Shown here: one piece after another, positions 1 through 64,000 of the stretch
Position numbering within the stretch: the first letter of the stretch is position 1
Layout: every line of letters begins with the position of its first letter
Assembly (NCBI GenBank): GCA_030950285.1
Contig: JAUZRR010000015.1
Location: 43,480-107,479, forward strand
Direction of reading: 5' to 3'
Length of the DNA stretch: 64,000 nucleotides
Source: Planctomycetota bacterium
GTDB taxonomy: Bacteria; Planctomycetota; Phycisphaerae; Phycisphaerales; UBA1924
Made by a program: the position numbers and the translations under genes
Notes under the pieces: model-generated
Told to the model about the DNA's origin: nothing
The model's database searches: none
The model's input: the letters and a program-made list of their open reading frames with translations, nothing else

Positions 1-244
1 TGAGCGCGGCTTCGGCGGCCGCGATCTGATCGTCCCGGGCCTGGAGCTCGGCCTGGAATCTCGCTTCGGCCTCGGCGCGCTCTGCGCGGACCTGCTTGAG
101 ACGGTCCAGCGTCTGCGAGACCTCAGCCAGGGCGCGCTCGACCGCGTCCGCGCTCGGCCGTCGCCGGGCAGAACCCGCCTTGGCCGCCCGATCGCCGGGC
201 CCAGCGCCGCTGCCAGCTTTGCTGTCGTCACTCCGAGACGCCAT
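1..244 (-). CDS. Partial gene for a charged coiled-coil protein (N-terminal part only)
   Basis: Reading leftwards, an open frame starts at an ATG and runs off the left edge, giving 81 residues (MASRSDDSKAGSG...). It is not in the ORF track because it is cut. GGAGGG stands six bases before the ATG, which supports the start. The first 35 residues are a Gly/Ala/Lys/Arg-rich, probably disordered tail. From about residue 35 the pattern of Leu and Ala with Glu/Arg/Gln (ERALAEVSQTLDRLKQVRAE) predicts a long helix or coiled coil. No family can be named from this fragment. The overlapping 129-residue ORF at 228-617 lies on the same strand but in another frame and looks like a shadow. Confidence 0.55.
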   Translation of the reverse strand, partial: MASRSDDSKAGSGAGPGDRAAKAGSARRRPSADAVERALAEVSQTLDRLKQVRAERAEAEARFQAELQARDDQIAAAEAAL

Positions 245-474
245 GGACCCTCCATAACAACACCCGATCAAACAAACCTGGCGGGCATTCCTCTGCTCTA
301 TCGGCCGCCCGAGGCCCCGGCTCAACCCCGTCCGGGAACGCCGACCGCATTCTTGAAAGAAAGCGGAATGCTTTGCGTGCTTTTGCCGTATACTCTGGAG
401 AGATCGTGCCCGGAACGGCCGATTGGTCTGTCTGTTCATCCACACCACGTCCGAAATCACCAAGGAGTGAGCCC

Positions 475-1119
475 ATGGAGTTTGGCACCCTGTCCCTTCT
501 CAAGCCCCTCGTCGCGGTCGGCGCCCTCGCTGTTGGCGGCATGGGTGCGTACAACTTCGCCACCACTGGCTGCCCCTTGGGCACCACCTGCGACACCACC
601 GAGGGTGCTGCGGTCACCGCCGCTGCGACGACCGATGCCGAGTCCTCCTGTCACACCAACAAGCAGGCGACCGAAACCACGCTCGTTGCGGACGCATCCG
701 CCGATGCCGACTGTGCTCTGGCCTGCGATTCCTCGTCCGAAACCGTCGCCGAGCTTGCCGGCTCCGATGCCGACGCGGTCTCAGCCGCGATGAAAGCCGC
801 GTGCGACGCCTCTGGTGGCTGCACCGAGACCATGAAGGCCGCCTGCGATGCCGCAGGCATCGATTGCTCCGACAGCACCACTCTTGTCGCCGACACCACC
901 AAATCCCACTGCTCCGAGATGAAGTCCGAGTGTTCTGACACCGCCGAGCTCGTCGCCGACACCACCAAATCCCACTGCTCCGAGATGAAATCCGAGTGTT
1001 CTGACACCGCCGAGCTCGTCGCCGACACCATCGAATCCGACTGCTCCGACAAGAAGTCCGAGTGCGAAGATGCTTCTGACGAGACTGCCGGGATCGAATC
1101 CGCGTCCAACGACAGCTGA
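475..1119 (+). CDS. Membrane-anchored Cys-rich acidic repeat protein, function unknown
   Basis: This encodes 214 residues beginning MEFGTLSLLK. I chose this ATG, not the upstream one in the ORF track, because AAGGAG lies just before it and a hydrophobic segment (residues 8-25) follows at once. That segment leads into a GCPLGTTCD motif. The rest is Ala/Thr/Ser/Asp/Glu-rich with regularly spaced cysteines. The C-terminal half holds two nearly identical 22-residue repeats (TTKSHCSEMKSECSDTAELV) and a third diverged copy, so it grew by a 66-bp tandem duplication. The anchor plus Cys motif is loosely like the short DUF6132 proteins of Bacteroidetes, but I cannot assign a family. The cysteines could bind metal or form disulfides outside the cytoplasm; this is inference. 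A strong terminator follows. Confidence 0.75.
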   Translation: MEFGTLSLLKPLVAVGALAVGGMGAYNFATTGCPLGTTCDTTEGAAVTAAATTDAESSCHTNKQATETTLVADASADADCALACDSSSETVAELAGSDADAVSAAMKAACDASGGCTETMKAACDAAGIDCSDSTTLVADTTKSHCSEMKSECSDTAELVADTTKSHCSEMKSECSDTAELVADTIESDCSDKKSECEDASDETAGIESASNDS

Positions 1120-1148
1120 TTACACCAGCAGCTGACAAGTGAAATCGT

Positions 1149-1187
1149 GCAACCGCCCCGCGACCATCGCGGGGCGGTTGCCTTTCT
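1149..1187 (+). terminator. Rho-independent terminator after the Cys-rich repeat gene
   Basis: A perfect 14-bp GC-rich stem (GCAACCGCCCCGCG pairing with CGCGGGGCGGTTGC) closes a five-base loop and is followed by CTTTCT. It lies 30 bp after the stop codon and separates the gene from the EVE-domain gene downstream. Confidence 0.85.
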
Positions 1188-1258
1188 GAGAGCCCGTGTG
1201 CAGAGCGCAAACCGGTCCACAGCCGCCGCCATGCCGAGGCCTCTACGCTTTGTCCATC

Positions 1259-1687
1259 ATGACCACCTACCTCTTCAAGACCGAGCCGGGCGACTACTCG
1301 TGGGACGATCTGGTCCGTGACAAGCGCACCGACTGGACGGGCGTCTCGAACGCGGCTGCGCAGAAGCACATGCGAGCGGTTCGCAAGGGTGACGAGGTGC
1401 TTTTCTACCACACCGGCAGCGACAAACGGATCGTCGGCCTGGCGAAGGTGGTCAAGGGGGCGTACCCCGACCCCGACCGCCCGGGCACCACCGCCGCGGG
1501 CGACACGAAGTTTGTCCTTGTCGATATCGCGCCGGTGCGGGCCGCGAGCACGGACGGCGCCACGCTCGCAGCAATCAAAGCCGACGAGCGGTTCGCCGAC
1601 TTTGCGCTGGTCAGGCAGAGCCGACTGAGCGCAATGCCTGTACCGCCCACGCTCGACAAAGCGATCCGCAAGCTCGCGGGGCTCTGA
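1259..1687 (+). CDS. EVE domain protein (thymocyte nuclear protein 1-like)
   Basis: This 142-residue protein begins MTTYLFKTEPGDYSWDDL. EVE proteins start almost exactly like this (FKTEP.YSWDDL), so I moved the start 63 bp inside the 163-residue ORF. Other family landmarks are the GVSN..AQKHMR segment, the GDEVLFYHTGSDKRIVGLAKV strand and the C-terminal LVRQSRLSAMPV helix. The family adopts a PUA-like fold and is thought to recognise modified bases in nucleic acid. The protein is full length and consists of the domain alone. It converges on the PPK2 gene, with 28 bp between the two stop codons. Confidence 0.88.
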   Translation: MTTYLFKTEPGDYSWDDLVRDKRTDWTGVSNAAAQKHMRAVRKGDEVLFYHTGSDKRIVGLAKVVKGAYPDPDRPGTTAAGDTKFVLVDIAPVRAASTDGATLAAIKADERFADFALVRQSRLSAMPVPPTLDKAIRKLAGL

Positions 1688-1715
1688 GGCTGATCGTTGT
1701 GCACGCCGCCCGCGC

Positions 1716-2540
1716 TCAGTCGATCTCAACCGTCGCCGGATCAAACTCGGCCTCGGGCGGCTGCGGATCAAGCTGTTCCAACGCCCGACGAACGATCGAC
1801 GAGACCGCCCAGTTGCGGTACCACTTGCGATCGGCAGGGACCACAAACCACGGCGCGTGTTCGGTCGAGCACCGCGAGAGCGCCTCGGTGTACGCCTGCT
1901 GATACTCGCCCCACCGCTTCCGCTCGGCGAGGTCTCCAGCAGAAAACTTCCAGCGCTTCGCCGGGTCGTCGAGCCTTGCCTGGAGTCGCTCTTTCTGCTC
2001 GTCCTTGGAGATGTGCAGGAAGACCTTGAGAATCGTCGTCCCGCTGCCCGCGAGCAGCCGCTCGAAGGCGTTGATCTCCTCGTACCTTCGCTGCCACACC
2101 GCTTCGGGAACGAGCCCGTGCACACGCACCACCAGCACGTCCTCGTAGTGCGACCGGTTGAAGACCACGATGCGACCAGCGCCCGGCGTCTTGCGATGGA
2201 TACGCCACAGATAGTCGTGCGCCAGTTCCTCCGACGTGGGCTGCTTGAACCCCTCGACGCGGACCCCCTGCGGGTTGAGCGCGCCGAACACGTGCCGGAT
2301 CGTGCCGTCCTTCCCGGCGGTGTCCATCCCCTGCAACACCACCAGCACCGAACGCCCGCCCTCGGCCCACAGCCGGTACTGCAAATCCCGCATCGCGACG
2401 ACATTCTCGGCATGCATCGCCTCGGCCGAAGCACGCTCCTTCTCCTTCGACCCGCTCAGACCAGGCGTCCGGCCGGGATCAATCGCGCCGAGATCAACAA
2501 CGGACCCGGGCTCGACAACGTGCAGTTCGGATGGGTGCAT
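1716..2540 (-). CDS. Polyphosphate kinase 2 family protein
   Basis: PPK2 enzymes transfer phosphate between inorganic polyphosphate and nucleotides in the cytoplasm. From MHPSELHV (274 residues) the sequence shows the Walker A loop GMDTAGKDGTI (about residues 71-81), the conserved VEGFKQPTSEELAHDYLWR stretch, the Walker B region FNRSHYEDVL (127-136), and the lid RLDDPAKRWKFS. Its single domain and the N-terminal pattern fit the group annotated as polyphosphate:nucleotide phosphotransferase. I cannot tell AMP from ADP as preferred acceptor. An in-frame ATG 18 bp upstream (MLYALS) is an alternative start, and neither has a clear Shine-Dalgarno. MarC and lipA lie upstream on the same strand after a 135-bp gap. 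Confidence 0.9.
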   Translation of the reverse strand: MHPSELHVVEPGSVVDLGAIDPGRTPGLSGSKEKERASAEAMHAENVVAMRDLQYRLWAEGGRSVLVVLQGMDTAGKDGTIRHVFGALNPQGVRVEGFKQPTSEELAHDYLWRIHRKTPGAGRIVVFNRSHYEDVLVVRVHGLVPEAVWQRRYEEINAFERLLAGSGTTILKVFLHISKDEQKERLQARLDDPAKRWKFSAGDLAERKRWGEYQQAYTEALSRCSTEHAPWFVVPADRKWYRNWAVSSIVRRALEQLDPQPPEAEFDPATVEID

Positions 2541-2675
2541 GGACAGAGCGTAGAGCATCTTGCCGGCGTTCGTTGTGTGTGCCGCAGCCATCCTGGCTGT
2601 GCGAGCGGTACAGATGCAAACCCGCGGCGAGCACGGCTCGCAGAGCCGTGGCACACCGTCAGGCATGGAGACCGC

Positions 2676-3308
2676 TCAGCGGCCTGCACTCTCCAAAGCG
2701 GTTGCCTCAAGCCATCCTGCAACCACGAACTGCACGCCGATTGCTACCAGAATCATCCCCATGAACCGGGTGATCACTCGGAGGGCATCGCGGTGTATGA
2801 AACGTTCCAGCCGCACAATCACCAGCAGGGTTATCCACACCGCTGCGCTCCCGATCGTGATCGCGGTCAACGTCGCCCAAGGCACCGCGCCCGGCTCGAT
2901 CGAGGTCATCGAAATCACCGCGGCGATCGTCCCCGGCCCGGCGACCATCGGCATCGCAAACGGCACCATCAATCGCTCGCGGATCTCTGTGTTGTCGGCG
3001 TGGTGCTCGGCTTCGCGCGATTGACTGCCGTTGAGCATGCGCCAACCCATCGCCGCGACGATCACCCCCCCCGCGATCCGGAACGCGGGCATGCTCACGC
3101 CGAACACATCGAGCAGCGTCTTGCCCACCAGCGCAGAAATCACAAGAATCACCAGGATAATCAGCGACGTCCGCGATGCCGCGATGCGCTGTGCGCGCGG
3201 CGACTGCGACGAAACCATCGTGCCGAAGATCGGCGCGTTCCCCAGCGGATTCATGATCGCCAACAACCCGATCACCGAATGCAGCACCAGATCGAGAAAG
3301 CTGGGCAT
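2676..3308 (-). CDS. MarC family integral membrane protein
   Basis: This 210-residue protein begins [28 protein letters not shown]. It has the MarC hallmarks: an NPLGNAPIF segment in the first helix, six predicted membrane helices, and the AMPMVAGPGTIAAVI loop about two-thirds of the way along. MarC proteins were once linked to multiple antibiotic resistance but their substrate is unsettled. The ATG shares one base with the stop of lipA (TGATG), so the two are probably translationally coupled. The upstream extension in the ORF track is simply lipA read in another frame. Confidence 0.88.
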   Translation of the reverse strand: MPSFLDLVLHSVIGLLAIMNPLGNAPIFGTMVSSQSPRAQRIAASRTSLIILVILVISALVGKTLLDVFGVSMPAFRIAGGVIVAAMGWRMLNGSQSREAEHHADNTEIRERLMVPFAMPMVAGPGTIAAVISMTSIEPGAVPWATLTAITIGSAAVWITLLVIVRLERFIHRDALRVITRFMGMILVAIGVQFVVAGWLEATALESAGR

Positions 3309-4321
3309 CAGCCCTGCTCCGCACGCCTGGCCCGCTCCTCTTCGATCGTGCTCAGCACGTCCGCCTGATGGTCCGCGTGATAGCTCGAACGCACCAGCGG
3401 CCCGCTCACCACCACCTTGAACCCGCGCTTCAGCCCCTCGGCCTCGAACACCTTGAACTGTTCGGGCGTCACCCACCGGTCGATCGGCAGGTGATTGCGC
3501 GACGGCTGAAGGTACTGGCCGATTGTCAGGATGTCGCACGGGTCGCCGGCGTGCGGCCCGGTGTGCCTGCCCGTTGCCTCGATCACCTGGTCCATCAGCT
3601 CGAGGACCTCCTCGTCCCGTTCGCCGATGCCGACCATGATCCCGGTCTTGGCAACGCGCCCCTGCTCTTTGACCCGCCGCAACAGCTCGATCGAGCGGCC
3701 GTACTTGGCGCTCGGGCGGACCGCCGGGTACATCCGCTGCACGCACTCGATGTTGTGGTTGATGATGTGAGGCTCGGCGTCGATCACCATCTGGAGAGCC
3801 CCTTGGTTTCCCTCAAAATCGGGAATCAGGACCTCGATGGACATCCCCGGGCAGGCATCTTTGCTCCGCACGATGGTTTCGGCCCAGATTCCGGCCCCGC
3901 CGTCGGGCAGCTCGTCGCGGTTGACGCTGGTGATGACGATGTGCTTGAGGCCCGCTCCCTGGTGCATCAGGCCGAGCGATTCGGCGACGCGGCGGGGCTC
4001 GTCCTTGTCCAGCGCCGGGGGTCTCCCGGTTTTGACGTTACAGAATCCGCACGCTCGGGTACAGGTATCCCCCAGGATCATGATGGTCGCGACGCCTCGC
4101 GCCCAGCACTCGCCCATGTTCGGGCAGCCGGCCTCTTCGCAGACGGTGTGGAGGTTGTGCTCGTCGAGGATGCTCTTGAGCTTGGTGTAACCCTCGCCCC
4201 CGGGCACCTTTGCGCGGAGCCACGGCGGCTTTCGCTTCATGCCCAGGGTGTGCGGCTTGTCGGTGCCGTTGTTCAGGACCATCCCGGTCAGGCTGACCAG
4301 TGGCTTGTCGATCCGTCGCAT
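3308..4321 (-). CDS. lipA: Lipoyl synthase
   Basis: LipA inserts two sulfur atoms into protein-bound octanoyl groups to complete the lipoyl cofactor of 2-oxoacid dehydrogenases and the glycine cleavage system. From MRRIDKP (337 residues) the auxiliary-cluster motif [12 protein letters not shown] (Cys61, 66, 72) and the radical-SAM motif CTRACGFC (Cys87, 91, 94) are intact. So are [38 protein letters not shown] and the C-terminal RSSYHAD serine that ligates the auxiliary cluster. An in-frame ATG 84 bp upstream ([10 protein letters not shown]) would add a Pro-rich tail; neither start has a good ribosome site. No lipB is visible nearby. Confidence 0.95.
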
Positions 4322-4697
4322 CGGGTCGCCGCCCGGGGTGCGTGGGTGGCGGGGCGCTGGTGCGGAAGGATTTTGTTTGGATGCGCGTGTGCTTGGCGGG
4401 TTCATCACTCTTACAGTAGGATCGGGCGTGCGATCGAGACGGTCCATCGAAGTCCTGTTTGGTACAACAAGTGGGAAGATCTGGCATGACGGGTTCAACC
4501 AGCACTGCATTTTCGGTCGATCCTCTTCTTTGAGCAGCGGGTAGTTTGTTCTGCCCGAGCCCCCGTAGTTTGACACCTATCGGGGTTCTGCTAGCGTTCC
4601 GAATCGAACTGCAAGGGACTGACGTTCGTTCTTGCAGGACACACCACCGTCGGGGGCCGTTGCCTCCGATCAGACCGCCGGTTGAAGGAGTCCAGCT
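4322..4697. promoter_or_regulatory. Divergent intergenic region between lipA and the exosortase/EPS operon, with a candidate promoter
   Basis: No gene is supported here, although lipA may begin at 4405 and then occupy the first 84 bases. The rest must hold the promoters of lipA (leftward) and of the large EPS operon (rightward). A perfect -35 TTGACA at 4570-4575 is followed 16 bases later by an extended -10-like TGCTAGCGT (hexamer TAGCGT at 4592-4597). This would start transcription about 95 bp before the TTG start at 4698. I searched for a sigma-54 -24/-12 pair and found none with correct spacing. Confidence 0.4.
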
Positions 4698-6194
4698 TTG
4701 GGACCTACCGCTGCCTTTTCGACGCTCCGTTCGTGGCCTCGCCGTTCGGGCGGCCGCGCTTTTGTCCTGCTCGGCACCGCCGGCCTGTCCGCGGCGATTC
4801 TTGCCGGGCTTGGTGGCTGTACCGCCGATCTGGACACCTACTTTGACCCGAGCAAGGTCATCCGTGCCGAGGCGACCCCGACCTCGGTCCCGATTCTCGA
4901 CCGAATCGCGGCGATCGAAGGCCCCGCCGACCAGTATGTCGAGCACGACACGATCCGCCCGGACGACCTCCGCCCCGAGGCTTCGGAATACCGCATCGGG
5001 CCGGGCGACACGCTTGAAGTCCGCATCTGGGACATCATCAGCCCCAACCAGGTCGAGATTTATCCGATGCTGGTGGACACCCGCGGGGCGATTACGATCC
5101 CGCAGCTGGGCGAGCTCGACGTCAACGGCCTGACCGCCGAGCAGGCCCGCCAGGTCGTCGCCGATGCGACCGCCTCGCTGGTGAATGACCCGCTCGTGCA
5201 GGTGACAGTTGCCCAGAGCCGCAACCAGACATTCACGATCTTCGGCGCCGTCGCGGCTGCGGGCACCTACTACGTCCCGACGGCCGACTACAGGCTGCTC
5301 GAGGCGATCACCACCGCCGGCGGGATCGCCGAGACAATCCCTTACCTTTATGTCATTCGCCAGATCCCGCTCGATCAGCAGCCCACCAACCCGGGCACCA
5401 GCAGCGCACCAACCGGCGACAGCCAGCCTCAGGGCGAGGGCTTTATCGACCTGCTCGACACCCTCACCGGCGACGACGGCGGGTCGCCCGCGGTCATCGG
5501 CAGCAGCAACTCGACCACCACCACCGCCTCGTGGCAGCCCGAGCAGCCCGCGATCGACCTGATCGAGGGCAACGCTGCCCCGGCGGCCGATCCGACCATG
5601 TCTGAGACCAACTCGGCGTGGATCTTTGTCAACGGCGAGTGGGTCCGGACCGTCCGGACCTCGTCCAACACCGACCAGATGGACGCCGGCTCGCTGATGA
5701 CCCAGCGGGTCATCAAGGTCGATACCCGCCCGCTGCTGAGCGGCGACGCCCGCTACAACATCGTGATCCGCCCGGGCGACGTGATCCGTATCCCGCCCTC
5801 GCAGCAGGGGTTTGTCTATCTCGAAGGCGAGGTCGGACGACCTGGCTCGTACACCCTGCCCGCGGTCGGCCCGTACACGCTGCGGCGGGCGATCGCCAGC
5901 GCCAGCGGCCTGAGCTCGCTGGGGATCCCCGAACGCTGCGACCTGACCCGGATGATCGGCGAGAACCGCCAGGCGACCATCATGCTCAACTACAGAGCGA
6001 TCGTCGAAGGCACCCAGCCCGACGTGGTCCTCAAGCCAAACGACATTATCTCGATGGGCACGACCTTCTGGGCCTACCCGCTCGCGGTCCTCCGCAACGG
6101 GTTCCGCGCGTCCTACGGCTTTGGGTTCCTGCTCGATCGTAACTTCGGCAACGATGTCTTCGGCGCACCTCCCACCAACATCACCGGTCGTTAA
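4698..6194 (+). CDS. Outer-membrane polysaccharide export lipoprotein (Wza/EpsE-like)
   Basis: This 498-residue protein starts at a TTG seven bases after GAAGGAG, which decides the start. A signal segment (about residues 20-40) ends in the lipobox-like LGGC, predicting a lipoprotein. Residues about 96-190 form the polysaccharide export domain (YRIGPGDTLEVRIWD...RGAITIPQLGELDVNGLTAEQA), followed by SLBB-type domains (FTIFGAVAAAGTYYVP; later VIRPGDVIRIP...GFVYLEGEVGRPGSYTLP). Such proteins form the export channel for exopolysaccharide. A Gln/Ser/Thr/Asp-rich linker of about 120 residues splits the SLBB repeats, which is longer than usual. It is the first gene of the operon and precedes the exosortase by 87 bp, as in many exosortase loci. 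Confidence 0.88.
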   Translation: MGPTAAFSTLRSWPRRSGGRAFVLLGTAGLSAAILAGLGGCTADLDTYFDPSKVIRAEATPTSVPILDRIAAIEGPADQYVEHDTIRPDDLRPEASEYRIGPGDTLEVRIWDIISPNQVEIYPMLVDTRGAITIPQLGELDVNGLTAEQARQVVADATASLVNDPLVQVTVAQSRNQTFTIFGAVAAAGTYYVPTADYRLLEAITTAGGIAETIPYLYVIRQIPLDQQPTNPGTSSAPTGDSQPQGEGFIDLLDTLTGDDGGSPAVIGSSNSTTTTASWQPEQPAIDLIEGNAAPAADPTMSETNSAWIFVNGEWVRTVRTSSNTDQMDAGSLMTQRVIKVDTRPLLSGDARYNIVIRPGDVIRIPPSQQGFVYLEGEVGRPGSYTLPAVGPYTLRRAIASASGLSSLGIPERCDLTRMIGENRQATIMLNYRAIVEGTQPDVVLKPNDIISMGTTFWAYPLAVLRNGFRASYGFGFLLDRNFGNDVFGAPPTNITGR

Positions 6195-6281
6195 CGGATT
6201 GGGTCTGGGCTCGACATGAACCCGCCCGGTATGCACACCGTACGGGCTTGTGTCGAGTGACGAGAGAGGAACTGTCAGGCG

Positions 6282-8093
6282 ATGCCGACCCAGACCGAGG
6301 CGACCAACACCGGACCTGACCGCAAAGCCGCCGGCGGCAAGCTCGGGCCGGTGCTCGGTGTTGCCGCGCTGCTCGCGTTCGTTGCGCTCTACTGGGAATG
6401 GTTCTTTCGGCAAGCGACGTTCAGCATCAAACACGTCGAGGACTGGGGGCACGCGTTTGTCATCCCGCTGATCTCGATGTACCTGCTCTGGAGACAACGG
6501 CACAAGCTCGCGGCGGCCGAGGCCCGCGCGTTCTGGCCCGGGCTCTCGCTCGTCCTGCTCGGGATCGCGTGCTACGTCTTTTTCCTGCTCGCGGTGCCCA
6601 ACCACATGCTGCAGGGCGTTGCGATGATCACCACGCTGTTCGGCGTGCTGCTCGCCGCGATGGGGCCGGACATCCTCCGCATCGCGGCGGTCCCGATCCT
6701 CTTTCTTGCGCTGGGCATCACCATCAGCGAAGCGATCATGATCCAGCTCACCTTCCCGCTCCAGCTCCTGGCGAGCAAGGGGGCGTGGATACTCCTCAAT
6801 CTGCTCGGGCCGATCTTTAGGTACACGGTCGATCTCGACGGCAACATGCTCTCGATGATCGCGTCGAGCGGCGAGGAAATCACGGAGTTGAACATCGCCG
6901 AAGCGTGCAGCGGGATGCGGATGCTGATCGCGTTCTTTGCACTCTCGGCAGCGGTCGCGGTGCTCGGGTCGGGCGAGTGGTGGCGGCGTGTCGCGGTGTT
7001 TATGCTCGCGGCTCCTGTCGCGCTCTTTATGAATATCGTCCGCGTCGCGGTGCTCGGGCTCCTGAGCCTGATTGATACGAAACTTGCCAGCGGCGATGCC
7101 CACATGATCATCGGCACAATCCTGCTGCTCCCTTCGCTGGGGCTCTTTATGGGTGTGGTCTGGGCGTTGAACAAAGCGGTCCCCGAGCGCGTCGAACCCG
7201 ACGCGGTCGCTCCCGCGGGCACCCCGCTGCGGATGCCGACGCTGCGTGCTTCGGCGATCACCGGGCTGGCGGCGATGACGCTGACCATCGGGATCGCGGC
7301 CGGGGGCGTGCACACGCTGGTGCCCCTCATGGGGATGCACCTTCGGAAGATGCCCATCGAGCCCGAGACGGGGCTGGCGTTGACGTCCATCCCCGACGAG
7401 ACGCCCAACTGGGTCAAGGTCCGCGATCGTCGCGAGCCGGCCGAGGTCGAAGAGCAACTCGGGACGAGCAACTACATCACCCGCCTCTTCCGCCAGCGGA
7501 ATCCTGCCGATCCGAGCAAGCCCAAGTACATCGAACTCCACGCGGCGTACTACACCGGGATGATCGACACGGTGCCTCACGTCCCCGAGCGGTGCTTTGT
7601 GGGCGGCGGCCTGCAGCTGGGCACGAGCCCCCGGAGCATCCCGCTCAATCTCGATCAGTCCCGCTGGACCCGTGACCCGGACGTGCCCGAGAGCCTCGGC
7701 CCGATCTTCCGCGTCCGCACGCCGAGCGGGCAGCGGGTGCGTCTGCCCAGGCTGGCTGAAGACATCCGCCTCCGCGTGACCGAGTACCTCGCCCCCGACG
7801 ATGCAACGTTCTACGCCGGATATTTCTTCGTCGCCAACGGCGGGCACACCGACTCGGCCAACGGGGTCCGCCTGCTGGCGTTCCAGCTCAAAGACGACTA
7901 CGCGTATTACCTGAAGATCCAGTTCAACTCCTCGTCGGTCGATTCGGCCGACGAGCTGGCCGAGCTGAGTTCCCAACTGCTCGGCGAGCTGTTCGGGGAC
8001 ATTCTTCTTTGTGTCCCCGACTGGATCGACGTCCAGACCGGGGCGTACCCACCCGACAACCCCAGACGCGGCGAGCCACTCGTTCAGCGCTAG
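6282..8093 (+). CDS. Exosortase fused to an EpsI-type domain
   Basis: Exosortases are membrane transpeptidases that process PEP-CTERM proteins. Residues about 20-300 form a multi-helix membrane domain with the exosortase catalytic residues in order: Cys209 in EACSGMR, Arg254 in NIVRV and His274 in GDAHMIIG. An extra helix near residue 325 leads to a C-terminal extracytoplasmic domain of about 230 residues. That domain carries EpsI-like landmarks ([33 protein letters not shown]), so what is often a separate EpsI gene is fused here, giving 603 residues. GAGAGGAA lies upstream of the ATG. A likely substrate in this window is the PEP-CTERM protein at 21187. Confidence 0.9.
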
Positions 8094-8147
8094 ACTCACC
8101 GCCCAACCGCGGGGCCCTTTCCCACCCCCCGCGCGGAGAACTGACCC

Positions 8148-11100
8148 ATGGCATCCCGCGTGAACGTGAAGTTCGTCGTGATTCTCTCCACCGTGCTCGT
8201 GCTGCTCGCGGCCGGGACCGGTGCGCTCGCCTGGAAAGTCGTGTTCAAGTCGGCGGCCCAACTCGCCGCCGCGGGGGATGCCAAGCTCGCCGAGGGGGAG
8301 GTCCGCGCCGCCGAGGTGCTCTATTCCAAAGCGGTCAACAAGGACCCGTACAACTCGGCCTACGTCCTCAAGTGGGAGAACGCGCTCGAGCTGTGGACGC
8401 CCGAGACCGACCGTGAGCTCCAGAACGAGTTCAACGGAACCTATGTCCTGGTGCAGCGGCAACTGGCGCGGTCGGACAACTTCGAGAACGTCGACTACCA
8501 GATCCAGTACGTCGAACTGCTCTGGGAACTCACCTCCTTTGGCGGGTTCTCCCGTCAGGCGTACGAATCGGTCATCAGCACGTGCGACGAGTTCATCAAG
8601 CTGCACGAGACCATGCGGCCGGAGGATCCGTCCTGGCTGCCCCTCCGGCGGTACCGCGGGCTGGCGTTTGCCCGCATCAAACTGAACGGGCTGGACCTGA
8701 GCGAGACCGACCAGGAACAGACCGAGGCCGATCTTCAGGACGTGCTCGCGGCGAATCCGGACGACTACATCTCCCTCGAATCGCTCGTGGCGATGAAGCG
8801 CATCGACGCCGAGGAAGCCCGTCGCCGCGGGCAACGCATCGATGCCGACAGCCTCACCGCAGAGAGCGTCTCGCTCATCGAAAGCTTTATCGCCACCAAC
8901 GGCGAGCGCTCGCTGCCGGGCATTCTTGCGACGATGCTCTCGACCGAGATCACGTTCCGTGAAGAGGCCAGCGCGCTCGTGGACGAGTTCGGTCCGGCCG
9001 CGACACCCAAGCTCGAAGAGCTGACCGAGCAGTACCGCCGGGTCACGCTCGACCTGGCCGGAAAGATGGCGGCGATCGACCCGTCGAAGATCACCCGCGA
9101 AGCTGTCCGCAGGCTGTATAACCTCGAGTCGCTCACTGATCTCTCCCGATCCTACGAGGGTTCGCTCTCGCTGATATCCCGGGTCCGAGAGGCGCACCCC
9201 GAGGACGCTTCGCTCGCGCTCACCCATGCGAACATTCTTCGTGAGCGGGGCGACTTTGATGCCGCGTACGCCGAGCTGCAAACCGTGATTGATCGACCCC
9301 GGCTGCCGTTGGGGCTCGAGGGCGTCAAGCTCATCAACGCCAAAACCAGCGCCGTCCTCGGGCAGATCCAGACCGCGGTTGAAGCGCACGCCAAAGCCGA
9401 GACCGACGAGGCAAAAGCCGACTGGCTCGCCCGAGCCAAAGCTCCGCGGGAAGCACTCGCCACGCTCGTGCCCGAGGCTTCGCCGGCGATCCAGCTGCTG
9501 GACGCGAAGATCGCGGTCGCCGAGGGCAACTTTGTCGACGCGCAGAAACTCGTCGACAACTACAACCAGATCACCGGCAACAGCGACCGCGATGCGCTGT
9601 GGATCAGCGCCCGTGTTGCCCAGCAACTCGGACAGTCCGGGAACACCCGCTCAGCCCTCGAACGCCTGCTCGAGATCGACCCGAGTATGGCCGCCGCGAA
9701 CGTCGCGCTCGCCGAGGTCGAGTACAACCTCGGCCTCCTCGAAGCCGCCCGCGACCGCCTGATCCAGGCCCAGAACAGCAACCCCAACGACCCGTACGTC
9801 CGTGAGCGCCTGACCCTCATCGAGGAACGCCTCGGTGACCGCACAGCTTCGGACCCCGTGCGGGGGGCGATCTTTGCTGCCCAGCGGACCGCCGGCGGGT
9901 CCGAGACGGAGATCGCGGATGTCGCAGCCGCGATCAAGATGCTGGAGACGGCGATCGACGAACTCGGCCCGGATCCTCGGCTCTTTTTCGAGCGTGCCCG
10001 GCTCCAGGTGCTCAACGAGGACACCGAAGCCGCCGACGAAACGATCCGCCAGGGCCTCGCGTTGTATCCGGAAGACGAAGCACTCAACCGGATCGCCAAG
10101 GGGCTCGCGGGGGTCAACTCCGTGGACACGCTCGTGGAGATGATCGGAGAGTCGGATCGCACTGACTTCCAAAAACAGATTTCGATCTACGCGGCCTACG
10201 ACCGGGCGGGTCGTACCGACGACGCCAACCGTGCGCTCGACGCTGCCGCCCAGCTCGAACCCGACAATCCGACGGTGCTCGAACTCTTGTTCAACCGGGC
10301 GTTCCGGGCAAATGATGTCGCCGAGGTCAAGCGTCTGGCCGACCGCGCCCGCGCCACCAACGCCGATCATATCGATGGGCTGAGCTACCGCGCCCGCCTG
10401 CTCCTGCTCGAGGGCAAGGACGACGAGGCGCTCGCGGCGCTGGGCCAGGCGATCGCCGCCGCCCCGAACAACACCACGCTGCTCCGGCTGCTCGGGCGGA
10501 CGCAGATCCGGCTCAACCGCACCAGCGACGGCATCGCGTCTTTGCAGCGGGTGCTCGAGATCCGGCCCGACGACCTGGGCACCGTGATGGAGCTCTGCCA
10601 GGTCCTCGTCGGCGAGAACCGTCCCGACGAGGCTCTCGAGATCGCCCGCCGCAGCGAGACCTTCGGCCGCGCCAACATCGACTTCATGCAGATGGTGCTC
10701 ACGCTGGAAGGCTCGGTCGGCGACAAGACCGCCGCCCGCGACCGACGCGAGAAGATTCTCGCTGCGCGTCCGGATGACATCCGCAACACGCTCGCGCTGA
10801 TCGACCTCTACATTTCTCTCGGGCAGTGGGACGAGGCTCTCGGATTGATCGAACAGGCTCGGCACAACGACGCCCCGGGCGTCTCGGACTCGCTCATCGC
10901 GCTGGAGGCCCGTTGGCACGCCGAGCAGAACGACCTGGACGCCGCCCGCCGCGCCTACGCCAAATACATCGCCGAGACGCCGCCGACCGATCGTGTCGGC
11001 CCGTACGTCGCGTTGGCCCAGTTCATGATCCAGCGCGGCAGCACAAACGCGGCGATGACCGCGATGCAGCAGGCGATTCGGTATCAGCCCGAGGGCGAGT

Positions 11101-12731
11101 TCCGCGTGGACACGATGCTCGGCGGCACGCTCATGCGGTTCAGCCGATTCAACGACGCCTACAACGCCTATTCACGGATTCTGGAGAACGATCCGAACGC
11201 CGACCAGTCTGTGAAACTCCGTGCGTGCGAGGCGCTCATCGGGATGGAGCAGTACGACAAAGCCGAGCAGATTCTGGCGGAGATCCCCAACGGCGAAACC
11301 GACCTCACGGTGGTACTCCTCCGCGCCCGGATCATGCTGCAGCGCGGCGACGACCGCGCCGCCCGCTCGGCGCTCGACGACGCGGTCGGGCGCTGGCCGG
11401 ACGACCACCGGGTCTGGATCCTCCGCGCCGAGGCCGAGGCCCGCGTCCCGGACCTCATCCCCGATGCGCTGGCGGACCTCGACCGCGCGCTTGAACTCCG
11501 CCCGAGCATGGCCGAGGCACACCGACGCCGCGCCGAGCTGCTCGCGGTCCTGGGCAGAGAGGACGAAGCGATCGCGGCATGGCAGACAGCGGTACGGACC
11601 AACCCGACCAATGAGGAGCTGCGCTCGGCGTTGCTGGTCACGCTGATCCGCCGGGGGATGGAGCGCGAAGCGATGCAGGCCGCGAACGATTGGTTTGAAC
11701 GCCGCCCGCTCGACGCCCAGCACCGCACCCGGATCGCCGAGCTGTTTCTTCTCGGAGGGATGCGGAAAGCGGCGACGGATATCTATCTCGGCGCGTTCGA
11801 GATCGATCAGGACCCACAGCTGATGCTCCGCCTGGCCGACCTTCTCTTGAGCGCCAAGCCACCCAGGCTCAACGAGGCCGAGCGTGTGTTTTCTCAGGCG
11901 CAGAAGGTGGTCATCACCAACCCCTCGCTGATGCTGGCCCGGGCACGGGTGTTTGCCCAGACCGGGCGCATGGAGGCCGCGTGGAACGACTGCCTCGGTT
12001 CGTTCCAACTGCTGACAAGCCGAGACGCGGACTCGATGGCGTCGTGGTTTACAACCATGCGCAGCGTGTTCAACAACCCGCGTGAAACACTCACCTTTGT
12101 CAACCGGCTCTCTTCGCAGCCGGGGGCCGCCGACTGGACGAAACTGTTCTCAGCCCGGATCCTGATGGGAGACGCCGCCACGGTTTCCGAAGGGCTCTCG
12201 CAGTTGATGTCCCTGATCGATTCGACACGCGACCCCAACATCAAGTACTCGGCATTGCGCGCGCTGGCCGGCGAGTACTACTACAACAAGCAGTACGAGG
12301 ACGCCCTGGCGACCTGGAAGCGGTCGCTGGCACTCCGTCCGAATGATTGGCAGGTCGAGAACAACATCGCGTACGCCCTTGCGACCGATCTGGACCGCCC
12401 CAGTGATGCGCTCCCCTATGCCGAGAACGCAACCAAACACGGCCCGAACGAACCGGAGGCATTGGACACGCTGGGAACGGTGTACCTCGCGATGGACCGT
12501 GCCGCCGACGCTGTGCCACTGTTTGAGAACGCGGTCCGGCTCACTCGGGGGACCGCGGTGGATGCGCAATACATGGTCCGCCTGGCGCAGGCTCAGCTCG
12601 CGTCGGGAAATCGCGCGCAGGCCGAGGCTGTTCTTACAGAGGTCCAAGGCTTACTGGACCGGGGCCGCGAACTCGACGAAGAGTACGAAGTAACACGACA
12701 GAGCCTCCTCGCCGAGCTCGGCGAGGGATAA
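8148..12731 (+). CDS. Giant tetratricopeptide-repeat protein of the exosortase/EPS operon
   Basis: This 1527-residue protein has one N-terminal membrane segment (VKFVVILSTVLVLLAAGTGALAW, about residues 7-29) that could be a signal anchor. The remainder is almost entirely helical TPR repeats, seen as recurring A..A...LE.AL.LRPD.A.A...LA patterns, for example SDGIASLQRVLEIRPDDLGT. I found no catalytic motif. Large TPR proteins (PrsT-like) sit beside exosortases in other bacteria and are assumed to scaffold polysaccharide assembly; that role here is inferred from position. It begins 54 bp after the exosortase and ends 97 bp before the Wzc-like gene. Its length is well above the usual 900 or so residues of PrsT. 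Confidence 0.85.
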   Translation: MASRVNVKFVVILSTVLVLLAAGTGALAWKVVFKSAAQLAAAGDAKLAEGEVRAAEVLYSKAVNKDPYNSAYVLKWENALELWTPETDRELQNEFNGTYVLVQRQLARSDNFENVDYQIQYVELLWELTSFGGFSRQAYESVISTCDEFIKLHETMRPEDPSWLPLRRYRGLAFARIKLNGLDLSETDQEQTEADLQDVLAANPDDYISLESLVAMKRIDAEEARRRGQRIDADSLTAESVSLIESFIATNGERSLPGILATMLSTEITFREEASALVDEFGPAATPKLEELTEQYRRVTLDLAGKMAAIDPSKITREAVRRLYNLESLTDLSRSYEGSLSLISRVREAHPEDASLALTHANILRERGDFDAAYAELQTVIDRPRLPLGLEGVKLINAKTSAVLGQIQTAVEAHAKAETDEAKADWLARAKAPREALATLVPEASPAIQLLDAKIAVAEGNFVDAQKLVDNYNQITGNSDRDALWISARVAQQLGQSGNTRSALERLLEIDPSMAAANVALAEVEYNLGLLEAARDRLIQAQNSNPNDPYVRERLTLIEERLGDRTASDPVRGAIFAAQRTAGGSETEIADVAAAIKMLETAIDELGPDPRLFFERARLQVLNEDTEAADETIRQGLALYPEDEALNRIAKGLAGVNSVDTLVEMIGESDRTDFQKQISIYAAYDRAGRTDDANRALDAAAQLEPDNPTVLELLFNRAFRANDVAEVKRLADRARATNADHIDGLSYRARLLLLEGKDDEALAALGQAIAAAPNNTTLLRLLGRTQIRLNRTSDGIASLQRVLEIRPDDLGTVMELCQVLVGENRPDEALEIARRSETFGRANIDFMQMVLTLEGSVGDKTAARDRREKILAARPDDIRNTLALIDLYISLGQWDEALGLIEQARHNDAPGVSDSLIALEARWHAEQNDLDAARRAYAKYIAETPPTDRVGPYVALAQFMIQRGSTNAAMTAMQQAIRYQPEGEFRVDTMLGGTLMRFSRFNDAYNAYSRILENDPNADQSVKLRACEALIGMEQYDKAEQILAEIPNGETDLTVVLLRARIMLQRGDDRAARSALDDAVGRWPDDHRVWILRAEAEARVPDLIPDALADLDRALELRPSMAEAHRRRAELLAVLGREDEAIAAWQTAVRTNPTNEELRSALLVTLIRRGMEREAMQAANDWFERRPLDAQHRTRIAELFLLGGMRKAATDIYLGAFEIDQDPQLMLRLADLLLSAKPPRLNEAERVFSQAQKVVITNPSLMLARARVFAQTGRMEAAWNDCLGSFQLLTSRDADSMASWFTTMRSVFNNPRETLTFVNRLSSQPGAADWTKLFSARILMGDAATVSEGLSQLMSLIDSTRDPNIKYSALRALAGEYYYNKQYEDALATWKRSLALRPNDWQVENNIAYALATDLDRPSDALPYAENATKHGPNEPEALDTLGTVYLAMDRAADAVPLFENAVRLTRGTAVDAQYMVRLAQAQLASGNRAQAEAVLTEVQGLLDRGRELDEEYEVTRQSLLAELGEG

Positions 12732-12828
12732 CCCGACCGGACAAACCGAACGCCTTGCCCGATGGCGGCGTACCAACCGCCCACGCCCGCACTGGAAAGA
12801 ACCCACCCGCCCCACAGGGACCAAGACC

Positions 12829-15018
12829 ATGACCACTGCCACCACCAAGCCGACCGCTCCGTTCCCGGTCCGATCTCAGGCCGCCTCGGCCGGTCCAGCC
12901 GCGCCAAGCGTTGACATCGGCAAGATGTTCAAGAAGTACCTGTGGATCCTGATCGCGTCGGTGATTGTCGGCGTGCTGCTGGGCATCGGTTCCTTCATTG
13001 TGCTCCGCAAGTACGCCCCAATCTTCCAGTCGCAGGTCATTTTCCAGGTGCTCCCGCCGCAGACCACCCTCGAAGTCATGGTCGGCAAAGACGAGGACGA
13101 GCAGGAACGGTTCGCGCTCACCCAGGTCGCGCAGATGAAGTCCGACGACGTGATCGACAGCGTCGTCTCCGACCCCCGCCTCCAGGCGCTGGGTGGAGAT
13201 TGGACGAAGAAGTTTACCTCGGGCGGCAAGTTCCAGGCCGCCGACGCCGCCGAGTGGTTGCAGGACTCGCTGGTCGCGAGGCTCGTGCCCAACACCGACA
13301 TCATCGAGATGAAGTTGGGATGGAAGCGCGCCAACGACGTGACCAACGTGCTTGGGCTCGTCAAAGAGAAGTACCTGTTCCGTCTCGAGGAACAATCCCG
13401 CCAGCAACTCGCCCCGCAGCGTGAAGCTCTCGAAAAACAGATCGACGCGTACAAGAAGAATCTGGACGCCAACCAGACGCTGCGTGAGCAGATTCTCAGC
13501 GACGACAAGGTCGATTCACTCGAGCAGCGGTGGGCCGCGGAGAATCTCGAGCTCCAGGGCATCATCTCGACACTCCACACGGTGCGTATCTCCAAGGAAG
13601 GGGCCGCCACCCAGCTCGCCCGCTACGAGCAGGAACTCAACGCCCAGGGCGGCCCGACCTTCTCCGACGAACTGCGCAGCGCCATCGAGGCCGAGCCGCT
13701 CATTCAGTCCATCCACCAGACCCTGGCCTCCCTCAGCGCGCAGAAGGCCGCGATGCAGCGGCAAGGCCTCGGTGCCGAGCACCGCGCGATGGTCTCGACC
13801 GACTCCCTGATCGACTCCTGGAAGTCCAAGCTCGACGAGGAACGCGACCGCCTGCTCCGCAAGCGGTTCGACGCGATCGTGGACGGGCTGCGCAGCACCA
13901 TCGCCACGCTCAATGCCCAGGAGACCGAACTGGCGATCACCCAAGAACAGCTCGTCACCCGCCTGGTCGACCTGAGCAAGACCATGACCAAGGTCGACGA
14001 CATCGACCGCGAGATCGAGACCATCATCAAGACCCGCGCCGAGATGGAGGCCCAGCTTCAGACCCTGACAAGCGTCTCGCGGCTGGCGACGTCCAAGCGC
14101 ATCATGGTGCTGCAGAACGAACGCAACCCCGACCGCCCGATCTTCCCGAACATCCTCTACATGATCCCCGCCGGCGTGGTGCTGTGCCTGGGGCTGACCA
14201 CCGGCATCGTGTTCCTGCGGGAGCTTCTCGACCAGCGAGTCAAGGGTCCTGCCGACATCGCGATGATCCCTCGCACCCGGGTGCTCGGGATCGTCCCCGA
14301 CGCCTCGGAAGACTCCGCCACTCCGAACAATCAGATGCACTGCGCGTTCAGCGCCGCTCCACGCGGCGTGGTCTCCGAGAGCTTCCGCCAGATCAGGTCG
14401 CCGCTGCTCAAGCAGATGGACCTCGCGGGGCACAAGTCACTCATGGTGCTGGGCGGCATGCCGGGGTCGGGCGCTTCGACCGTCGCGTCCAATCTTGCTG
14501 CGGCCGCGGCGGCTTCGGGCCGGCGCACGCTCCTGGTGGACGCCAACTTCCGCCGTCCCACGCAGCACACCTGTTTCGGCATCAGCGATTCGCCCGGGCT
14601 TTCCGACGTGCTCGCCGGGACGACCTCGGTCCAGGACGCCGCCGTTGCAACACAAACGGAGAATCTTTCACTCCTGCCCGTTGGTTCCAACGCCAACCGC
14701 GTGGTCGAGCAGCTCGCCGGGCACCACTTCGGCGAGGTGCTGACCGAGACAATGGCCGAGTACGACCTTGTCATCATCGACGTCCCGCCGGCGATCATCT
14801 CGGGCGACGGCATCAGCATCGCCAACCGCTGCGACGCGTCCCTGCTGGTTGTCCGGGCGTACGCTGAGGAACGCGGGCTCGTCGCCCGGATCAGAAACCA
14901 GCTCGCCGAGAGCAAGGCCGAGTTCCTCGGCGTGGTGGTCAACGGCGTCAAAGCCTCGGCCGGCGGATACCTCCGCGGCAACATCCGTGCGAGCCAGTCC
15001 TACGCCGACAACGCCTGA
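12829..15018 (+). CDS. Wzc-like polysaccharide co-polymerase / tyrosine autokinase-type protein with altered P-loop
   Basis: The 729 residues begin with a cytoplasmic tail and membrane helix (about 37-60), then a Wzz-type periplasmic region rich in coiled coil (190-420). A second helix (about 440-465) carries the NPDRPIFPN proline motif before it. The cytoplasmic BY-kinase-like domain follows from about 500. Walker A' (TLLVDANFRRPTQ) and Walker B (LVIIDVPP) are recognisable. The P-loop, however, reads GGMPGSGAST, with Ala549 where the family has the nucleotide-binding Lys. The C-terminus has only two tyrosines rather than a cluster. It may regulate chain length without being an active kinase. 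Upstream is the TPR gene and downstream the epimerase. Confidence 0.88.
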   Translation: MTTATTKPTAPFPVRSQAASAGPAAPSVDIGKMFKKYLWILIASVIVGVLLGIGSFIVLRKYAPIFQSQVIFQVLPPQTTLEVMVGKDEDEQERFALTQVAQMKSDDVIDSVVSDPRLQALGGDWTKKFTSGGKFQAADAAEWLQDSLVARLVPNTDIIEMKLGWKRANDVTNVLGLVKEKYLFRLEEQSRQQLAPQREALEKQIDAYKKNLDANQTLREQILSDDKVDSLEQRWAAENLELQGIISTLHTVRISKEGAATQLARYEQELNAQGGPTFSDELRSAIEAEPLIQSIHQTLASLSAQKAAMQRQGLGAEHRAMVSTDSLIDSWKSKLDEERDRLLRKRFDAIVDGLRSTIATLNAQETELAITQEQLVTRLVDLSKTMTKVDDIDREIETIIKTRAEMEAQLQTLTSVSRLATSKRIMVLQNERNPDRPIFPNILYMIPAGVVLCLGLTTGIVFLRELLDQRVKGPADIAMIPRTRVLGIVPDASEDSATPNNQMHCAFSAAPRGVVSESFRQIRSPLLKQMDLAGHKSLMVLGGMPGSGASTVASNLAAAAAASGRRTLLVDANFRRPTQHTCFGISDSPGLSDVLAGTTSVQDAAVATQTENLSLLPVGSNANRVVEQLAGHHFGEVLTETMAEYDLVIIDVPPAIISGDGISIANRCDASLLVVRAYAEERGLVARIRNQLAESKAEFLGVVVNGVKASAGGYLRGNIRASQSYADNA

Positions 15019-15050
15019 CACCCCGCCCGGGGGGGACACGGGAGCAACGC

Positions 15051-16115
15051 TTGCACGATCCGGTCAATCCCCAGCACCCAAACCCGACGACCCGCCCAGA
15101 CACGGGCGGGCGTCGCGCGTTAGTCACCGGCGGTGCGGGGTTCATCGGGTCTCACCTCGTCGATCACCTGCTCGCTCGGGGTGACGAGGTCACCGTCATC
15201 GACAATCTCTCGACGGGCAACGCCCACAACCTGCCCACGCACGAACGCCTCACCACGGTCGAGGCCGATGTCTCCGACGGGCTCGCCGCACTCACCGATG
15301 AGGGTGTCGCGTTTGACGAGATTTACCACCTCGCGGCGGCGGTCGGGGTGCAGCTTGTCATGGACGATCCCAAAGCCGCGATCCGCACCAACATCGTCGG
15401 CACCATCGACCTCCTCGACTTTGCGCGAAACCAGACCACGCCGGCGCGCACGCTCATCGCGTCGAGTTCCGAGGTCTATGGCAAGGGCTCACGCAGCCCC
15501 TTTGCCGAAGAGGACGACGTGGTCTACGGCCCGACCACCATCGCCCGCTGGTCCTACGGCATGAGCAAAGCCCTCGACGAGCACCTCGCCCTGGCCCACA
15601 GCCGTGCGTCGGGGCTGCCCGTTGTTGTCACCCGGTTCTTCAACACCGTCGGCCCCAGACAGGTCGGCAGCTACGGGATGGTGCTGCCCCGCTTTGTCGC
15701 GGCGGCGCTGGCCGGAGAGCCCCTGGTCATCCACGACACCGGCGAGCAGACCCGCTGCTTCTGCGATGTCCGCGACGTGATGGAGGTGCTCCCCCGTCTG
15801 CTGGCTGCGCCCGCGTGCTTCGGCCGCGTGTTCAACGTCGGGTCCGACCACGAGATCACGATTCTCCAACTCGCCGACGCGGTCATCTCGACGCTCGGCT
15901 CGAGTTCCAAGACGCGGTTCATCCCCTACCAGCAGGCGTTCCCCGAAGGCTTCGAGGACCTACCCCGGCGAAGGCCCGACCTGTCGCGCGTCCGCGAGGC
16001 GGTCGGGTTTGAGCCCAAAATCACGCTCGAACAGACCATCCTCGATGTTGCTGCGTTCATCCGCAGCGGCAGCGACGCAACGGCCCGGCCCGCCCGACCC
16101 GAGGTACGGACGTGA
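15051..16115 (+). CDS. NAD-dependent sugar epimerase/dehydratase
   Basis: This extended short-chain dehydrogenase (354 residues) acts on nucleotide sugars. The NAD-binding loop GGAGFIGSH (about residues 27-35), the acidic strand VIDNLSTGN, the SSSEVYG serine region and the catalytic YGMSK (Tyr and Lys about 175-179) are all present. VVVTRFFNTVGPRQVGSYGMVLPRF and the late RRRPDLSR segment resemble UDP-glucuronate decarboxylase or UDP-glucose 4-epimerase-like enzymes, but I cannot fix the substrate. Translation begins at TTG, with GGGAG seven bases upstream. The stop overlaps the GTG of the next gene by four bases (GTGA). In this operon it presumably makes a sugar donor for the exopolysaccharide. 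Confidence 0.88.
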   Translation: MHDPVNPQHPNPTTRPDTGGRRALVTGGAGFIGSHLVDHLLARGDEVTVIDNLSTGNAHNLPTHERLTTVEADVSDGLAALTDEGVAFDEIYHLAAAVGVQLVMDDPKAAIRTNIVGTIDLLDFARNQTTPARTLIASSSEVYGKGSRSPFAEEDDVVYGPTTIARWSYGMSKALDEHLALAHSRASGLPVVVTRFFNTVGPRQVGSYGMVLPRFVAAALAGEPLVIHDTGEQTRCFCDVRDVMEVLPRLLAAPACFGRVFNVGSDHEITILQLADAVISTLGSSSKTRFIPYQQAFPEGFEDLPRRRPDLSRVREAVGFEPKITLEQTILDVAAFIRSGSDATARPARPEVRT

Positions 16116-17644
16116 ACCCGCTCGCGATCATCGCAACACTCGTCCCAACGGGGCTGCTGCAAGCCCAGCCGACGCCCGAGGTCCGCGAACGCATCGAAGA
16201 GCTCGGCGCGACGATCCAGGGGCTCGCGGCCCAGCAGCAGGAACTCGCGCAGGCTGCGGGGCTCGACACCGCGGCGACCGCGTCCCGCCTCGAAATCTTC
16301 CACGGCTATATCGGCGTCCTCATCGTCGCGTTTCTCGTCACGCTGCTGACTACGCCGATCATGCGCCGGCTTGCGATCGCCAACGGCATCATCGACAAGC
16401 CCGACGGCGACCGCAAAATCCACAAAATGCCCATCGCCTACCTCGGGGGAGTTGCCGTCTTTCTCGGGCTCGTCGGGGGCATCCTCTTTAGCTATCTCGC
16501 AGTCGCGTTCCCCAACTGGGGCATCATGCAGTGGCACTCGACCGCGCACATGGTCAGCGACGATCCGACCAATGTCTTCCCGTTGCCCGTACCGATCTCG
16601 GTCCTTCTCGGGCTCACGGTCATTATGCTTGTCGGGCTCTTTGACGACGTCATCGGGCTGGAACCACGCCTCAAGATCGGCGGCCAGCTCTTTGCCGCGG
16701 CGGCCCTGGCCTACGACAGCGTCGGGGTCCAGGTCGCAAAGGGCGTCCTCAGCCCCACCCTCGGCGAGTGGCTCAACAACCCAGACCTGAAGTACTCGAT
16801 CGCGACCGGGTTCATGATCCCGCTCTTCGGAGAGATGCTCCCGACCAACGAGCCCGGCATCGTGATCGACCTCATCTACTGCGCCGGCACCGCGATCATC
16901 GCGATCTTCGTGCTCGGCGCGTGCAACGCCTCGAACCTCCTCGACGGGCTCGACGGGTTGCTCTCGGGCACCACCGCGATCTGTGCCGCGGCGTTGCTCG
17001 TGGTGGCGCTCACGCTCGCGGTCCGCGACGACGGCCCGCGCGACGCCCAGCGCATCATCCTGTCCCTGGCGCTCTTGGGGGCGTGCCTGGGGTTCCTGCC
17101 GCACAACTTCAACCCGGCGTCTATTTTTCTCGGCGACTGTGGGTCGCTGCTCATGGGCTACGCCACGATCGTCATCGTGCTCACCCTGGGCGACACCGGC
17201 CGAACGCACCTTGTGCTTGCCGGGCTTGTCATCTATTCGATCCCCATCATGGACACCTGCCTGGCGATCGTCCGACGAAAGATGGCCGGGAAAAAACTCA
17301 GCGACCCCGACGCCGACCACCTCCACCACATGCTCAAACGAACGCTCGGGGTCAAAGGGGCGGTCTTCAGCCTCTACGGCATCGGGATCCTCTTCGGCGC
17401 GCTCGGCGTCGCGATGAGCCTCTGGCGGGCCCGCGTCACCTACGCCCTGGCGGGGATGCTCATCGCCTACATCGCGGTAATCTCGATCAAGCTCGCCCGC
17501 CGAAAGCAGCTCGAGGACGCCATGACCCTCCGCACCCCCAACACCCCCAGCACCCCCAGCACCCCCAGCACCCCACGGGCACCAGCGCCCAAGCCACTCC
17601 CCCACGCCGACGAGAAACCCAAGGACCATGCCAAGCCCGCTTGA
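16112..17644 (+). CDS. WecA/MraY-family undecaprenyl-phosphate sugar-1-phosphate transferase
   Basis: Enzymes of this family start polysaccharide chains by moving sugar-1-phosphate from UDP-sugar to undecaprenyl phosphate in the membrane. About 11 hydrophobic helices are visible. The family motifs are present: DKPDGDRKIHKMPIAYLGG (about residues 95-110), LFDDVIGLEPRLKIGGQ with the paired Asp, NASNLLDGLDGL, and the C-terminal DADHLHHMLKR loop. The 510 residues exceed the usual 350 because of an N-terminal amphipathic stretch and a low-complexity C-terminus with a NTPSTPSTPST repeat encoded by 9-bp units. Start is GTG, overlapping the epimerase stop by four bases. It is the probable initiating enzyme for this operon's polymer. 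Confidence 0.9.
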   Translation: MNPLAIIATLVPTGLLQAQPTPEVRERIEELGATIQGLAAQQQELAQAAGLDTAATASRLEIFHGYIGVLIVAFLVTLLTTPIMRRLAIANGIIDKPDGDRKIHKMPIAYLGGVAVFLGLVGGILFSYLAVAFPNWGIMQWHSTAHMVSDDPTNVFPLPVPISVLLGLTVIMLVGLFDDVIGLEPRLKIGGQLFAAAALAYDSVGVQVAKGVLSPTLGEWLNNPDLKYSIATGFMIPLFGEMLPTNEPGIVIDLIYCAGTAIIAIFVLGACNASNLLDGLDGLLSGTTAICAAALLVVALTLAVRDDGPRDAQRIILSLALLGACLGFLPHNFNPASIFLGDCGSLLMGYATIVIVLTLGDTGRTHLVLAGLVIYSIPIMDTCLAIVRRKMAGKKLSDPDADHLHHMLKRTLGVKGAVFSLYGIGILFGALGVAMSLWRARVTYALAGMLIAYIAVISIKLARRKQLEDAMTLRTPNTPSTPSTPSTPRAPAPKPLPHADEKPKDHAKPA

Positions 17645-18668
17645 GCCCCGCCCCATATACTGCCCCCGCATGGAGGCAACCCCACACAACCCGCCCCACG
17701 ACCCGCCCCACGACCCGCCCCACGCCCCCCCACACGACCCGCCCCGCGTCATCGCCCTGATGAACCAGAAGGGCGGCGTCGGGAAGACGACCACCGCGGT
17801 CAACCTCGCAGCAGCGGCCGCGACGCTCGGCCACCGGACGCTGCTGGTCGATATGGACCCCCAAGCCCACGCGACGCTCCACCTTGGTGTGGATCCCGAC
17901 GCGCTCGACCACTCGGTGTACTCCCTGCTGCTCGATCCCGACGCCGACCCCCGGGAAGCACTGTCCAAGATCGACGATCACCTGTCGCTGCTTCCCTCCG
18001 AGACCGATCTCGCAGCGGCCGAGACCGAGCTGGCCGACGCCCCCCAGCGGCACCGCCGATTGCTCGGCGTCCTCCAGAAACTCGCTCCCGACTTTGATCT
18101 GGTGCTGATCGACTGCCCGCCCTCGCTGGGGCTCCTGACACTCAACGCGCTGGCGGCTGCCCGCGAGGTGTTGATCCCCATGCAGGCGCACTTTCTCGCG
18201 TTGCAAGGCGTGAGCAAGCTGCTGGAAACCGTGCAGCTCATGACCGCGTCGATCAACCCCGATCTCCGAGTCAGCGGCGTCGTGCTCTGCATGCATGACA
18301 CCCAGACCACGCACGCCCAGGAGGTTGTCGCCGATCTCGACGCGTTCTTTGCCCAGCAACACGACGCCGGTGTTCCATGGTCGGACGCGATGGTCTTCCG
18401 CCCGCACATCCGCCGGAATATCAAGCTCGCTGAGAGCCCGAGCTTTGGGCAGAGCGTCTTTGCCTATGCCCCCGACGCGGCGGGCGCCAAGGACTACCGC
18501 AACCTCGCCCGGGCGGTGTTTGCTCCGGCCAACATCGCAACCGACGCCCCCGCCGACGCCCCCGCCGGCACCAACAGCAGCACCGAAACACCGGCACCAG
18601 AAGCCGCGCCCCCGGTCGTCCATGTCCGCGCGACCGAGCCCGGGGCAGCCGAGCGCGCGGGCCCGTGA
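17628..18668 (+). CDS. ParA/Soj-family ATPase with a His/Pro-rich N-terminal repeat
   Basis: The ATPase domain is complete: deviant Walker A NQKGGVGKTTTAVNLA, Walker A' LLVDMDPQAHAT, Walker B LVLIDCPPSLGLLTLNAL, and the later EVLIPMQAHFLALQG and TQTTHAQEVV segments typical of chromosomal ParA/Soj. Before it lies an unusual PPHDPPHDPPHD tail coded by a 12-bp tandem repeat (CACGACCCGCCC). The first ATG overlaps the WecA-like gene by 17 bp; an ATG at 17670 (MEATPHN) is an alternative. No parB follows; instead the gene sits in the EPS operon and shares a GTGA overlap with vanZ. Inference: it may position the export apparatus rather than segregate DNA. Confidence 0.9.
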   Translation: MPSPLEPRPIYCPRMEATPHNPPHDPPHDPPHAPPHDPPRVIALMNQKGGVGKTTTAVNLAAAAATLGHRTLLVDMDPQAHATLHLGVDPDALDHSVYSLLLDPDADPREALSKIDDHLSLLPSETDLAAAETELADAPQRHRRLLGVLQKLAPDFDLVLIDCPPSLGLLTLNALAAAREVLIPMQAHFLALQGVSKLLETVQLMTASINPDLRVSGVVLCMHDTQTTHAQEVVADLDAFFAQQHDAGVPWSDAMVFRPHIRRNIKLAESPSFGQSVFAYAPDAAGAKDYRNLARAVFAPANIATDAPADAPAGTNSSTETPAPEAAPPVVHVRATEPGAAERAGP

Positions 18669-19051
18669 ATAGTCGCAGGCACTGGCGTGTTGTCTTTGCG
18701 TGTTACGCCCTTGCACTCGTGACCGCGACCCACTGGCCGGCGCTAAAGATCGGCTCCCACGGCATCAACCGTCTGGACCTCTTCATCCACGCCGGGGCGT
18801 TCGGGGCGTGGACTGTTCTCCTGATCCTCTGCGGTTTCTTCGGGCGGCGGCTGGGTGTTCGGAACATCGCTTGCTCTGCTCTTGTGGCGGGCGCGTACGC
18901 ACTGGTCGACGAGGTCTCACAGGGCATCCCGATCCTCCGCCGAACGGTGGACCCGCTCGACCTGGCGGCCAACGCGGGCGGGATTGCGATTGCTGGCCTG
19001 GGGATGCTGCTGCTTGCTCGAACACGTGTCCGGACCGCCACCGACCGATAA
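18665..19051 (+). CDS. VanZ-like family small membrane protein
   Basis: The 128-residue protein has about four membrane helices and the VanZ-like pattern: THWP early, DLFIHAGAFGAW (about residues 37-48), then DEVSQGIPILRRTVDPLDLAANAGGIAIA. VanZ proteins are small membrane proteins linked to teicoplanin resistance in enterococci and frequently found in polysaccharide loci, with no settled activity. Translation starts at GTG, which overlaps the ParA stop by four bases. It is the last gene of the EPS operon that began at 4698, with 135 bp before the next gene. Confidence 0.85.
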   Translation: MNSRRHWRVVFACYALALVTATHWPALKIGSHGINRLDLFIHAGAFGAWTVLLILCGFFGRRLGVRNIACSALVAGAYALVDEVSQGIPILRRTVDPLDLAANAGGIAIAGLGMLLLARTRVRTATDR

Positions 19052-19186
19052 CCACCGAGCGATTCCCCTGTTTCCCAAACTATGCGGCACTCTTACCAAA
19101 ACTGTCCTGCGATCGGGCGGCGACTCGGCCGATGTTCTGCCTGATCGCCCGCGCAGCGGGAAGGCCATACACTCCGGAGAGCGGGC

Positions 19187-20998
19187 ATGAGCGACGAGCA
19201 TAGTCAGCATCACGGTTTTCACGGGCCCAAGTGCTGGGCGATCTCCGCGGTCGTCGGTGCTGTGCTCGGCATCGTGCTCAGCTTTGTCGCACCGGCGCAG
19301 TACCAAAGCCCCGACCACACGCCCCAGGCCGCCCACGCGCCCGATGCTGGCGACCCGCACCCCGACACCGATCCCGACTACCAACCCGATCACGAGCTCG
19401 CCGACGACGATCATCCGCTCGAGCAGAGCTTTGCCGACGAGGGTCTTCCCGATCCGGTCACCATCGCCGACGCCTCGGGCGAGTTCCCGCCGATCGTCCG
19501 CGCACAGCCCGAGTCGGCGGCGGGCACGGACGCCGGACACGATGCGCACGCCGACGCAGATCCGGACCATGCCGAACACACCCCCCACGATGGCAGCGGC
19601 ATGCCTCAGGACGCCGACTCCAACGGCGGCGGGCACGAAGACGGCGGGCACGGCGACGGCGCGGGTGAATCCCACGCGCCGACGCCGCAGATTCCTGTCT
19701 GGCTTGTTGCGCCCTTTGCGTTGCTCCTGCTCTCGATCGCGGTGATGCCGTTCATCAATGAAAAGTTCTGGCACGCACACTACCCGGACTTTGCCTTCCT
19801 GCTCGGGGCGATCATGATCGCCTACTACCTCTTTGCCTACGGCTCAACCGATGGCTCTCCCGGCGCTTCTTACGGCCAGCACGTCATGCTCCACACCGGG
19901 CTCGAGTACTACTCGTTCATCGCGCTCATCGGCGGGCTGTTCGTCGCGTCGGGCGGCGTACACGTCGATGTCCGGGGTAAGGGCGGCCCCCTCCTCAACA
20001 CCGCGATCCTGGCGATCGGCGCGGTCCTCGCCAACGTCATGGGCACCACCGGCGCCTCGGTCCTCCTGATCCGCCCCTTCATGCGGATCAACGAGGGCCG
20101 GCTCAAACCCATCCACGTGGTCATGTTCATCTTCATCGTGTCCAACTGCGGCGGCGCGCTCACGCCCATCGGCGACCCGCCGCTCTATCTCGGCTATCTC
20201 AAGGGCGTGCCCTTTGAATGGACGCTCTTGCACCTCTGGCCGATGTGGGCCGCCGCGATCGCCATGCTGCTGGGCATGTTCTTCGTCATCGACACGCTCA
20301 TCAGCCGCAAGCACCCCTTCAAGCCGGCCGAGGGATCCGAGCCCCAGCGCACCAGCGTCCGCGTGACGGGCACCTCCGGCATGATCGCGTTGTGCCTCAT
20401 CATCGCGGGTGTCTTCATCGACCCGGCGCTCAAGGCGTTCGCCGGGATCCAGGGCTATCCGATCGGGGCGACTTTCCAGATCGCGGTCGCGACAGTTGCC
20501 TACTTTGTCGCCAGCCGCGAGATCCACAAAGCCAACGCCTTCAACTTCGAGCCGGTCAAAGAGGTCGGCCTGCTCTTCATCGGCATCTTCGCCACCATGG
20601 CCCCGGCGCTGGGCTTTCTCGCGGCGCACGGCTCGGCGCTCGGGCTCGACTCCCCCACCGCCTACTACTTCGGGACCGGCGGGCTCTCGGCGGTCCTCGA
20701 CAACGCACCGACCTACCTCAACTTCCTCCAGGTCTCGTTCGGTGAACAAACCATCGACGCCCAGTCTGTCCAGACCTATCTTACGGAAGACTCCAACGTC
20801 CACATCCTCGCAGCGATCTCGCTCGGTGCGGTCTTCTTTGGCGCGATGACCTACATCGGGAACGGGCCGAACTTCATGGTCCGGGCGATCGCCGAATCCA
20901 GCGGCTTGCGGATGCCCTCCTTCTTCGGCTACCTCCTCCGCTCCGTCATGCTGCTCCTGCCCGTCCTCGTGGTAATCTGGGCGATCTTCATCCGTTAG
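19187..20998 (+). CDS. NhaD-like sodium:proton antiporter with a His/Asp-rich extracytoplasmic segment
   Basis: This 603-residue protein belongs to the ion transporter superfamily that includes NhaD and citrate transporters. After an N-terminal helix (about residues 18-38) comes a stretch of about 125 residues extraordinarily rich in His, Asp, Pro and Gly. About 12 membrane helices follow from residue 165, with motifs such as GGLFVASGG, NVMGTTGASVLLIRP and SNCGGALTPIGDPPLYLG in the first half, and the pseudo-repeated GLSAVLDNAPTYLNF in the second. NhaD exports Na+ for H+. The acidic His-rich loop is not part of the usual family and could buffer or bind divalent metal; this is inference. GGAGAG precedes the ATG. 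Confidence 0.86.
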   Translation: MSDEHSQHHGFHGPKCWAISAVVGAVLGIVLSFVAPAQYQSPDHTPQAAHAPDAGDPHPDTDPDYQPDHELADDDHPLEQSFADEGLPDPVTIADASGEFPPIVRAQPESAAGTDAGHDAHADADPDHAEHTPHDGSGMPQDADSNGGGHEDGGHGDGAGESHAPTPQIPVWLVAPFALLLLSIAVMPFINEKFWHAHYPDFAFLLGAIMIAYYLFAYGSTDGSPGASYGQHVMLHTGLEYYSFIALIGGLFVASGGVHVDVRGKGGPLLNTAILAIGAVLANVMGTTGASVLLIRPFMRINEGRLKPIHVVMFIFIVSNCGGALTPIGDPPLYLGYLKGVPFEWTLLHLWPMWAAAIAMLLGMFFVIDTLISRKHPFKPAEGSEPQRTSVRVTGTSGMIALCLIIAGVFIDPALKAFAGIQGYPIGATFQIAVATVAYFVASREIHKANAFNFEPVKEVGLLFIGIFATMAPALGFLAAHGSALGLDSPTAYYFGTGGLSAVLDNAPTYLNFLQVSFGEQTIDAQSVQTYLTEDSNVHILAAISLGAVFFGAMTYIGNGPNFMVRAIAESSGLRMPSFFGYLLRSVMLLLPVLVVIWAIFIR

Positions 20999-21078
20999 GT
21001 TTCTAGAACAACCACTGTTTTTTCACAAGGTCACTCTCTCTCCTCGCGCGATCTTTGCGCACTTGGACCACTCTCGAC

Positions 21079-21107
21079 TGGACGAATTGCCTCGGACCTG
21101 CCACAAT
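21079..21107 (+). promoter_or_regulatory. Candidate promoter of the PEP-CTERM gene
   Basis: TGGACG, a 17-base spacer and CACAAT preceded by TG (extended -10, CCTGCCACAATGC) lie about 80 bp before the PEP-CTERM gene. The block CTCTCGACT...ACCTGCCACAATGC recurs almost unchanged before the glutamine synthetase gene at 34089-34126, which argues that it is functional. Confidence 0.45.
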
Positions 21108-21186
21108 GCTGCGTCGGGTGGGAGACCACCCGGAGGAGTATCCAGAGCGTCCTGAGAGAGAACCCCTGAGAGACAGGAGATTGACC

Positions 21187-21969
21187 ATGAAGATTGTTGC
21201 TATCGCTGCCCTTGCTGGTGCAGCATGTTCGGCCAACGCCCAGTTCGGCGCGGCTGTGTCTGAGAACGCGTTCGATGACAGCTTCCTCAGCGAAACCATC
21301 ACCGTCGATCCCGGCTACGACGGCGAGGCGATGCTCAACACATGGGGCCCCGGCGACATGTTCGGCATCACCAGCCGACCCGGCGCCGACGGCACCCCGT
21401 TCGGCCTCCCCTTCGCGATGGCTGACGACTCGCTCTTTGGCTTCCCCGGCGACAACCAGGGCATCATCGACGAGAACGACCTCGGCCGGTTCTTCGGCGT
21501 CGTCGACTCGGTCAATGGTTCCAACCCCGGCGGTGGCGGCACCGCCGAGTGGACCTTTGACATCTCCGGTGCCGGCGCACTGTCGATCAACATCGACTTC
21601 GCCGCGATGGGTGACTTCGAGAGTGGCGACACCCACCTCTTCGAGGTCGATATCGACGGCGGCGGGTTCTCCACGCTCTTCGTCGCGACCATCGATCAGG
21701 ACAGCTCGCAGGACTACACCATGGCCGACGGCGGCGTCTACACCGTGGACGACCCCATGTCGATCAACGGCACCCTCATCAACAACAACTTCCAGACCAT
21801 CGGGGCTGCGGTCGCGGGCTCGGGCTCGGTCCTCACCCTCCGCTACGCCGGCACCGCCGACGGCGGCAGCGAAGCGTTCGCGTTCCGTAACATCGAGGTC
21901 ATTCCGACACCGGGCGCATTCGCCCTGCTCGGCCTCGGCGGCATCGCCGCGATCCGTCGCCGCCGCTAA
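21187..21969 (+). CDS. PEP-CTERM sorting domain protein (exosortase substrate)
   Basis: The true start is MKIVAIAALAGAACSANAQFG, which has AGGAGA six bases upstream and a textbook signal peptide cleaved after SANA; the ORF track extends it needlessly. The mature part (about 215 residues) is acidic, beta-rich and Gly/Asp-rich (ISFDIS-like strands, DGGGFSTLFVATIDQDSSQDYT) with no enzyme motif seen. The C-terminus PTPGAFALLGLGGIAAIRRRR is a PEP-CTERM-type tripartite signal: Pro motif, hydrophobic helix, Arg cluster. It should be recognised by the exosortase encoded 13 kb upstream and become surface or matrix bound. A terminator follows. Confidence 0.88.
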   Translation: MKIVAIAALAGAACSANAQFGAAVSENAFDDSFLSETITVDPGYDGEAMLNTWGPGDMFGITSRPGADGTPFGLPFAMADDSLFGFPGDNQGIIDENDLGRFFGVVDSVNGSNPGGGGTAEWTFDISGAGALSINIDFAAMGDFESGDTHLFEVDIDGGGFSTLFVATIDQDSSQDYTMADGGVYTVDDPMSINGTLINNNFQTIGAAVAGSGSVLTLRYAGTADGGSEAFAFRNIEVIPTPGAFALLGLGGIAAIRRRR

Positions 21970-21996
21970 GCGACGCGAGTCAATCAAGAAAACCAC

Positions 21997-22028
21997 GAAC
22001 GCCCCGTCCGAAAGGTCGGGGCGTTCTT
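21997..22028 (+). terminator. Terminator after the PEP-CTERM gene
   Basis: GAACGCCCCGTCC pairs with GGTCGGGGCGTTC (one T-T mismatch) around a GAAA tetraloop and is followed by TTTC. It stands 27 bp after the stop codon. Confidence 0.8.
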
Positions 22029-22035
22029 TCCTGCC

Positions 22036-22118
22036 GTTGCCCCCTCGCTCGCGCGAGGGGCTCTATTGAAGCGGTGTGGTGCCATGGAGCCCCTCGCGCG
22101 AGCGAGGGGACAGGCAAC
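22036..22118. repeat. REPIN-like element: inverted pair of REP palindromes (copy 1)
   Basis: The left unit GTTGCCCCCTCGCTCGCGCGAGGGGCTC and the right unit GAGCCCCTCGCGCGAGCGAGGGGACAGGCAAC are near-perfect inverted copies separated by 23 bp. Each unit alone folds into an 8-bp hairpin (CCCCTCGC-TCGC-GCGAGGGG). The same units occur at 28775-28888 and 56176-56300. The element overlaps the 3' end of the threonine dehydratase gene, whose last residues CLSPRSREGLHGTTPLQ are encoded by repeat sequence. Confidence 0.85.
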
Positions 22119-23166
22119 CCCCCGCCACAAGCCCCGACACCGCGGGCAAATCCACGTTTCCCCCGCTGAGGACGACACCCACGCGCGAGCCAGCGATCCG
22201 GTTTGCGCTGTCTTGCCCCCGCTTCAGCGCCCCCGCCGCGGCGAGCGCACCGGTCGGCTCGACCACCACCCGCAGCCGTTCCATGCACAGCGCCATCGCC
22301 GCTGCCAGTTCCGCGTCATTTACGGTCATCATCTCGTCCACGTGCGTGCGCACCAGCGGGAACGTAAACCGCCCAAGGTACGGCGTCCGCGCACCATCGG
22401 CGATCGTCGCCGGGTGCTGCACCGTCCGCAACACCCCGTCGTAAAAACTCCGCGTCGCGTCGTCGCCGGCTTCTGGTTCCACCCCCACCACCCGGCACCC
22501 CGGCCACAACGCCTTGCTCACCACCGCACATCCAGACAACAACCCCCCGCCGCCGCAGCACACAAACAGCCAGTCCAGTTCGCCAACCTCTTCGAGCAGT
22601 TCCAACGCGACGGTTCCCTGCCCGGCGATCACGTCGGGGTGGTCGTAGGGCGGCACGATCGCCAGGCCTCGTTCGCCGGCGAGTTGCTGCGCGAGTTCCT
22701 CGCGCACGGTTGTCGCGTGGTCGTAGATGACAACCTCGCTGCCCCGGGGCGCGCGCGCAAGATACGCCCGGGTCGCGTCGAGCTTCACGCGCGGCACGTT
22801 GTCGGGCATCACGATCACCGCGGGGATGTCGAGCAAAGACGCTGCCAACGCGACCGCCTGGGCGTGGTTGCCGCTGGAATAGGCAAGCACACCCGCAGCC
22901 CGCGGCGCATTCCCGGAATCGGCAGCCTCGGCGATCTTCGCCAGCGCGTTGTACGCCCCGCGAAACTTGAACGCCCCGACCCGTTGCAGATTCTCGCATT
23001 TGAAAAACACGCTCGCCCCGGTCGCGTCGTCAAAGCTGCGCGAGGTCATCACCGGCGTCCTTCGCGCGATGCCCTCCAACCGCGCAGCCGCGGCGCGGAC
23101 ATCGGCAACGGTCACCGAGCCCACCAGCGACATATCAGGAGGCATCCCCTCGCGGCCGTTCATCAT
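22063..23166 (-). CDS. Threonine/serine dehydratase family PLP enzyme
   Basis: This fold-type II PLP enzyme (367 residues) would deaminate threonine or serine, or racemise serine. Landmarks are the Schiff-base lysine in GAFKFRGAYNAL (about residue 67), YSSGNHAQAVALAA, the phosphate-binding glycine loop CCGGGGLLSG and the C-terminal VVLSGGNVD. It lacks the ACT-like regulatory domain of IlvA, so it is of catabolic or serine-racemase type. The final 15 or so residues come from a REP element and are unlikely to belong to the fold. The start overlaps the preceding 61-residue gene by one base (TGATG), so it is probably the last gene of the znu transcript. Confidence 0.88.
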   Translation of the reverse strand: MMNGREGMPPDMSLVGSVTVADVRAAAARLEGIARRTPVMTSRSFDDATGASVFFKCENLQRVGAFKFRGAYNALAKIAEAADSGNAPRAAGVLAYSSGNHAQAVALAASLLDIPAVIVMPDNVPRVKLDATRAYLARAPRGSEVVIYDHATTVREELAQQLAGERGLAIVPPYDHPDVIAGQGTVALELLEEVGELDWLFVCCGGGGLLSGCAVVSKALWPGCRVVGVEPEAGDDATRSFYDGVLRTVQHPATIADGARTPYLGRFTFPLVRTHVDEMMTVNDAELAAAMALCMERLRVVVEPTGALAAAGALKRGQDSANRIAGSRVGVVLSGGNVDLPAVSGLVAGGCLSPRSREGLHGTTPLQ

Positions 23167-23351
23167 CAGGTCTCAAGCTCGTCGAACGCGCCCTTCTCGG
23201 CCTGTTCGTCAACATATTTCTGGAACGCGCCCATCTGGTAGCTCACAAAGCAGAACACGTGGTGCAGCGTCACCCATTCCAGATCGGTGGGGTCTTCGTC
23301 CAGGTCTTTGCGCAGCCGATTCAGTTCTGCGAGAAAGGTCTCTGCCCTCAT
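23166..23351 (-). CDS. Small conserved-looking protein of 61 residues at the end of the znu operon
   Basis: The ORF track buries this gene in a longer frame. The independent start is ATG at 23351 with GGGAGAGA eight bases upstream. The product MRAETFLAELNRLRKDLDEDPTDLEWVTLHH...YVDEQAEKGAFDELET is acidic, mostly helical and has one Cys and two adjacent His. I recognise no family. The gene lies 46 bp after znuB and shares one base with the dehydratase start, so both its boundaries are fixed by operon structure. Role unknown. Confidence 0.65.
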   Translation of the reverse strand: MRAETFLAELNRLRKDLDEDPTDLEWVTLHHVFCFVSYQMGAFQKYVDEQAEKGAFDELET

Positions 23352-23397
23352 GGCGTCTCTCCCGTGCGTTGATGTGTGTGGTGTTTTCCGAGCGATG

Positions 23398-24297
23398 CTA
23401 CGCCGTTGCGGCGCGGGCTGCGCGACGAGACCGCACCACCCCGACCACACACGCCCCCGCGTAGAGCACCACCTGCGTGAGCACGATCGCCGGCCCGGGT
23501 TGCCAGTCGAGCTCGAAACTGACGACCAGCCCGATCGCCACACCCGCGAGCCCGGCGGCGGCGCTGATTGCAAAGACCGGCCAGAGGCGCGTGCTGCACC
23601 GAAGGGCTGTCGCGCCGGGCAGCACCAGCAGCGCTGTTGCCAGCACCACGCCCGCCAGGCGCATCGTGACCACGATCGCCAGGGCGAGCAGCACGAGCAG
23701 CAGCGTGCGCGTCGCGCCGACCCGCACCCCGGCAGCCGCTGCGCCGACCGAGTCGAACGCCCAGAAGAGCAGCCGCCTGCGATACCACCAGAGCAGCACA
23801 AACTCGGTCGCAACGACTACCCCCGCCGCGACCGCGTCCCCCCAGCGCACGCCCAGCACCGAGCCGAACAGCACGCTCTCGACGCCGAAGCCGGGGGTCT
23901 CTCCGCGGGCGCGCATCGCTTCGGAGGCGTGCTGAATCATCACAAACCCCAGCGCCATCGCCGAGACCAGGACGATCCCGATCGCGGTGTCGGCGTTGAG
24001 CCCCTTGCGGTCAGAGAGTGCCGCGATCCCGATCGCCGCCGCGACACACGTCAGCGCCACGACGGCGACAACGCCCCAGTCGCCGGCCTGCCCTGCGCCC
24101 AGGCCGAACACCATCGCCAGCCCCACGCCGGCAAACGCGGCGTGGCTTACCCCCTGCCCGATGAAGGACATCCGCCGCAGCACGACCAGCGGGCTCAGCA
24201 CCGCGCACAGCACCGAGACCAGCAGCCCCACCACGACCGCCGGCCAGAAGATCGCGGCCAGTTCGGGCGAGCCGAAGAGGTATTCAACGGTGCGCAT
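23398..24297 (-). CDS. znuB: Zinc/manganese ABC transporter permease (ZnuB-like)
   Basis: The 299 residues start at MRTVEYLF, with GGGAGG five bases upstream; the longer ORF-track version is the end of znuC in another frame. About eight membrane helices are visible, with family features PLVVLRRMSFIGQGVSHAAFAGVGLA (about residues 36-61) and ATALLVLPGATA near residue 225. It forms the channel through which the substrate-binding protein delivers Zn2+ or Mn2+. It overlaps znuC by 14 bp. Zinc rather than manganese is inferred from the His-rich partner proteins and the operator upstream. Confidence 0.9.
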   Translation of the reverse strand: MRTVEYLFGSPELAAIFWPAVVVGLLVSVLCAVLSPLVVLRRMSFIGQGVSHAAFAGVGLAMVFGLGAGQAGDWGVVAVVALTCVAAAIGIAALSDRKGLNADTAIGIVLVSAMALGFVMIQHASEAMRARGETPGFGVESVLFGSVLGVRWGDAVAAGVVVATEFVLLWWYRRRLLFWAFDSVGAAAAGVRVGATRTLLLVLLALAIVVTMRLAGVVLATALLVLPGATALRCSTRLWPVFAISAAAGLAGVAIGLVVSFELDWQPGPAIVLTQVVLYAGACVVGVVRSRRAARAATA

Positions 24298-25159
24298 CGT
24301 CGCCTCCCTCTGCGCCCGTGTCGGTGTGCGCGTGGTGCGCGTGGCTGGGGTCGTCGCACTCGGCTGCGCGGTGTGCATCGACATGCACCGCGCCGAAGAC
24401 GCCCTCGACTTCGTGCCTGAAGACCTCGGCCAAGACGCCCGGCGTGAGCCCGTCGGGCGAGCCGTGGGCGTGCAGCGTCCGGTGCAGGCACGCCACGCGG
24501 TCGCACCCGGCGGCGATCGTCCGCAGGTCGTGGGTCACCACCACGACCGTCACGCCGAGCGACGCTTGAATATCGCCGAGCATCGTTGCGAACTGCTGCT
24601 GCCCTACCGCGTCGATGCCGACCGTCGGCTCGTCGAGCACCAGGAGCCGAGGCCTTGACGCCAGCGCCCGCGCGATCATCGCCCGCTGCAACTGCCCGCC
24701 CGAGACCCGTCCGATCGGACGATCGGCAAACCCCTCGCACCCGGTCACCGAGAGCGCATACCCCACCGCGTCGCGGGCCTCGGCGTCGGGGCGTTGCCAG
24801 GGTTTGAGCCCGAGCCTTGTCGGCATCTCGACCACCTGCTGGACACTCAGCGGGAACGCGAGTTCCGCGGCTGCGCGTTGGGGCACATACCCGATCCACC
24901 CGGCGGCGCGCGCATGGGCGGGCGTCGCGCCGAACACCCGGACCTCGCCGCTGGTCGGCGCGAGCAGCCCCAGCGCGATGCGGACGAGCGTGGTCTTGCC
25001 CGCGCCGTTTGGGCCGAGGATGCCAAGCCGTTCGCCGGGCTCGGCGCGCAGCGAGATATCCTGCAACACCGGCGTGCCACCGCTGCCAAAGGTGAAACTC
25101 ACCCGGTCGAACTCGATCGCGGGCGTCTCGCCGTTGCGTTGGTCGGCGGGGGTGTTCAT
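24284..25159 (-). CDS. znuC: Zinc ABC transporter ATP-binding protein (ZnuC-like) with His-rich C-terminus
   Basis: This 291-residue ATPase has Walker A GPNGAGKTT (about residues 49-57), Q-loop YVPQR, signature VSGGQLQRAMIARAL, Walker B LLVLDEPTVGID and the switch His in VVTHDL. The last 30 residues are an added His/Asp/Cys tail (HVDAHRAAECDDPSHAHHAHTD) that could sense or hold metal in the cytoplasm. The ATG overlaps the znuA stop by four bases. Family knowledge makes it the energy-coupling subunit of the ZnuABC importer. Confidence 0.92.
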   Translation of the reverse strand: MNTPADQRNGETPAIEFDRVSFTFGSGGTPVLQDISLRAEPGERLGILGPNGAGKTTLVRIALGLLAPTSGEVRVFGATPAHARAAGWIGYVPQRAAAELAFPLSVQQVVEMPTRLGLKPWQRPDAEARDAVGYALSVTGCEGFADRPIGRVSGGQLQRAMIARALASRPRLLVLDEPTVGIDAVGQQQFATMLGDIQASLGVTVVVVTHDLRTIAAGCDRVACLHRTLHAHGSPDGLTPGVLAEVFRHEVEGVFGAVHVDAHRAAECDDPSHAHHAHTDTGAEGGDDAHR

Positions 25160-26178
25160 CTGTCTGGTTGCTCCGTGCGTTCTGGGTCAAGCACCTCGGT
25201 CAGCACGTCGAGGTTGCCGAGCATCATGGCGGTCCAGTTGCCCGAGCCGAGCGGGTCGAGCGTGCCCAGCGGGACGCCCAGTTGTGCCGCCAGTCGTTCG
25301 GCGACCGCCCGGTCGAGCTGCGGCTCGGTCAGGACCGCGCGCACGCCGAGCCCGCTGGCGGTCTGCACCAGTTCCGCCAGATGCCCCGCCGACGGGCCGG
25401 TCTCAGCGACCTGAATCTCCGACGCGACCTTGATGCCGTACCGATCGGTGAGCCTCGACCACGCGGCGTGCTGGGTGATGACCACCGCGCCCCGGTGTGC
25501 CGCCAACCGTTCGCGGTAGGCCGAGTCCACTGCACGGATACTTTCAAGCAGTACATCGGCTCGCTCGGCAACACCTTCGAGCGCCGCCGTGTCGTTCCCA
25601 CCGCGCTCCATCGCCGCGCGGACCGCAGCCGCGAGCTCGGGCACAAACGACTCGACCAGCACAGGATCCAGCCACAGGTGCGGGTCCGCCCCGACGTGGT
25701 CGTGGATGTGGTCGTGGTTGTGGTCGTGGTTGTGGTCGTGGGGCTCGTCGTCGCGGTGTGCATGTCCCTGCGCGGGTTCGTCGGCATCACCCGGATCAAT
25801 CCCAAGGACGACACCCATCGAAAGCACCCGTGTCCCATCACGCACCGACGCGGGAAGCCCGGCCTCGATCCCCATCCCCACCAGCACCACCAGATCAGCG
25901 CGGCCGACGGCGGCGATATCGCTCGGCGTCGGTTCGTAGGCGTGCGGCGATTGCCCGGGTGCGACCAGCACGCGGACCCTGGCCCCGGGCGGCAGCAGCG
26001 CCTCGACCAGGCCGACCAACGGCGGGATGCTGACGACGACCCGCACCTCGCCGGGCGTTCCCGGGGCGTCGGCCTTGGACCCACAGCCGGGCAGCAATCC
26101 CAGCATCGCCAAGAGGATCGCCGCAGCCGCCGCGCCCGTTGGGGTTCGCAGAGCCGAGAGCCGTGTTCGTCGCCGCAT
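25156..26178 (-). CDS. znuA: Zinc-binding lipoprotein, ABC transporter substrate-binding protein (ZnuA-like)
   Basis: I start it at MRRRTRLSAL (340 residues) because GGAGG lies seven bases before that ATG and the promoter at 26208-26237 excludes the longer frame. A signal sequence ends in the lipobox LLPGC. The cluster A-1 fold is shown by VVVSIPPLVGLVEAL, APGQSPHAYEPTPSD (first metal His), the His-rich loop HDHNHDHNHDHIHDH, GADPHLWLDP (second His), VVITQHAAWSRLTDRYG (third His) and VLTEPQLD. The long His loop is characteristic of zinc-type rather than manganese-type members. It binds Zn2+ outside the membrane and hands it to ZnuB. Confidence 0.93.
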   Translation of the reverse strand: MRRRTRLSALRTPTGAAAAAILLAMLGLLPGCGSKADAPGTPGEVRVVVSIPPLVGLVEALLPPGARVRVLVAPGQSPHAYEPTPSDIAAVGRADLVVLVGMGIEAGLPASVRDGTRVLSMGVVLGIDPGDADEPAQGHAHRDDEPHDHNHDHNHDHIHDHVGADPHLWLDPVLVESFVPELAAAVRAAMERGGNDTAALEGVAERADVLLESIRAVDSAYRERLAAHRGAVVITQHAAWSRLTDRYGIKVASEIQVAETGPSAGHLAELVQTASGLGVRAVLTEPQLDRAVAERLAAQLGVPLGTLDPLGSGNWTAMMLGNLDVLTEVLDPERTEQPDR

Positions 26179-26207
26179 GTCGTGCCTCCGGGGCCCCTGG
26201 GTGCCGG

Positions 26208-26237
26208 ATAATAATGAGAACCGGTTCTCAAAGTCAA
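26208..26237 (-). promoter_or_regulatory. znu promoter with a Zur-like palindromic operator filling the spacer
   Basis: On the leftward strand, -35 TTGACT is followed by -10 TATTAT after 18 bp (or TTATTA after 17). The spacer is occupied by a perfect 16-bp palindrome TGAGAACCGGTTCTCA (26215-26230). A repressor bound there would block RNA polymerase. The TGA...TCA ends resemble Fur/Zur-family boxes, so zinc repression by Zur is the natural inference. The regulator gene itself is not in the window. Confidence 0.7.
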
Positions 26238-26320
26238 CGTTCGCCATCCGGAAGCCTCCGGTTCGATGGGGAGGAGTGGGGGTATACTTTCGGCCCGACC
26301 CACCCGCGGTCGGCCACCCC

Positions 26321-26393
26321 GGGGCGGTAGCTCAGTTGGTAGAGCGCTTCGTTCGCAATGATGAGGTCAGGGGTTCGAATCCCCTTCGCTCCA
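26321..26393 (+). tRNA. tRNA-Ala (anticodon CGC)
   Basis: A complete cloverleaf of 73 nt folds: acceptor GGGGCGG/TCGCTCC with the alanine identity pair G3-U70, D arm GCTC/GAGC, anticodon loop TTCGCAA with anticodon CGC (reads GCG), T arm AGGGG-TTCGAAT-CCCCT and discriminator A73. The anticodon stem has one U-U mismatch. CCA is not encoded. A TATACT box 33 bp upstream could be its -10. Confidence 0.93.
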
Positions 26394-26601
26394 TTCCCCC
26401 GGTCCCCCAGACGCCGCAGCCACGCGCTGCGGCGTTGTCGTTGGGTGATGACACGCTCGGGACCCAATGTGCCCCTCCCGACTTCGCTGGGGACTCGGAG
26501 TGTCCCGCTCCGGTTGCTTGGCTGCAGGATCAATGCAACGCACAACGCCGCGGGTCAGGATGCCACCGCCCGTGCGATCGGTGCCGATACGATGTGGTCC
26601 G

Positions 26602-27546
26602 ATGCCCACAGACCTTCCCCGCCTCATCCCGCACACCACCGCCCCCGGCCGGCCCGGCCATCCCAGTCCCGCCGGGCGGTTTGTCGGCACCATCCGCACC
26701 GACTCGCCCAAAGGCTGCGCAATTGCGCTGCTGGGCATGCCCGATGACACGGGCGTCAAACTCAACGGCGGCAGGCCGGGTGCGAGCGAAGGGCCGGCGG
26801 CGTTCCGCGCGGCGCTGGCCCGGATGGGCACCGCGACCCCGGCGGGCTTCGGCTGGCCGGGGGTGTTTGATGCGGGGGATGTTGTGCCCGCGAGCGCCAG
26901 CAACGAGCCGAAGAATGCCGAGTCCGATGCCGACCGCCTGCACACCACCCACGCCCGCGTCACCGAAGCGGTCGGTGCGATCCTCGACCTCGGCCTCTTT
27001 CCCATCGGGATCGGTGGCGGGCATGACCTGACCTTCCCCTTTGTCCGCGCCCTGACAGCACGGGTGACGCCGCTCGAAGTGGTCTCCTTCGACCCGCACC
27101 TTGACGTCCGCGCCGAGGTTGGCAGCGGCATGCCATTCCGCGCGCTCGTCGAACAGTGCGACGTCGCCGGGCTGCACAACGTCGGAGCGTCCGACATGGC
27201 CAACTCCGCCGAGCATGTCGAGTATTTCACAAGCCACAACGGCACGCTCCACCCCGACGACGGCTGCGACGATCTCTTCGGCGCGACCGGGCCCGACCTC
27301 ACGGTGAGCTTTGACCTTGACCTGCTCGACGCGAGCTGCGCCCCGGGCGTCAGCGCGATGAACCCCTGCGGCTGGTCCTCGCCCGACGCGGCGACGGCGG
27401 TGCTCGCGGCCGGACGATGCGCGCGCGTTCGCTGCTTTGACATCATGGAACTCAGCCCGCCCCACGACCGGGACAACCGCACCGCCCGCCTCGCAGCACA
27501 CCTTTTCCTCACGTTTCTCAGGGGATACGCGGAGCGCACGCCGTGA
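26602..27546 (+). CDS. hutG: Arginase-family hydrolase, probably formimidoylglutamase
   Basis: The 314-residue protein carries the ureohydrolase metal motifs: GGGHD (about residue 140), SFDPHLDVR (family DxHxD with Pro in the second position), and SFDLDLLDAS. The coupling to imidazolonepropionase points to the histidine-utilisation enzyme HutG, which releases formamide from N-formimidoylglutamate using two Mn2+. The start is MPTDLPRL; upstream frame codons are possible but fit less well. The stop overlaps the hutI GTG by four bases. hutH and hutU are not in the window, so agmatinase-type activity cannot be excluded by sequence alone. Confidence 0.82.
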   Translation: MPTDLPRLIPHTTAPGRPGHPSPAGRFVGTIRTDSPKGCAIALLGMPDDTGVKLNGGRPGASEGPAAFRAALARMGTATPAGFGWPGVFDAGDVVPASASNEPKNAESDADRLHTTHARVTEAVGAILDLGLFPIGIGGGHDLTFPFVRALTARVTPLEVVSFDPHLDVRAEVGSGMPFRALVEQCDVAGLHNVGASDMANSAEHVEYFTSHNGTLHPDDGCDDLFGATGPDLTVSFDLDLLDASCAPGVSAMNPCGWSSPDAATAVLAAGRCARVRCFDIMELSPPHDRDNRTARLAAHLFLTFLRGYAERTP

Positions 27547-28805
27547 CGACACTCATCCACAACGCCCGTGTTCTCACGCTTGCCGGCGACCCCGCGCGCC
27601 GTCGCGGCACGAGCTCCGGCGACCTGGGCACGATCAAACGCGGTTGGGTCAAGATCGACGGCGACACCATCGCCGAGGTCGGCGTCGGCGACCCACCGCC
27701 CCCGACTACAGCCCCGGGTGATCCCACCACCATCGACGCCGACGGCCGCGTCCTCATGCCCGCCTTCGTGGACTGCCATACCCACCTCTGCTGGGCCGGC
27801 GAACGGCTCGCCGAGTGGGAAGCCAAGCTCAACGGCGCGAGCTACCTCGACATCCTCGCGGCCGGCGGCGGCATCCTTGCAACGGTGCGCGCAGTACGCA
27901 ACGCAACACAAGACGAACTCACGGCACACCTCCAACAGCGGCTCGGGTGGATGCTCCGCGAGGGAACCACCACCGTCGAGATCAAGAGCGGGTACGGGCT
28001 TGACACCGAGAGCGAGCTCAAAATGCTCCGCGCGATCCATGACGCTGCGAACACCTGGCAAGGCACCGTCGTCGCGACCGCCTGCATCGGGCACGCGATC
28101 GACCCCGATGCAAGAACCGACAACGACCGCGCGGCGTTCGTCCGCCGCACGATCGACGAGACACTCCCCGCGGTGACGGCCGAGTTTCCGGGTGTGGCGA
28201 TTGATGCCTATTGCGAGCGCGGCGCGTGGGATGTTGCTGAGTGTGTCGAGCTGTTCGATCGTGCGCGGGCCGCCGGGCATCCGGTCCGGGTCCACGCCGA
28301 CCAGTTCAACCCGCTCGGACTGACGACCGATGCAATCGCGCGCGGGTACACGTCGGTCGATCATCTTGAAGCGACCACACCCGACGACCTGCGCGCGCTC
28401 GCGGCGTCCGACACCTTCGGCGTGATGCTGCCTTGCTCGGGCTTCCACACCGACGGGCGCTACGGCGACGGGCGGGCGTTTCTTGATGCCGGGGGGCGGC
28501 TGGCGATCGCGACCAACACCAACCCGGGCAGCTCGCCCTGCCAGTCCATGCCGATGGCGATCGCGCTGGCCGCCCGGCACAACGGGCTTACCCCCGCCGA
28601 GGCGATCGCGTGCGCCACGACGAATCCCGCGGCCCTGCTCGGGCTCGCCGATCGAGGCCGAATCGAGCCGGGGTGCCGGGCGGACCTTGTGCTCTTGCGG
28701 CACCGAGACGAACGGGCACTCGCGTTCGAGTTTGGTGGCGACCCGACCGACGTTGTGATGTGCGCGGGAGCGGTGGTCCCCTCGCTTGCGCGAGGGACTC
28801 TGTAA
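27543..28805 (+). CDS. hutI: Imidazolonepropionase
   Basis: HutI opens imidazolone-5-propanoate to N-formimidoylglutamate in histidine breakdown. The amidohydrolase landmarks are in place: FVDCHTHLCWAGER (metal His pair), the substrate loop EIKSGYGLDTESELKML, VHADQFN, HLEATTPDDL, and TNTNPGSSPCQSMPMA with the metal Asp/Asn region. Length (420) is normal. Start is GTG, overlapping hutG by four bases. The last residues (VVPSLARGTL) and the stop codon are provided by a REP palindrome, so the ancestral C-terminus has been replaced. Confidence 0.94.
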   Translation: MTTLIHNARVLTLAGDPARRRGTSSGDLGTIKRGWVKIDGDTIAEVGVGDPPPPTTAPGDPTTIDADGRVLMPAFVDCHTHLCWAGERLAEWEAKLNGASYLDILAAGGGILATVRAVRNATQDELTAHLQQRLGWMLREGTTTVEIKSGYGLDTESELKMLRAIHDAANTWQGTVVATACIGHAIDPDARTDNDRAAFVRRTIDETLPAVTAEFPGVAIDAYCERGAWDVAECVELFDRARAAGHPVRVHADQFNPLGLTTDAIARGYTSVDHLEATTPDDLRALAASDTFGVMLPCSGFHTDGRYGDGRAFLDAGGRLAIATNTNPGSSPCQSMPMAIALAARHNGLTPAEAIACATTNPAALLGLADRGRIEPGCRADLVLLRHRDERALAFEFGGDPTDVVMCAGAVVPSLARGTL

Positions 28806-28888
28806 GAAATCGGAAGATGCGTGCGCAGAGCCCCTCGCGCGAGCGCCGGGGGACACTCGCAGAGCCCCTCGCGCGAGCGAGGGGGCAC
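28775..28888. repeat. REP cluster of three palindromic units (copy 2)
   Basis: One unit in the rightward sense (GTCCCCTCGCTTGCGCGAGG, 28775-28800) is followed by two in the opposite sense (28828-28853 and 28862-28888). The first has a C-to-T change in its loop (GCTTGC) and the second carries GCGCCGGGGG, so the copies have diverged. The cluster fills the gap between the convergent hutI and diacylglycerol-kinase-like genes and supplies the end of hutI. Confidence 0.82.
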
Positions 28889-28898
28889 GGGCGTGCCG

Positions 28899-29783
28899 TC
28901 ACACGCCCAACACCCGCAGCGCCCCCGGCAGCACACCGAGGCGGAGCGATTCGCCCGGTTCGAGCCATCCCCCCGCCTCGCCGTCGACCTGCCGGGGGGC
29001 GGGGGTTGTCGATGTAAGCATAATGTCGGCACCCCGCGCGGTGACCACACCGGGCCAGTCCGTCGGCGCGCCGATTGCGCAGCGGGCCACCCACACCAGG
29101 GCGTGCGCGATCGTGCGCGCGGGGAAGAACACAACATCAAGCCGCCCGTCGCGCATGTCGGCCACCCGGGCGGGATCGAGCCCCAGCGCGTACCGCTGGC
29201 AGTTGGCGATCATGACAAATCCTCGCTGGTTGGTCACGATCGCTTTGCCCTCGACCACGATCGTCAGCTCCGGCAAGCTCGGCTCGCGGCACTCGGCGAG
29301 GATCGGCTTGAGGTACATCGCGTGCCCGCTCGCGCGGCTGCGGACCGCGTGCAGGCGGTGGATCACCCCGGCATCCGGCCCGACCGAAACCAAGATCGCA
29401 AACGGTGCGCCGTTGACCGTACCCACGTCCACCGGCGCGCCCGGCCTGCGCTCGAGCGCGCACAGCACGTGGGTCGGCTCGCCGGTCATGCCGAACTCGC
29501 GGGCGAAGAGGTTCTCGTTGCCGCCGGGTGCGTGATAAATCGGTGCGCCGGTGCGGAGCAACTCGGGCAGCGCGTAGTGGATCGTGCCGTCGCCGCCGAC
29601 TGCGACCACTGCGTCTACACCGTCAAACCCCGTCTCTTTGGCGGTGCCCGGGGGCGCTGGCGCGCCGGGCTGAACCATCGTCACCCGGTGCCCCTCGCGT
29701 TCGAGTTCACGGGCGATCCGATCGGCGAGTGCCGCGGCTTTGCCCTTGCCAGACTTTCGGTTTGCCAGCATGAGCACCCGCAT
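28899..29783 (-). CDS. Diacylglycerol/sphingosine kinase family lipid kinase
   Basis: The 294 residues from MRVLMLANRKSGKGKA show the catalytic domain motifs of the DAGK_cat family: the N-terminal NRKSGKG, AVVAVGGDGTIHYAL (GGDGT, about residues 60-70) and PGGNENLFAREFGM. The C-terminal half has the beta-rich pattern seen in YegS-like proteins. Such enzymes phosphorylate diacylglycerol or other lipid alcohols; the substrate here is not determinable. The gene diverges from map with 49 bp between starts, a gap that holds a 7-bp inverted repeat (ACAGGAT...ATCCTGT). Confidence 0.85.
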   Translation of the reverse strand: MRVLMLANRKSGKGKAAALADRIARELEREGHRVTMVQPGAPAPPGTAKETGFDGVDAVVAVGGDGTIHYALPELLRTGAPIYHAPGGNENLFAREFGMTGEPTHVLCALERRPGAPVDVGTVNGAPFAILVSVGPDAGVIHRLHAVRSRASGHAMYLKPILAECREPSLPELTIVVEGKAIVTNQRGFVMIANCQRYALGLDPARVADMRDGRLDVVFFPARTIAHALVWVARCAIGAPTDWPGVVTARGADIMLTSTTPAPRQVDGEAGGWLEPGESLRLGVLPGALRVLGV

Positions 29784-29832
29784 GGAGACAGGATAGGAAC
29801 ATCCCTGCATCCTGTTTGCCTACCATCCGCTC

Positions 29833-30657
29833 ATGCGACGAGGCACTTCCAGAGTTCACCCGACCGACGTGGACGCGGCGTACGCGGCGGCCCAGTGTGT
29901 GGTCGAGACCCACCGCCGCGTGTCGAGCTTTCTGCACATCGGGGTGACGCTGGCGGAGGTCGATGCGTTTGTCGCCAAGACACTCGACAACCTCAAGTGC
30001 AAGAGCTGTTTCCAAGGCTACAAAATCCCGCGACTGCCCCCGTTTCCGAGCCACGCGTGCCTGAGCGTCAACGAGTGCATCGTCCACGGCACGGCCGGCT
30101 CGCTCACGCGGCCGCTGGTCGCGGGTGACCTGCTCAAGGTCGATATCGGCGTCTCGCACAAGGGCTGGATCGGCGATGCGGCGTGGACCTACAGCTTCGG
30201 TGAACCGACCCCCGAGGTCCGCCGCCTCATGGAGTGCGGCAAGGAAACGATCAAGCGCGGCGTCCCGACGCTGCGCCCGGACACGCCGTTCCTGACTTGG
30301 GCGCAGACCGTGCAGGACTACGCCGAGAAAGAATGCGGGATGTGCATGGTGCGCGGGCTCGGGGGCCACGGGTACGGCCGCACGCTGCACGCGCCGCCCT
30401 TTGTCGCCAACATCGTGCCCCACCACATCGGCGAGTGGCCCGACGCCCACCGCCACCCCGAGCCCGGGACGCTCATCGCGGTCGAGCCGATGATCGCGAT
30501 CGGCACGGGGGAGACGTCGCAACGCCGCGGGAAGTGGCCGATCAACACCGCCGACGGATCGATGTCGGTCCACTACGAGCACGACGTGCTGATCACCGAC
30601 GGCGAGCCCCGGGTGCTGACCGAGGGGCTCGACGAGGTGTGCGACATCATCACGTAA
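29833..30657 (+). CDS. map: Type I methionine aminopeptidase
   Basis: The pita-bread fold is complete in 274 residues. Metal ligands appear in VDIGVSHKGWIGDAAWTY (two Asp), GHGYGRTLHAPP (His), AVEPM (Glu) and VHYEHDVLI (Glu), and the substrate His is in PSHACLSVNECIVHG. The enzyme removes the initiator Met from new proteins. It stands alone rather than in the usual secY-map-infA cluster, so the genome may have another copy. No Shine-Dalgarno is visible before the ATG. Confidence 0.93.
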   Translation: MRRGTSRVHPTDVDAAYAAAQCVVETHRRVSSFLHIGVTLAEVDAFVAKTLDNLKCKSCFQGYKIPRLPPFPSHACLSVNECIVHGTAGSLTRPLVAGDLLKVDIGVSHKGWIGDAAWTYSFGEPTPEVRRLMECGKETIKRGVPTLRPDTPFLTWAQTVQDYAEKECGMCMVRGLGGHGYGRTLHAPPFVANIVPHHIGEWPDAHRHPEPGTLIAVEPMIAIGTGETSQRRGKWPINTADGSMSVHYEHDVLITDGEPRVLTEGLDEVCDIIT

Positions 30658-30680
30658 AGCGATCGCACCAAGAGAGACGC

Positions 30681-30720
30681 GAAAAAGAAAGAGCGGGCCA
30701 CCCCGATGGGCGGCCCGCTC
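30681..30720 (-). terminator. Terminator of the subtilisin-family gene
   Basis: In the leftward sense GAGCGGGCCGCCC-ATCG-GGGTGGCCCGCTC forms a 13-bp stem with one mismatch and is followed by TTTCTTTTTC. It lies 40 bp beyond the protease stop and 34 bp after the map stop, so it may also help terminate map. Confidence 0.82.
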
Positions 30721-30759
30721 GCATGTGCTACTCAGTGTCCAGTCGGTGTGCTGACGTGG

Positions 30760-32934
30760 TCAGGGAACAATGACGCGGACGTTGGTGGAGAACTCACTCC
30801 GGAGCGTCTCTGAGGTCAGACGCAGCTTGTAGCGCCATTCACCCGCCCCCGGAGCATCGCTGTAGCTCTCGGTGTTGGGCGGAAGTGTGGCGATCAGGAC
30901 CTTGGCCTGCCAGCGGAAACGACCGTTGACGAACTTGTATTCCTGACGGTAGACCTCGATGCCGGTTTCCATGTTGGAGCGATCGGTCCAGATCATGTCC
31001 ACGCTGCCGCCGTTGACGGTACCGGAGAAGTTGACCGGACGCTTGGGCTTGATGGGCTTGTAGGGGGTCCAGGCCGAGTCGCCGCCGGCACCCTCTGCGC
31101 GGACGCGATAGCGCCAGCCGTTGAGGCTCTCGGCGATGGTGTCAACGAAGAGCTCGTCGTTGGCCGCTGCGGGGCCGAGATCGGTCCGGTTGGTCCACGA
31201 GCCGTTGACTTTCTCTTGCCGCTGAATGCCGAACCCGGTCTCGTTGTTCGAGTTGTCGGTCCAGACGACATTCATCTTGCCGGCCGGCCCTTCGAGGGCG
31301 CTGTTGATGGTTGGCACTGCCGGGACGCCGCCGCCCGCGGTGATGGTGACGCTGAGGAGCTCAAAGTCGCTGAGCCCGCCGGAGTCGGTCACAGAGACAT
31401 CGATGAAGTGCAGCCCTTCGGTCATAGCTGAGGTCGTGAAGTTTCCGGTCCCAAGCAGCCCGTCCTGGGTCGAGGTCCACGTCACGAGGTTGGAGATATC
31501 CCCGTCCTCGGCGTCGATGGTGGTGCTGTCGAAGGTGACCGGGGTGCCTTCAGCAAACGAGCTGAAGTTGGCCGGGGAGTTGATGGTGATGACCGGCGGG
31601 GTGTTGGCCATGCCGCCGGCGAGCAGGAGAGATTCGTAGGAGTTGATGCGGCCGTAGCCGTAGGTGTTGTCGACGCCGCCGGCGCCGAGGTCATCGCACC
31701 CTGCTTTGAGGATGTCTTCGACCTCGTCAGGAGTGAGACCCGGGTTGGACGACCAGATGAGGCCGATGAGGCCGGCGGTCAGCGGGGCGCTGAAGCTGGT
31801 GCCGCTGACCGACGCGTAGCTGTTGCCGGTGTTGGTGGTGTGCACGCTGCTGCCAGGAGCCATGAGGTCAACCGAAGGCCCACGGGCGCTGAAGCTCGAG
31901 ATGTTGTCGCTGCTGGTGGTTGCGCCGACGACAATGACGTCGTCGTTGTCGCGGTTGCCCCAGTTGAGGGTTGACCCGTCGTTGCCGGCTGCCCAGGTGA
32001 GCAATCCACCGAGGTTCTTGATCTGGGTCGCAGTCGAGCGAACGCTGCTGGTGTTGACGCCGGAGTAGGAAACATTGGCGACCTTGTCACCTGCCTGGAT
32101 GGAGGTGAGCGCAGCGTGGGTGAGCGTGCTCAGGCTCGACGACCCGCTGGAGGTGTTGCTGACCCGCATCATGCGGTGGCTGAGGTTCCACCCGACGCCG
32201 GAGACGCCGACCCCGTTGTCGCCGTTGGCCGCAGCGCAGCCCGTGGTGTTGGTGCCGTGGGGGTGGACCGGTCCGATGTTGCCGCCATCGTTCTCCCAGA
32301 CGCGGTTGACGGCGTTGTAGCCTTCCTTGCGGTGCAGTTGGAAGTCAGAGTGGCTTGTCTCGATCCCGGTGTCGCAGATGCCGACGGTGACCGAAGAGTT
32401 TCCTGTGTCGAGATCCCACGCGTCACAGGACTGCATGCGGTTGGCGTTGTGGTGCCACTGGTTGCCAAGCCGGGGGTCGTTGGGGCAGTTGGCGATGGGG
32501 TAGAGCGTCCAGTTGGGCTCGACAAACTCGAAGAGCCCGGTGGAGATCAGGCCGTTGATGACTTCGTTTTCGGTCATCCCGTTGGGGACAAGCAAGACGT
32601 AGTGATCGACCAGGGGCTCGTATTCCAGTTCGACGAACTGCGCCAGCATCGCTTTGGCTTGCTGGATCGTCGCGGAGATCTCGGCCTGGTTCATGCCGCG
32701 CTCGGCGAGCGTCTCAAACTGCAACGGCTTGGCGATGATCTCGCCGGAGAACTCCATCGACCCGGGGATCTCGACAAAGACCACCTGACCCTGCCCGGCT
32801 GCTTGCGCAACCGCGGGGCCCTGTGACTCACCAGACACCACGGGCGCGGTGCCGACGGTGGCAGCTGCGGTACCCGCAGCTGCGACCAAGAGCAACGCCG
32901 AAACCGACGACCTTGTGAACAAAGACTTCTGCAT
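30760..32934 (-). CDS. Secreted subtilisin-family (S8) serine protease with C-terminal Fn3-like domains
   Basis: Start MQKSLFTRSSVSALLLVAAAGTAAA has GGAGAAGG upstream and forms a signal peptide, so the longer ORF is trimmed by 66 residues. Residues about 45-145 look like an I9-type propeptide. The protease domain has Asp188 (GICDTGIE), His226 (HPHGTNTTG), oxyanion Asn318 (AAGND) and Ser380 (GTSFSAPL). After about residue 480 come an Ig/PKD-like domain (NTPPVITINSPANFSSFAEG) and two fibronectin III-like domains (about 580-725). There is no sorting signal, so it is probably released or bound through these domains. Its terminator and promoter show it to be monocistronic. Confidence 0.92.
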   Translation of the reverse strand: MQKSLFTRSSVSALLLVAAAGTAAATVGTAPVVSGESQGPAVAQAAGQGQVVFVEIPGSMEFSGEIIAKPLQFETLAERGMNQAEISATIQQAKAMLAQFVELEYEPLVDHYVLLVPNGMTENEVINGLISTGLFEFVEPNWTLYPIANCPNDPRLGNQWHHNANRMQSCDAWDLDTGNSSVTVGICDTGIETSHSDFQLHRKEGYNAVNRVWENDGGNIGPVHPHGTNTTGCAAANGDNGVGVSGVGWNLSHRMMRVSNTSSGSSSLSTLTHAALTSIQAGDKVANVSYSGVNTSSVRSTATQIKNLGGLLTWAAGNDGSTLNWGNRDNDDVIVVGATTSSDNISSFSARGPSVDLMAPGSSVHTTNTGNSYASVSGTSFSAPLTAGLIGLIWSSNPGLTPDEVEDILKAGCDDLGAGGVDNTYGYGRINSYESLLLAGGMANTPPVITINSPANFSSFAEGTPVTFDSTTIDAEDGDISNLVTWTSTQDGLLGTGNFTTSAMTEGLHFIDVSVTDSGGLSDFELLSVTITAGGGVPAVPTINSALEGPAGKMNVVWTDNSNNETGFGIQRQEKVNGSWTNRTDLGPAAANDELFVDTIAESLNGWRYRVRAEGAGGDSAWTPYKPIKPKRPVNFSGTVNGGSVDMIWTDRSNMETGIEVYRQEYKFVNGRFRWQAKVLIATLPPNTESYSDAPGAGEWRYKLRLTSETLRSEFSTNVRVIVP

Positions 32935-33070
32935 TGACCTTCTCCAATCTAAATGCGCGGGACCAACCCGCATACGGGAGAGCTCCCGCTCATCAAACCC
33001 CTCACCGGCCCGAAACCCGAGCCGGCAGAACGCGACACTTTCCCACGAGAAAGCCACACAGGCTTTACCT

Positions 33071-33132
33071 GGGACCGAACTGGTCCCGTATACATGAATA
33101 TCCAAAATACTGCAACCTGAGCGCCGAGTCAA
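33071..33132 (-). promoter_or_regulatory. Promoter and leader hairpin of the S8 protease gene
   Basis: Leftward -35 TTGACT (33127-33132) and -10 TATTTT (33104-33109) are separated by exactly 17 bp. Downstream of the predicted start site, GGGACC-AGTTC-GGTCCC (33071-33087) can fold as a hairpin near the beginning of a leader of about 160 nt. The remaining 33133-33188 must serve trpA; I see no convincing rightward promoter there. Confidence 0.5.
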
Positions 33133-33188
33133 GGCTGATCTGCAGATAGCGTCTGGTCGAGGTCCATAAATCGCCGTAGGCTCTGTCT

Positions 33189-34040
33189 ATGACTCGAATC
33201 GAGACGATTTTTCGGGACGCTCGCCAGCAGGGCCGCCGCCTCATTATGCCATTTGTCTGTGCCGGGCACACCAAACCGGACACGCTAGTCCACTTTCTCC
33301 CCGCCCTTCAACACGCCGGGGCGGGGGTCGTGGAGATCGGGCTCCCTTTTTCCGACCCGATCGCCGACGGCCCCGTGATCGCGGCGGCGATGCACGACGC
33401 CCTCGAGCGCGGCACCACCCCCGAGCAGGTCTTCAACCAGGTCGCGCAGGTCCGGGCGTCGCTCGATATCGGGCTGGTCGCGATGGTCAGCGTCTCGATT
33501 GTGTACCGGGCGGGCGGCCCGGACGGGTTCGCTGCCCAGGCCGCCCAGGCGGGGTTTGACGGCGTGATCTATCCCGACGCCCCCTTCGAGGAGGCCGACG
33601 ACCTGCTGGCCGCGGCCCGCGAGGCGGGGATGACCGCGTCGCTCCTGATCTCCCCCACCACCCCCGCCGCCCGGGCCGAAGCGATCGCCAAGGCCTGCTC
33701 GGGGTTTGTCTATCTGCTCGCCCGGACCGGCATCACCGGCGAGCGCTCAGACGCGCCGGACGTCGCCGGCCGGGTGGCTGCGCTCCGCAAAGCAACCGAC
33801 ACCCCCATCGCCTGCGGCTTCGGGATCTCGACACCCGAGCACGTGCGGGCGGTGGTTCAGCACGCCGACGCGGCGATCGTCGGCAGCGCGCTGGTCAAGC
33901 GCATGTCCCAGGCCGAGGCCGATGGTCAGGACGCCGTCGAGGCGGCGGTGGCTTTCGTCCGGGAACTCGTCCAAGCCGCCGCCGAGGTCTCGAAGCCCGA
34001 GCCGGACACGGGCAACGAACCGGTGACCGAATCGGATTGA
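33189..34040 (+). CDS. trpA: Tryptophan synthase alpha subunit
   Basis: TrpA cleaves indole-3-glycerol phosphate to indole. The catalytic residues align with the textbook numbering: Glu49 in [14 protein letters not shown] and Asp60 in DPIADGP. The phosphate-binding FGISTPEHV and GSALVKR segments follow the usual RTGITGER loop. Length (283) is slightly above normal because of an acidic tail ([16 protein letters not shown]). trpB, its obligatory partner, is not adjacent, so the trp genes are dispersed in this genome. Confidence 0.95.
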
Positions 34041-34096
34041 GGGCGTCTGTCTCTCGGCAAATCCAGCAGAAATTTCGCTCGGCGGGCGCTCTCGAC

Positions 34097-34124
34097 TTGC
34101 CGAACGCCGCAAACCTGCCACAAT
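34097..34124 (+). promoter_or_regulatory. Candidate promoter of the type III glutamine synthetase gene
   Basis: TTGCCG, a 16-bp spacer and CACAAT with an upstream TG (CCTGCCACAATGC) precede the gene by about 100 bp. The flanks match the PEP-CTERM promoter at 21079 over both the CTCTCGACT and ACCTGCCACAATGC blocks. Confidence 0.45.
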
Positions 34125-34227
34125 GCGCCGGAACCAGGGCGACGGGCATCGTCGCGCAGCGGAGCGTGCAGCCCCCACCGTCAGCACACGCCAACCGCCC
34201 CTCGAGAGGGCGGAAGGGAACGCACCG

Positions 34228-36426
34228 ATGCATCGGCTGAGCAACGGAGTCGGCACCACCACCAACAGCACCGAACCCTGGGACGCGGCGCCGCCCAAAC
34301 AACCCGCGCGCGGGAGTCACGTCCAGGACGAGTACGCCTGCGACGTCTTCAACGAACGGGAGATGCAGCAGCGGCTGCCCAAGAACGTCTTCCGCAGCTT
34401 CATGCGCACGGTCCAACTGGGCAAGAGCCTCCCCCCCGAGATCGCCGACGTGATCGCGTCGGCAATGAAGGAGTGGGCCGTCGAGAACGGCGCGACCCAC
34501 TTCACGCACTGGTTCCAGCCGCTGACCGGATCCACCGCAGAAAAACACGACAGCTTTATGACCCCCGACAATCACGGCGGCGTGATCTGCGAGTTTACCG
34601 GCGGGATGCTCGTGCAGGGCGAATCCGACGCGTCGAGCTTCCCCTCCGGCGGCCTCCGCGCCACGTTCGAGGCCCGGGGCTACACCGCCTGGGACGCGAC
34701 CAGCCCGGTCTTTCTCGTTCGCGGCCCCAACCACGTCACGCTGTGCATCCCCACCGCGTTTGTCTCATGGACCGGCGAAGCCCTCGACAAGAAGACCCCG
34801 CTGCTCCGCTCGATGGACGCGCTCTCGCAGGCCGCGATGCGTGTGCTCAAGCTGTTCGGTGCGGACGAACCGGTGAGCCGGGTCTTTGCGACAGTCGGCG
34901 CCGAGCAAGAGTACTTTCTGCTCGACAGCGATCTGTTCTACCAGCGACCCGACCTTGCCAACTGCGCGCGCACCCTCATCGGAGCCCAGCCCGCCAAGGG
35001 TCAGCAGCTCGAAGACCACTACTTCGGGTCCATCCCGCCCCGCGTGCTGGCGTATATGGCAGACTGCGAGCGCGAGCTGTACCGCTTGGGCGTTCCGATC
35101 AAGACCCGGCACAACGAGGTCGCGCCGTGCCAGTTCGAGATCGCGCCCTACTTTGAGAACGCCAACATCGCCTGCGACCACCAGATGCTGGTGATGGAGA
35201 CGCTGCGCCGGGTCGCCCCGCGCTTCGGCCTCCGCCCGATCCTGCACGAAAAACCCTTCGCCGGGATCAACGGCTCGGGCAAACACCTCAACTGGTCACT
35301 CTCGACCGACACCGGCGTCAACCTGCTCGACCCGCGTGAAGAAACGCACACAAACATGCAGTTCCTGGTCTTTCTCTGCGCTGTCATCGCGGCGGTGGAC
35401 AAGCACGCGGTGCTGCTCCGCGCCAGCGTGGCGAGTGCGGGCAACGACCACCGCTTGGGCGCCAACGAGGCGCCGCCGGCGATCATCTCGATTTTCCTGG
35501 GCGACATGCTCATGGACATCGTCGAACAGCTCGAAGCCGGCGACCCCCGCAAGACCATGAAGGGCGGCAACCTCGACCTCGGCGCCGACTCGCTGCCGTT
35601 GATCCCCCGAGACACCGGCGACCGCAACCGTACCTCGCCGTTCGCGTTCACGGGCAACAAGTTCGAGTTCCGGGCGCTGGGCTCGACCGCGGCGATCTCG
35701 TGGCCGACCACCGTGCTCAACACGATCGTCACCGAGGCGCTCCACGAACTCGCCGATCAGCTCGATCGAGGTTTCGGCACAAACCCGACCAAAGAGAAAC
35801 AAGAACAGGTTGTGCGCTCGGTGCTCTCCGCATCGATCAAAGCCCACAAGCGGGTGCTCTTCAACGGCGACGGGTACGACGACGCCTGGCAGGAAGAGGC
35901 CGCCCGCCGCGGGCTGCCCAACCTCCGCAACAGTGTGGACGCGCTGGTCGAGCTCAACAGCCCCGAGAGCGTCGAGGTGTTCCAGACGCACAAGGTGCTC
36001 AGCAAGGCCGAGCTCGACAGCCGCGCGACCATCCTCATGCAGAAGTACTGCAAGCAGATGCTCATCGAAGCCGAGACACTCCGCTCGGTGGTCCGCACCC
36101 GGGTGCTGCCCTCGGCGCTCCGGCACCAGACCGAATCGATCGAGGCGCTCGCCGCGACCGAGGCGGTCGACTTGGAGCTGCCCGAGCTGCGCGACGAGAT
36201 CGAGCGGCTGGTTGAACTCAACCGCGCCTGCCACGCGCAACTCGCGGCGCTCGATAAGGTGCTCGCCCACGAGCTGACCGACCCGATTCAGCTCGCCAAG
36301 TACATCCGCGACAACATCCGGCCGGTGATGAGCGACGTGCGAGAAGTCGCCGACGAGCTTGAGGGGCTCGTCGCCGCGGACCTGTGGACACTGCCGACCT
36401 ATCAGGAAATGCTCATCGTTCGATAA
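34228..36426 (+). CDS. glnN: Glutamine synthetase type III
   Basis: At 732 residues this is the long GSIII class, which joins ammonia and glutamate to form glutamine. The start is MHRLSNGVG, with GGAAGGGA upstream. The GSIII N-terminal domain ([20 protein letters not shown]) is followed by the catalytic barrel: [80 protein letters not shown] and [16 protein letters not shown]. The C-terminal helical region (from about residue 530) is typical of the class. No adenylylation site of the GSI type is expected. No nitrogen-control genes adjoin it. Confidence 0.94.
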
Positions 36427-36452
36427 CCCGTACCCCATACCCACACCCCCAC

Positions 36453-36526
36453 GGCCCCGTAGCTCAGCGGTCTAGAGCTGGCGACTCATAATCGCTCGGT
36501 CCTCGGTTCGAATCCGAGCGGGGCTA
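36453..36526 (+). tRNA. tRNA-Ile2 (anticodon CAT, to be modified to lysidine)
   Basis: A full cloverleaf of 74 nt: acceptor GGCCCCG/CGGGGCT (G1-U72), D arm GCTC/GAGC, anticodon stem GGCGA/TCGCT with loop CTCATAA, T arm CTCGG-TTCGAAT-CCGAG and discriminator A. The body, especially GGCGACTCATAATCGCT, matches the ileX type of tRNA that reads AUA after TilS modification, rather than elongator or initiator Met. CCA is not encoded. Confidence 0.85.
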
Positions 36527-36546
36527 TTTCCTGATTGAATCGTGAC

Positions 36547-36593
36547 TGGCCAGAGTTGGCCGTTTTCGTGCATGCTGTGGCTCGGAGTGGCCA
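36547..36593. promoter_or_regulatory. Paired TGGC-N8-GCCA dyads upstream of the kinase/sigma-54 activator operon
   Basis: TGGCCAGAGTTGGCCG (36547-36562, one mismatch in the right arm) and TGGCTCGGAGTGGCCA (36578-36593) start exactly 31 bp apart, three helical turns. The same paired arrangement with the same 31-bp period occurs at 56094-56140. Tandem dyads of this kind are typical upstream sites for NtrC-type activators, and the operon that follows encodes one. Confidence 0.6.
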
Positions 36594-36640
36594 TTATGCA
36601 GCGGCTTGGCACGATATCGCTGCTGGGCGGGCAAGAAGTA

Positions 36641-36669
36641 TTGACACGCGGGGCTCGAAGCACCACAAT
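36641..36669 (+). promoter_or_regulatory. Candidate sigma-70-type promoter of the pseudopilin-kinase-activator operon
   Basis: A perfect -35 TTGACA and the -10 CACAAT are separated by 17 bp, about 60 bp before the ATG at 36728. CACAAT is the same -10 variant seen before the PEP-CTERM gene and glnN. Confidence 0.55.
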
Positions 36670-36727
36670 AGAACCCGTGTCGCCCAGCCCTCTCGCTTGA
36701 GCGGTCTGAACGGAGCTGCGCCTCTTC

Positions 36728-37519
36728 ATGTTTGATCGGCTCTTCAACCAACACCAGAGTGCTCGGCCCGGTGCGGTCCGCGCGTTCTCACTCGTGGAGT
36801 TGCTGGTCGTCATCGCGGTGATCGCGATGGTCATAGGGCTCTTGCTGCCGGCACTCTCCCACAGCATCTCGGCGGCGAGGCAGTTCCGTTGCCAGGTCTC
36901 GCTCCGCAGCGTTGGGTTTGACTTCGGCGTCTTTGCCGACGACACGATGCACGGCGACCGAGGCAACGACGCACGGCTCGCTCCACGGTTCAAGCTCGAG
37001 ACATTTCAGGAGTCCGAGTACGGCATCGACGAGTTCTGGCGCTGGGGCGACAAGGACCGCCACGAGTTGCCGGACGAATCGAACAACGACCCCATGCGGT
37101 GCTCCGAGGTCGACGGCTACGTCACGCTGCAGCGGGGTTCGCCCTGCCGGTCCGGCGGAGTGGGACCGGCGGAGAACGTCTCGTACACGTTCAACGGCCG
37201 GCTCGATCGCGCCCCGGCCCGCGGGTCCAACGGCTCCCGCTGGATGCAGACGACCCTGACCGACGGCGTGGTGTCAGAGCCGATGATCCCGCTCGCCTGG
37301 GATGTGGACGGCGCGACCGCCGCGGCCCGCCGGGTCACGCCTGTGTTCTCTGCGCCGATCGCCGACAGCACCAATGGTCCCTTTGCCAGCGGGTCGCTCT
37401 GGTTCCCCGCGATGCGGCACAACGGCTCGCTCAACGTGCTGTTCACCGATCAGCACGTCGAGGCCTCGAAAGACCCGCTCGGCGAGAAGAGCTGGAAGTG
37501 GGGATTCCTGCCCCGCTAG
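36728..37519 (+). CDS. Pseudopilin-like protein with type IV prepilin leader (planctomycete DUF1559-like)
   Basis: The 263-residue protein has an N-terminal methylation motif AFSLVELLVVIAVIAMVIGLLLPAL (about residues 19-43), with the conserved Glu five residues into the mature form. A soluble domain with four or five Cys follows. The end, RHNGSLNVLFTDQHVEASKDP, matches the H-X9-DG motif of planctomycete pseudopilin-like proteins except for Gln in place of Gly. A prepilin peptidase elsewhere must process it. It heads an operon with a sensor kinase and activator. A homologous pseudopilin lies in the convergent operon at 43079, so the two operons share this component. Confidence 0.85.
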   Translation: MFDRLFNQHQSARPGAVRAFSLVELLVVIAVIAMVIGLLLPALSHSISAARQFRCQVSLRSVGFDFGVFADDTMHGDRGNDARLAPRFKLETFQESEYGIDEFWRWGDKDRHELPDESNNDPMRCSEVDGYVTLQRGSPCRSGGVGPAENVSYTFNGRLDRAPARGSNGSRWMQTTLTDGVVSEPMIPLAWDVDGATAAARRVTPVFSAPIADSTNGPFASGSLWFPAMRHNGSLNVLFTDQHVEASKDPLGEKSWKWGFLPR

Positions 37520-37555
37520 GACAGACCGGCCCTGCGGCGGTACGCTCTGGATCGC

Positions 37556-39094
37556 ATGTCGCTTCACACTCGATTCTTGCTGCTGCTCGGCCTTCTCGGG
37601 GCGGCGGTCATTGCCAACATCGGGGTGACGGTCTGGACCGTCGGGCTGCTCGACCGCGAGCAGCGGCGGCCGGTCGAGCAGATCGGTTCGGCGCTGGGGG
37701 TGCTCAATGACACCAAACGCATCTTGTGGGACCAAGCCGGGGAGTTCGGGCTCTTTGTCATCCCCGGCAGGGTCGCCGAGGCAACGCCCGGCGAGGGCCG
37801 CACGTTCTCCCCGGAACGGGTGCGGAAGTTCCGCGTGCTCGGCGAGAAGGCACTGGAACGAATCTCGGATCTCGATGATATTGACGCCTCGCTGGTCCGC
37901 GCCGGGGTGAACACCGCGGCCAATCTCCGGTCCAGGATCACAAGAGTGAACTCCGGGTTCGAGACTTATCTCGACAACGGCGACGAAGCCACGTGGCAAA
38001 GCTCGCTGGGTGAGCTCTACACACTGCACGAGTTCATCGAACGGCTGGAAGCGAGGCTCATCCACGAAACCAGGCTCTCCGCAGCACACGGAGCACAGAT
38101 GCAGCAACGGCTGATGGCGACACTCATCAGCTCGATCGTCTCGGTCGTCATTGTCCTGCTCGCCGCGGCGTGGCTCTTCCGCCGGTGGGTGCTGGTCCGG
38201 GTCAGTCGCCTCGGTGTGGCGGCCGAACGCATCGGACGGGGCGAGTTCGACCACCGCGTCGAGGTGCAAGGCAACGACGAGCTGGACCGGGTCGGCCAGC
38301 AGATCAACGATATGACCCAGACCATCAAAACCATGCAGGCCGAGCGGATCGATCGCGAACGCCTGGCGGCGATCGGGGACATGGGGCGCCGGCTTGCGCA
38401 CAACATCCGCAACCCGCTCGGGGGCATCCGCTCGCTGGCCGAGCTCTCGACACTCGAGCTGGACGAGGCGAGCCCGGTCCGAGAACATCAGCAGCGGATT
38501 ATTCGAACGGTCGACCAGTTCACCCGCTGGTTACAGGACCTGCTCAGCGTGTCCAACCCGCTCGCGGTGAGCATCGCCGAGGTCGTGGTCGAGCCGTGGT
38601 TGACCGAGTTGGTCGAATCCCACCGGGCACTGGCCGAGTCACGCGGCATCACGCTGACGCTCGATACGGCCGACGCCCCGACGGCCGCCCCCTTCGACCG
38701 CGGGCACCTCGAGCACGTCGTCTCGGCGCTGATTACCAACGCGATCCAGGCGTGCAGCCGGGGGGGGGCGGTCCAAGTCAAGGCGGTCGCCGAATCGTCC
38801 GATTGGAGCTTGTCGGTCCTCGATGATGGGGCGGGAATCCAACCCGAACATTTGCAGAGTATGTTTGCGCCTTACTTTACCACCAAACCGGGCGGAACTG
38901 GCATTGGTCTTGCACAAGCAAAGAGAGTGGTGATGCAGCATGGCGGCCGAATATGGGCTGAAAACCGCGGCGAAAGCGGTTTGCCGGGCTTTGGAGCGGC
39001 ATTGCACGTCGAGTTGCCCTTGCGATCAAGGGCGAAAATGGCCATGACTGGCCAGAGCAATGAGGCGGACTGTGGCCAGAATACTCCTGCTTGA
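37556..39094 (+). CDS. Membrane sensor histidine kinase (NtrB-like transmitter)
   Basis: This 512-residue kinase has two membrane helices (about residues 7-29 and 187-208) around a helical sensor region of about 155 residues, then a HAMP domain (RVSRLGVAAERIGRGEFDHRV). The HisKA box AHNIRNPLGGIRSLAEL holds the phosphoacceptor His (about residue 281). The ATPase domain shows N-box ALITNAIQAC, G1 DDGAGIQPEH and G2 GGTGIGLAQAKRVV. The NP-L-GGI style of H-box is that of kinases that partner NtrC-type regulators, and such a regulator overlaps it by 23 bp. What it senses is unknown. The end of its gene contains TGGCCA dyads, the candidate sites of its partner. Confidence 0.92.
   Translation: MSLHTRFLLLLGLLGAAVIANIGVTVWTVGLLDREQRRPVEQIGSALGVLNDTKRILWDQAGEFGLFVIPGRVAEATPGEGRTFSPERVRKFRVLGEKALERISDLDDIDASLVRAGVNTAANLRSRITRVNSGFETYLDNGDEATWQSSLGELYTLHEFIERLEARLIHETRLSAAHGAQMQQRLMATLISSIVSVVIVLLAAAWLFRRWVLVRVSRLGVAAERIGRGEFDHRVEVQGNDELDRVGQQINDMTQTIKTMQAERIDRERLAAIGDMGRRLAHNIRNPLGGIRSLAELSTLELDEASPVREHQQRIIRTVDQFTRWLQDLLSVSNPLAVSIAEVVVEPWLTELVESHRALAESRGITLTLDTADAPTAAPFDRGHLEHVVSALITNAIQACSRGGAVQVKAVAESSDWSLSVLDDGAGIQPEHLQSMFAPYFTTKPGGTGIGLAQAKRVVMQHGGRIWAENRGESGLPGFGAALHVELPLRSRAKMAMTGQSNEADCGQNTPA
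39039..39078. promoter_or_regulatory. Internal TGGC-N8-GCCA dyad plus an extra half-site at the kinase/activator junction
   Basis: TGGCCATGACTGGCCA (39039-39054) is a full match to the dyad. A further TGGCCA follows at 39073-39078, 34 bp after the first rather than 31. The site lies inside the end of the kinase gene and the start of the activator gene, so chance or coding constraint is possible. If real it would let the activator bind near its own start. Confidence 0.35.
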
Positions 39095-40523
39095 AGACGA
39101 AGAGACGTTGCGTTTCAGCGTGAAACGTGCGCTGGAGCTGGACGGCCACGACGTCACCGAGTTTGAGAGCACAGACGCCGCACACGCCCACGTCGCCCGT
39201 ACTGAGGTTGACGCGGTCCTGACCGACGTGAATCTCGCGGACAACAGCGACGGGATCGAGTTTGCCAAAGACCTCCGAAGCCGCGGCTTTGACGGCCCGA
39301 TCGTCGTCATGACCGGGTACGCCTCGGTCGAACAGGCGGTCGCCGCGATGAAGCTCGGCGTCGACGATTACCTGCAAAAGCCGGTCGTCCTCGAAGAGGT
39401 CACCATGCTCATCGCCAGGCTCCTGGAGGCTCGCAAACTCCGCACCAGGATCACACTCTACGAACGCCTGGACAGAGCCCGCGCGGACCAGCAATCCGTG
39501 CTCGGCGAGAGTAAGGCGTGGCGCAAAACACTCGAACTCGCAGAGCGCCTGGCATCGCTCCCCATTCCCGAGCAGGTCGGACGCGGCGAGAGCCTGCCGA
39601 CCGTGCTGATCCTCGGCGAAACCGGCGTCGGCAAGGGCGTCCTCGCAAGATACATCCACGAGTGCGCGCAGCGGGGTGGAGCAACTTCCGAGACACCGCT
39701 CGTCCATGTCAACTGCACTGCGCTCCCGCCGACCCTCATCGAGTCAGAGTTGTTCGGCCATGAGAAAGGGGCGTTCACGGACGCCAAGACAGCCCGAAAG
39801 GGGCTGTTCGAGATCGCCGGCGACGGAACGATTTTCCTCGACGAGATCGGCGACATGCCGCTCGAGTTGCAAGCGAAGATATTGACGGTTGTCGAGGAAG
39901 GCCGGTACCGGCGGGTCGGCGGCACCAAAGAACATACCGTCCGCGCGCGGATCATCACCGCGACAAACGTGGACCTCGAAGAGAAGGTTCGCCAGGGGAG
40001 TTTCCGGGCGGACCTCTTCTATCGTCTCAACACATTCACCGTGAGCATCCCCCCGCTCAGGGAACGAGAGGGCGACGCGCTGCGTATCGCAACAGCGATG
40101 CTCGAACGGCTCGCCAGACAGTACGGACGCGATGAGCTGACGCTCTCCGAAGGGGCCGCCCGTTCGATTGCTGGCCACGACTGGCCGGGCAATGTCCGTG
40201 AACTTATCAACATCTTGCAACGGGCGGCGCTGCTCGCTCGGGATACCGAGATTTCCGCTTCCGATCTTGGGCTTGCCTCAGCCGGTGCGGGGCCCGGAGT
40301 CGTACCGGAGTCCGGGCAAGCCGGAGAAATACGATTCGACTTTGAATCCGGAGAATGCTCGGCAGAGAATGTCGAGCGAGAACTTATAGTGCAAGCGTTG
40401 CAGCACACCTTCGGCAACGTCTCGAAGGCGTCCAGATTGCTCGGCATGCAACGGAGCAGCCTGCGATACCGCATCGATCGGTTCGGGCTGGAAAGCATGG
40501 TCAAGGAGCTGGCAAGCAAATGA
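39072..40523 (+). CDS. NtrC-family response regulator, sigma-54-dependent activator
   Basis: From the GTG (MARILLLEDEE) it has 483 residues; an ATG at 39060 is an alternative. The receiver has Asp9, phospho-acceptor Asp52 (VLTDVNL), MTGYAS and the Lys in DDYLQKP. The AAA+ domain has Walker A LGETGVGKG, the sigma-54 contact loop ESELFGHEKGAFTDA, Walker B GTIFLDEIGDMPL, FRADLFYRLNTF and GHDWPGNVREL. The C-terminus is a Fis-type helix-turn-helix (VSKASRLLGMQRSSLRYRI). It should activate sigma-54 promoters after phosphorylation by the adjacent kinase. Likely targets here are the sigma-54 promoters at 54828 and 56016. The stop overlaps the next ATG by three bases within ATGA. Confidence 0.95.
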   Translation: MARILLLEDEETLRFSVKRALELDGHDVTEFESTDAAHAHVARTEVDAVLTDVNLADNSDGIEFAKDLRSRGFDGPIVVMTGYASVEQAVAAMKLGVDDYLQKPVVLEEVTMLIARLLEARKLRTRITLYERLDRARADQQSVLGESKAWRKTLELAERLASLPIPEQVGRGESLPTVLILGETGVGKGVLARYIHECAQRGGATSETPLVHVNCTALPPTLIESELFGHEKGAFTDAKTARKGLFEIAGDGTIFLDEIGDMPLELQAKILTVVEEGRYRRVGGTKEHTVRARIITATNVDLEEKVRQGSFRADLFYRLNTFTVSIPPLREREGDALRIATAMLERLARQYGRDELTLSEGAARSIAGHDWPGNVRELINILQRAALLARDTEISASDLGLASAGAGPGVVPESGQAGEIRFDFESGECSAENVERELIVQALQHTFGNVSKASRLLGMQRSSLRYRIDRFGLESMVKELASK

Positions 40524-41986
40524 ACGCGTTACGGTATATCTCGATTGTGGGCCTCGCGGCCGGAATGACGCTGGCTTCGAGCGACGACAACTGTACCGTG
40601 GTCTTTGACAGCCTCGGCGACGCGGTCATCCGCCGCACCGATCCCGGGAATGACGGCGCGATGCACCCCGACGCGGTGCTGCCCGATATCGTCAGCATGT
40701 CGGTCTGCGCTTGGGAATCATTTGACCCCGTGAACGACCCGTACAACGGACAGGTCGCCAATGAAAACGGCGCGCACCTCTTCCGCCTTGACATTACTTT
40801 CGACGGGCTCGTCAACCCGGCGGGGAGGGTCCTGGGTTCCAACCCCGATCCGTTCGCCTATGGACCGTCGCCGGTGATCGGCTTTCTCGACATCGACATC
40901 GACGACGACGAAGATTCGGGCGGAGAACTCGGGACGGCTGCGGAGACGCGGTATCTGGCGAACATCTCACGATTCGGGATCCACCCCGACGGCTCATGGG
41001 GCGATCGCGCCGCGAAGAGCCGTGACGATCTCGACAACAGTTTTTACACCACGCCGCAGTACGAACGGTCCGGGGCCGACTTTGCCCTCGTGCTCTGCGG
41101 CTGTTCCGACCTGATCGTCGTCAGCGAGGGCGGCGACGGCAACGGGCTCTTCGACGCCGGCGAGACCTGGATCGTCCAGGCCCGTCTGTTCGAACGTTCA
41201 CAAGGATATCTCGAAGCCAGCGCCGCGTTCGGCGGCAGCGCCTCGGGGCTCTACGACCCGCTCATCGATGTAAGGTTCTCTCACGACACCAACACCGACC
41301 AGACTCTTGTTTCTATGGTCTGGGCGCTCGACATGATGGGCGCGGCCCAACTCACCGGCCAGCCAGAACAAGCGATCGACCTCAACGTTGCAAACCACAC
41401 CAGCGTGGTCGAGGCGCTCCAGGACATCATCGACGGGGCAGATACCGGCGGGTTCAGCGGCCCCGGTTGGGACCTGGTCGAACAATGGGAGGGCGAGACC
41501 GCCGACGATTATCTTGAGCCATCGGAGTGGCGGGTCACCGGGCTGTTCGGCGCGCCATATCTCGATCGGGCGGACGGGCTGTATGTGTGGACCGACACCG
41601 CCGGGGATGACGAACTCTTTGGCGACGGCAACGGGGACGAGTTCGTGACCAGAATGGACGAAACCCTCATCCGCTTGGCGGTCTACGGTGCCGACGGCAC
41701 CGCCGACGACGCCGACGGCGTGCTCGACGGCGTGTGGACGCTCGACAACCCGGGATTCAACTTCTCGTTCTTCGATCTCGACGGCACAATGAAGATCGAG
41801 ACCCAGGACATCGCCGGCATCCGTTCGCTCGGCGACTTCAACTGGGACGGCACAGTCAATACCCAGGACTTCATCGCCTATCTCAACGCGTGGGTCGCGT
41901 CCGATGCAACCGCCGACTTCAATCTCAACCAGACCGTCGACACGATCGACTTCGTGAGCTTCCTGAACGCGTGGGTTGCGGGATAA
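40520..41986 (+). CDS. Secreted protein with dockerin-like double EF-hand C-terminus
   Basis: The start ATG overlaps the activator stop by ATGA, which fixes it well inside the longer ORF. The 488 residues begin with a weak signal sequence (LRYISIVGLAAGMTLASS). The body is acidic and Gly/Asp-rich with no catalytic motif I recognise; DIDIDDDEDSGGE and GDGNGDEFVTRMDE suggest calcium binding. The last 55 residues contain two dockerin-like EF-hands, DFNWDGTVNTQDFIAYLNAWV and DFNLNQTVDTIDFVSFLNAWV. These dockerin-like tails are common on planctomycete exported proteins. Being co-transcribed with the two-component pair suggests that it is part of the output or the sensed structure. Confidence 0.82.
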   Translation: MNALRYISIVGLAAGMTLASSDDNCTVVFDSLGDAVIRRTDPGNDGAMHPDAVLPDIVSMSVCAWESFDPVNDPYNGQVANENGAHLFRLDITFDGLVNPAGRVLGSNPDPFAYGPSPVIGFLDIDIDDDEDSGGELGTAAETRYLANISRFGIHPDGSWGDRAAKSRDDLDNSFYTTPQYERSGADFALVLCGCSDLIVVSEGGDGNGLFDAGETWIVQARLFERSQGYLEASAAFGGSASGLYDPLIDVRFSHDTNTDQTLVSMVWALDMMGAAQLTGQPEQAIDLNVANHTSVVEALQDIIDGADTGGFSGPGWDLVEQWEGETADDYLEPSEWRVTGLFGAPYLDRADGLYVWTDTAGDDELFGDGNGDEFVTRMDETLIRLAVYGADGTADDADGVLDGVWTLDNPGFNFSFFDLDGTMKIETQDIAGIRSLGDFNWDGTVNTQDFIAYLNAWVASDATADFNLNQTVDTIDFVSFLNAWVAG

Positions 41987-42097
41987 AGAGACACCACCCG
42001 CCGCACTGTTGCAACGCGACTCGCCGCAACGGGCACGGCACCCCTCATAAGTGTGACACTAGCGCCGGCGGGAGACCGGGGCGCTGCCGAAGTCTCT

Positions 42098-43039
42098 CTA
42101 GTCGTCGCTCTGCTCAACCCCGATGACTACCACGAAGTGCTCGGTCTGTACGCCATCTATGTCGTCGCCCAGGCCTACAACAAAGGTGTTCGCGGTGTCG
42201 AGACTCATAAGAGCTGCCCGGTTGGCCAGGACCAGATCCGTCGTGTCGCCGCTCGCCTCGGTTGCCATTTCCGGCCCGTTGTCGTGTTGAATGGCGTTGA
42301 GAAACCCGCCTTCGGTATACGCCTCCAGGCTTGGGTCGTCCGGTGGTGCGTGAAACGAACCGAGCACAACGATCCGTCGATGCATACCAAGATCCGAGGC
42401 AAGCCTTACAATCGCCTTTGCCTCGGCCTCACGCCAGTAGGCGAACCGATTGCCGCCCTTGTGTTCGACGATGAACAGCGTGATCGGCGTCCGCTCGCCG
42501 GGGAGCTGGACTTGGACCATCAGCGGCGAACGGCGAAACCGTATCGGCTTCCCGCTGTTTGGGTTCGGAGTGCCGCCGGCGAGGGACGGGTGCTTGCCGC
42601 CGATCTTGAGGGTTGGCCACACGCGGCTGTTGGTGATCGGAACGCGGCTGAGCACGGCGTTCTCAAGACCACGGCTGTGACCGACGTCGAGTGAAACAAT
42701 ATCGGTATAGCCGGACTCGGAAAGATATGTTTGATTGAACCAGCGGACCGCCTCAAGAGACTGCACACCCTGCAGCGCAAGAATATCGGCGTCGGACCGA
42801 CGGATCGCCTTTGCAACCGCCTCGAGGTGCGCCTCACTGGATGGACTAGGGTCCATCGGCGCGGCGAGCTCTTCGACATTAAATGTCGCCAACCGGAGCT
42901 CACCCTCGGCCCGCGCGGGGGCACCGCCGTTCCCTCGGCCGCAGCCAGTCTGCAGTGCTGTCACCGCCGACACGCACGCAGCGAGGATCATAACTCTGGC
43001 GGCCCTGGTCCATCTGTTCATTCTTCCATCTCCGGACAT
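42098..43039 (-). CDS. Endonuclease/exonuclease/phosphatase-fold exported protein with degenerate active site
   Basis: The 313 residues start with a signal segment (ARVMILAACVSAVTALQTGC) that may be a lipoprotein leader. The EEP fold can be followed from LRLATFNVEEL to the final HFVVVIG strand. Catalytic positions look lost: the metal Glu of the usual LQE is Gly (ALQGVQ), the Asp-Asn pair of GDFN is VVLGSFHA, and the final SDH reads TEH. Binding rather than hydrolysis is therefore more likely. It is the last gene of the leftward glycan operon, 40 bp after the pseudopilin. The start could also be the ATG at 43021. Confidence 0.75.
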   Translation of the reverse strand: MSGDGRMNRWTRAARVMILAACVSAVTALQTGCGRGNGGAPARAEGELRLATFNVEELAAPMDPSPSSEAHLEAVAKAIRRSDADILALQGVQSLEAVRWFNQTYLSESGYTDIVSLDVGHSRGLENAVLSRVPITNSRVWPTLKIGGKHPSLAGGTPNPNSGKPIRFRRSPLMVQVQLPGERTPITLFIVEHKGGNRFAYWREAEAKAIVRLASDLGMHRRIVVLGSFHAPPDDPSLEAYTEGGFLNAIQHDNGPEMATEASGDTTDLVLANRAALMSLDTANTFVVGLGDDIDGVQTEHFVVVIGVEQSDD

Positions 43040-43078
43040 GAGCTCTCCGTCCCGCCGGACACCCGTATCGGGTGGCGG

Positions 43079-44089
43079 TCACCGATTGGGGTACAGATCA
43101 ACCTCATTATTCCCGGTGATGCTGTAGAACCTGTCCCCCCAGAGACGATTCTTCACCGTCTCCCGGAGCGAGAGAATCTCAACGTGGCCGTCAACAAATG
43201 TGTAGTTCGCCTTGCCGATGCCGTGGTGGCGACCAACCGCGTTAAGCCGCGTCAGGGTGTTGTTGATCTCGTGCTTTCCGAGGTCCCCCTCGTCGAGCAG
43301 GTCGCCCCGCCGAGGATAGACGAAGCTAGGTCCGTCGCTGAGTGGCTCGTCATAGACCTTGACCCCGGCCGTGACCCCGATGAATGGCTCGATCGCACGG
43401 TGGCTCTGCATCTCGCCCCGCCGGCTTGATGTAATAGAGGTCCAACTGTCACGGTTGTCATAAAACTCGGTCGCCAGAATAACACCGGACGGCCCGCGAC
43501 GCGAGGAATCGATATCGCTCCCCCGGACGAACTGATTGCCCCGACCCCTGACCACCGACAGCTTGTTTCGCGGGAACACCGCCGCATTCCCTGTGTACGC
43601 CATCCGTGCGGCCTGACGGTCCTTGGGGAACCCCGAGGGCTGACTCGAGCCCAGCCCATTGACCTGCCCGTCTTCCCAATCCTCGGGGCTCGGGCCCGGA
43701 TTGGTACGCGGGGCACCACCGTTGAGCACCGTCGGGCACTGGAAGCTCTCTTCCGGCAAGCCGGCACCACCCGGCAAGCCGTCGTACAACGCGAAAGACC
43801 AGTGGACGTACCCGTTGGCGGGACGCGGGTGCGTGCCAGCCTGATCCTCCGGCCGCCAGGCCCCTGTGTCCTGATCGGCCCCGTACACATAAGAAAGAGG
43901 AAAGTAATCATAGCTCGATGTGTACATCGCCACCGACGCTGAAACCGAGCCGAGATTACTCGTACAGGTCGCCTGCTGCGCAACCGCCCTCGCCTTTCCG
44001 AGCGCGGGAAGGAGTATCCCGATCAACAACGCGATGATCGCGATCACCACCAGCAGTTCGATGAGTGTGAATCCGCGTCCATGTTTCAT
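43079..44089 (-). CDS. Pseudopilin-like protein with type IV prepilin leader and H-X-DG C-terminal motif
   Basis: AGGAG six bases upstream fixes the start at [30 protein letters not shown], a textbook prepilin N-terminus with Glu5 of the mature protein. The 336-residue protein has the planctomycete pattern: [16 protein letters not shown], a tryptophan-rich middle, and [19 protein letters not shown] near the end (His to DG distance one longer than the usual nine). Its C-terminal 30 residues after this motif are extra. It is co-transcribed with the beta-solenoid dockerin gene (49 bp upstream) and the EEP-fold gene. Confidence 0.88.
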
Positions 44090-44138
44090 GTTGAACTCCT
44101 GCGTGCTTTCCGCACATGACACATCGGAATGGTACTTC

Positions 44139-45650
44139 TCAGCAACCCGCCGTCCACAGGTTCAGGTACAAGATGAAATCAAGTGTGTTGACCAATCCGT
44201 CGCCGTTCATGTCGGCAGTCAGATCACCCGCAACCCAGGCGTTCAGGAACAAAAGCACGTCCTGGGTGTTCACGATGCCATCGCCGTTGAAGTCCGCAAC
44301 GCATGCGTTTCCGATAGTGAGCACAACACGGGACGCCTCGTAGGAAATCGAAAACCCGGCGGGCAGATTCTCCACCGCGAACACGCCCGAAACCGATCCG
44401 CCCTGGACAATCACGAACTCACCCGAATCCGGATTGAACCCGTTGATGAGTGAAACGTTCAACGTGCCGCCGAGCGAAATGGTGCCGGTCGCCGAGAGCT
44501 GGTCGTACTCGGTGCCGAGCCCCGACCCACCGAGTTCGATATTGAGCGCCCCGAGCGTCTGTGTGAAACTGCCGCTCACGGCGAGAACACCGGCACCGTT
44601 TCCGGGCGCCACGGCACCCTGGTTGAGCACATTGCCGGTCACGCTCCCCGAACCACTCATCGTGCCCAGCGGAGTCACAGTCACCAGGGGCGATTGCACC
44701 GCACCCCCGTTGGCCAGGGTCAACGTCCCAAGCGCCCGGTTGCCGACAAACACGCCGACAGTATCAACCACACTCCCGCCGTCGACGGTCACATCCCCGA
44801 GCGCGTCGTCGGCAATGTGGAGGCCGGGTGTAGTCAACAGCCCGCCGTTGGACACCATAAGAACACCCCGGCCGAAGTTGCCAACCGTGGTGACCGCGCC
44901 GCTGGCGAAGGTTGAGTTTGCGCCGCTGACCTCGAGTGTGCCGGAGGAGCCGACATCGTCACCGATCTTCGTGTTGAGGCCGACGCTCACCGTCCCCCCG
45001 GCCTCTACCCGCAGGATCCCGGTGCCGCCATTGCCGAGGAGTGCGCTGTTTTGAATGGTCCAGTTGCCACGGATGATCGCGTCACCATTCGACCCCGGTT
45101 CGTCGGCAATGAAGGTGATGAGGCTGCTCGCGGTGCAGCCAGCATTCAGCACGAAGAAGCCACTCCCGCCGTCTCCAATGATGAGGTCGCGTTGGTTCAC
45201 GAGAGACGCGCCGTTGCTCAATGTAAGATGGCCGGTTGATGGCGACAGCTTCCCGATACGGGCGAGCCCGGTGGTCGTGCTGAGTGTGCCGCCCTCCACC
45301 ACCAGCACGCCGACATCGATCATGCGGTCGCCAACGACGAGGTCGGCCATCGAGTAAGTCCTGCCAGTCAGTTGAAAGACCACATCGTCATTCTCGACCG
45401 ACAAGGCATTGTTGATGGGGCTAGATGCGAACTGCACGGTCTGCATCCCATTCGCATCAAACTTCGCCTCGTCCAGCACGCCCGGCACCCCGTTTGGGAG
45501 CCAGTTGAGCGGGTCGGCAAAGGTCACCCCGTCGCCCGCCGCGATCCATTCGCGCGTCACCTGCGCCGCCGCGGGGAATGCCGCACCGCTCAACGCAACG
45601 AGTGCCAGCGTCGAAACCAAACGTCGATTCATTCCTGTTGCCGTAATCAT
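44139..45650 (-). CDS. Exported beta-solenoid (autotransporter-repeat-like) protein with dockerin-like C-terminus
   Basis: AAGGAGAGA before the ATG at 45650 decides the start (503 residues). A signal peptide ends in AFPAAAQ. Residues about 35-440 consist of short Gly/Thr/Val repeats such as [19 protein letters not shown] and [22 protein letters not shown], the pattern of right-handed beta-helix or autotransporter-associated repeats, followed by a [11 protein letters not shown] strand region. The last 50 residues carry two EF-hand dockerin-like loops, [21 protein letters not shown] and [20 protein letters not shown]. It probably forms a surface or matrix fibre. No barrel domain is present. It is 50 bp downstream of the kinase-sulfotransferase gene. 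Confidence 0.85.
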
Positions 45651-45700
45651 TCTGTCTCTCCTTCGTGTAATGAACTTCCTTCGAGTAGAACTATCTCATA

Positions 45701-47866
45701 CTATGGATGGGAGGCCGTCGCCTGAGGCTTCTGCGCCCCCCACTCCTGCTTGTATTTCTCCGCCAGCGCTGCCACGGGCCGAGAGATCTGTGCAACTCCT
45801 CTTTCGTATCCCAACTCCGCCAGCGTGTCGCCAGCAATCGCCTCGAACATCTCGATCGACTCGTCGGGCATCTGCGTCCGCCAGTCCCGCAACCCCGGCG
45901 TCGGAGCCAGCCACGAGGCATTGGCCGATCGACCGGTTGCCGGTTCGCTCCGCCCCTGATAAAACGCTGCCATGCCCGCGTCGGGTGCAAGACCAAGGTA
46001 CTGACATATCTCGGCACACTGCCCGCTTGGATCAGCGACCAACTGTTCGTACCGATACTCGCGATACACGTGATCTCCAAGCTTACGGCCGTCCTCTATC
46101 CCGGATCGAACATGCCAGCGCCACCACACAGCGGTAGCCGCGACGGGGTCGATCTCCCACAGCCGATGGCGGCCCGCCGCTCGCCGGGCCTTCGGCCACG
46201 TGAGCATCGAAAGACACACATCACGGCCGTCGCGGATCAGGTGAATCACACGCGACGCCGGGCATATCTTGTGCAACCTGGAAAGATTCCGCAGGTAACC
46301 TCCGGTCGACTTGTCACCAACGTGTGCCTTCGCTCTCTCTCGCCGGTACAGGTCATACACAAGACGAACAAAGGTTGCATAATCGGTTGGTTGGCTCGCC
46401 AGCAACTTTTCAAGACATTCTCGCTCTGGAGCCATTCTTACAAAGCGCCGGTCCGCGTACAGCCTGTCCAGCATGTCCGCACCGACAATGCCCCGCCGCG
46501 AGACATCCCTCCGCCGCTTCCCGTACTTGGTGATCCAGTGCGTCTCGTGCGCCATCGCCAAGTCCCGGTGGGCATCCAGCATCCGCTCAAGCATTGTTGT
46601 TCCTGAACGCGGGCAGCCAACAACAAACACCAAAGGGCACGCGGCTTGATCAGACGCCGGACGCTGTTGGGCAACAGCGCGAGACGAAGCAACATTGATG
46701 ACGGGTTGCTGCACTTCCTTCTCGATACAGGGTGCCGTTCCGATCGTTGTGAGAATCCTGCGGGCCAGCCCCGACCACTTCGGCCAGAACGCATAGAGCA
46801 CCGCGAGCCGCAGCCGGGTCGCATCGAGGTAAGCCGCGATTCGTGCTGCGTCCTCGCGGACCCGCTCATTCCCATACGCGTGAAGGAACGCACGCGCCCC
46901 GCCCATTGCTGCATCTGCGTTGCAGAATCCCTGCAAGCATCGGAGTTCCAGGTGCCCCAGCATGTTGGCGACATCGAGCGCGGGCTCGCCGGCTGCAAGC
47001 GTGTCAAAGTCCAGAATACCAACGCGGCCGGTGGGGCCGATCACGATCTGCTTGTCGTAGAAATCACGGTGAACAACGGTCTCTCGGCCCGGCGTCTCTC
47101 GCAATGCATCAAACACGCTAAGCGCCGCTGAGGACAACGCCTCGCTCAACTCCGGGAGAAATGCCCGAGCGCAGGAGAGCCTCTCCTCCAACATGCCAAT
47201 CTCGGCACCCGCGTCGTGAACATCCATCCACGCCGGCGGCTTCTGGTGCATCACTCGCAACGCCCGCCCCGCTTCAGCACACGCCGAGACAAGAGCAGCA
47301 TCGCTACTCGCCGGAATATCAGCCATGCAGGTACCCTGCAACTCGCGGGTGAGCAGCACGCCCGACTCCTCATCGGCATCCTCAATCACTGCGATATCAA
47401 ACGCCCGATTGTTCATGCGCTCCATGAGCCCGTACAATTTCATAATCTTCCCGAGCCGGGATGGACGCAACACCTTCGCGAAGTGCGCCACGCCGTTGCC
47501 TTGCAACCTTATAACCGCACGCCGACCCGGACGGTGCGATACAAGGGACGCGTCAGGCCGCTGCAGCAACTGCTCCAAGGCAGGGAGTTTGGGATCCGCC
47601 CCATTCGGTTGGAGAGCAAGAAGGACGCCCCCTGACCGAACCAACAGCCCGCCGACGCTCTCGAGCTTCTGCCCGAGCTTCTGTGTTTCCTTCTCGTCGG
47701 CGTACCACATCGCGGGCACGGATATCCCCGCAGCATCCGTATACTGCATCGCCAGCGACGACTCGTGCCGCGGCCAAACTCTGCGCAGATGCAACGGGCT
47801 GTCTAGTCCGTGCGCCACGGCTTCGGCCGCGGGCAGCACCACTTTGGAGGGCAGCGGGCTACACAT
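45701..47866 (-). CDS. Fusion of an aminoglycoside-phosphotransferase-fold kinase and a sulfotransferase
   Basis: GGAG seven bases upstream and an 8-nt overlap with the preceding gene (ATGTGTAG) support MCSPLPSK as the start (721 residues). Residues about 1-390 form an APH/choline-kinase fold: VVHRDFYDKQIVI (catalytic Asp, about 268) and VGILDFDTLAAGEPALDVA (metal Asp). Residues about 411-700 are a P-loop sulfotransferase: 5'-phosphosulfate loop VVGCPRSGTTMLERML (about 415-430) and the 3'-phosphate motif RVIHLIRDGRDVCLS. The two catalytic cores look intact. One protein could thus add phosphate and sulfate to the same carbohydrate or lipid-linked precursor. This architecture is unfamiliar to me. 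Confidence 0.88.
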   Translation of the reverse strand: MCSPLPSKVVLPAAEAVAHGLDSPLHLRRVWPRHESSLAMQYTDAAGISVPAMWYADEKETQKLGQKLESVGGLLVRSGGVLLALQPNGADPKLPALEQLLQRPDASLVSHRPGRRAVIRLQGNGVAHFAKVLRPSRLGKIMKLYGLMERMNNRAFDIAVIEDADEESGVLLTRELQGTCMADIPASSDAALVSACAEAGRALRVMHQKPPAWMDVHDAGAEIGMLEERLSCARAFLPELSEALSSAALSVFDALRETPGRETVVHRDFYDKQIVIGPTGRVGILDFDTLAAGEPALDVANMLGHLELRCLQGFCNADAAMGGARAFLHAYGNERVREDAARIAAYLDATRLRLAVLYAFWPKWSGLARRILTTIGTAPCIEKEVQQPVINVASSRAVAQQRPASDQAACPLVFVVGCPRSGTTMLERMLDAHRDLAMAHETHWITKYGKRRRDVSRRGIVGADMLDRLYADRRFVRMAPERECLEKLLASQPTDYATFVRLVYDLYRRERAKAHVGDKSTGGYLRNLSRLHKICPASRVIHLIRDGRDVCLSMLTWPKARRAAGRHRLWEIDPVAATAVWWRWHVRSGIEDGRKLGDHVYREYRYEQLVADPSGQCAEICQYLGLAPDAGMAAFYQGRSEPATGRSANASWLAPTPGLRDWRTQMPDESIEMFEAIAGDTLAELGYERGVAQISRPVAALAEKYKQEWGAQKPQATASHP

Positions 47867-49154
47867 CGAGAGTCTCCGTCTGCATGACTCGATCGGCATG
47901 ATCTAACAACGCCGCCACGCGAGCGGGCCACGCCTTGACCCGCAAGCGGAACGGCTCCGGCGCTCTCATAAGAAGCGCTCCTGCAGTGAATACTCGCACC
48001 CCAACGGGATCCTCAAACCCCATCGCCCGCCAGTACGCCGCGGCGAGCTCGTTCGCGATGGCAGTCGCCCGAACGAACGGCACCCGGCCTTCCGTCGCAA
48101 GCGCGAGCAATCCGGCAGCGAAGGAACCAATGTCCATGCTTGGGTTGCCGTAGGCGGCACGATCAAAGTCCAACACCGTAACACCATCGCTGTGTACAAC
48201 AACCTGGTCCGCGGAAAAATCACCGTGCACAACCTGCGACCGCCAGTTCAACTCGAGCACCGCACCCTGCACCGTGTCGCGCAGCTCTGCAGCCCGAACG
48301 CCGAGATCCGGATCGACCGCGGCAACCGCATCGCATGCCGCCGCCACACCACGGCAATAGTCGCTCGCCGAGTACATCGCGTTCAGTCGCGGACGTTGCC
48401 GGTGCAGAGTCGCAAGGGCGCCAGCGACATGCTCGAGCAATGGACCCGGATCATCATTGCCGCAGAGCATGTCCTCGAGTAGCTGCCCGTCGACCCACCG
48501 GTGCGCCAGCGCACTATACCGTTTCGAGTCCCCGACCACTCGCGGCACGCGGAGATCGCCCTGATCCTTGAACGCCCACGCCCGCTGTCGAATGTCCTCG
48601 TACTGCGCCTCGGGATACAACCGGAGTACAACCGCCTCGCCATTCCCGTTTTCGAGCTTTCCAACAAAGCGGCGTTCGGGCTTGTATCGAAGTGTTGTCG
48701 CCAAAACGCCGTGCAGATGGGGGCTGGCCGGGAGAATCCGCCGCATCCGAGGCGGCGTCCGCTCGCCCTCATACAACTTTCGAAGAGATCTAATCTCGTA
48801 ATCGTTCGGATACGCAAAGATGGCAATGCCGTCTTCTGGAACTGTGTGCAACCCGGCACCCAACGCACCTCGCACCTCCATCTTCAGACGAGCGTTGGCG
48901 ACCTTGACTATCTGATCCTCCGCGTGACACCTCGCATACACCCCTGTGTGGGTGTCGCCAACCTGCACAGAGTACGCGACGAGGCAGCTCTTGTGCGGCT
49001 TATATCGCACATAACGTGCCTGCACCGACCGAATATCGTGTTCCGGACACAACACCCGCAGTGTCGCGAGAAATGCATCCTCGTCGAGCAGGGTCGCGAG
49101 CCCCCGCAACCCGGCATCGTGCCGGACAAGATTGGTATCGGCTTTCCTAAGCAT
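47859..49154 (-). CDS. Aminoglycoside-phosphotransferase-fold kinase of unknown substrate
   Basis: The ATG at 49154 overlaps the ABC transporter stop by eight bases, the pattern seen elsewhere in this operon, giving 431 residues (MLRKADTNLVRH). The kinase fold is clear in the C-terminal half: SQVVHGDFSADQVVV with the catalytic Asp, and VTVLDFDRAAYGNPSMDIGSFAAG with the Mg-binding Asp. The N-terminal lobe contains YKPHKSCLVAY and RYKPERRFVGKLE. It resembles the kinase half of the following fusion gene, so the two may have arisen by duplication. In this context a sugar, glycerol or amino-alcohol substrate in glycan assembly is more likely than an antibiotic. Confidence 0.85.
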   Translation of the reverse strand: MLRKADTNLVRHDAGLRGLATLLDEDAFLATLRVLCPEHDIRSVQARYVRYKPHKSCLVAYSVQVGDTHTGVYARCHAEDQIVKVANARLKMEVRGALGAGLHTVPEDGIAIFAYPNDYEIRSLRKLYEGERTPPRMRRILPASPHLHGVLATTLRYKPERRFVGKLENGNGEAVVLRLYPEAQYEDIRQRAWAFKDQGDLRVPRVVGDSKRYSALAHRWVDGQLLEDMLCGNDDPGPLLEHVAGALATLHRQRPRLNAMYSASDYCRGVAAACDAVAAVDPDLGVRAAELRDTVQGAVLELNWRSQVVHGDFSADQVVVHSDGVTVLDFDRAAYGNPSMDIGSFAAGLLALATEGRVPFVRATAIANELAAAYWRAMGFEDPVGVRVFTAGALLMRAPEPFRLRVKAWPARVAALLDHADRVMQTETLDV

Positions 49155-50979
49155 CGATGCTCTCATACTCCGCGGACTCGTCCGAATGCAGATTGTGAAC
49201 CCGGGCATACGCGCCATTTGCAGCAAGGAGCGCCGCGTGGCTTCCACGCTCTACGATCTCGCCGCCGGCCATATACACAATCTGGTCGGCGTTCGTGACC
49301 GCACGAAGATCATGCGTGATAATGAAACAGACCCGATTCTTGGAGAGACCCCGGACCGCCATCCCGATCATCTCCGCGCTCTCACGATCCAGGCTCGCCG
49401 TGGGTTCATCGAGCACGATGATCGGCGCATTACGAACAACCGCTCGCGCGATCGCGATGCGCTGACGCTGACCCTGGCTCAGCGTGCAGCCGCGCTCACC
49501 GACCGGTGTGTCGTAGCCGCCTGGAAGGGCACTGATAAACTCATGAGCACACGCGACAGTCGCGGCCTCGACGATCTGCTCATCAGTTATGTCCTTTCTT
49601 CCGAAGGTAATATTTTCCCCGATGCTCGCGGCAAAGAGCGTTGATTCCTGCGGCACCACCGCAACCCGGCTCCTCCACGATGCCACCCGGAACTCACGAA
49701 TATCCATCCCGTCTGCCGTAATACGACCGTCTACCGGGTCGTAGAGCCGGAGGAGAAGACTCATCAGCGTGGACTTCCCAGCCCCGGAGGGACCCACGAT
49801 TGCGACGACCGCGCCGGCGCGCGCTTCGAGCGTGAGATTACTGATCGCAAGCTTGCCCGGCTCATACGCAAACCGAACGTTCTCAAACGCGACCCGAGCA
49901 ATCTGCGTCGGTGCGTCCACGGCGTGTGGGACGTCCTCGATCGCGGGTGCGGTGTCGAGAAGCTCCACGATCCGCTCGGCCGACGCGAGCGCTTTGGCGG
50001 TCCGGCCCGAGTACTTCGCCACATTCCGGATCGGCCGGGTCATGTTCTTGTGGTAGAAAAAGAACACCAGCAACGTAGTAACCTGCAGTTCACCCTGCAT
50101 CACGAGGCGAGCGCCGTACCACAGCATGATCGCGGTGCCCAACGCGATGAACACATCGGCCGCACCGAGAAGCTGAGCCGAGAGCCGCTTGCCCTTCACA
50201 CCCTCCTTGAGGCTCGACATGTTGCGGGCACCAAACCGGGTGTTGTGGGTATCCTCGCCACCGAGCGACTGCACGACCCCGATCGAGCCGATGGCTTCGG
50301 TCGCGATTGCTCCCATCTCGCCGTGGCGTTCACGTTCTCGCCGGGCGGTAGATCGGATTTTCTTCCCGATCCGCTGCGTCGAGAACCAGAACAAAGGTAA
50401 CACCGCAAACGCGACAAGCGCGAGGCGCCACTCGATGAACAGCATCACTACCGCGACACCAACTACCGTCAGCAGATGCGCCACCAGCGGCAGGACCGCA
50501 GTTGACACAACCTCCTGCAGGCGACCGATGTCGCTGGTCAGCCTGGTAGCGATATCGCCCGCCCGGCGCCGATTATAAAATGAAAGCGACAGCCGTTGGA
50601 TATGCGCGAAGAGATCCGCACGAACGTCGGTAAGGACAAGGTTGCCTGCGAGCGCAAATCCGACCCGCCGCATGTACGCCGCCCCCGCCCGGGCCGCGAC
50701 GATCAGGACCAGTGCAATCGCACACACCGTCAGCACCGTCATCGGCGCCAACCTGTCAAGCACCGGCACGCCTGTTGTTGATGCGCCGGTCTTGTGCAGC
50801 GCCGCGTCAAAGATAAACTTCAACGGCCAGGGCTCGAGCAGCCGCAGGGCGATCTCCGCGAACATTGCAAACGAGGACCCGCCGATGATCTTCCAACGCG
50901 TTCGCATATAAGGAAAGAACCGTCTCACCACAGCGGCCGCGGGGATATGCTCTTTGTCGCTGTTCTCGTCCTGTGTCAT
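49147..50979 (-). CDS. ABC exporter, fused membrane and ATPase domains (MsbA/type I half-transporter)
   Basis: The 610 residues start at ATG 50979, overlapping the glycosyltransferase stop by ATGA. Six membrane helices (about residues 30-330) precede an ATPase domain with Walker A IVGPSGAGKST (about 395-405), Q-loop VVPQESTLFAASIGENI, signature LSQGQRQRIAIARA, Walker B IIVLDEPTASLD and switch His in FIITHDLR. It would work as a homodimer, flipping a lipid-linked glycan or exporting a product of the neighbouring glycosyltransferases and sulfotransferases; that assignment is from context only. Confidence 0.92.
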   Translation of the reverse strand: MTQDENSDKEHIPAAAVVRRFFPYMRTRWKIIGGSSFAMFAEIALRLLEPWPLKFIFDAALHKTGASTTGVPVLDRLAPMTVLTVCAIALVLIVAARAGAAYMRRVGFALAGNLVLTDVRADLFAHIQRLSLSFYNRRRAGDIATRLTSDIGRLQEVVSTAVLPLVAHLLTVVGVAVVMLFIEWRLALVAFAVLPLFWFSTQRIGKKIRSTARRERERHGEMGAIATEAIGSIGVVQSLGGEDTHNTRFGARNMSSLKEGVKGKRLSAQLLGAADVFIALGTAIMLWYGARLVMQGELQVTTLLVFFFYHKNMTRPIRNVAKYSGRTAKALASAERIVELLDTAPAIEDVPHAVDAPTQIARVAFENVRFAYEPGKLAISNLTLEARAGAVVAIVGPSGAGKSTLMSLLLRLYDPVDGRITADGMDIREFRVASWRSRVAVVPQESTLFAASIGENITFGRKDITDEQIVEAATVACAHEFISALPGGYDTPVGERGCTLSQGQRQRIAIARAVVRNAPIIVLDEPTASLDRESAEMIGMAVRGLSKNRVCFIITHDLRAVTNADQIVYMAGGEIVERGSHAALLAANGAYARVHNLHSDESAEYESIDA

Positions 50980-52139
50980 ACCGCAGCCCCCCCGCGATTC
51001 GTCGCCCGCGCGAGGATGCTCTCGGCAACGAGTTCCCACTTGTGTTCCTGCTCTGCCGTCTGTCGCGCCCGCTCGCCGAGTCGTTCACGCAGCGCGGCGT
51101 TTGTCGCAAGCCGACGCAACGCGGCGCACAGCCCGTCAACGTCATCCGGCTCGAACAGCACCCCGGTCTTGCCGTCGAGAATAACCTCCTGAACCTGCCC
51201 GCATGCGCTCGCCACGATCGCCAGGCCCGCCGCCATATATTCAAAGAGCTTGAGCGGCGAAAAGTAGAACGACTCAAGCCGCGGATAGGGCGCGACCGCG
51301 ATATCCATCGAAGCCAAAAGCCCCGGCACACGATCCGGCGTCACCGACCCGGCCAGCACAACCGCCGCGGCCGCCTCTTTACAATCTTCCTCAATGCGCT
51401 CGAGCATCGGCCCGTCACCAACAATGAGTAACCGTACCGGCAGCCCCTCTTTCCAGAGACGAAGAAACGCCGCAACCAGCCGCTCCACCCCGTGCCAGGG
51501 CCGCAGCGATCCGACAAACCCGATGGTCACAATGCCCGCGTCTGCGGGGAGTTCCTTTGCAACATGCGATCCGAACCGTGCTGTATCCACACCGTTTGGC
51601 ACAGCGTGAACTCGCTCGGGGCACGCGACCCGGTCGCGGAGCCACGCCGCGAGTGGCGCCGAGACCGCCAGCAACGATCCGGCGCTGTCCCAACACCGCT
51701 GCGCAGCTGCTTCTGCTTCCTCGACCATGTGCAGTTTTCGGTATCGGGCTTGCTCGTCAACCAACGGCGCATTCACCTCGAGCACGCCCGGCAGGCCCGC
51801 GCTCGCCGCGTACTCCATCGCGGCATACGACCACAGCGCGTGCCGCTCGTACACCATGTCCAACTCGGGCTCAGCCGCCAGCGCGTCCCGGAGCGCGACG
51901 TTGGCATCAAGCAGAAACCGCTCACGTTCCTGGGTCTGTCCGCTCGGCGCCCGGTCGAGCCGGCGCAGTGCGACTGACTCGAGCCCGCGCGGGGTATCTC
52001 CTCCAACACGCCGCGCAAACAGCACAACCTCGACGCCCTTGGCAATCAGCGCACGCAGCACCTCCTGGACGTGGATCGACCCGCCCTTGCTCCCGTACAC
52101 GGGCACGCCGGGATCGGTACAGACGTACGCCAGCCGCAT
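50976..52139 (-). CDS. Glycosyltransferase family 4 protein
   Basis: The 387 residues from MRLAYVCTDPGVPVYGSKGGSIHV show the GT-B fold. The N-terminal Rossmann domain ends near PNGVDTARFG, and the donor domain contains IGFVGSLRPWHGVERLV, LLIVGDGPMLERIEE and the family 4 motif SPLKLFEYMAAGLAIVAS with EX7-like region (about residues 280-300). A retaining transfer from a nucleotide sugar is expected. The ATG shares one base with the previous stop (TGATG); a GTG three bases earlier would give a GTGA overlap. It is the third gene of the leftward operon. Confidence 0.9.
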   Translation of the reverse strand: MRLAYVCTDPGVPVYGSKGGSIHVQEVLRALIAKGVEVVLFARRVGGDTPRGLESVALRRLDRAPSGQTQERERFLLDANVALRDALAAEPELDMVYERHALWSYAAMEYAASAGLPGVLEVNAPLVDEQARYRKLHMVEEAEAAAQRCWDSAGSLLAVSAPLAAWLRDRVACPERVHAVPNGVDTARFGSHVAKELPADAGIVTIGFVGSLRPWHGVERLVAAFLRLWKEGLPVRLLIVGDGPMLERIEEDCKEAAAAVVLAGSVTPDRVPGLLASMDIAVAPYPRLESFYFSPLKLFEYMAAGLAIVASACGQVQEVILDGKTGVLFEPDDVDGLCAALRRLATNAALRERLGERARQTAEQEHKWELVAESILARATNRGGAAV

Positions 52140-53347
52140 CACACCACCCCCGTCACGCCCGCGGCCCGGAAAACCTCGCGGATCTGCACCGTGTTCCGCG
52201 TGAGATCAAACGAATCCTCGATCAACACCCGCGCCTGCTTTGCGAATCCTGCCGCCAGCGCCGGGGCATCGAGCACCCGCCCAAGAGCGCCGGCAAGAGC
52301 CTGCGGGTCCCGCTCGGGAACAAGCAACCCGGTCTCCCCGTCGCGCACCACCTCCGGTATCCCCGTCACCGGCGTCGACACACAGGGCGTCCCCAATGCC
52401 ATCGCTTCGAGCAGCACCGTCGGCAGCCCGTCGCGGTTGCCATCGTTGCCGACGACGCACGGTGCGGCAAACACTGCCGCGTCTGTTATCAGCGATATAA
52501 CATCCTCTCGCGACAGTGCGCCGGCGAGCTCGACACAGTCCCCAAGATCGAGCTCCCCACGCAATGTCGCGAGCGAATCCGCCTCTTCACCGTCGCCCAC
52601 GATCACACAACGAAACTCACGGCCGGCGTCTCGCATCAAAGCGCAAGCTCGCAAAAGATCGTCAAACCCCTTCTTCTCGACAAGCCGTCCCACGCCGAGG
52701 ATAAGGCCAGCAGTGCGCGGCCGATCGCAAAACGGAAAGCACCCAAGATCGAGCCCGTTGTACACCTTGTGCACCGGGCACGCATCAGCCCCCAGCACCC
52801 CCGCCAGATGCCTGACATTGAAATCGCTCACCGTCACAAGCCCGGCCGCGTCGCGAGCCATGCGGCACAGCCTTGCCTGGTCCACCGACTCGTGAAAGAT
52901 GTCCTTTGCGTGAGCTGTGAACGTGTACCGCACCCCCGCCTGCGCCGCAGCCAGCCGCGCCGTCACCGTGGCTTCGGTCGCAAAGTGAGCGTGCAGATGC
53001 GTGATTCCCCGCTCGCGTACCGCCTGGGCGACTTGCCCGGCAAGCCACAACGACCACGGACGCTTCGCGTCCCGATAGTTGAAAACTCGCTCTTCCGGAT
53101 CAAGAAACATCTCGGCGTCGCGCATCGCCCTTGCGAACGCGTGAAGCTCAACAGGCTCCTCGGTCAGGTACGTCACGCGAGCCTTCACACGCGAAACATC
53201 GGCGTGCTGCGGCCCGGACTCGGCGGGCCGAAGCGAAAAAATCTCAACCTCGAGACCCGCAGCCTCGTGCGCCAGGATCTCGTTCAGAATGAACGTCTCC
53301 GACAAACGCGGATATCTCTTGAGCACATAGCCCACACGGTCAGACAT
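52139..53347 (-). CDS. Glycosyltransferase family 4 protein (colanic-acid-type)
   Basis: Start MSDRVGYVLKRYPRLSETFILNEI is the standard opening of WcaL/AmsK-like glycosyltransferases, and its ATG overlaps the preceding stop by eight bases, so the 26-residue extension in the track is dropped. The 402 residues include HLHAHFATEATVTARL, YTFTAHAKDIF, KVYNGLDLGCFPF, ILGVGRLVEKKGFDDLL, CVIVGDGEEADSL and the donor-binding GLPTVLLEAMALGTPCVSTPVTGIPE. It probably adds a hexose to the glycan built by this operon. Confidence 0.92.
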   Translation of the reverse strand: MSDRVGYVLKRYPRLSETFILNEILAHEAAGLEVEIFSLRPAESGPQHADVSRVKARVTYLTEEPVELHAFARAMRDAEMFLDPEERVFNYRDAKRPWSLWLAGQVAQAVRERGITHLHAHFATEATVTARLAAAQAGVRYTFTAHAKDIFHESVDQARLCRMARDAAGLVTVSDFNVRHLAGVLGADACPVHKVYNGLDLGCFPFCDRPRTAGLILGVGRLVEKKGFDDLLRACALMRDAGREFRCVIVGDGEEADSLATLRGELDLGDCVELAGALSREDVISLITDAAVFAAPCVVGNDGNRDGLPTVLLEAMALGTPCVSTPVTGIPEVVRDGETGLLVPERDPQALAGALGRVLDAPALAAGFAKQARVLIEDSFDLTRNTVQIREVFRAAGVTGVV

Positions 53348-54665
53348 GCCGAGCACCCTTCCCGTTCCGGACCACGATTCCCGGGAACTCGGACGAATCG
53401 CCACGACCCGCACGCAGCTCGTCAAGCAGGCTCGGGAGCCGGCTCAGGCCGCGGAAATCGAGCACCGTTTCTGCCGGACGCACAGGCGCATCCCCGCTGC
53501 ACATCCACGCCGAAAGCGAATCACCGTCGAGCTGATCGGGATGCAGCATGTCAAGCAAGCCCAACTCGGCGAACCGCTCGGCACGGATGATCTGCTCACG
53601 CCGAGGTGTCACCCGAGGCACGATCAACGCCCGCTTCTGCAACGCGAGCACCTCGCACACCGAGTTGTACCCGCCCATGCTGATCACACGATCGGCACAG
53701 CACAAAAGCGGCTCGGGATCGGTCACAAACTCGATCAGCCGCATATCGGGGCGGTTCGCAACCATCGCGTTGAGCAACGCCCGGTCTTCGCCGTCCATCA
53801 ACGGCCCCGTCACAAGCACGCCCCCGCTCCCCGCGGGGAGCTCGGACTGCAAGAAACTCAGCGCCAAAGGCAACCCGTCACGCCCGCCACCGATCGAGCA
53901 CAGCGTCAGCGAGCCGCCCGGGACATCCATGATCTCCGAGAGCGACGGCGACTGCTGCGGCCGAGAACACGAAGCGCTCACCGCCTCGTCCCTCGGGTTC
54001 AGATACCCCGTGTAACGGATCTTGGCCGCGATGTCGGCCGGGATCGAATACTCCTCTTCGATCGCGTACACGTCCCGGTCGCCGTACACCCAGACCCGGT
54101 CGTAATACTCGCGGATCACCCCGATCGTGTTGTCGCGAGCCCACTCACGCCGAACGGTTTCCGGCTCATCAAGAATGTCGCGGATACCCACCACCAGCCG
54201 CGCCCGCGTGTGCTTCTTCAGCCACGCCAGCGACGGCGCCAACTCGCCCAGCACGCCCAGCGGGAGTTTGTCAACAATGAGCACGTCGGGCCGGTACGAC
54301 CGGATCGCGCTGAGAATCAGATCGCTCCGCAACGAGATCAAATCGTCGGTCTCGATGCCCAGCGAACGGGTTTCGTACTTCCCCGCCGCGTCCTTGCCGA
54401 GCGACGGCAGCGTCACACAATCGACACCCTCGGGCAATCCAAACGTCGCCGTCTCGCGCAGCCCCGAAAGCAAAAGGATGCTCGGCGCCGGCTCGATCGC
54501 AGACAACGATCGGCTGATCAGCAGATTGCGACGCAGGTGCCCAAGCCCCTGCGCATCGTGCGAATAGAACGCGATCCGCAGCGGAGAAGAGCCCCGCGAT
54601 CCCTCGCCGTTCAGCGACTCGGCGAGATCAAGCCCGCGAACAAGTTCATCCTCAAAGAACATCAT
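53340..54665 (-). CDS. MurG/GT28-like predicted glycosyltransferase
   Basis: The 441-residue protein has an N-terminal GT-B half beginning RIAFYSHDAQGLGHLRRNLLISRSL, a pattern shared with predicted glycosyltransferases of the MurG-like superfamily. The C-terminal half has LTLCSIGGGRDGLPLALSFL, GVLVTGPLMDGEDR and the donor loop ADRVISMGGYNSVCEVLALQKRALIVPRV. The YTGYLNPRDEAV link between halves is typical. It is the first gene of the leftward operon. A sigma-54 promoter at 54828 and a dyad at 54884 precede it. The leader of about 150 nt contains a perfect 16-bp palindrome ending 17 bases before the ATG. Confidence 0.85.
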   Translation of the reverse strand: MMFFEDELVRGLDLAESLNGEGSRGSSPLRIAFYSHDAQGLGHLRRNLLISRSLSAIEPAPSILLLSGLRETATFGLPEGVDCVTLPSLGKDAAGKYETRSLGIETDDLISLRSDLILSAIRSYRPDVLIVDKLPLGVLGELAPSLAWLKKHTRARLVVGIRDILDEPETVRREWARDNTIGVIREYYDRVWVYGDRDVYAIEEEYSIPADIAAKIRYTGYLNPRDEAVSASCSRPQQSPSLSEIMDVPGGSLTLCSIGGGRDGLPLALSFLQSELPAGSGGVLVTGPLMDGEDRALLNAMVANRPDMRLIEFVTDPEPLLCCADRVISMGGYNSVCEVLALQKRALIVPRVTPRREQIIRAERFAELGLLDMLHPDQLDGDSLSAWMCSGDAPVRPAETVLDFRGLSRLPSLLDELRAGRGDSSEFPGIVVRNGKGARHV

Positions 54666-54681
54666 GGGAAATCACCCGAGA

Positions 54682-54703
54682 GCCAAGACGTCTTGGCCTG
54701 TAC
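54682..54703. promoter_or_regulatory. Perfect palindrome in the leader of the MurG-like gene
   Basis: GCCAAGACGTCTTGGC (54682-54697) is a perfect 16-bp palindrome just before the ribosome-binding region. Overlapping it, TCTTGGCCTGTAC (54691-54703) is repeated exactly at 54881-54893, 190 bp away, where it forms half of the activator dyad. It may be an operator or a hairpin that affects translation. Confidence 0.4.
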
Positions 54704-54827
54704 ATATGGATTGACGACAGCGTGAGAGAGAACCCCGCACACCTACAACAAGCCCCGCTCGGGAGAACCCCGCCGGCCTGAAACACTGCAAAAACTTGTC
54801 ACAGTCCTGACACATACTTCACGAGAC

Positions 54828-54844
54828 TGCAACATTGATGCCAG
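54828..54844 (-). promoter_or_regulatory. Sigma-54 promoter of the leftward glycan/kinase/sulfotransferase operon
   Basis: Leftward sequence CTGGCATCAATGTTGCA matches the -24/-12 consensus (YTGGCAC..N..TTGCW) with GG and GC separated by exactly 10 bases. Predicted transcription starts near 54817, about 150 bp before the first ATG. A TGGC-N8-GCCA dyad is centred 50 bp upstream of the GG. Confidence 0.75.
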
Positions 54845-54883
54845 CACAGAAATGTGCCTTTACGACCCTTTGCAGGGGCCTCT

Positions 54884-54899
54884 TGGCCTGTACTGGCCA
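54884..54899. promoter_or_regulatory. TGGC-N8-GCCA dyad upstream of the operon promoter
   Basis: TGGCCTGTACTGGCCA is a full match to the dyad found in pairs at 36547 and 56094. I see no second full dyad 31 bp either side, so this copy is single. Confidence 0.55.
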
Positions 54900-54934
54900 C
54901 CCGAGCGGTGGTTGGAAGCCAGGTCCCCGAAACG

Positions 54935-55918
54935 TCAGCTCCCGTCCTCACCCACCTCGCGGCTCCACCACGCTTCACACGCCGCCGCGACCTCGGAAAC
55001 CTCCGCCGAGATCGAATCGCAACTCGGCGGATACCCCATATCGGCAAGCTCCTTGCCCGCGAGAGCCTCGAAAAGCTCACGCTCCCGCGCCGACATCTGC
55101 GTCCGCCAGTCGCGCACGCCCCGAGTCGGAGGCAGCCACGCCGCCTTGGCGCTCAGCCCGGGCTCGTGGCGGGTACGCCCCTGGTGGTATTCCAGCATCG
55201 CCGCGTCGAACGGCAACCCGAGAAACTCGGCCATCTCCCGCAACGATGCCTCCGGGTCCTCCACCAGCCGCTCGTAGTTGAACTCACGGTACCTGTCCGT
55301 CGGCAACGCCCGCCCCTGCGCGCACCCGAGCCGAATATCCCGCCTCCACCACAGCGCCCCGATCGCGATCGGCTCCTCTTTCCACAGCTCCAGCTTCGCC
55401 GCCCCCTTGCCCCAGTCCTTGATCGACAACGCCACATCCCGACCGTCACGCACCAGGTGCACAAACCGCGCCCAAGGCAACAACGCGTGCAGCCGTTCCA
55501 GATGACGGCAGTACCCCGGGCTCTTCTCCCCGGCCAGCGGTTTGTCCTGCGATGCCGCCAGCTCGTCGTACACCGCCGAGACAAACTCGCTGTAACGCCC
55601 CCCGCGCTCCACCGCCCGCGCGACCGCCGCGTCGGAAAGCCCCAGCCGCGAAAACCGCGGGTGTGTACACGCCGTTTCGATGACTTTCTGCGACAGCGGC
55701 GGGTCAAACCCCACCGGCTCACCCTTGATCGCCCGCGTGATAAACAGCGAGTCGTACGCGCACGTCAGCGACGGGTGCGCATCGAGCATCCGCTGCAACA
55801 TCGTCGTCCCCGAACGCTGGCACCCCACCACAAACATGTACGGGTTGTGCCGCCCCGCCTTCCCCCGAGGGGCCGCGCCATGGTCCGAGAAAGATTCAGC
55901 TACCGCCTCGGATTTCAA
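54935..55918 (-). CDS. Sulfotransferase
   Basis: The 327-residue cytoplasmic protein has the PAPS-binding P-loop FVVGCQRSGTTMLQRML (about residues 29-45) and the 3'-phosphate motif RFVHLVRDGRDVALSI (about 152-167), then the conserved WWRRDIRLG and YREFNYERLVEDP segments. It closely resembles the C-terminal half of the fusion at 45701 (both end ...TRGVRDWRTQM), so the two are paralogues. It likely sulfates a glycan. It has its own sigma-54 promoter (56016) with paired activator dyads, and 269 bp separate it from the next gene. Confidence 0.92.
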   Translation of the reverse strand: MKSEAVAESFSDHGAAPRGKAGRHNPYMFVVGCQRSGTTMLQRMLDAHPSLTCAYDSLFITRAIKGEPVGFDPPLSQKVIETACTHPRFSRLGLSDAAVARAVERGGRYSEFVSAVYDELAASQDKPLAGEKSPGYCRHLERLHALLPWARFVHLVRDGRDVALSIKDWGKGAAKLELWKEEPIAIGALWWRRDIRLGCAQGRALPTDRYREFNYERLVEDPEASLREMAEFLGLPFDAAMLEYHQGRTRHEPGLSAKAAWLPPTRGVRDWRTQMSARERELFEALAGKELADMGYPPSCDSISAEVSEVAAACEAWWSREVGEDGS

Positions 55919-56015
55919 CGCACTTCTCCCTCAGCAAAGACAAAGGGCACCCGAAGAACCACGGGGGCTCAGACACCGGATCGCGCTCCGCACACAACGA
56001 TCGCCCTCTCCACCA

Positions 56016-56032
56016 TGCAATCGCCGTGCCGA
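56016..56032 (-). promoter_or_regulatory. Sigma-54 promoter of the sulfotransferase gene
   Basis: Leftward TCGGCACGGCGATTGCA matches YTGGCACGRNNNTTGCW at every fixed position but one (C for T before GG), with GG-N10-GC spacing. Start of transcription would be near 56005, about 87 bp before the ATG. Two dyads are centred 72 and 103 bp upstream of the GG, within the usual range for enhancer-binding activators. Confidence 0.8.
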
Positions 56033-56093
56033 GGCCCTTCACCCGCGGGGAGAATCCTTAAGCACAGCTGCCGCAAGGCCCGTCCCTGTCGTG

Positions 56094-56140
56094 TGGCTCT
56101 CTCTGGCCACTGCACACGCCACCCTGGCGAGTTCTGGCCA
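56094..56140. promoter_or_regulatory. Paired TGGC-N8-GCCA activator sites, 31 bp apart
   Basis: TGGCTCTCTCTGGCCA (56094-56109) and TGGCGAGTTCTGGCCA (56125-56140) both match the dyad fully. Their 31-bp period is identical to the pair in front of the two-component operon at 36547-36593, 19.5 kb away. Confidence 0.72.
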
Positions 56141-56175
56141 GATCGCCCCGCATCATTGTGCTCGTTGTCCTGGTG

Positions 56176-56300
56176 GTTGGTGTCCCCTCGCTCGCGCGAG
56201 GGGCTCTAAAATAAGATAGGGAATCGCGGGATCATGAGAGCCCAGGAGAGCCCAGAGATGTGTGGTAGAGCCCCTCGCGCAAGCGAGGGGACAAGGCAAC
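56176..56300. repeat. REPIN-like element (copy 3)
   Basis: GTTGGTGTCCCCTCGCTCGCGCGAGGGGCTC (56176-56206) and GAGCCCCTCGCGCAAGCGAGGGGACAAGGCAAC (56268-56300) are inverted copies with 61 bp between them. The right unit has a G-to-A change in its loop. The outer GGCAAC matches copy 1, which defines the ends of the element. Confidence 0.85.
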
Positions 56301-56387
56301 ACCCGCAAAGATGGTAAAGCTCAACAAAGACCCCTCAACCATAAAGCACGATTCCGCACGATGCGCTATGCCGCTATCAAGAAGGAA

Positions 56388-57821
56388 TCAGAGCCCCGGC
56401 AACGGCCCGGTCGAATCGCCAAAGCTCGCCACGTCGCACCCCATCCGCTCGAGCAGCGCCACGTACAGATCACACATCGGCGTCTCCTTCGGGTAGTGCA
56501 GCAGCCGCCCGGTGTGCATCGTCCCGCCGCCGCCCCCCGCCAGCACGATCGGCAGGTTCTCGTGGTTGTGGATGTTCCCGTCACTGATCCCGCTGCCGTG
56601 CATGATGATGCAGTTGTCCAGCAGCGAGCCCCGCCCCTCGGGCGTCGCGGCCATGCGTTCGAGAAACGCCGCGAACCGCTCGACATAGAACCGGTCGATC
56701 CGGCGGATCTTCTCGACCATCCCCTCGTTGTGCTGGTGGTGCGAAAGCTCGTGGTGCCCCTCGCTCACACCGATCTCCGCAAGCGAACGGTTGCTGCCCC
56801 CGACCCCCACCATAAACGTCGCGATCCGCGTCGAGTCGGTCTGGAACGCCAGCAGCATCATGTCGTACATCAGGTCGATGTGCTCGCTGAGCTTCCGCGG
56901 GATCCCAACCGGCGCGTCATAGTCGGGCAACGGCTCGTCGCCGGTCTCGGTCATCGCGTGCTGAATCCTTCGCTCGATCTCGCGGACCGAGGTCTGAAAC
57001 TCGTCGAGCTTCTGCCGATCGGCCACACCGAGTCGGCGCTCCAGCCGTTCGGCATCCGTCGAAACATAATCGAGCACGCTCGACCGCCGCCGCATCCGGT
57101 CCCGCCGCTCGGCCTTGCCCGTCGCGTCGCCGAACAACCGCTCGAAGACCACCGCCGGATCGACCGACTTGGGCACCGGCGTGTTCTCGTCCCGCCACGC
57201 GACATTGGACGTGTACGCGCACGAATACCCCGAGTCGCAGTTGCCCGCCGGGCGGCTGTTCTCACACCCGATCTCAAGCGACGGCAGCCGGGTCTGGTGC
57301 CCGATCTGTTGGGCGGCAAACTGGTCAACACTCACCCCGAGATTGATATCGTTCCCCGAGGTCTTGCGCGCCTGCCGCCCGGTCAGAAAGGTCGCCGACG
57401 AACGGGCGTGGTCGCCCGGCCCGTCGCCGTTTGAGCGGGCTTTGTCGAGCGTCAGCCCGGTCACGATGTTGATGTGCTTGCGCACGCGCTCCAAGGGCGA
57501 GAGCGTGGGTGAGAGCCGAAAGTCCCGCCCCTCGCCCTCAGGAAGCCAGTGCGGATAGTTCACGCCGTTGGGCGTAAAGATGAACGCCGTACGCAGAGGA
57601 GCTGCGCCCGCCTCTCCAGACGCCCCGAGCACGCCCCCCGCCGCCCGCGCCACCGACGACACGCCCCCCATCGCTTCAAGCCAGGGCAACGCCATCGACA
57701 CCCCAAGCCCGCGCAGCACAGCACGCCGCGAGATCCCCCCGGCCCGCCCGGTCACAAAGTGTGCCGCGGGTGCCGGGTTCGACTTCGACGGGTTTCCCTT
57801 CGATGTGTTCGATTTTTTCAT
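56388..57821 (-). CDS. DUF1552 family protein with Tat-like signal
   Basis: The ATG shares one base with the stop of the upstream DUF1592 gene (TGATG), which fixes the start at MKKSNTSKG (477 residues). A twin-arginine-like signal SRRAVLRGLGVSMALPWLEAM lies at about residues 31-51. The DUF1552 body includes FIFTPNGVNYPHWLPEG, GLTLDKARSNGDGPGDHARSSATFLTG, SLEIGCE and VGVGGSNRSLAEIGVSEGHHELSHHQHN. The family is abundant in planctomycetes, exported, and always linked to its DUF1592 partner; biochemical function is unknown, although secreted polymer breakdown is often suspected. Confidence 0.93.
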   Translation of the reverse strand: MKKSNTSKGNPSKSNPAPAAHFVTGRAGGISRRAVLRGLGVSMALPWLEAMGGVSSVARAAGGVLGASGEAGAAPLRTAFIFTPNGVNYPHWLPEGEGRDFRLSPTLSPLERVRKHINIVTGLTLDKARSNGDGPGDHARSSATFLTGRQARKTSGNDINLGVSVDQFAAQQIGHQTRLPSLEIGCENSRPAGNCDSGYSCAYTSNVAWRDENTPVPKSVDPAVVFERLFGDATGKAERRDRMRRRSSVLDYVSTDAERLERRLGVADRQKLDEFQTSVREIERRIQHAMTETGDEPLPDYDAPVGIPRKLSEHIDLMYDMMLLAFQTDSTRIATFMVGVGGSNRSLAEIGVSEGHHELSHHQHNEGMVEKIRRIDRFYVERFAAFLERMAATPEGRGSLLDNCIIMHGSGISDGNIHNHENLPIVLAGGGGGTMHTGRLLHYPKETPMCDLYVALLERMGCDVASFGDSTGPLPGL

Positions 57822-60202
57822 CACTCGCTCTGCTCCATTGCTCTGCCCCGGCAAGACCGGAACGCCGCGCTCGACACCACGCCCTCGATCAGCGCCCCGA
57901 ACGTGTCGCCGCGCGCCCCCATTTCCTCGACCACCCGCCGCACCGTCGGCCGATCGAACGGCTCGAGCCCGCGCCCGAGCGCATAGGTCAGCACCTGCCT
58001 GGTCAGATTCTCCACGAAATCGTCCGCCCGTGCCAGCACAATCTCGCGGAGTTCGACCGGACCCGAAAACCGCACCCCCCCGGGCAGCTCGCCCGAAGCA
58101 TCAATCGGCACGCCGTACTCGCGCTCCCGCCACCGCCCGATTGCGTCGAAGTTCTCCATCGAAAGCCCGATCGGGTCCATCCGCCGATGGCAGGTGATGC
58201 ACGTCGGATTCGTCAGGTGCGCAGCCAGTTTCTGCCGGGGGGTCGCGTCCTCGGGCAGTGCAGCCGCCGACTGTTCGAGCCGCGGAATATTCGCCGGCGG
58301 CGGCGGCGGCCTGGCGCCCAGCACCTGATCGAGCACATACAGCCCGCGCTTCACCGGGCTCGTCCGCGTCGGGTTGCTCGTCACCGTCAGCACCGCACCC
58401 AGCGTCAAAATCCCCCCCCGAGGCGATTCAGCATCGAGCGACACCCGCCGAAAGTCCTCCCCCTCCACGCCGGGAATCCCGTAGTGCGCCGCGAGGTCCG
58501 CGTTCAAAAACGTCTCCCGGCCTCGGATCAGTTCGAGCACACTCCGCTCGCTCCGCACCACATCACCAAAGAACATCACCGCCTCGGTACGCAGGTCGTC
58601 ACCAAGCTCTGCTGAATACGCCGGGAACACCGCCGGATCGAAATCCATCCGGTCCAGATTGCGCAGCAACAACCACTGCCCGGCAAAGTTCTCAATAAAG
58701 GCATCGGCCCGCGGGTCGGCAAGCATCCGCCGCGCCTGCGCGCGCAGCACACCATCATCAACGAGCTTGCCTTGTTTTGCAACCGCGAGCAACTCCGCAT
58801 CGGGCAAACTGCTCCACAAAAAGTACGACAACCGGCTCGCCAGCTCGTAGCCGCTCAGCGTGTAGACATGCGACGCATCGTCGCTGTGCCGATTCGCAAT
58901 CGAGCGGTACAAAAAATTTGGCGACACAAGCACCGCGCTGAGCACCACCCGCACCGCCTCTTCGTAGGTATCGCCCGCCCCGCGCGAGTCCTCATAGAGC
59001 TTCATCAACCGACGAAACTCTTCATCCCGCAGCGGCCTGCGAAACGCGCTCGCCGCAAACCGAGAGATCACCTTGCGCGCCACCACACGTTCCGCCGCCC
59101 CGTTCGCGCCCTCGCCCGGCCGCACAAACATCACCGTGCCGTACGCCTCGGGACGCTCGAGCCCCTCCTCATCCAACGGCCCGGCCAGCGACACCGCCTC
59201 GATCGCCATGTTCCGGTCCGCGACGTTGGGCACCCAGTAGTCGTTGGTAAACGCCCCCGAGATCCGCCGCGGCCCGGCCTCGAGCCGCACCCGAACCCGG
59301 CACGCCTGCACATCCCCTCGCTCGGCTCCGACAAAGAACTCCCCCACCTCGCGCCCATCGACACGCACGCTCAACCGAGGCAACTCGTCGCCGCCCGGCG
59401 TGCCCCACGCCTCGACAATCACCTCGTACTCACCAGTCAACGGCACCTCAACAGCCGCCGTCACCTCGGCATTTGTCGTCAGAAAGTACCCCCCGGCACT
59501 CAAGGGTCGGCTCTCCCGCGAGACCTCCAGCGGGTGCAGATTCCGCGGCTCGTCGCCCACCGCCACCACCGGACCCAGCCCGATCTCGATCGCCCGCTCG
59601 GCCGCGTCAAGATACAGCTCGAGCTGCAACGTCGACATGCTCAGCACGTCCGCGTTGTTGTCAAAGCCGTAGCCCGTCCCGTCCGGAGGCAACCGCGCCG
59701 CGAGATCGATCGAATCCGGATCAACCCCCAGCAGGTCCCGCAGCGTGTTGCGATACTCGGCCTTGTTGAGCCGATGGATCGTGAACCACCCCGGGTCGAT
59801 CTCCCCGTCGGGCGGCGTGTACCGCAGCACGTCGTCGATCCACTGCACGATCGTCAGCCGCTCGAGCTCGGTCGGCTGGGGCTCGTCTTCCGGGGGCATG
59901 TCCCCGAAGTGGACCATCTCCCGCGCGACCTTCCAGTCCTCAGCGATCGCAAGAAAGTCCGCGATCGTCTCGACACCCTCAAAGCGGATGTCAGACTTGG
60001 ACTTGCGATAGCCGTGACACCCAAAGCAGTGCTGCTCCATGATCGGGGCGACGTTCTCCGCGAAGCGCTGTTCGAGCACCCGCCCCAGCACGTCCGGCCC
60101 GGAAGGCTCAGAATCCCCACCCCCGGGCTGCCCCGCCGCAAACCACCCACCCGCCGAGAGCAGGCCAACCCCAGCAATCACACCCAATCGTCTCCAGAAC
60201 AT
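57821..60202 (-). CDS. DUF1592/DUF1588/DUF1587-type planctomycete protein with cytochrome-like haem motif
   Basis: The 793-residue protein has a signal segment (LGVIAGVGLLSAGGWFAAG) and a cytochrome c-like N-terminal domain with CFGCH (about residues 59-63) and the distal Met in FGDMPPEDEP. After it come DUF1587 (IHRLNKAEYRNTLRDLLGVD), DUF1595 (FASSAFRRPL-like ISRFAASAFRRPLRDEEF), DUF1592 (VLVSPNFLYR...LSGYELASRLSYFLWSSLPD), DUF1588 (TSPVKRGLYVLDQVLG...TCITCHRRMDPIGLSMENFD) and DUF1585 (FVENLTRQVLTYALGRGLEP). It is the standard partner of DUF1552. It diverges from the amidohydrolase gene. Confidence 0.94.
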   Translation of the reverse strand: MFWRRLGVIAGVGLLSAGGWFAAGQPGGGDSEPSGPDVLGRVLEQRFAENVAPIMEQHCFGCHGYRKSKSDIRFEGVETIADFLAIAEDWKVAREMVHFGDMPPEDEPQPTELERLTIVQWIDDVLRYTPPDGEIDPGWFTIHRLNKAEYRNTLRDLLGVDPDSIDLAARLPPDGTGYGFDNNADVLSMSTLQLELYLDAAERAIEIGLGPVVAVGDEPRNLHPLEVSRESRPLSAGGYFLTTNAEVTAAVEVPLTGEYEVIVEAWGTPGGDELPRLSVRVDGREVGEFFVGAERGDVQACRVRVRLEAGPRRISGAFTNDYWVPNVADRNMAIEAVSLAGPLDEEGLERPEAYGTVMFVRPGEGANGAAERVVARKVISRFAASAFRRPLRDEEFRRLMKLYEDSRGAGDTYEEAVRVVLSAVLVSPNFLYRSIANRHSDDASHVYTLSGYELASRLSYFLWSSLPDAELLAVAKQGKLVDDGVLRAQARRMLADPRADAFIENFAGQWLLLRNLDRMDFDPAVFPAYSAELGDDLRTEAVMFFGDVVRSERSVLELIRGRETFLNADLAAHYGIPGVEGEDFRRVSLDAESPRGGILTLGAVLTVTSNPTRTSPVKRGLYVLDQVLGARPPPPPANIPRLEQSAAALPEDATPRQKLAAHLTNPTCITCHRRMDPIGLSMENFDAIGRWREREYGVPIDASGELPGGVRFSGPVELREIVLARADDFVENLTRQVLTYALGRGLEPFDRPTVRRVVEEMGARGDTFGALIEGVVSSAAFRSCRGRAMEQSE

Positions 60203-60322
60203 CCCGCCTCCGTGCCGCCCTCTGCAATATCCCGGGCCCCGTCGCCCGGCTCATCAAGAACACGCCACACCATACCACAACTCCCCGCCGCCCAGAGCGC
60301 CAATCCGGGGGTAGGCTTTGCC

Positions 60323-62053
60323 ATGCAGACCCATACCCGATTCGGCACACTCGTTCTCGCCCTCGTAGCGGTCCTCGTCCCGGCGCTGGCCGCCCACGCC
60401 CAGTCCCAGCTCTACGTCAACGCCAACATCTACACCCTCGACCCCGACAACCCCCGCGCCGAGACGATGCTGGTGGACAACGGGCTCGTCACCGCGATCG
60501 GGTCGAGCGAGCAGGTCCGCACCGCGATGCGCGAGCAGGGCGTCCGTGTTTACGAAAAGTTTGACCTTGAGGGTCGCACCGTCATCCCCGGCCTCATCGA
60601 CGCCCACGGCCACATGATCAGCCTGGGGGCGCTCGGCCTGGGGCTGCTCGACCTCCGGGCGGCGACCTCCTTCGACGACGTCATCAACATCGTCCGCGAC
60701 CGGGCCGGCCGCGCCCCCGCCGGCACCTGGATCGTCGGCCGCGGCTGGGACAACGAGTCCTGGCCGGAGACCGACCTCCCCCACCATCGGCTGCTCTCTG
60801 AGGCCGTCCCCGACCACCCCGTCTGGCTCTCGCGGGTCGACGGGCACGCCGGGCTCGCCAACGACCGCGCCATGCAGGCCGCCGGGGTGAGCGGCTCGAC
60901 AGTCTCCCCCGCCGGCGGCGAGATGCTCCTGGACCACCTCGGCGAGCCCACCGGCGTCTTTGTCGATGCCGCCATGTCGCTCATCGCAAGCCACCTCCCT
61001 TCCGGCCTCACCCCCGACGCCGAGGCGTGCATTCTCAAGGCCCAGGAGATGTGCCTGGCCGTCGGGCTCACCGCCGTCCACGACGCGGGCGTCTCGCCCG
61101 AGGAGATCGCCGTCTACCGCAGGCTCGAGGCCGAGGGCAGGCTCAAGATCCGCATCTACGCCATGCTCCACGGCCGCGACGCCCCCGAGTACTTCGAGAC
61201 CTACGGCCCTTACGACAACTTCAAGCTCAGCATCTACGCCGCCAAGGCGTATATGGACGGCGCCATGGGTTCGCGGGGTGCCTGGCTGCTCGAGCCCTAT
61301 GCCGACCGCCCTGCTGCCCCCGACGCGGGGAGCGATAGCCCCGACGGCACCCCCTACACCGGCCTCGCGACAACCACCCCCGCCGAGATCGAGGCCCTCG
61401 CCGTCCACGCCTTCAACCACGCCTACCAGCTCAACACCCACGCCATCGGCGACCGGGCCAACCGCGAGGTCCTCGACGCCTACGCCCGTGCCCTCGAGTC
61501 CACCAAAGACACCCGCCCGCCGCAGACCCTCCCCCGCCATCGGATCGAGCACGCCCAGCTGCTCCATCCCGACGACATCCCCCGCTTTGCCGGGCTTGGT
61601 GTCGTGGCGTCGATGCAGCCCACCCACGCCACCAGCGACATGCGTTGGGTTGACGCCCGCGTCGGCCCCGCCCGCGCCGCGGGCGCCTACGCCTGGGCCT
61701 CGCTGCTCAAGTCCGGCGCCCACCTGGCGTTGGGGTCCGACTTCCCCGTCGAGAGCCACAACCCCTTTCTCGGGATTTTCGCCGCTGTCACCCGGCAGAA
61801 CCCCGACGGCATCCCCGCGGGCGGCTGGCACCCCGAGCAGCGGCTCACCCGTGAGGAGGCCCTCCGCGGCTTTACCATCGGCGCGGCCTACGCGGCGTTC
61901 TGGGAGGACCGTGCCGGCACGCTCGAGCCCGGCAAGCTCGCAGATTTCGTCGTGCTTGACCGCGACATCATGACCTGCGACGCCGCGGACATCCCCGGCA
62001 CCAAGGTCCTCTGGACCATCAGCGCCGGCGAGGTGCTTTACAAGGCCCGCTGA
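60323..62053 (+). CDS. Exported amidohydrolase family protein (YtcJ-like)
   Basis: True start MQTHTRFGTLVLALVAVLVPALAAHAQ gives a signal peptide and 576 residues; the 1093-residue ORF is a read-through of the opposite DUF1592 gene. The amidohydrolase 3 fold shows VIPGLIDAHGHM (metal His pair), VGRGWDNESWPE, LSRVDGHAGLAN, LTAVHDAGVSPE, KAYMDGAMGSRGAWL (carboxylated Lys region), NTHAIGDRANREVLDAY, RHRIEHAQLLHPDDIPRF and LALGSDFPVESHNP (metal Asp). The substrate of YtcJ-type enzymes is unknown. It is transcribed with the dehydrogenase-like gene 30 bp downstream. Confidence 0.92.
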   Translation: MQTHTRFGTLVLALVAVLVPALAAHAQSQLYVNANIYTLDPDNPRAETMLVDNGLVTAIGSSEQVRTAMREQGVRVYEKFDLEGRTVIPGLIDAHGHMISLGALGLGLLDLRAATSFDDVINIVRDRAGRAPAGTWIVGRGWDNESWPETDLPHHRLLSEAVPDHPVWLSRVDGHAGLANDRAMQAAGVSGSTVSPAGGEMLLDHLGEPTGVFVDAAMSLIASHLPSGLTPDAEACILKAQEMCLAVGLTAVHDAGVSPEEIAVYRRLEAEGRLKIRIYAMLHGRDAPEYFETYGPYDNFKLSIYAAKAYMDGAMGSRGAWLLEPYADRPAAPDAGSDSPDGTPYTGLATTTPAEIEALAVHAFNHAYQLNTHAIGDRANREVLDAYARALESTKDTRPPQTLPRHRIEHAQLLHPDDIPRFAGLGVVASMQPTHATSDMRWVDARVGPARAAGAYAWASLLKSGAHLALGSDFPVESHNPFLGIFAAVTRQNPDGIPAGGWHPEQRLTREEALRGFTIGAAYAAFWEDRAGTLEPGKLADFVVLDRDIMTCDAADIPGTKVLWTISAGEVLYKAR

Positions 62054-62083
62054 GCCCCCCGCATCCTGAAAGGACACCTCCTC

Positions 62084-63343
62084 ATGGCCTCCACGCCCAC
62101 CGCAATCGTCCTTGGCGCCGGCATGGTCGGCAGCGTCATGGCGGTCGACCTCGCCACCGGCACCGGCAGCACCGATGCTCTTGCCGTCACCATCGCCGAC
62201 AGCCGTCCCGAGGCGCTCGAAAGGGCCAGGGCCCGCGCCGCCGCCGCCGGGTGCTCGATCGACACCATCGAGGCCGACCTGGCCGACCCCGCCGTGCTGC
62301 GCAACGCCATCGAGCCCTTCGACATCGTGCTCGGCGCGCTGGCCAGCAGCATCGGGTTTGCGACCCTCCGCACCGTCATCGAGGCGGGCAAGGACTACTG
62401 CGACATTTCCTTCATGCCCGAAGACGCGATAGACCTCGACGCGCTGGCCAGGAAGCACGACGTCACCGCGATCGTCGATTGCGGCGTGGCGCCGGGCATG
62501 AGCAACCTGCTCGCCGCCCGCGGCGTGGCGATGCTCGACCGCGCCGACTCGATTGAGATCTACGTCGGGGGGCTGCCCCGCGAGCGGCGCCGGCCTTTTG
62601 AGTACAAAGCCGGGTTCTCCCCCGCCGACGTGATCGAGGAGTACACCCGCCCCGCGCGGATCGTCGAGGGCGGCGAGATCGTCGTCCGCCCGGCGCTCTC
62701 TGAGCCCGAGCTCATGGACTTCGCCGGCGTCGGCACGCTCGAGTCCTTCAACACCGACGGCCTGCGCTCTCTCGCCTACACCATGAAAGTCCCCGACATG
62801 AAGGAGAAAACCCTCCGCTACCCCGGGCACATCGAGCTCATGCGGGTTTTCCGCGAGACCGGGCTCTTCGGGCACGACGAGATCGAGGTCGGCGGCACGC
62901 GGGATGGCGCTCCCGGCGTCCGGGTCAAGCCGATCGACGTGATAAGTAAACTGATGTTCCCCAAGTGGACCTACGAGCCCGACGAGGAGGACCTGACCGT
63001 CATGCGGATCGTCGTCGAGGGCGAGCCCCCCGCGGGCCACGGCCGGGGCGCCGCGGCGGGCGGCGATGGGGGTCGCCGCGTTCGCCACCCCGGACGCCGG
63101 GAGCGACATACCTGGGACCTGCTCGACTTCTACGACAAGAAGACCCGCGCCACCAGCATGTCCCGCACCACGGCGATCCCCTGCACGATCATGGCGCGGC
63201 TGGTGGCCGCAGGTTCGCTCAGGCAGCCGGGCGTCAACCCCCCCGAGCTGCTCGGCGCAGACGAACACCTCGTCGAGCACGTCCTCGCCGAGCACCGCGC
63301 CCGGGGGATCGAGTACCACCACCGGGTCGAGACGATCGGCTAG
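62084..63343 (+). CDS. Saccharopine dehydrogenase-like NAD(P)-binding oxidoreductase
   Basis: The 419 residues start with a Rossmann dinucleotide loop VLGAGMVGSVMAVDLA (about residues 9-24) and follow the saccharopine dehydrogenase family: EADLADPAVLRNAIEPFDIVLGAL, CDISFMPED, DCGVAPGMSNLLAARG, YTMKVPDMKEKTLRYPGHIELM and the late TSMSRTTAIPCTIMARL. Between VMRIVVEGE and RHTWDLLDFYD there is an extra GC-rich stretch of about 25 residues (PPAGHGRGAAAGGDGGRRVRH) not expected in the family; the frame stays open, so it is an insertion. The true substrate could be saccharopine or another opine-like amino acid. Confidence 0.85.
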   Translation: MASTPTAIVLGAGMVGSVMAVDLATGTGSTDALAVTIADSRPEALERARARAAAAGCSIDTIEADLADPAVLRNAIEPFDIVLGALASSIGFATLRTVIEAGKDYCDISFMPEDAIDLDALARKHDVTAIVDCGVAPGMSNLLAARGVAMLDRADSIEIYVGGLPRERRRPFEYKAGFSPADVIEEYTRPARIVEGGEIVVRPALSEPELMDFAGVGTLESFNTDGLRSLAYTMKVPDMKEKTLRYPGHIELMRVFRETGLFGHDEIEVGGTRDGAPGVRVKPIDVISKLMFPKWTYEPDEEDLTVMRIVVEGEPPAGHGRGAAAGGDGGRRVRHPGRRERHTWDLLDFYDKKTRATSMSRTTAIPCTIMARLVAAGSLRQPGVNPPELLGADEHLVEHVLAEHRARGIEYHHRVETIG

Positions 63344-63464
63344 CGTCGCGCCGCCGGCGGCCTCCCCCCACCCCCCATCCGCCCCGAGGCGGGCCGCGGC
63401 CCCGGACGCGCACCACCCGCCCCCCCCGCGCGGCTATCGGGCGTTGCGAGACGATGTTTCATCG

Positions 63465-63600
63465 GCGCACGGTCGTGTTGCATGGCTTCACGACGACCGT
63501 ACAGCCGCGCACGGTCGTGTTGCATGGCTTCACGACGACCGTACAGCCGCGCGCAGTCGTGTTGCATGGCTTCACAACCACCGTACAGCCGCGCACGACG
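63465..63600. repeat. Tandem repeat: three 42-bp units plus a partial fourth, each able to form a hairpin
   Basis: Units at 63465-63506, 63507-63548 and 63549-63590 read GCGCACGGTCGTGTTGCATG onward, with the third diverged, and ten bases of a fourth follow. Inside each of the first two, ACGGTCGT and ACGACCGT form an 8-bp stem. The array lies between convergent genes and runs into the last codons of the right-edge gene. There are no spacers, so it is not a CRISPR array. Confidence 0.85.
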
Positions 63601-64000
63601 GCCTGTAGGCGGCCGGGAACGCCCCTCGGGCACGCTCCTGGGGCTCTTGGACGTGCTCCCGGTCCTCCCGGCCGCACTCCGGGCAGGGCACGCCGCCCGG
63701 CACCCCCGCCAGGTCGTACCGGCACCCCGGACACTGCCCCTCCCGCACCCGCCGGTGCCACCGCCACCAGTCCAGCCCGCCCAGCACCAGCAGCCCGGCC
63801 GCGACCACCATCCCCACGTTGAGCAGCAGCCCCGGCCAGATAGGCCGCAACGGCACCTCCCAGCTCCCAAGCCGGACAAAGCCGGGCGAGGAGGTCGCGC
63901 CGCTGGGCGTCAGCATCGAGTTGACGCCCCGGTCCACCATGCCGTTGTAGAGACGGTCCCCCGAGAAGCTGCGGAACGGGAAGCCGACGCCGAGGCGGGT
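63572..64000 (-). CDS. C-terminal part of a membrane protein with a zinc ribbon (cut by the window edge)
   Basis: The frame is open to the right edge and beyond the ATG listed in the track, so the gene starts outside the window. The visible 142 residues read TRLGVGFPFRSFSGDRLYNG..., then a membrane helix (LRPIWPGLLLNVGMVVAAGLLVLGGLDWW) and a C-terminal zinc ribbon CPGCRYDLAGVPGGVPCPECG. This helix-plus-ribbon ending is frequent in Phycisphaerae proteins of unknown function. The last eight residues or so are encoded by the 42-bp repeat, so the original C-terminus may have been altered. Confidence 0.75.
   Translation of the reverse strand, partial: TRLGVGFPFRSFSGDRLYNGMVDRGVNSMLTPSGATSSPGFVRLGSWEVPLRPIWPGLLLNVGMVVAAGLLVLGGLDWWRWHRRVREGQCPGCRYDLAGVPGGVPCPECGREDREHVQEPQERARGAFPAAYRPSCAAVRWL

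Follow-up and report, generated by a model that had tools for sequence, protein, structure and literature searches.

Positions 56016-56140 are read as a predicted sigma-54 promoter and two activator sites upstream of it, located before a sulfotransferase gene and supported by comparative evidence. The window is the whole analysed stretch of DNA, 64 kb in length. An enhancer-binding geometry of this kind had been proposed in an earlier note; the proposal is supported by the same type of dyad beside the gene of an NtrC-family activator in six genomes, by the dyad and sigma-54 layout that recurs in four genomes ahead of orthologous genes for secreted proteins, and by the single rpoN. The sensor kinase and response regulator encoded at 37556-39094 and 39060-40523 quite probably activate a surface-matrix regulon through sigma-54; this pair, a second promoter of the kind in the cluster and the wider regulon go beyond the earlier note. 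The explanation is built on sequence comparison, which yielded the sites, their statistics, their conservation, their linkage and the one rpoN; phosphorylation, binding, activation and a sulfated product are inferred from these.

Promoter, activator dyads and gene cluster

Features of the window are collected in Table 1. The core is situated on the leftward strand, as the earlier note had stated: the minus strand from 56032 to 56016 is TCGGCACGGCGATTGCA, with GG, ten bases and GC, and the core from 56031 to 56016 differs from the consensus by one mismatch. Both dyads are complete TGGC-N8-GCCA sites with starts 31 bp apart, again as described before. They precede the 56031 core by 78 and 109 bp, which is within looping distance; the figures of 72 and 103 bp given earlier are borne out as distances from dyad centre to GG. 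The predicted transcription start is near 56005 and would give an 87-nt leader to the TTG at 55918. This TTG start is preceded by GAGGGAGA. Between the sulfotransferase TTG and an upstream gene, presumably DUF1552-like, that ends at 56388 there are 469 bp of intergenic DNA.

Table 1. Positions and characteristics of the features in the window
Feature	Position	Strand	Characteristics
Exosortase, EpsH family with DUF3485	6282-8093	+	TIGR02602 107.1 bits, above cut-off of 105.55; PF09721; in the polysaccharide locus of the contig
Large TPR protein, PrsT-like	8148-12731	+	TIGR02917 212.8 bits, below cut-off of 312.2
Dyad TGGCCAGAGTTGGCCG	36547-36562	.	Upstream of pseudopilin, kinase and regulator genes
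Dyad TGGCTCGGAGTGGCCA	36578-36593	.	31 bp from the TGGCCAGAGTTGGCCG dyad
Sigma-70-like promoter TTGACA-N17-CACAAT	36641-36669	+	Follows the tandem dyads; G001 has similar hexamers
Sensor histidine kinase	37556-39094	+	HAMP, HisKA, HATPase
Conserved dyad TGGCCATGACTGGCCA	39039-39054	.	Shortly before the regulator gene; equivalent position occupied in five relatives
NtrC-family response regulator / sigma-54 activator, proposed activator	39060-40523	+	Receiver PF00072, AAA+ PF00158, Fis-type HTH PF02954
APH phosphotransferase-sulfotransferase fusion	45701-47899	-	Sulfotransferase part 42% identical to the 54935-55918 sulfotransferase
APH-family phosphotransferase	47859-49247	-	PF01636
ABC transporter, membrane and ATPase parts fused	49147-51039	-	PF00664, PF00005
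Glycosyltransferase (group 1)	50976-52142	-	PF13692/PF00534
Glycosyltransferase (group 1)	52139-53425	-	PF00534
Glycosyltransferase, GT28 C-terminal-domain-like	53340-54665	-	PF04101, E = 1.3e-5; behind second promoter
Second sigma-54 promoter core TGGCATCAATGTTGCA (predicted)	54828-54843	-	Precedes the 53340-54665 glycosyltransferase gene
Dyad TGGCCTGTACTGGCCA of second promoter (putative)	54884-54899	.	
Sulfotransferase, 327 aa, TTG start	54935-55918	-	First gene of the cluster; PF13469, E = 1.7e-34
Sigma-54 promoter core CGGCACGGCGATTGCA (predicted)	56016-56031	-	-26 to -11; GG-N10-GC; one mismatch to TGGCACGNNNNTTGCW / TGGCACG-N4-TTGCW
Alternative sigma-54-like match AGGGACGGGCCTTGCG	56072-56087	-	Less canonical -24 element; between dyads and 56031 core
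Proximal dyad TGGCTCTCTCTGGCCA (putative)	56094-56109	.	Exact TGGC-N8-GCCA
Distal dyad TGGCGAGTTCTGGCCA (putative)	56125-56140	.	Exact TGGC-N8-GCCA; top-scoring dyad of the window, model trained outside the window

The genes behind the second promoter overlap one another and so look like one transcription unit. A polysaccharide role of the cluster is supported by the PF13469 match and the glycosyltransferase neighbours; its product is likely to be a surface polysaccharide carrying sulfate groups, together with matrix proteins. Among the relatives searched, no close ortholog of the sulfotransferase was found outside its own genome, the best full-length matches being 32-34% identical. The promoter is therefore judged by its likeness to footprinted promoters, not by a footprint of its own.

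Several further structures are present in the cluster and the genome. The APH-sulfotransferase fusion gene adjoins the second, unfused APH gene of the cluster. Palindromic repeats of the form CCCCTCGC..GCGAGGGG, resembling REP/BIME elements, are dispersed in the window at 22041, 22090, 28779, 28865, 56184 and 56271. They occur as close intergenic pairs with members 49 to 87 bp apart, one pair being located just upstream of the 56094 and 56125 dyads. Short in-frame tandem DNA repeats with translations of the VVLHGFTTTVQPRT or RRCNIVLRRCATGL type occupy two distinct loci in this genome, at approximately 63500-63650 of the window and approximately 1900-2280 of L053.

Frequency of the motifs and trained-model scores

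The 56031 core is alone in the 64-kb window in having no more than one mismatch to the sigma-54 consensus. The genome (3.1 Mb) has 22 sites of this quality and 40 matches of the reversed control pattern, and the 56031 site alone is for this reason weak evidence. TGGC-N8-GCCA occurs eight times in the window versus 1.7 expected, a count reached in 0 of 100 shuffles. Genome-wide it has 70 matches versus 147 for the control, hence no general enrichment. Whether or not GG-N10-GC is required as well, the loose pattern is no more frequent in the genome than control patterns, so that such counts cannot define a regulon; many of the matches look like coding sequence. Perfect tandem dyads occur at about control frequency across 150 family genomes, the informative cases being the window itself and the regulator operon of the congener G001.

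Motif models were trained only with sites outside the window, namely four sigma-54 cores and 12 dyads (five next to regulator orthologs, five upstream of FG-GAP genes, two ahead of the G001 regulator operon). The genome background was a 360 kb sample of the same genome, G000, a 62-contig assembly. The four top window dyads are 56125 (first in the 64 kb), 39039, 36547 and 54884; of these, 39039 and 36547 have orthologs among the training sites, unlike 56125 and 54884. The top composites of the window are 54843 (30.3), 56087 (29.5) and 56031 (29.35). The best composite in 150 simulated 64-kb windows scores 27.3, and in the 360 kb sample composites do not exceed 21.5 and all dyads stay below 16. 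The combination of dyad and sigma-54 site at the sulfotransferase is far beyond chance. The earlier description of this site as the best-formed regulatory site in the window does not hold, the 54843/54884 module scoring slightly higher (30.3 vs 29.35).

That the whole arrangement is a random succession of motifs in GC-rich intergenic DNA is scarcely credible. Taken singly, loose dyads and sigma-54 matches are as frequent in the genome as chance would have it, but the score of the arrangement was reached in 0 of 150 simulated windows and nowhere in the 360 kb of genome, with a model trained outside the window, and two modules are present in one cluster. It is very unlikely that the true core is instead the nearer AGGGACGGGCCTTGCG at 56087-56072, with a start near 56061. 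This match has a near-equal model score (29.5 vs 29.35) and is 53 bp from the distal dyad, but its -24 element is devoid of the usual C after GG and its start is some 6 bp from the proximal dyad, nearer than is usual for an activator that works by looping; the 56031 site resembles TGGCACG/TTGCA far more closely and is retained as the predicted core.

Regulator, self-sites and secreted-protein targets

The loop of the 39060-40523 regulator is GAFTDA, not GAFTGA, and is the same in orthologs of all but one of 13 relatives examined. GAFTDA is listed among GAFTGA variants expected to keep activity (PMC4641369). The genome contains one copy of rpoN (contig C38, PF04552, E = 7.9e-57). In a public genome scan with the regulator mostly distant paralogs were recovered, the best named match being from an uncultured Phycisphaerales bacterium (54%).

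At the regulator gene the motif sharpens from TGGC-N8-GCCA to TGGCCA-N4-TGGCCA, which starts 21-39 bp before the gene in G000, G001, G003, G009 (one mismatch), G011 and G022. The dyad has the same kinase-gene phase in five of the six genomes, and a conserved kinase tail could therefore partly explain it. In G003 it follows the kinase stop codon, with TAG directly before CTGGCCACAATTGGCCAG, which points there to conserved DNA and not to the kinase tail. A regulator-start dyad is absent from the genomes with regulator orthologs of 46-57% identity (G014, G017, G026, G027, G031, G035, G004, G039). The recognition-helix region of these orthologs is mostly MNRSS rather than MQRSS; G017 breaks the rule. 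The association of MNRSS, in place of MQRSS, with dyad absence in more distant orthologs is suggestive. A perfect sigma-54 core, TGGCACGGCCATTGCA, is located near the regulator ortholog of G027 (L110, 2697, minus strand), which has no TGGCCA dyad; sites upstream of this core may show a diverged motif of the more distant regulator orthologs.

Ahead of the regulator operon, tandem dyads occupy the same place in the window and in the congener G001, where they are 30 bp apart. Together with the dyad at the regulator start they form the signature expected of a regulator that would bind its own control region. TGGCACGATATCGCTGC near 36608 was rejected as a sigma-54 site of this operon, its spacing being wrong (N9 or N12); the sigma-70-like promoter, conserved with G001, fits the operon better. 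A dyad-like match at 40172 was likewise discarded as conserved coding sequence of the regulator (GHDWPGN).

The secreted FG-GAP/dockerin protein of G001, recognized by Pfam, has orthologs in G000 (contig C9), G003 and G009. In all four genomes the gene is preceded by a near-perfect sigma-54 core (TGGCACACAACTTGCA, TGGCACGGGCCTTGCA, TGGCACAGGTGTTGCA or TGGCACGCGCGCTGCA), and a TGGCC-type dyad is located approximately 65-100 bp upstream of the core in four of four cases. In G003 this dyad is GGGCCAGTGGTGGCCC and departs from the full motif at two positions. The FG-GAP/dockerin gene is within approximately 2 kb of the regulator gene in G001 and G009. Modules of sigma-54 core and dyad are also present before a large LEPR/FG-GAP-like protein (G000, contig C28), a dockerin-like protein (G009, C26) and a large protein whose N-terminus resembles a signal peptide (G022, C54). 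For the modules in G011 (C75) and G022 (C55) no clear downstream gene was found within the range examined. Candidates of similar score outside the regulator locus mostly lead to secreted-type proteins.

About ten regulators of the same broad type as the 39060-40523 protein are encoded in the genome, and the assignment of the activator consequently rests on linkage and self-sites. It is possible, though unlikely, that the sigma-54 promoter and its enhancers are served by another sigma-54 activator of the genome and that the window regulator shares or borrows the motif. The roughly ten homologous matches and an assignment by linkage only are consistent with such an arrangement; however, six genomes have the motif beside the gene of the 39060-40523 regulator, two have it in tandem ahead of the regulator operon, and in two an FG-GAP target is close to the regulator gene. 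That the dyads are operators over an ordinary sigma-70 promoter, the GG-N10-GC match being accidental, is highly improbable. Taken by itself, the sigma-54 site is no commoner in the genome than chance predicts, and the regulator's own operon combines dyads with a conserved sigma-70-like promoter, but no sigma-70-like promoter was found in 54600-56400, and a sigma-54 site comes after a dyad of this type upstream of orthologous genes of four genomes and at two places in the cluster. Activation through sigma-54 by the window regulator is the preferred reading.

Relation to known systems and proposed regulon

In Proteobacteria an activator motif, sometimes repeated, is located about 63 nt before the -24/-12 site of PEP-CTERM genes; it is tied to PrsK, PrsR and PrsT, was found only in Proteobacteria, and TTTACA is mentioned in it (Haft 2006; PMC1569441). 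The present system is similar in having a two-component NtrC-type regulator, an upstream activator motif that is sometimes repeated, secreted matrix-protein targets, and an exosortase and a TPR protein in a nearby polysaccharide locus. It differs from the PEP-CTERM system in its motif, TGGCCA-N4-TGGCCA, and in its targets, which are dockerin/FG-GAP proteins and a sulfotransferase/glycosyltransferase cluster. The regulator scores 329.9 bits with the PrsR model TIGR02915 and the kinase 68.9 bits with the PrsK model TIGR02916, below the cut-offs of 502.6 and 300 bits, respectively. Because regulator, kinase and TPR protein are below their cut-offs, the motif of Haft was found only in Proteobacteria and the targets differ, the regulator is not assigned to the PrsR family. 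Judged by sequence, the system is filed as a sigma-54/two-component surface regulon that resembles the PEP-CTERM regulon but would be outside the PrsR family.

A secreted protein encoded at 21055-21969 (+) ends in ...VIPTPGAFALLGLGGIAAIRRRR, a PEP-CTERM-like sorting tail, and is a candidate substrate of the 6282-8093 exosortase. None of the exact TGGC-N8-GCCA dyads of the window is located near its gene.

The RpoN-dependent pepA gene of Aquincola tertiaricarbonis has a mapped -24/-12 promoter, TGGCAC/CTGCTT, with a predicted enhancer upstream (PMC9850573), and shares with the present system a -24/-12 promoter and upstream enhancer before a secreted matrix-protein gene. Unlike here, the organism is a Proteobacterium, the protein is of the PEP-CTERM type, and the exopolysaccharide genes are apparently not controlled by RpoN (PMC9850573). 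In the available portions of two surveys, sigma-54 is generally linked to the bacterial exterior, including surface polysaccharide and envelope genes (PMC3162934), and sigma-54 regulons are followed in different phyla, Planctomycetota among them (PMC12316311); what is shared with the present system is sigma-54 control of surface polysaccharide and envelope genes. In those portions of PMC3162934 and PMC12316311 no sulfotransferase was found, and the regulator, motif and FG-GAP/dockerin targets are not described. The Synechocystis system XssS/XssR/XssQ controls the sulfated polysaccharide synechan and, as far as the available text extends, is similar in its two-component control of sulfotransferase and glycosyltransferase genes within one polysaccharide cluster (PMC8205485). 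It differs in acting through the STAND activator XssQ, and no description of a sigma-54 role was found in the same text (PMC8205485).

The following course of regulation is proposed. The stimulated kinase would phosphorylate the NtrC-type regulator, which would then assemble cooperatively on TGGCCA-N4-TGGCCA-like dyads. Tandem dyads are about three helical turns apart and hence on the same DNA face. The dyad-bound regulator would loop to RNA polymerase-sigma-54 at -24/-12 and open the promoter. Predicted targets are the sulfotransferase gene, via the 56031 promoter; the glycosyltransferase, ABC-transporter and phosphotransferase-sulfotransferase genes, via the second promoter; and large secreted FG-GAP/dockerin surface proteins elsewhere in the genome. 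The regulator probably controls its own operon as well, using the tandem dyads that accompany the sigma-70-type promoter together with the dyad at the start of the regulator gene.

The chances appear evenly balanced that Phycisphaerales-like planctomycetes possess a sigma-54 regulon for which no description was found in the papers retrieved. In it, a two-component system outside PrsK/PrsR, using a TGGCCA-N4-TGGCCA code, would co-control sulfation and assembly of surface polysaccharide and secreted FG-GAP/dockerin matrix proteins, as a counterpart of the PEP-CTERM regulon with a recruited sulfotransferase cluster. If so, a poorly studied phylum would gain a concrete cell-surface signal pathway with sensor, activator, DNA motif and targets named. 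Sigma-54 control of matrix proteins and polysaccharide in the style of Proteobacterial PEP-CTERM systems would then have a planctomycete counterpart, distinguished by its motif and by a sulfotransferase cluster as target.
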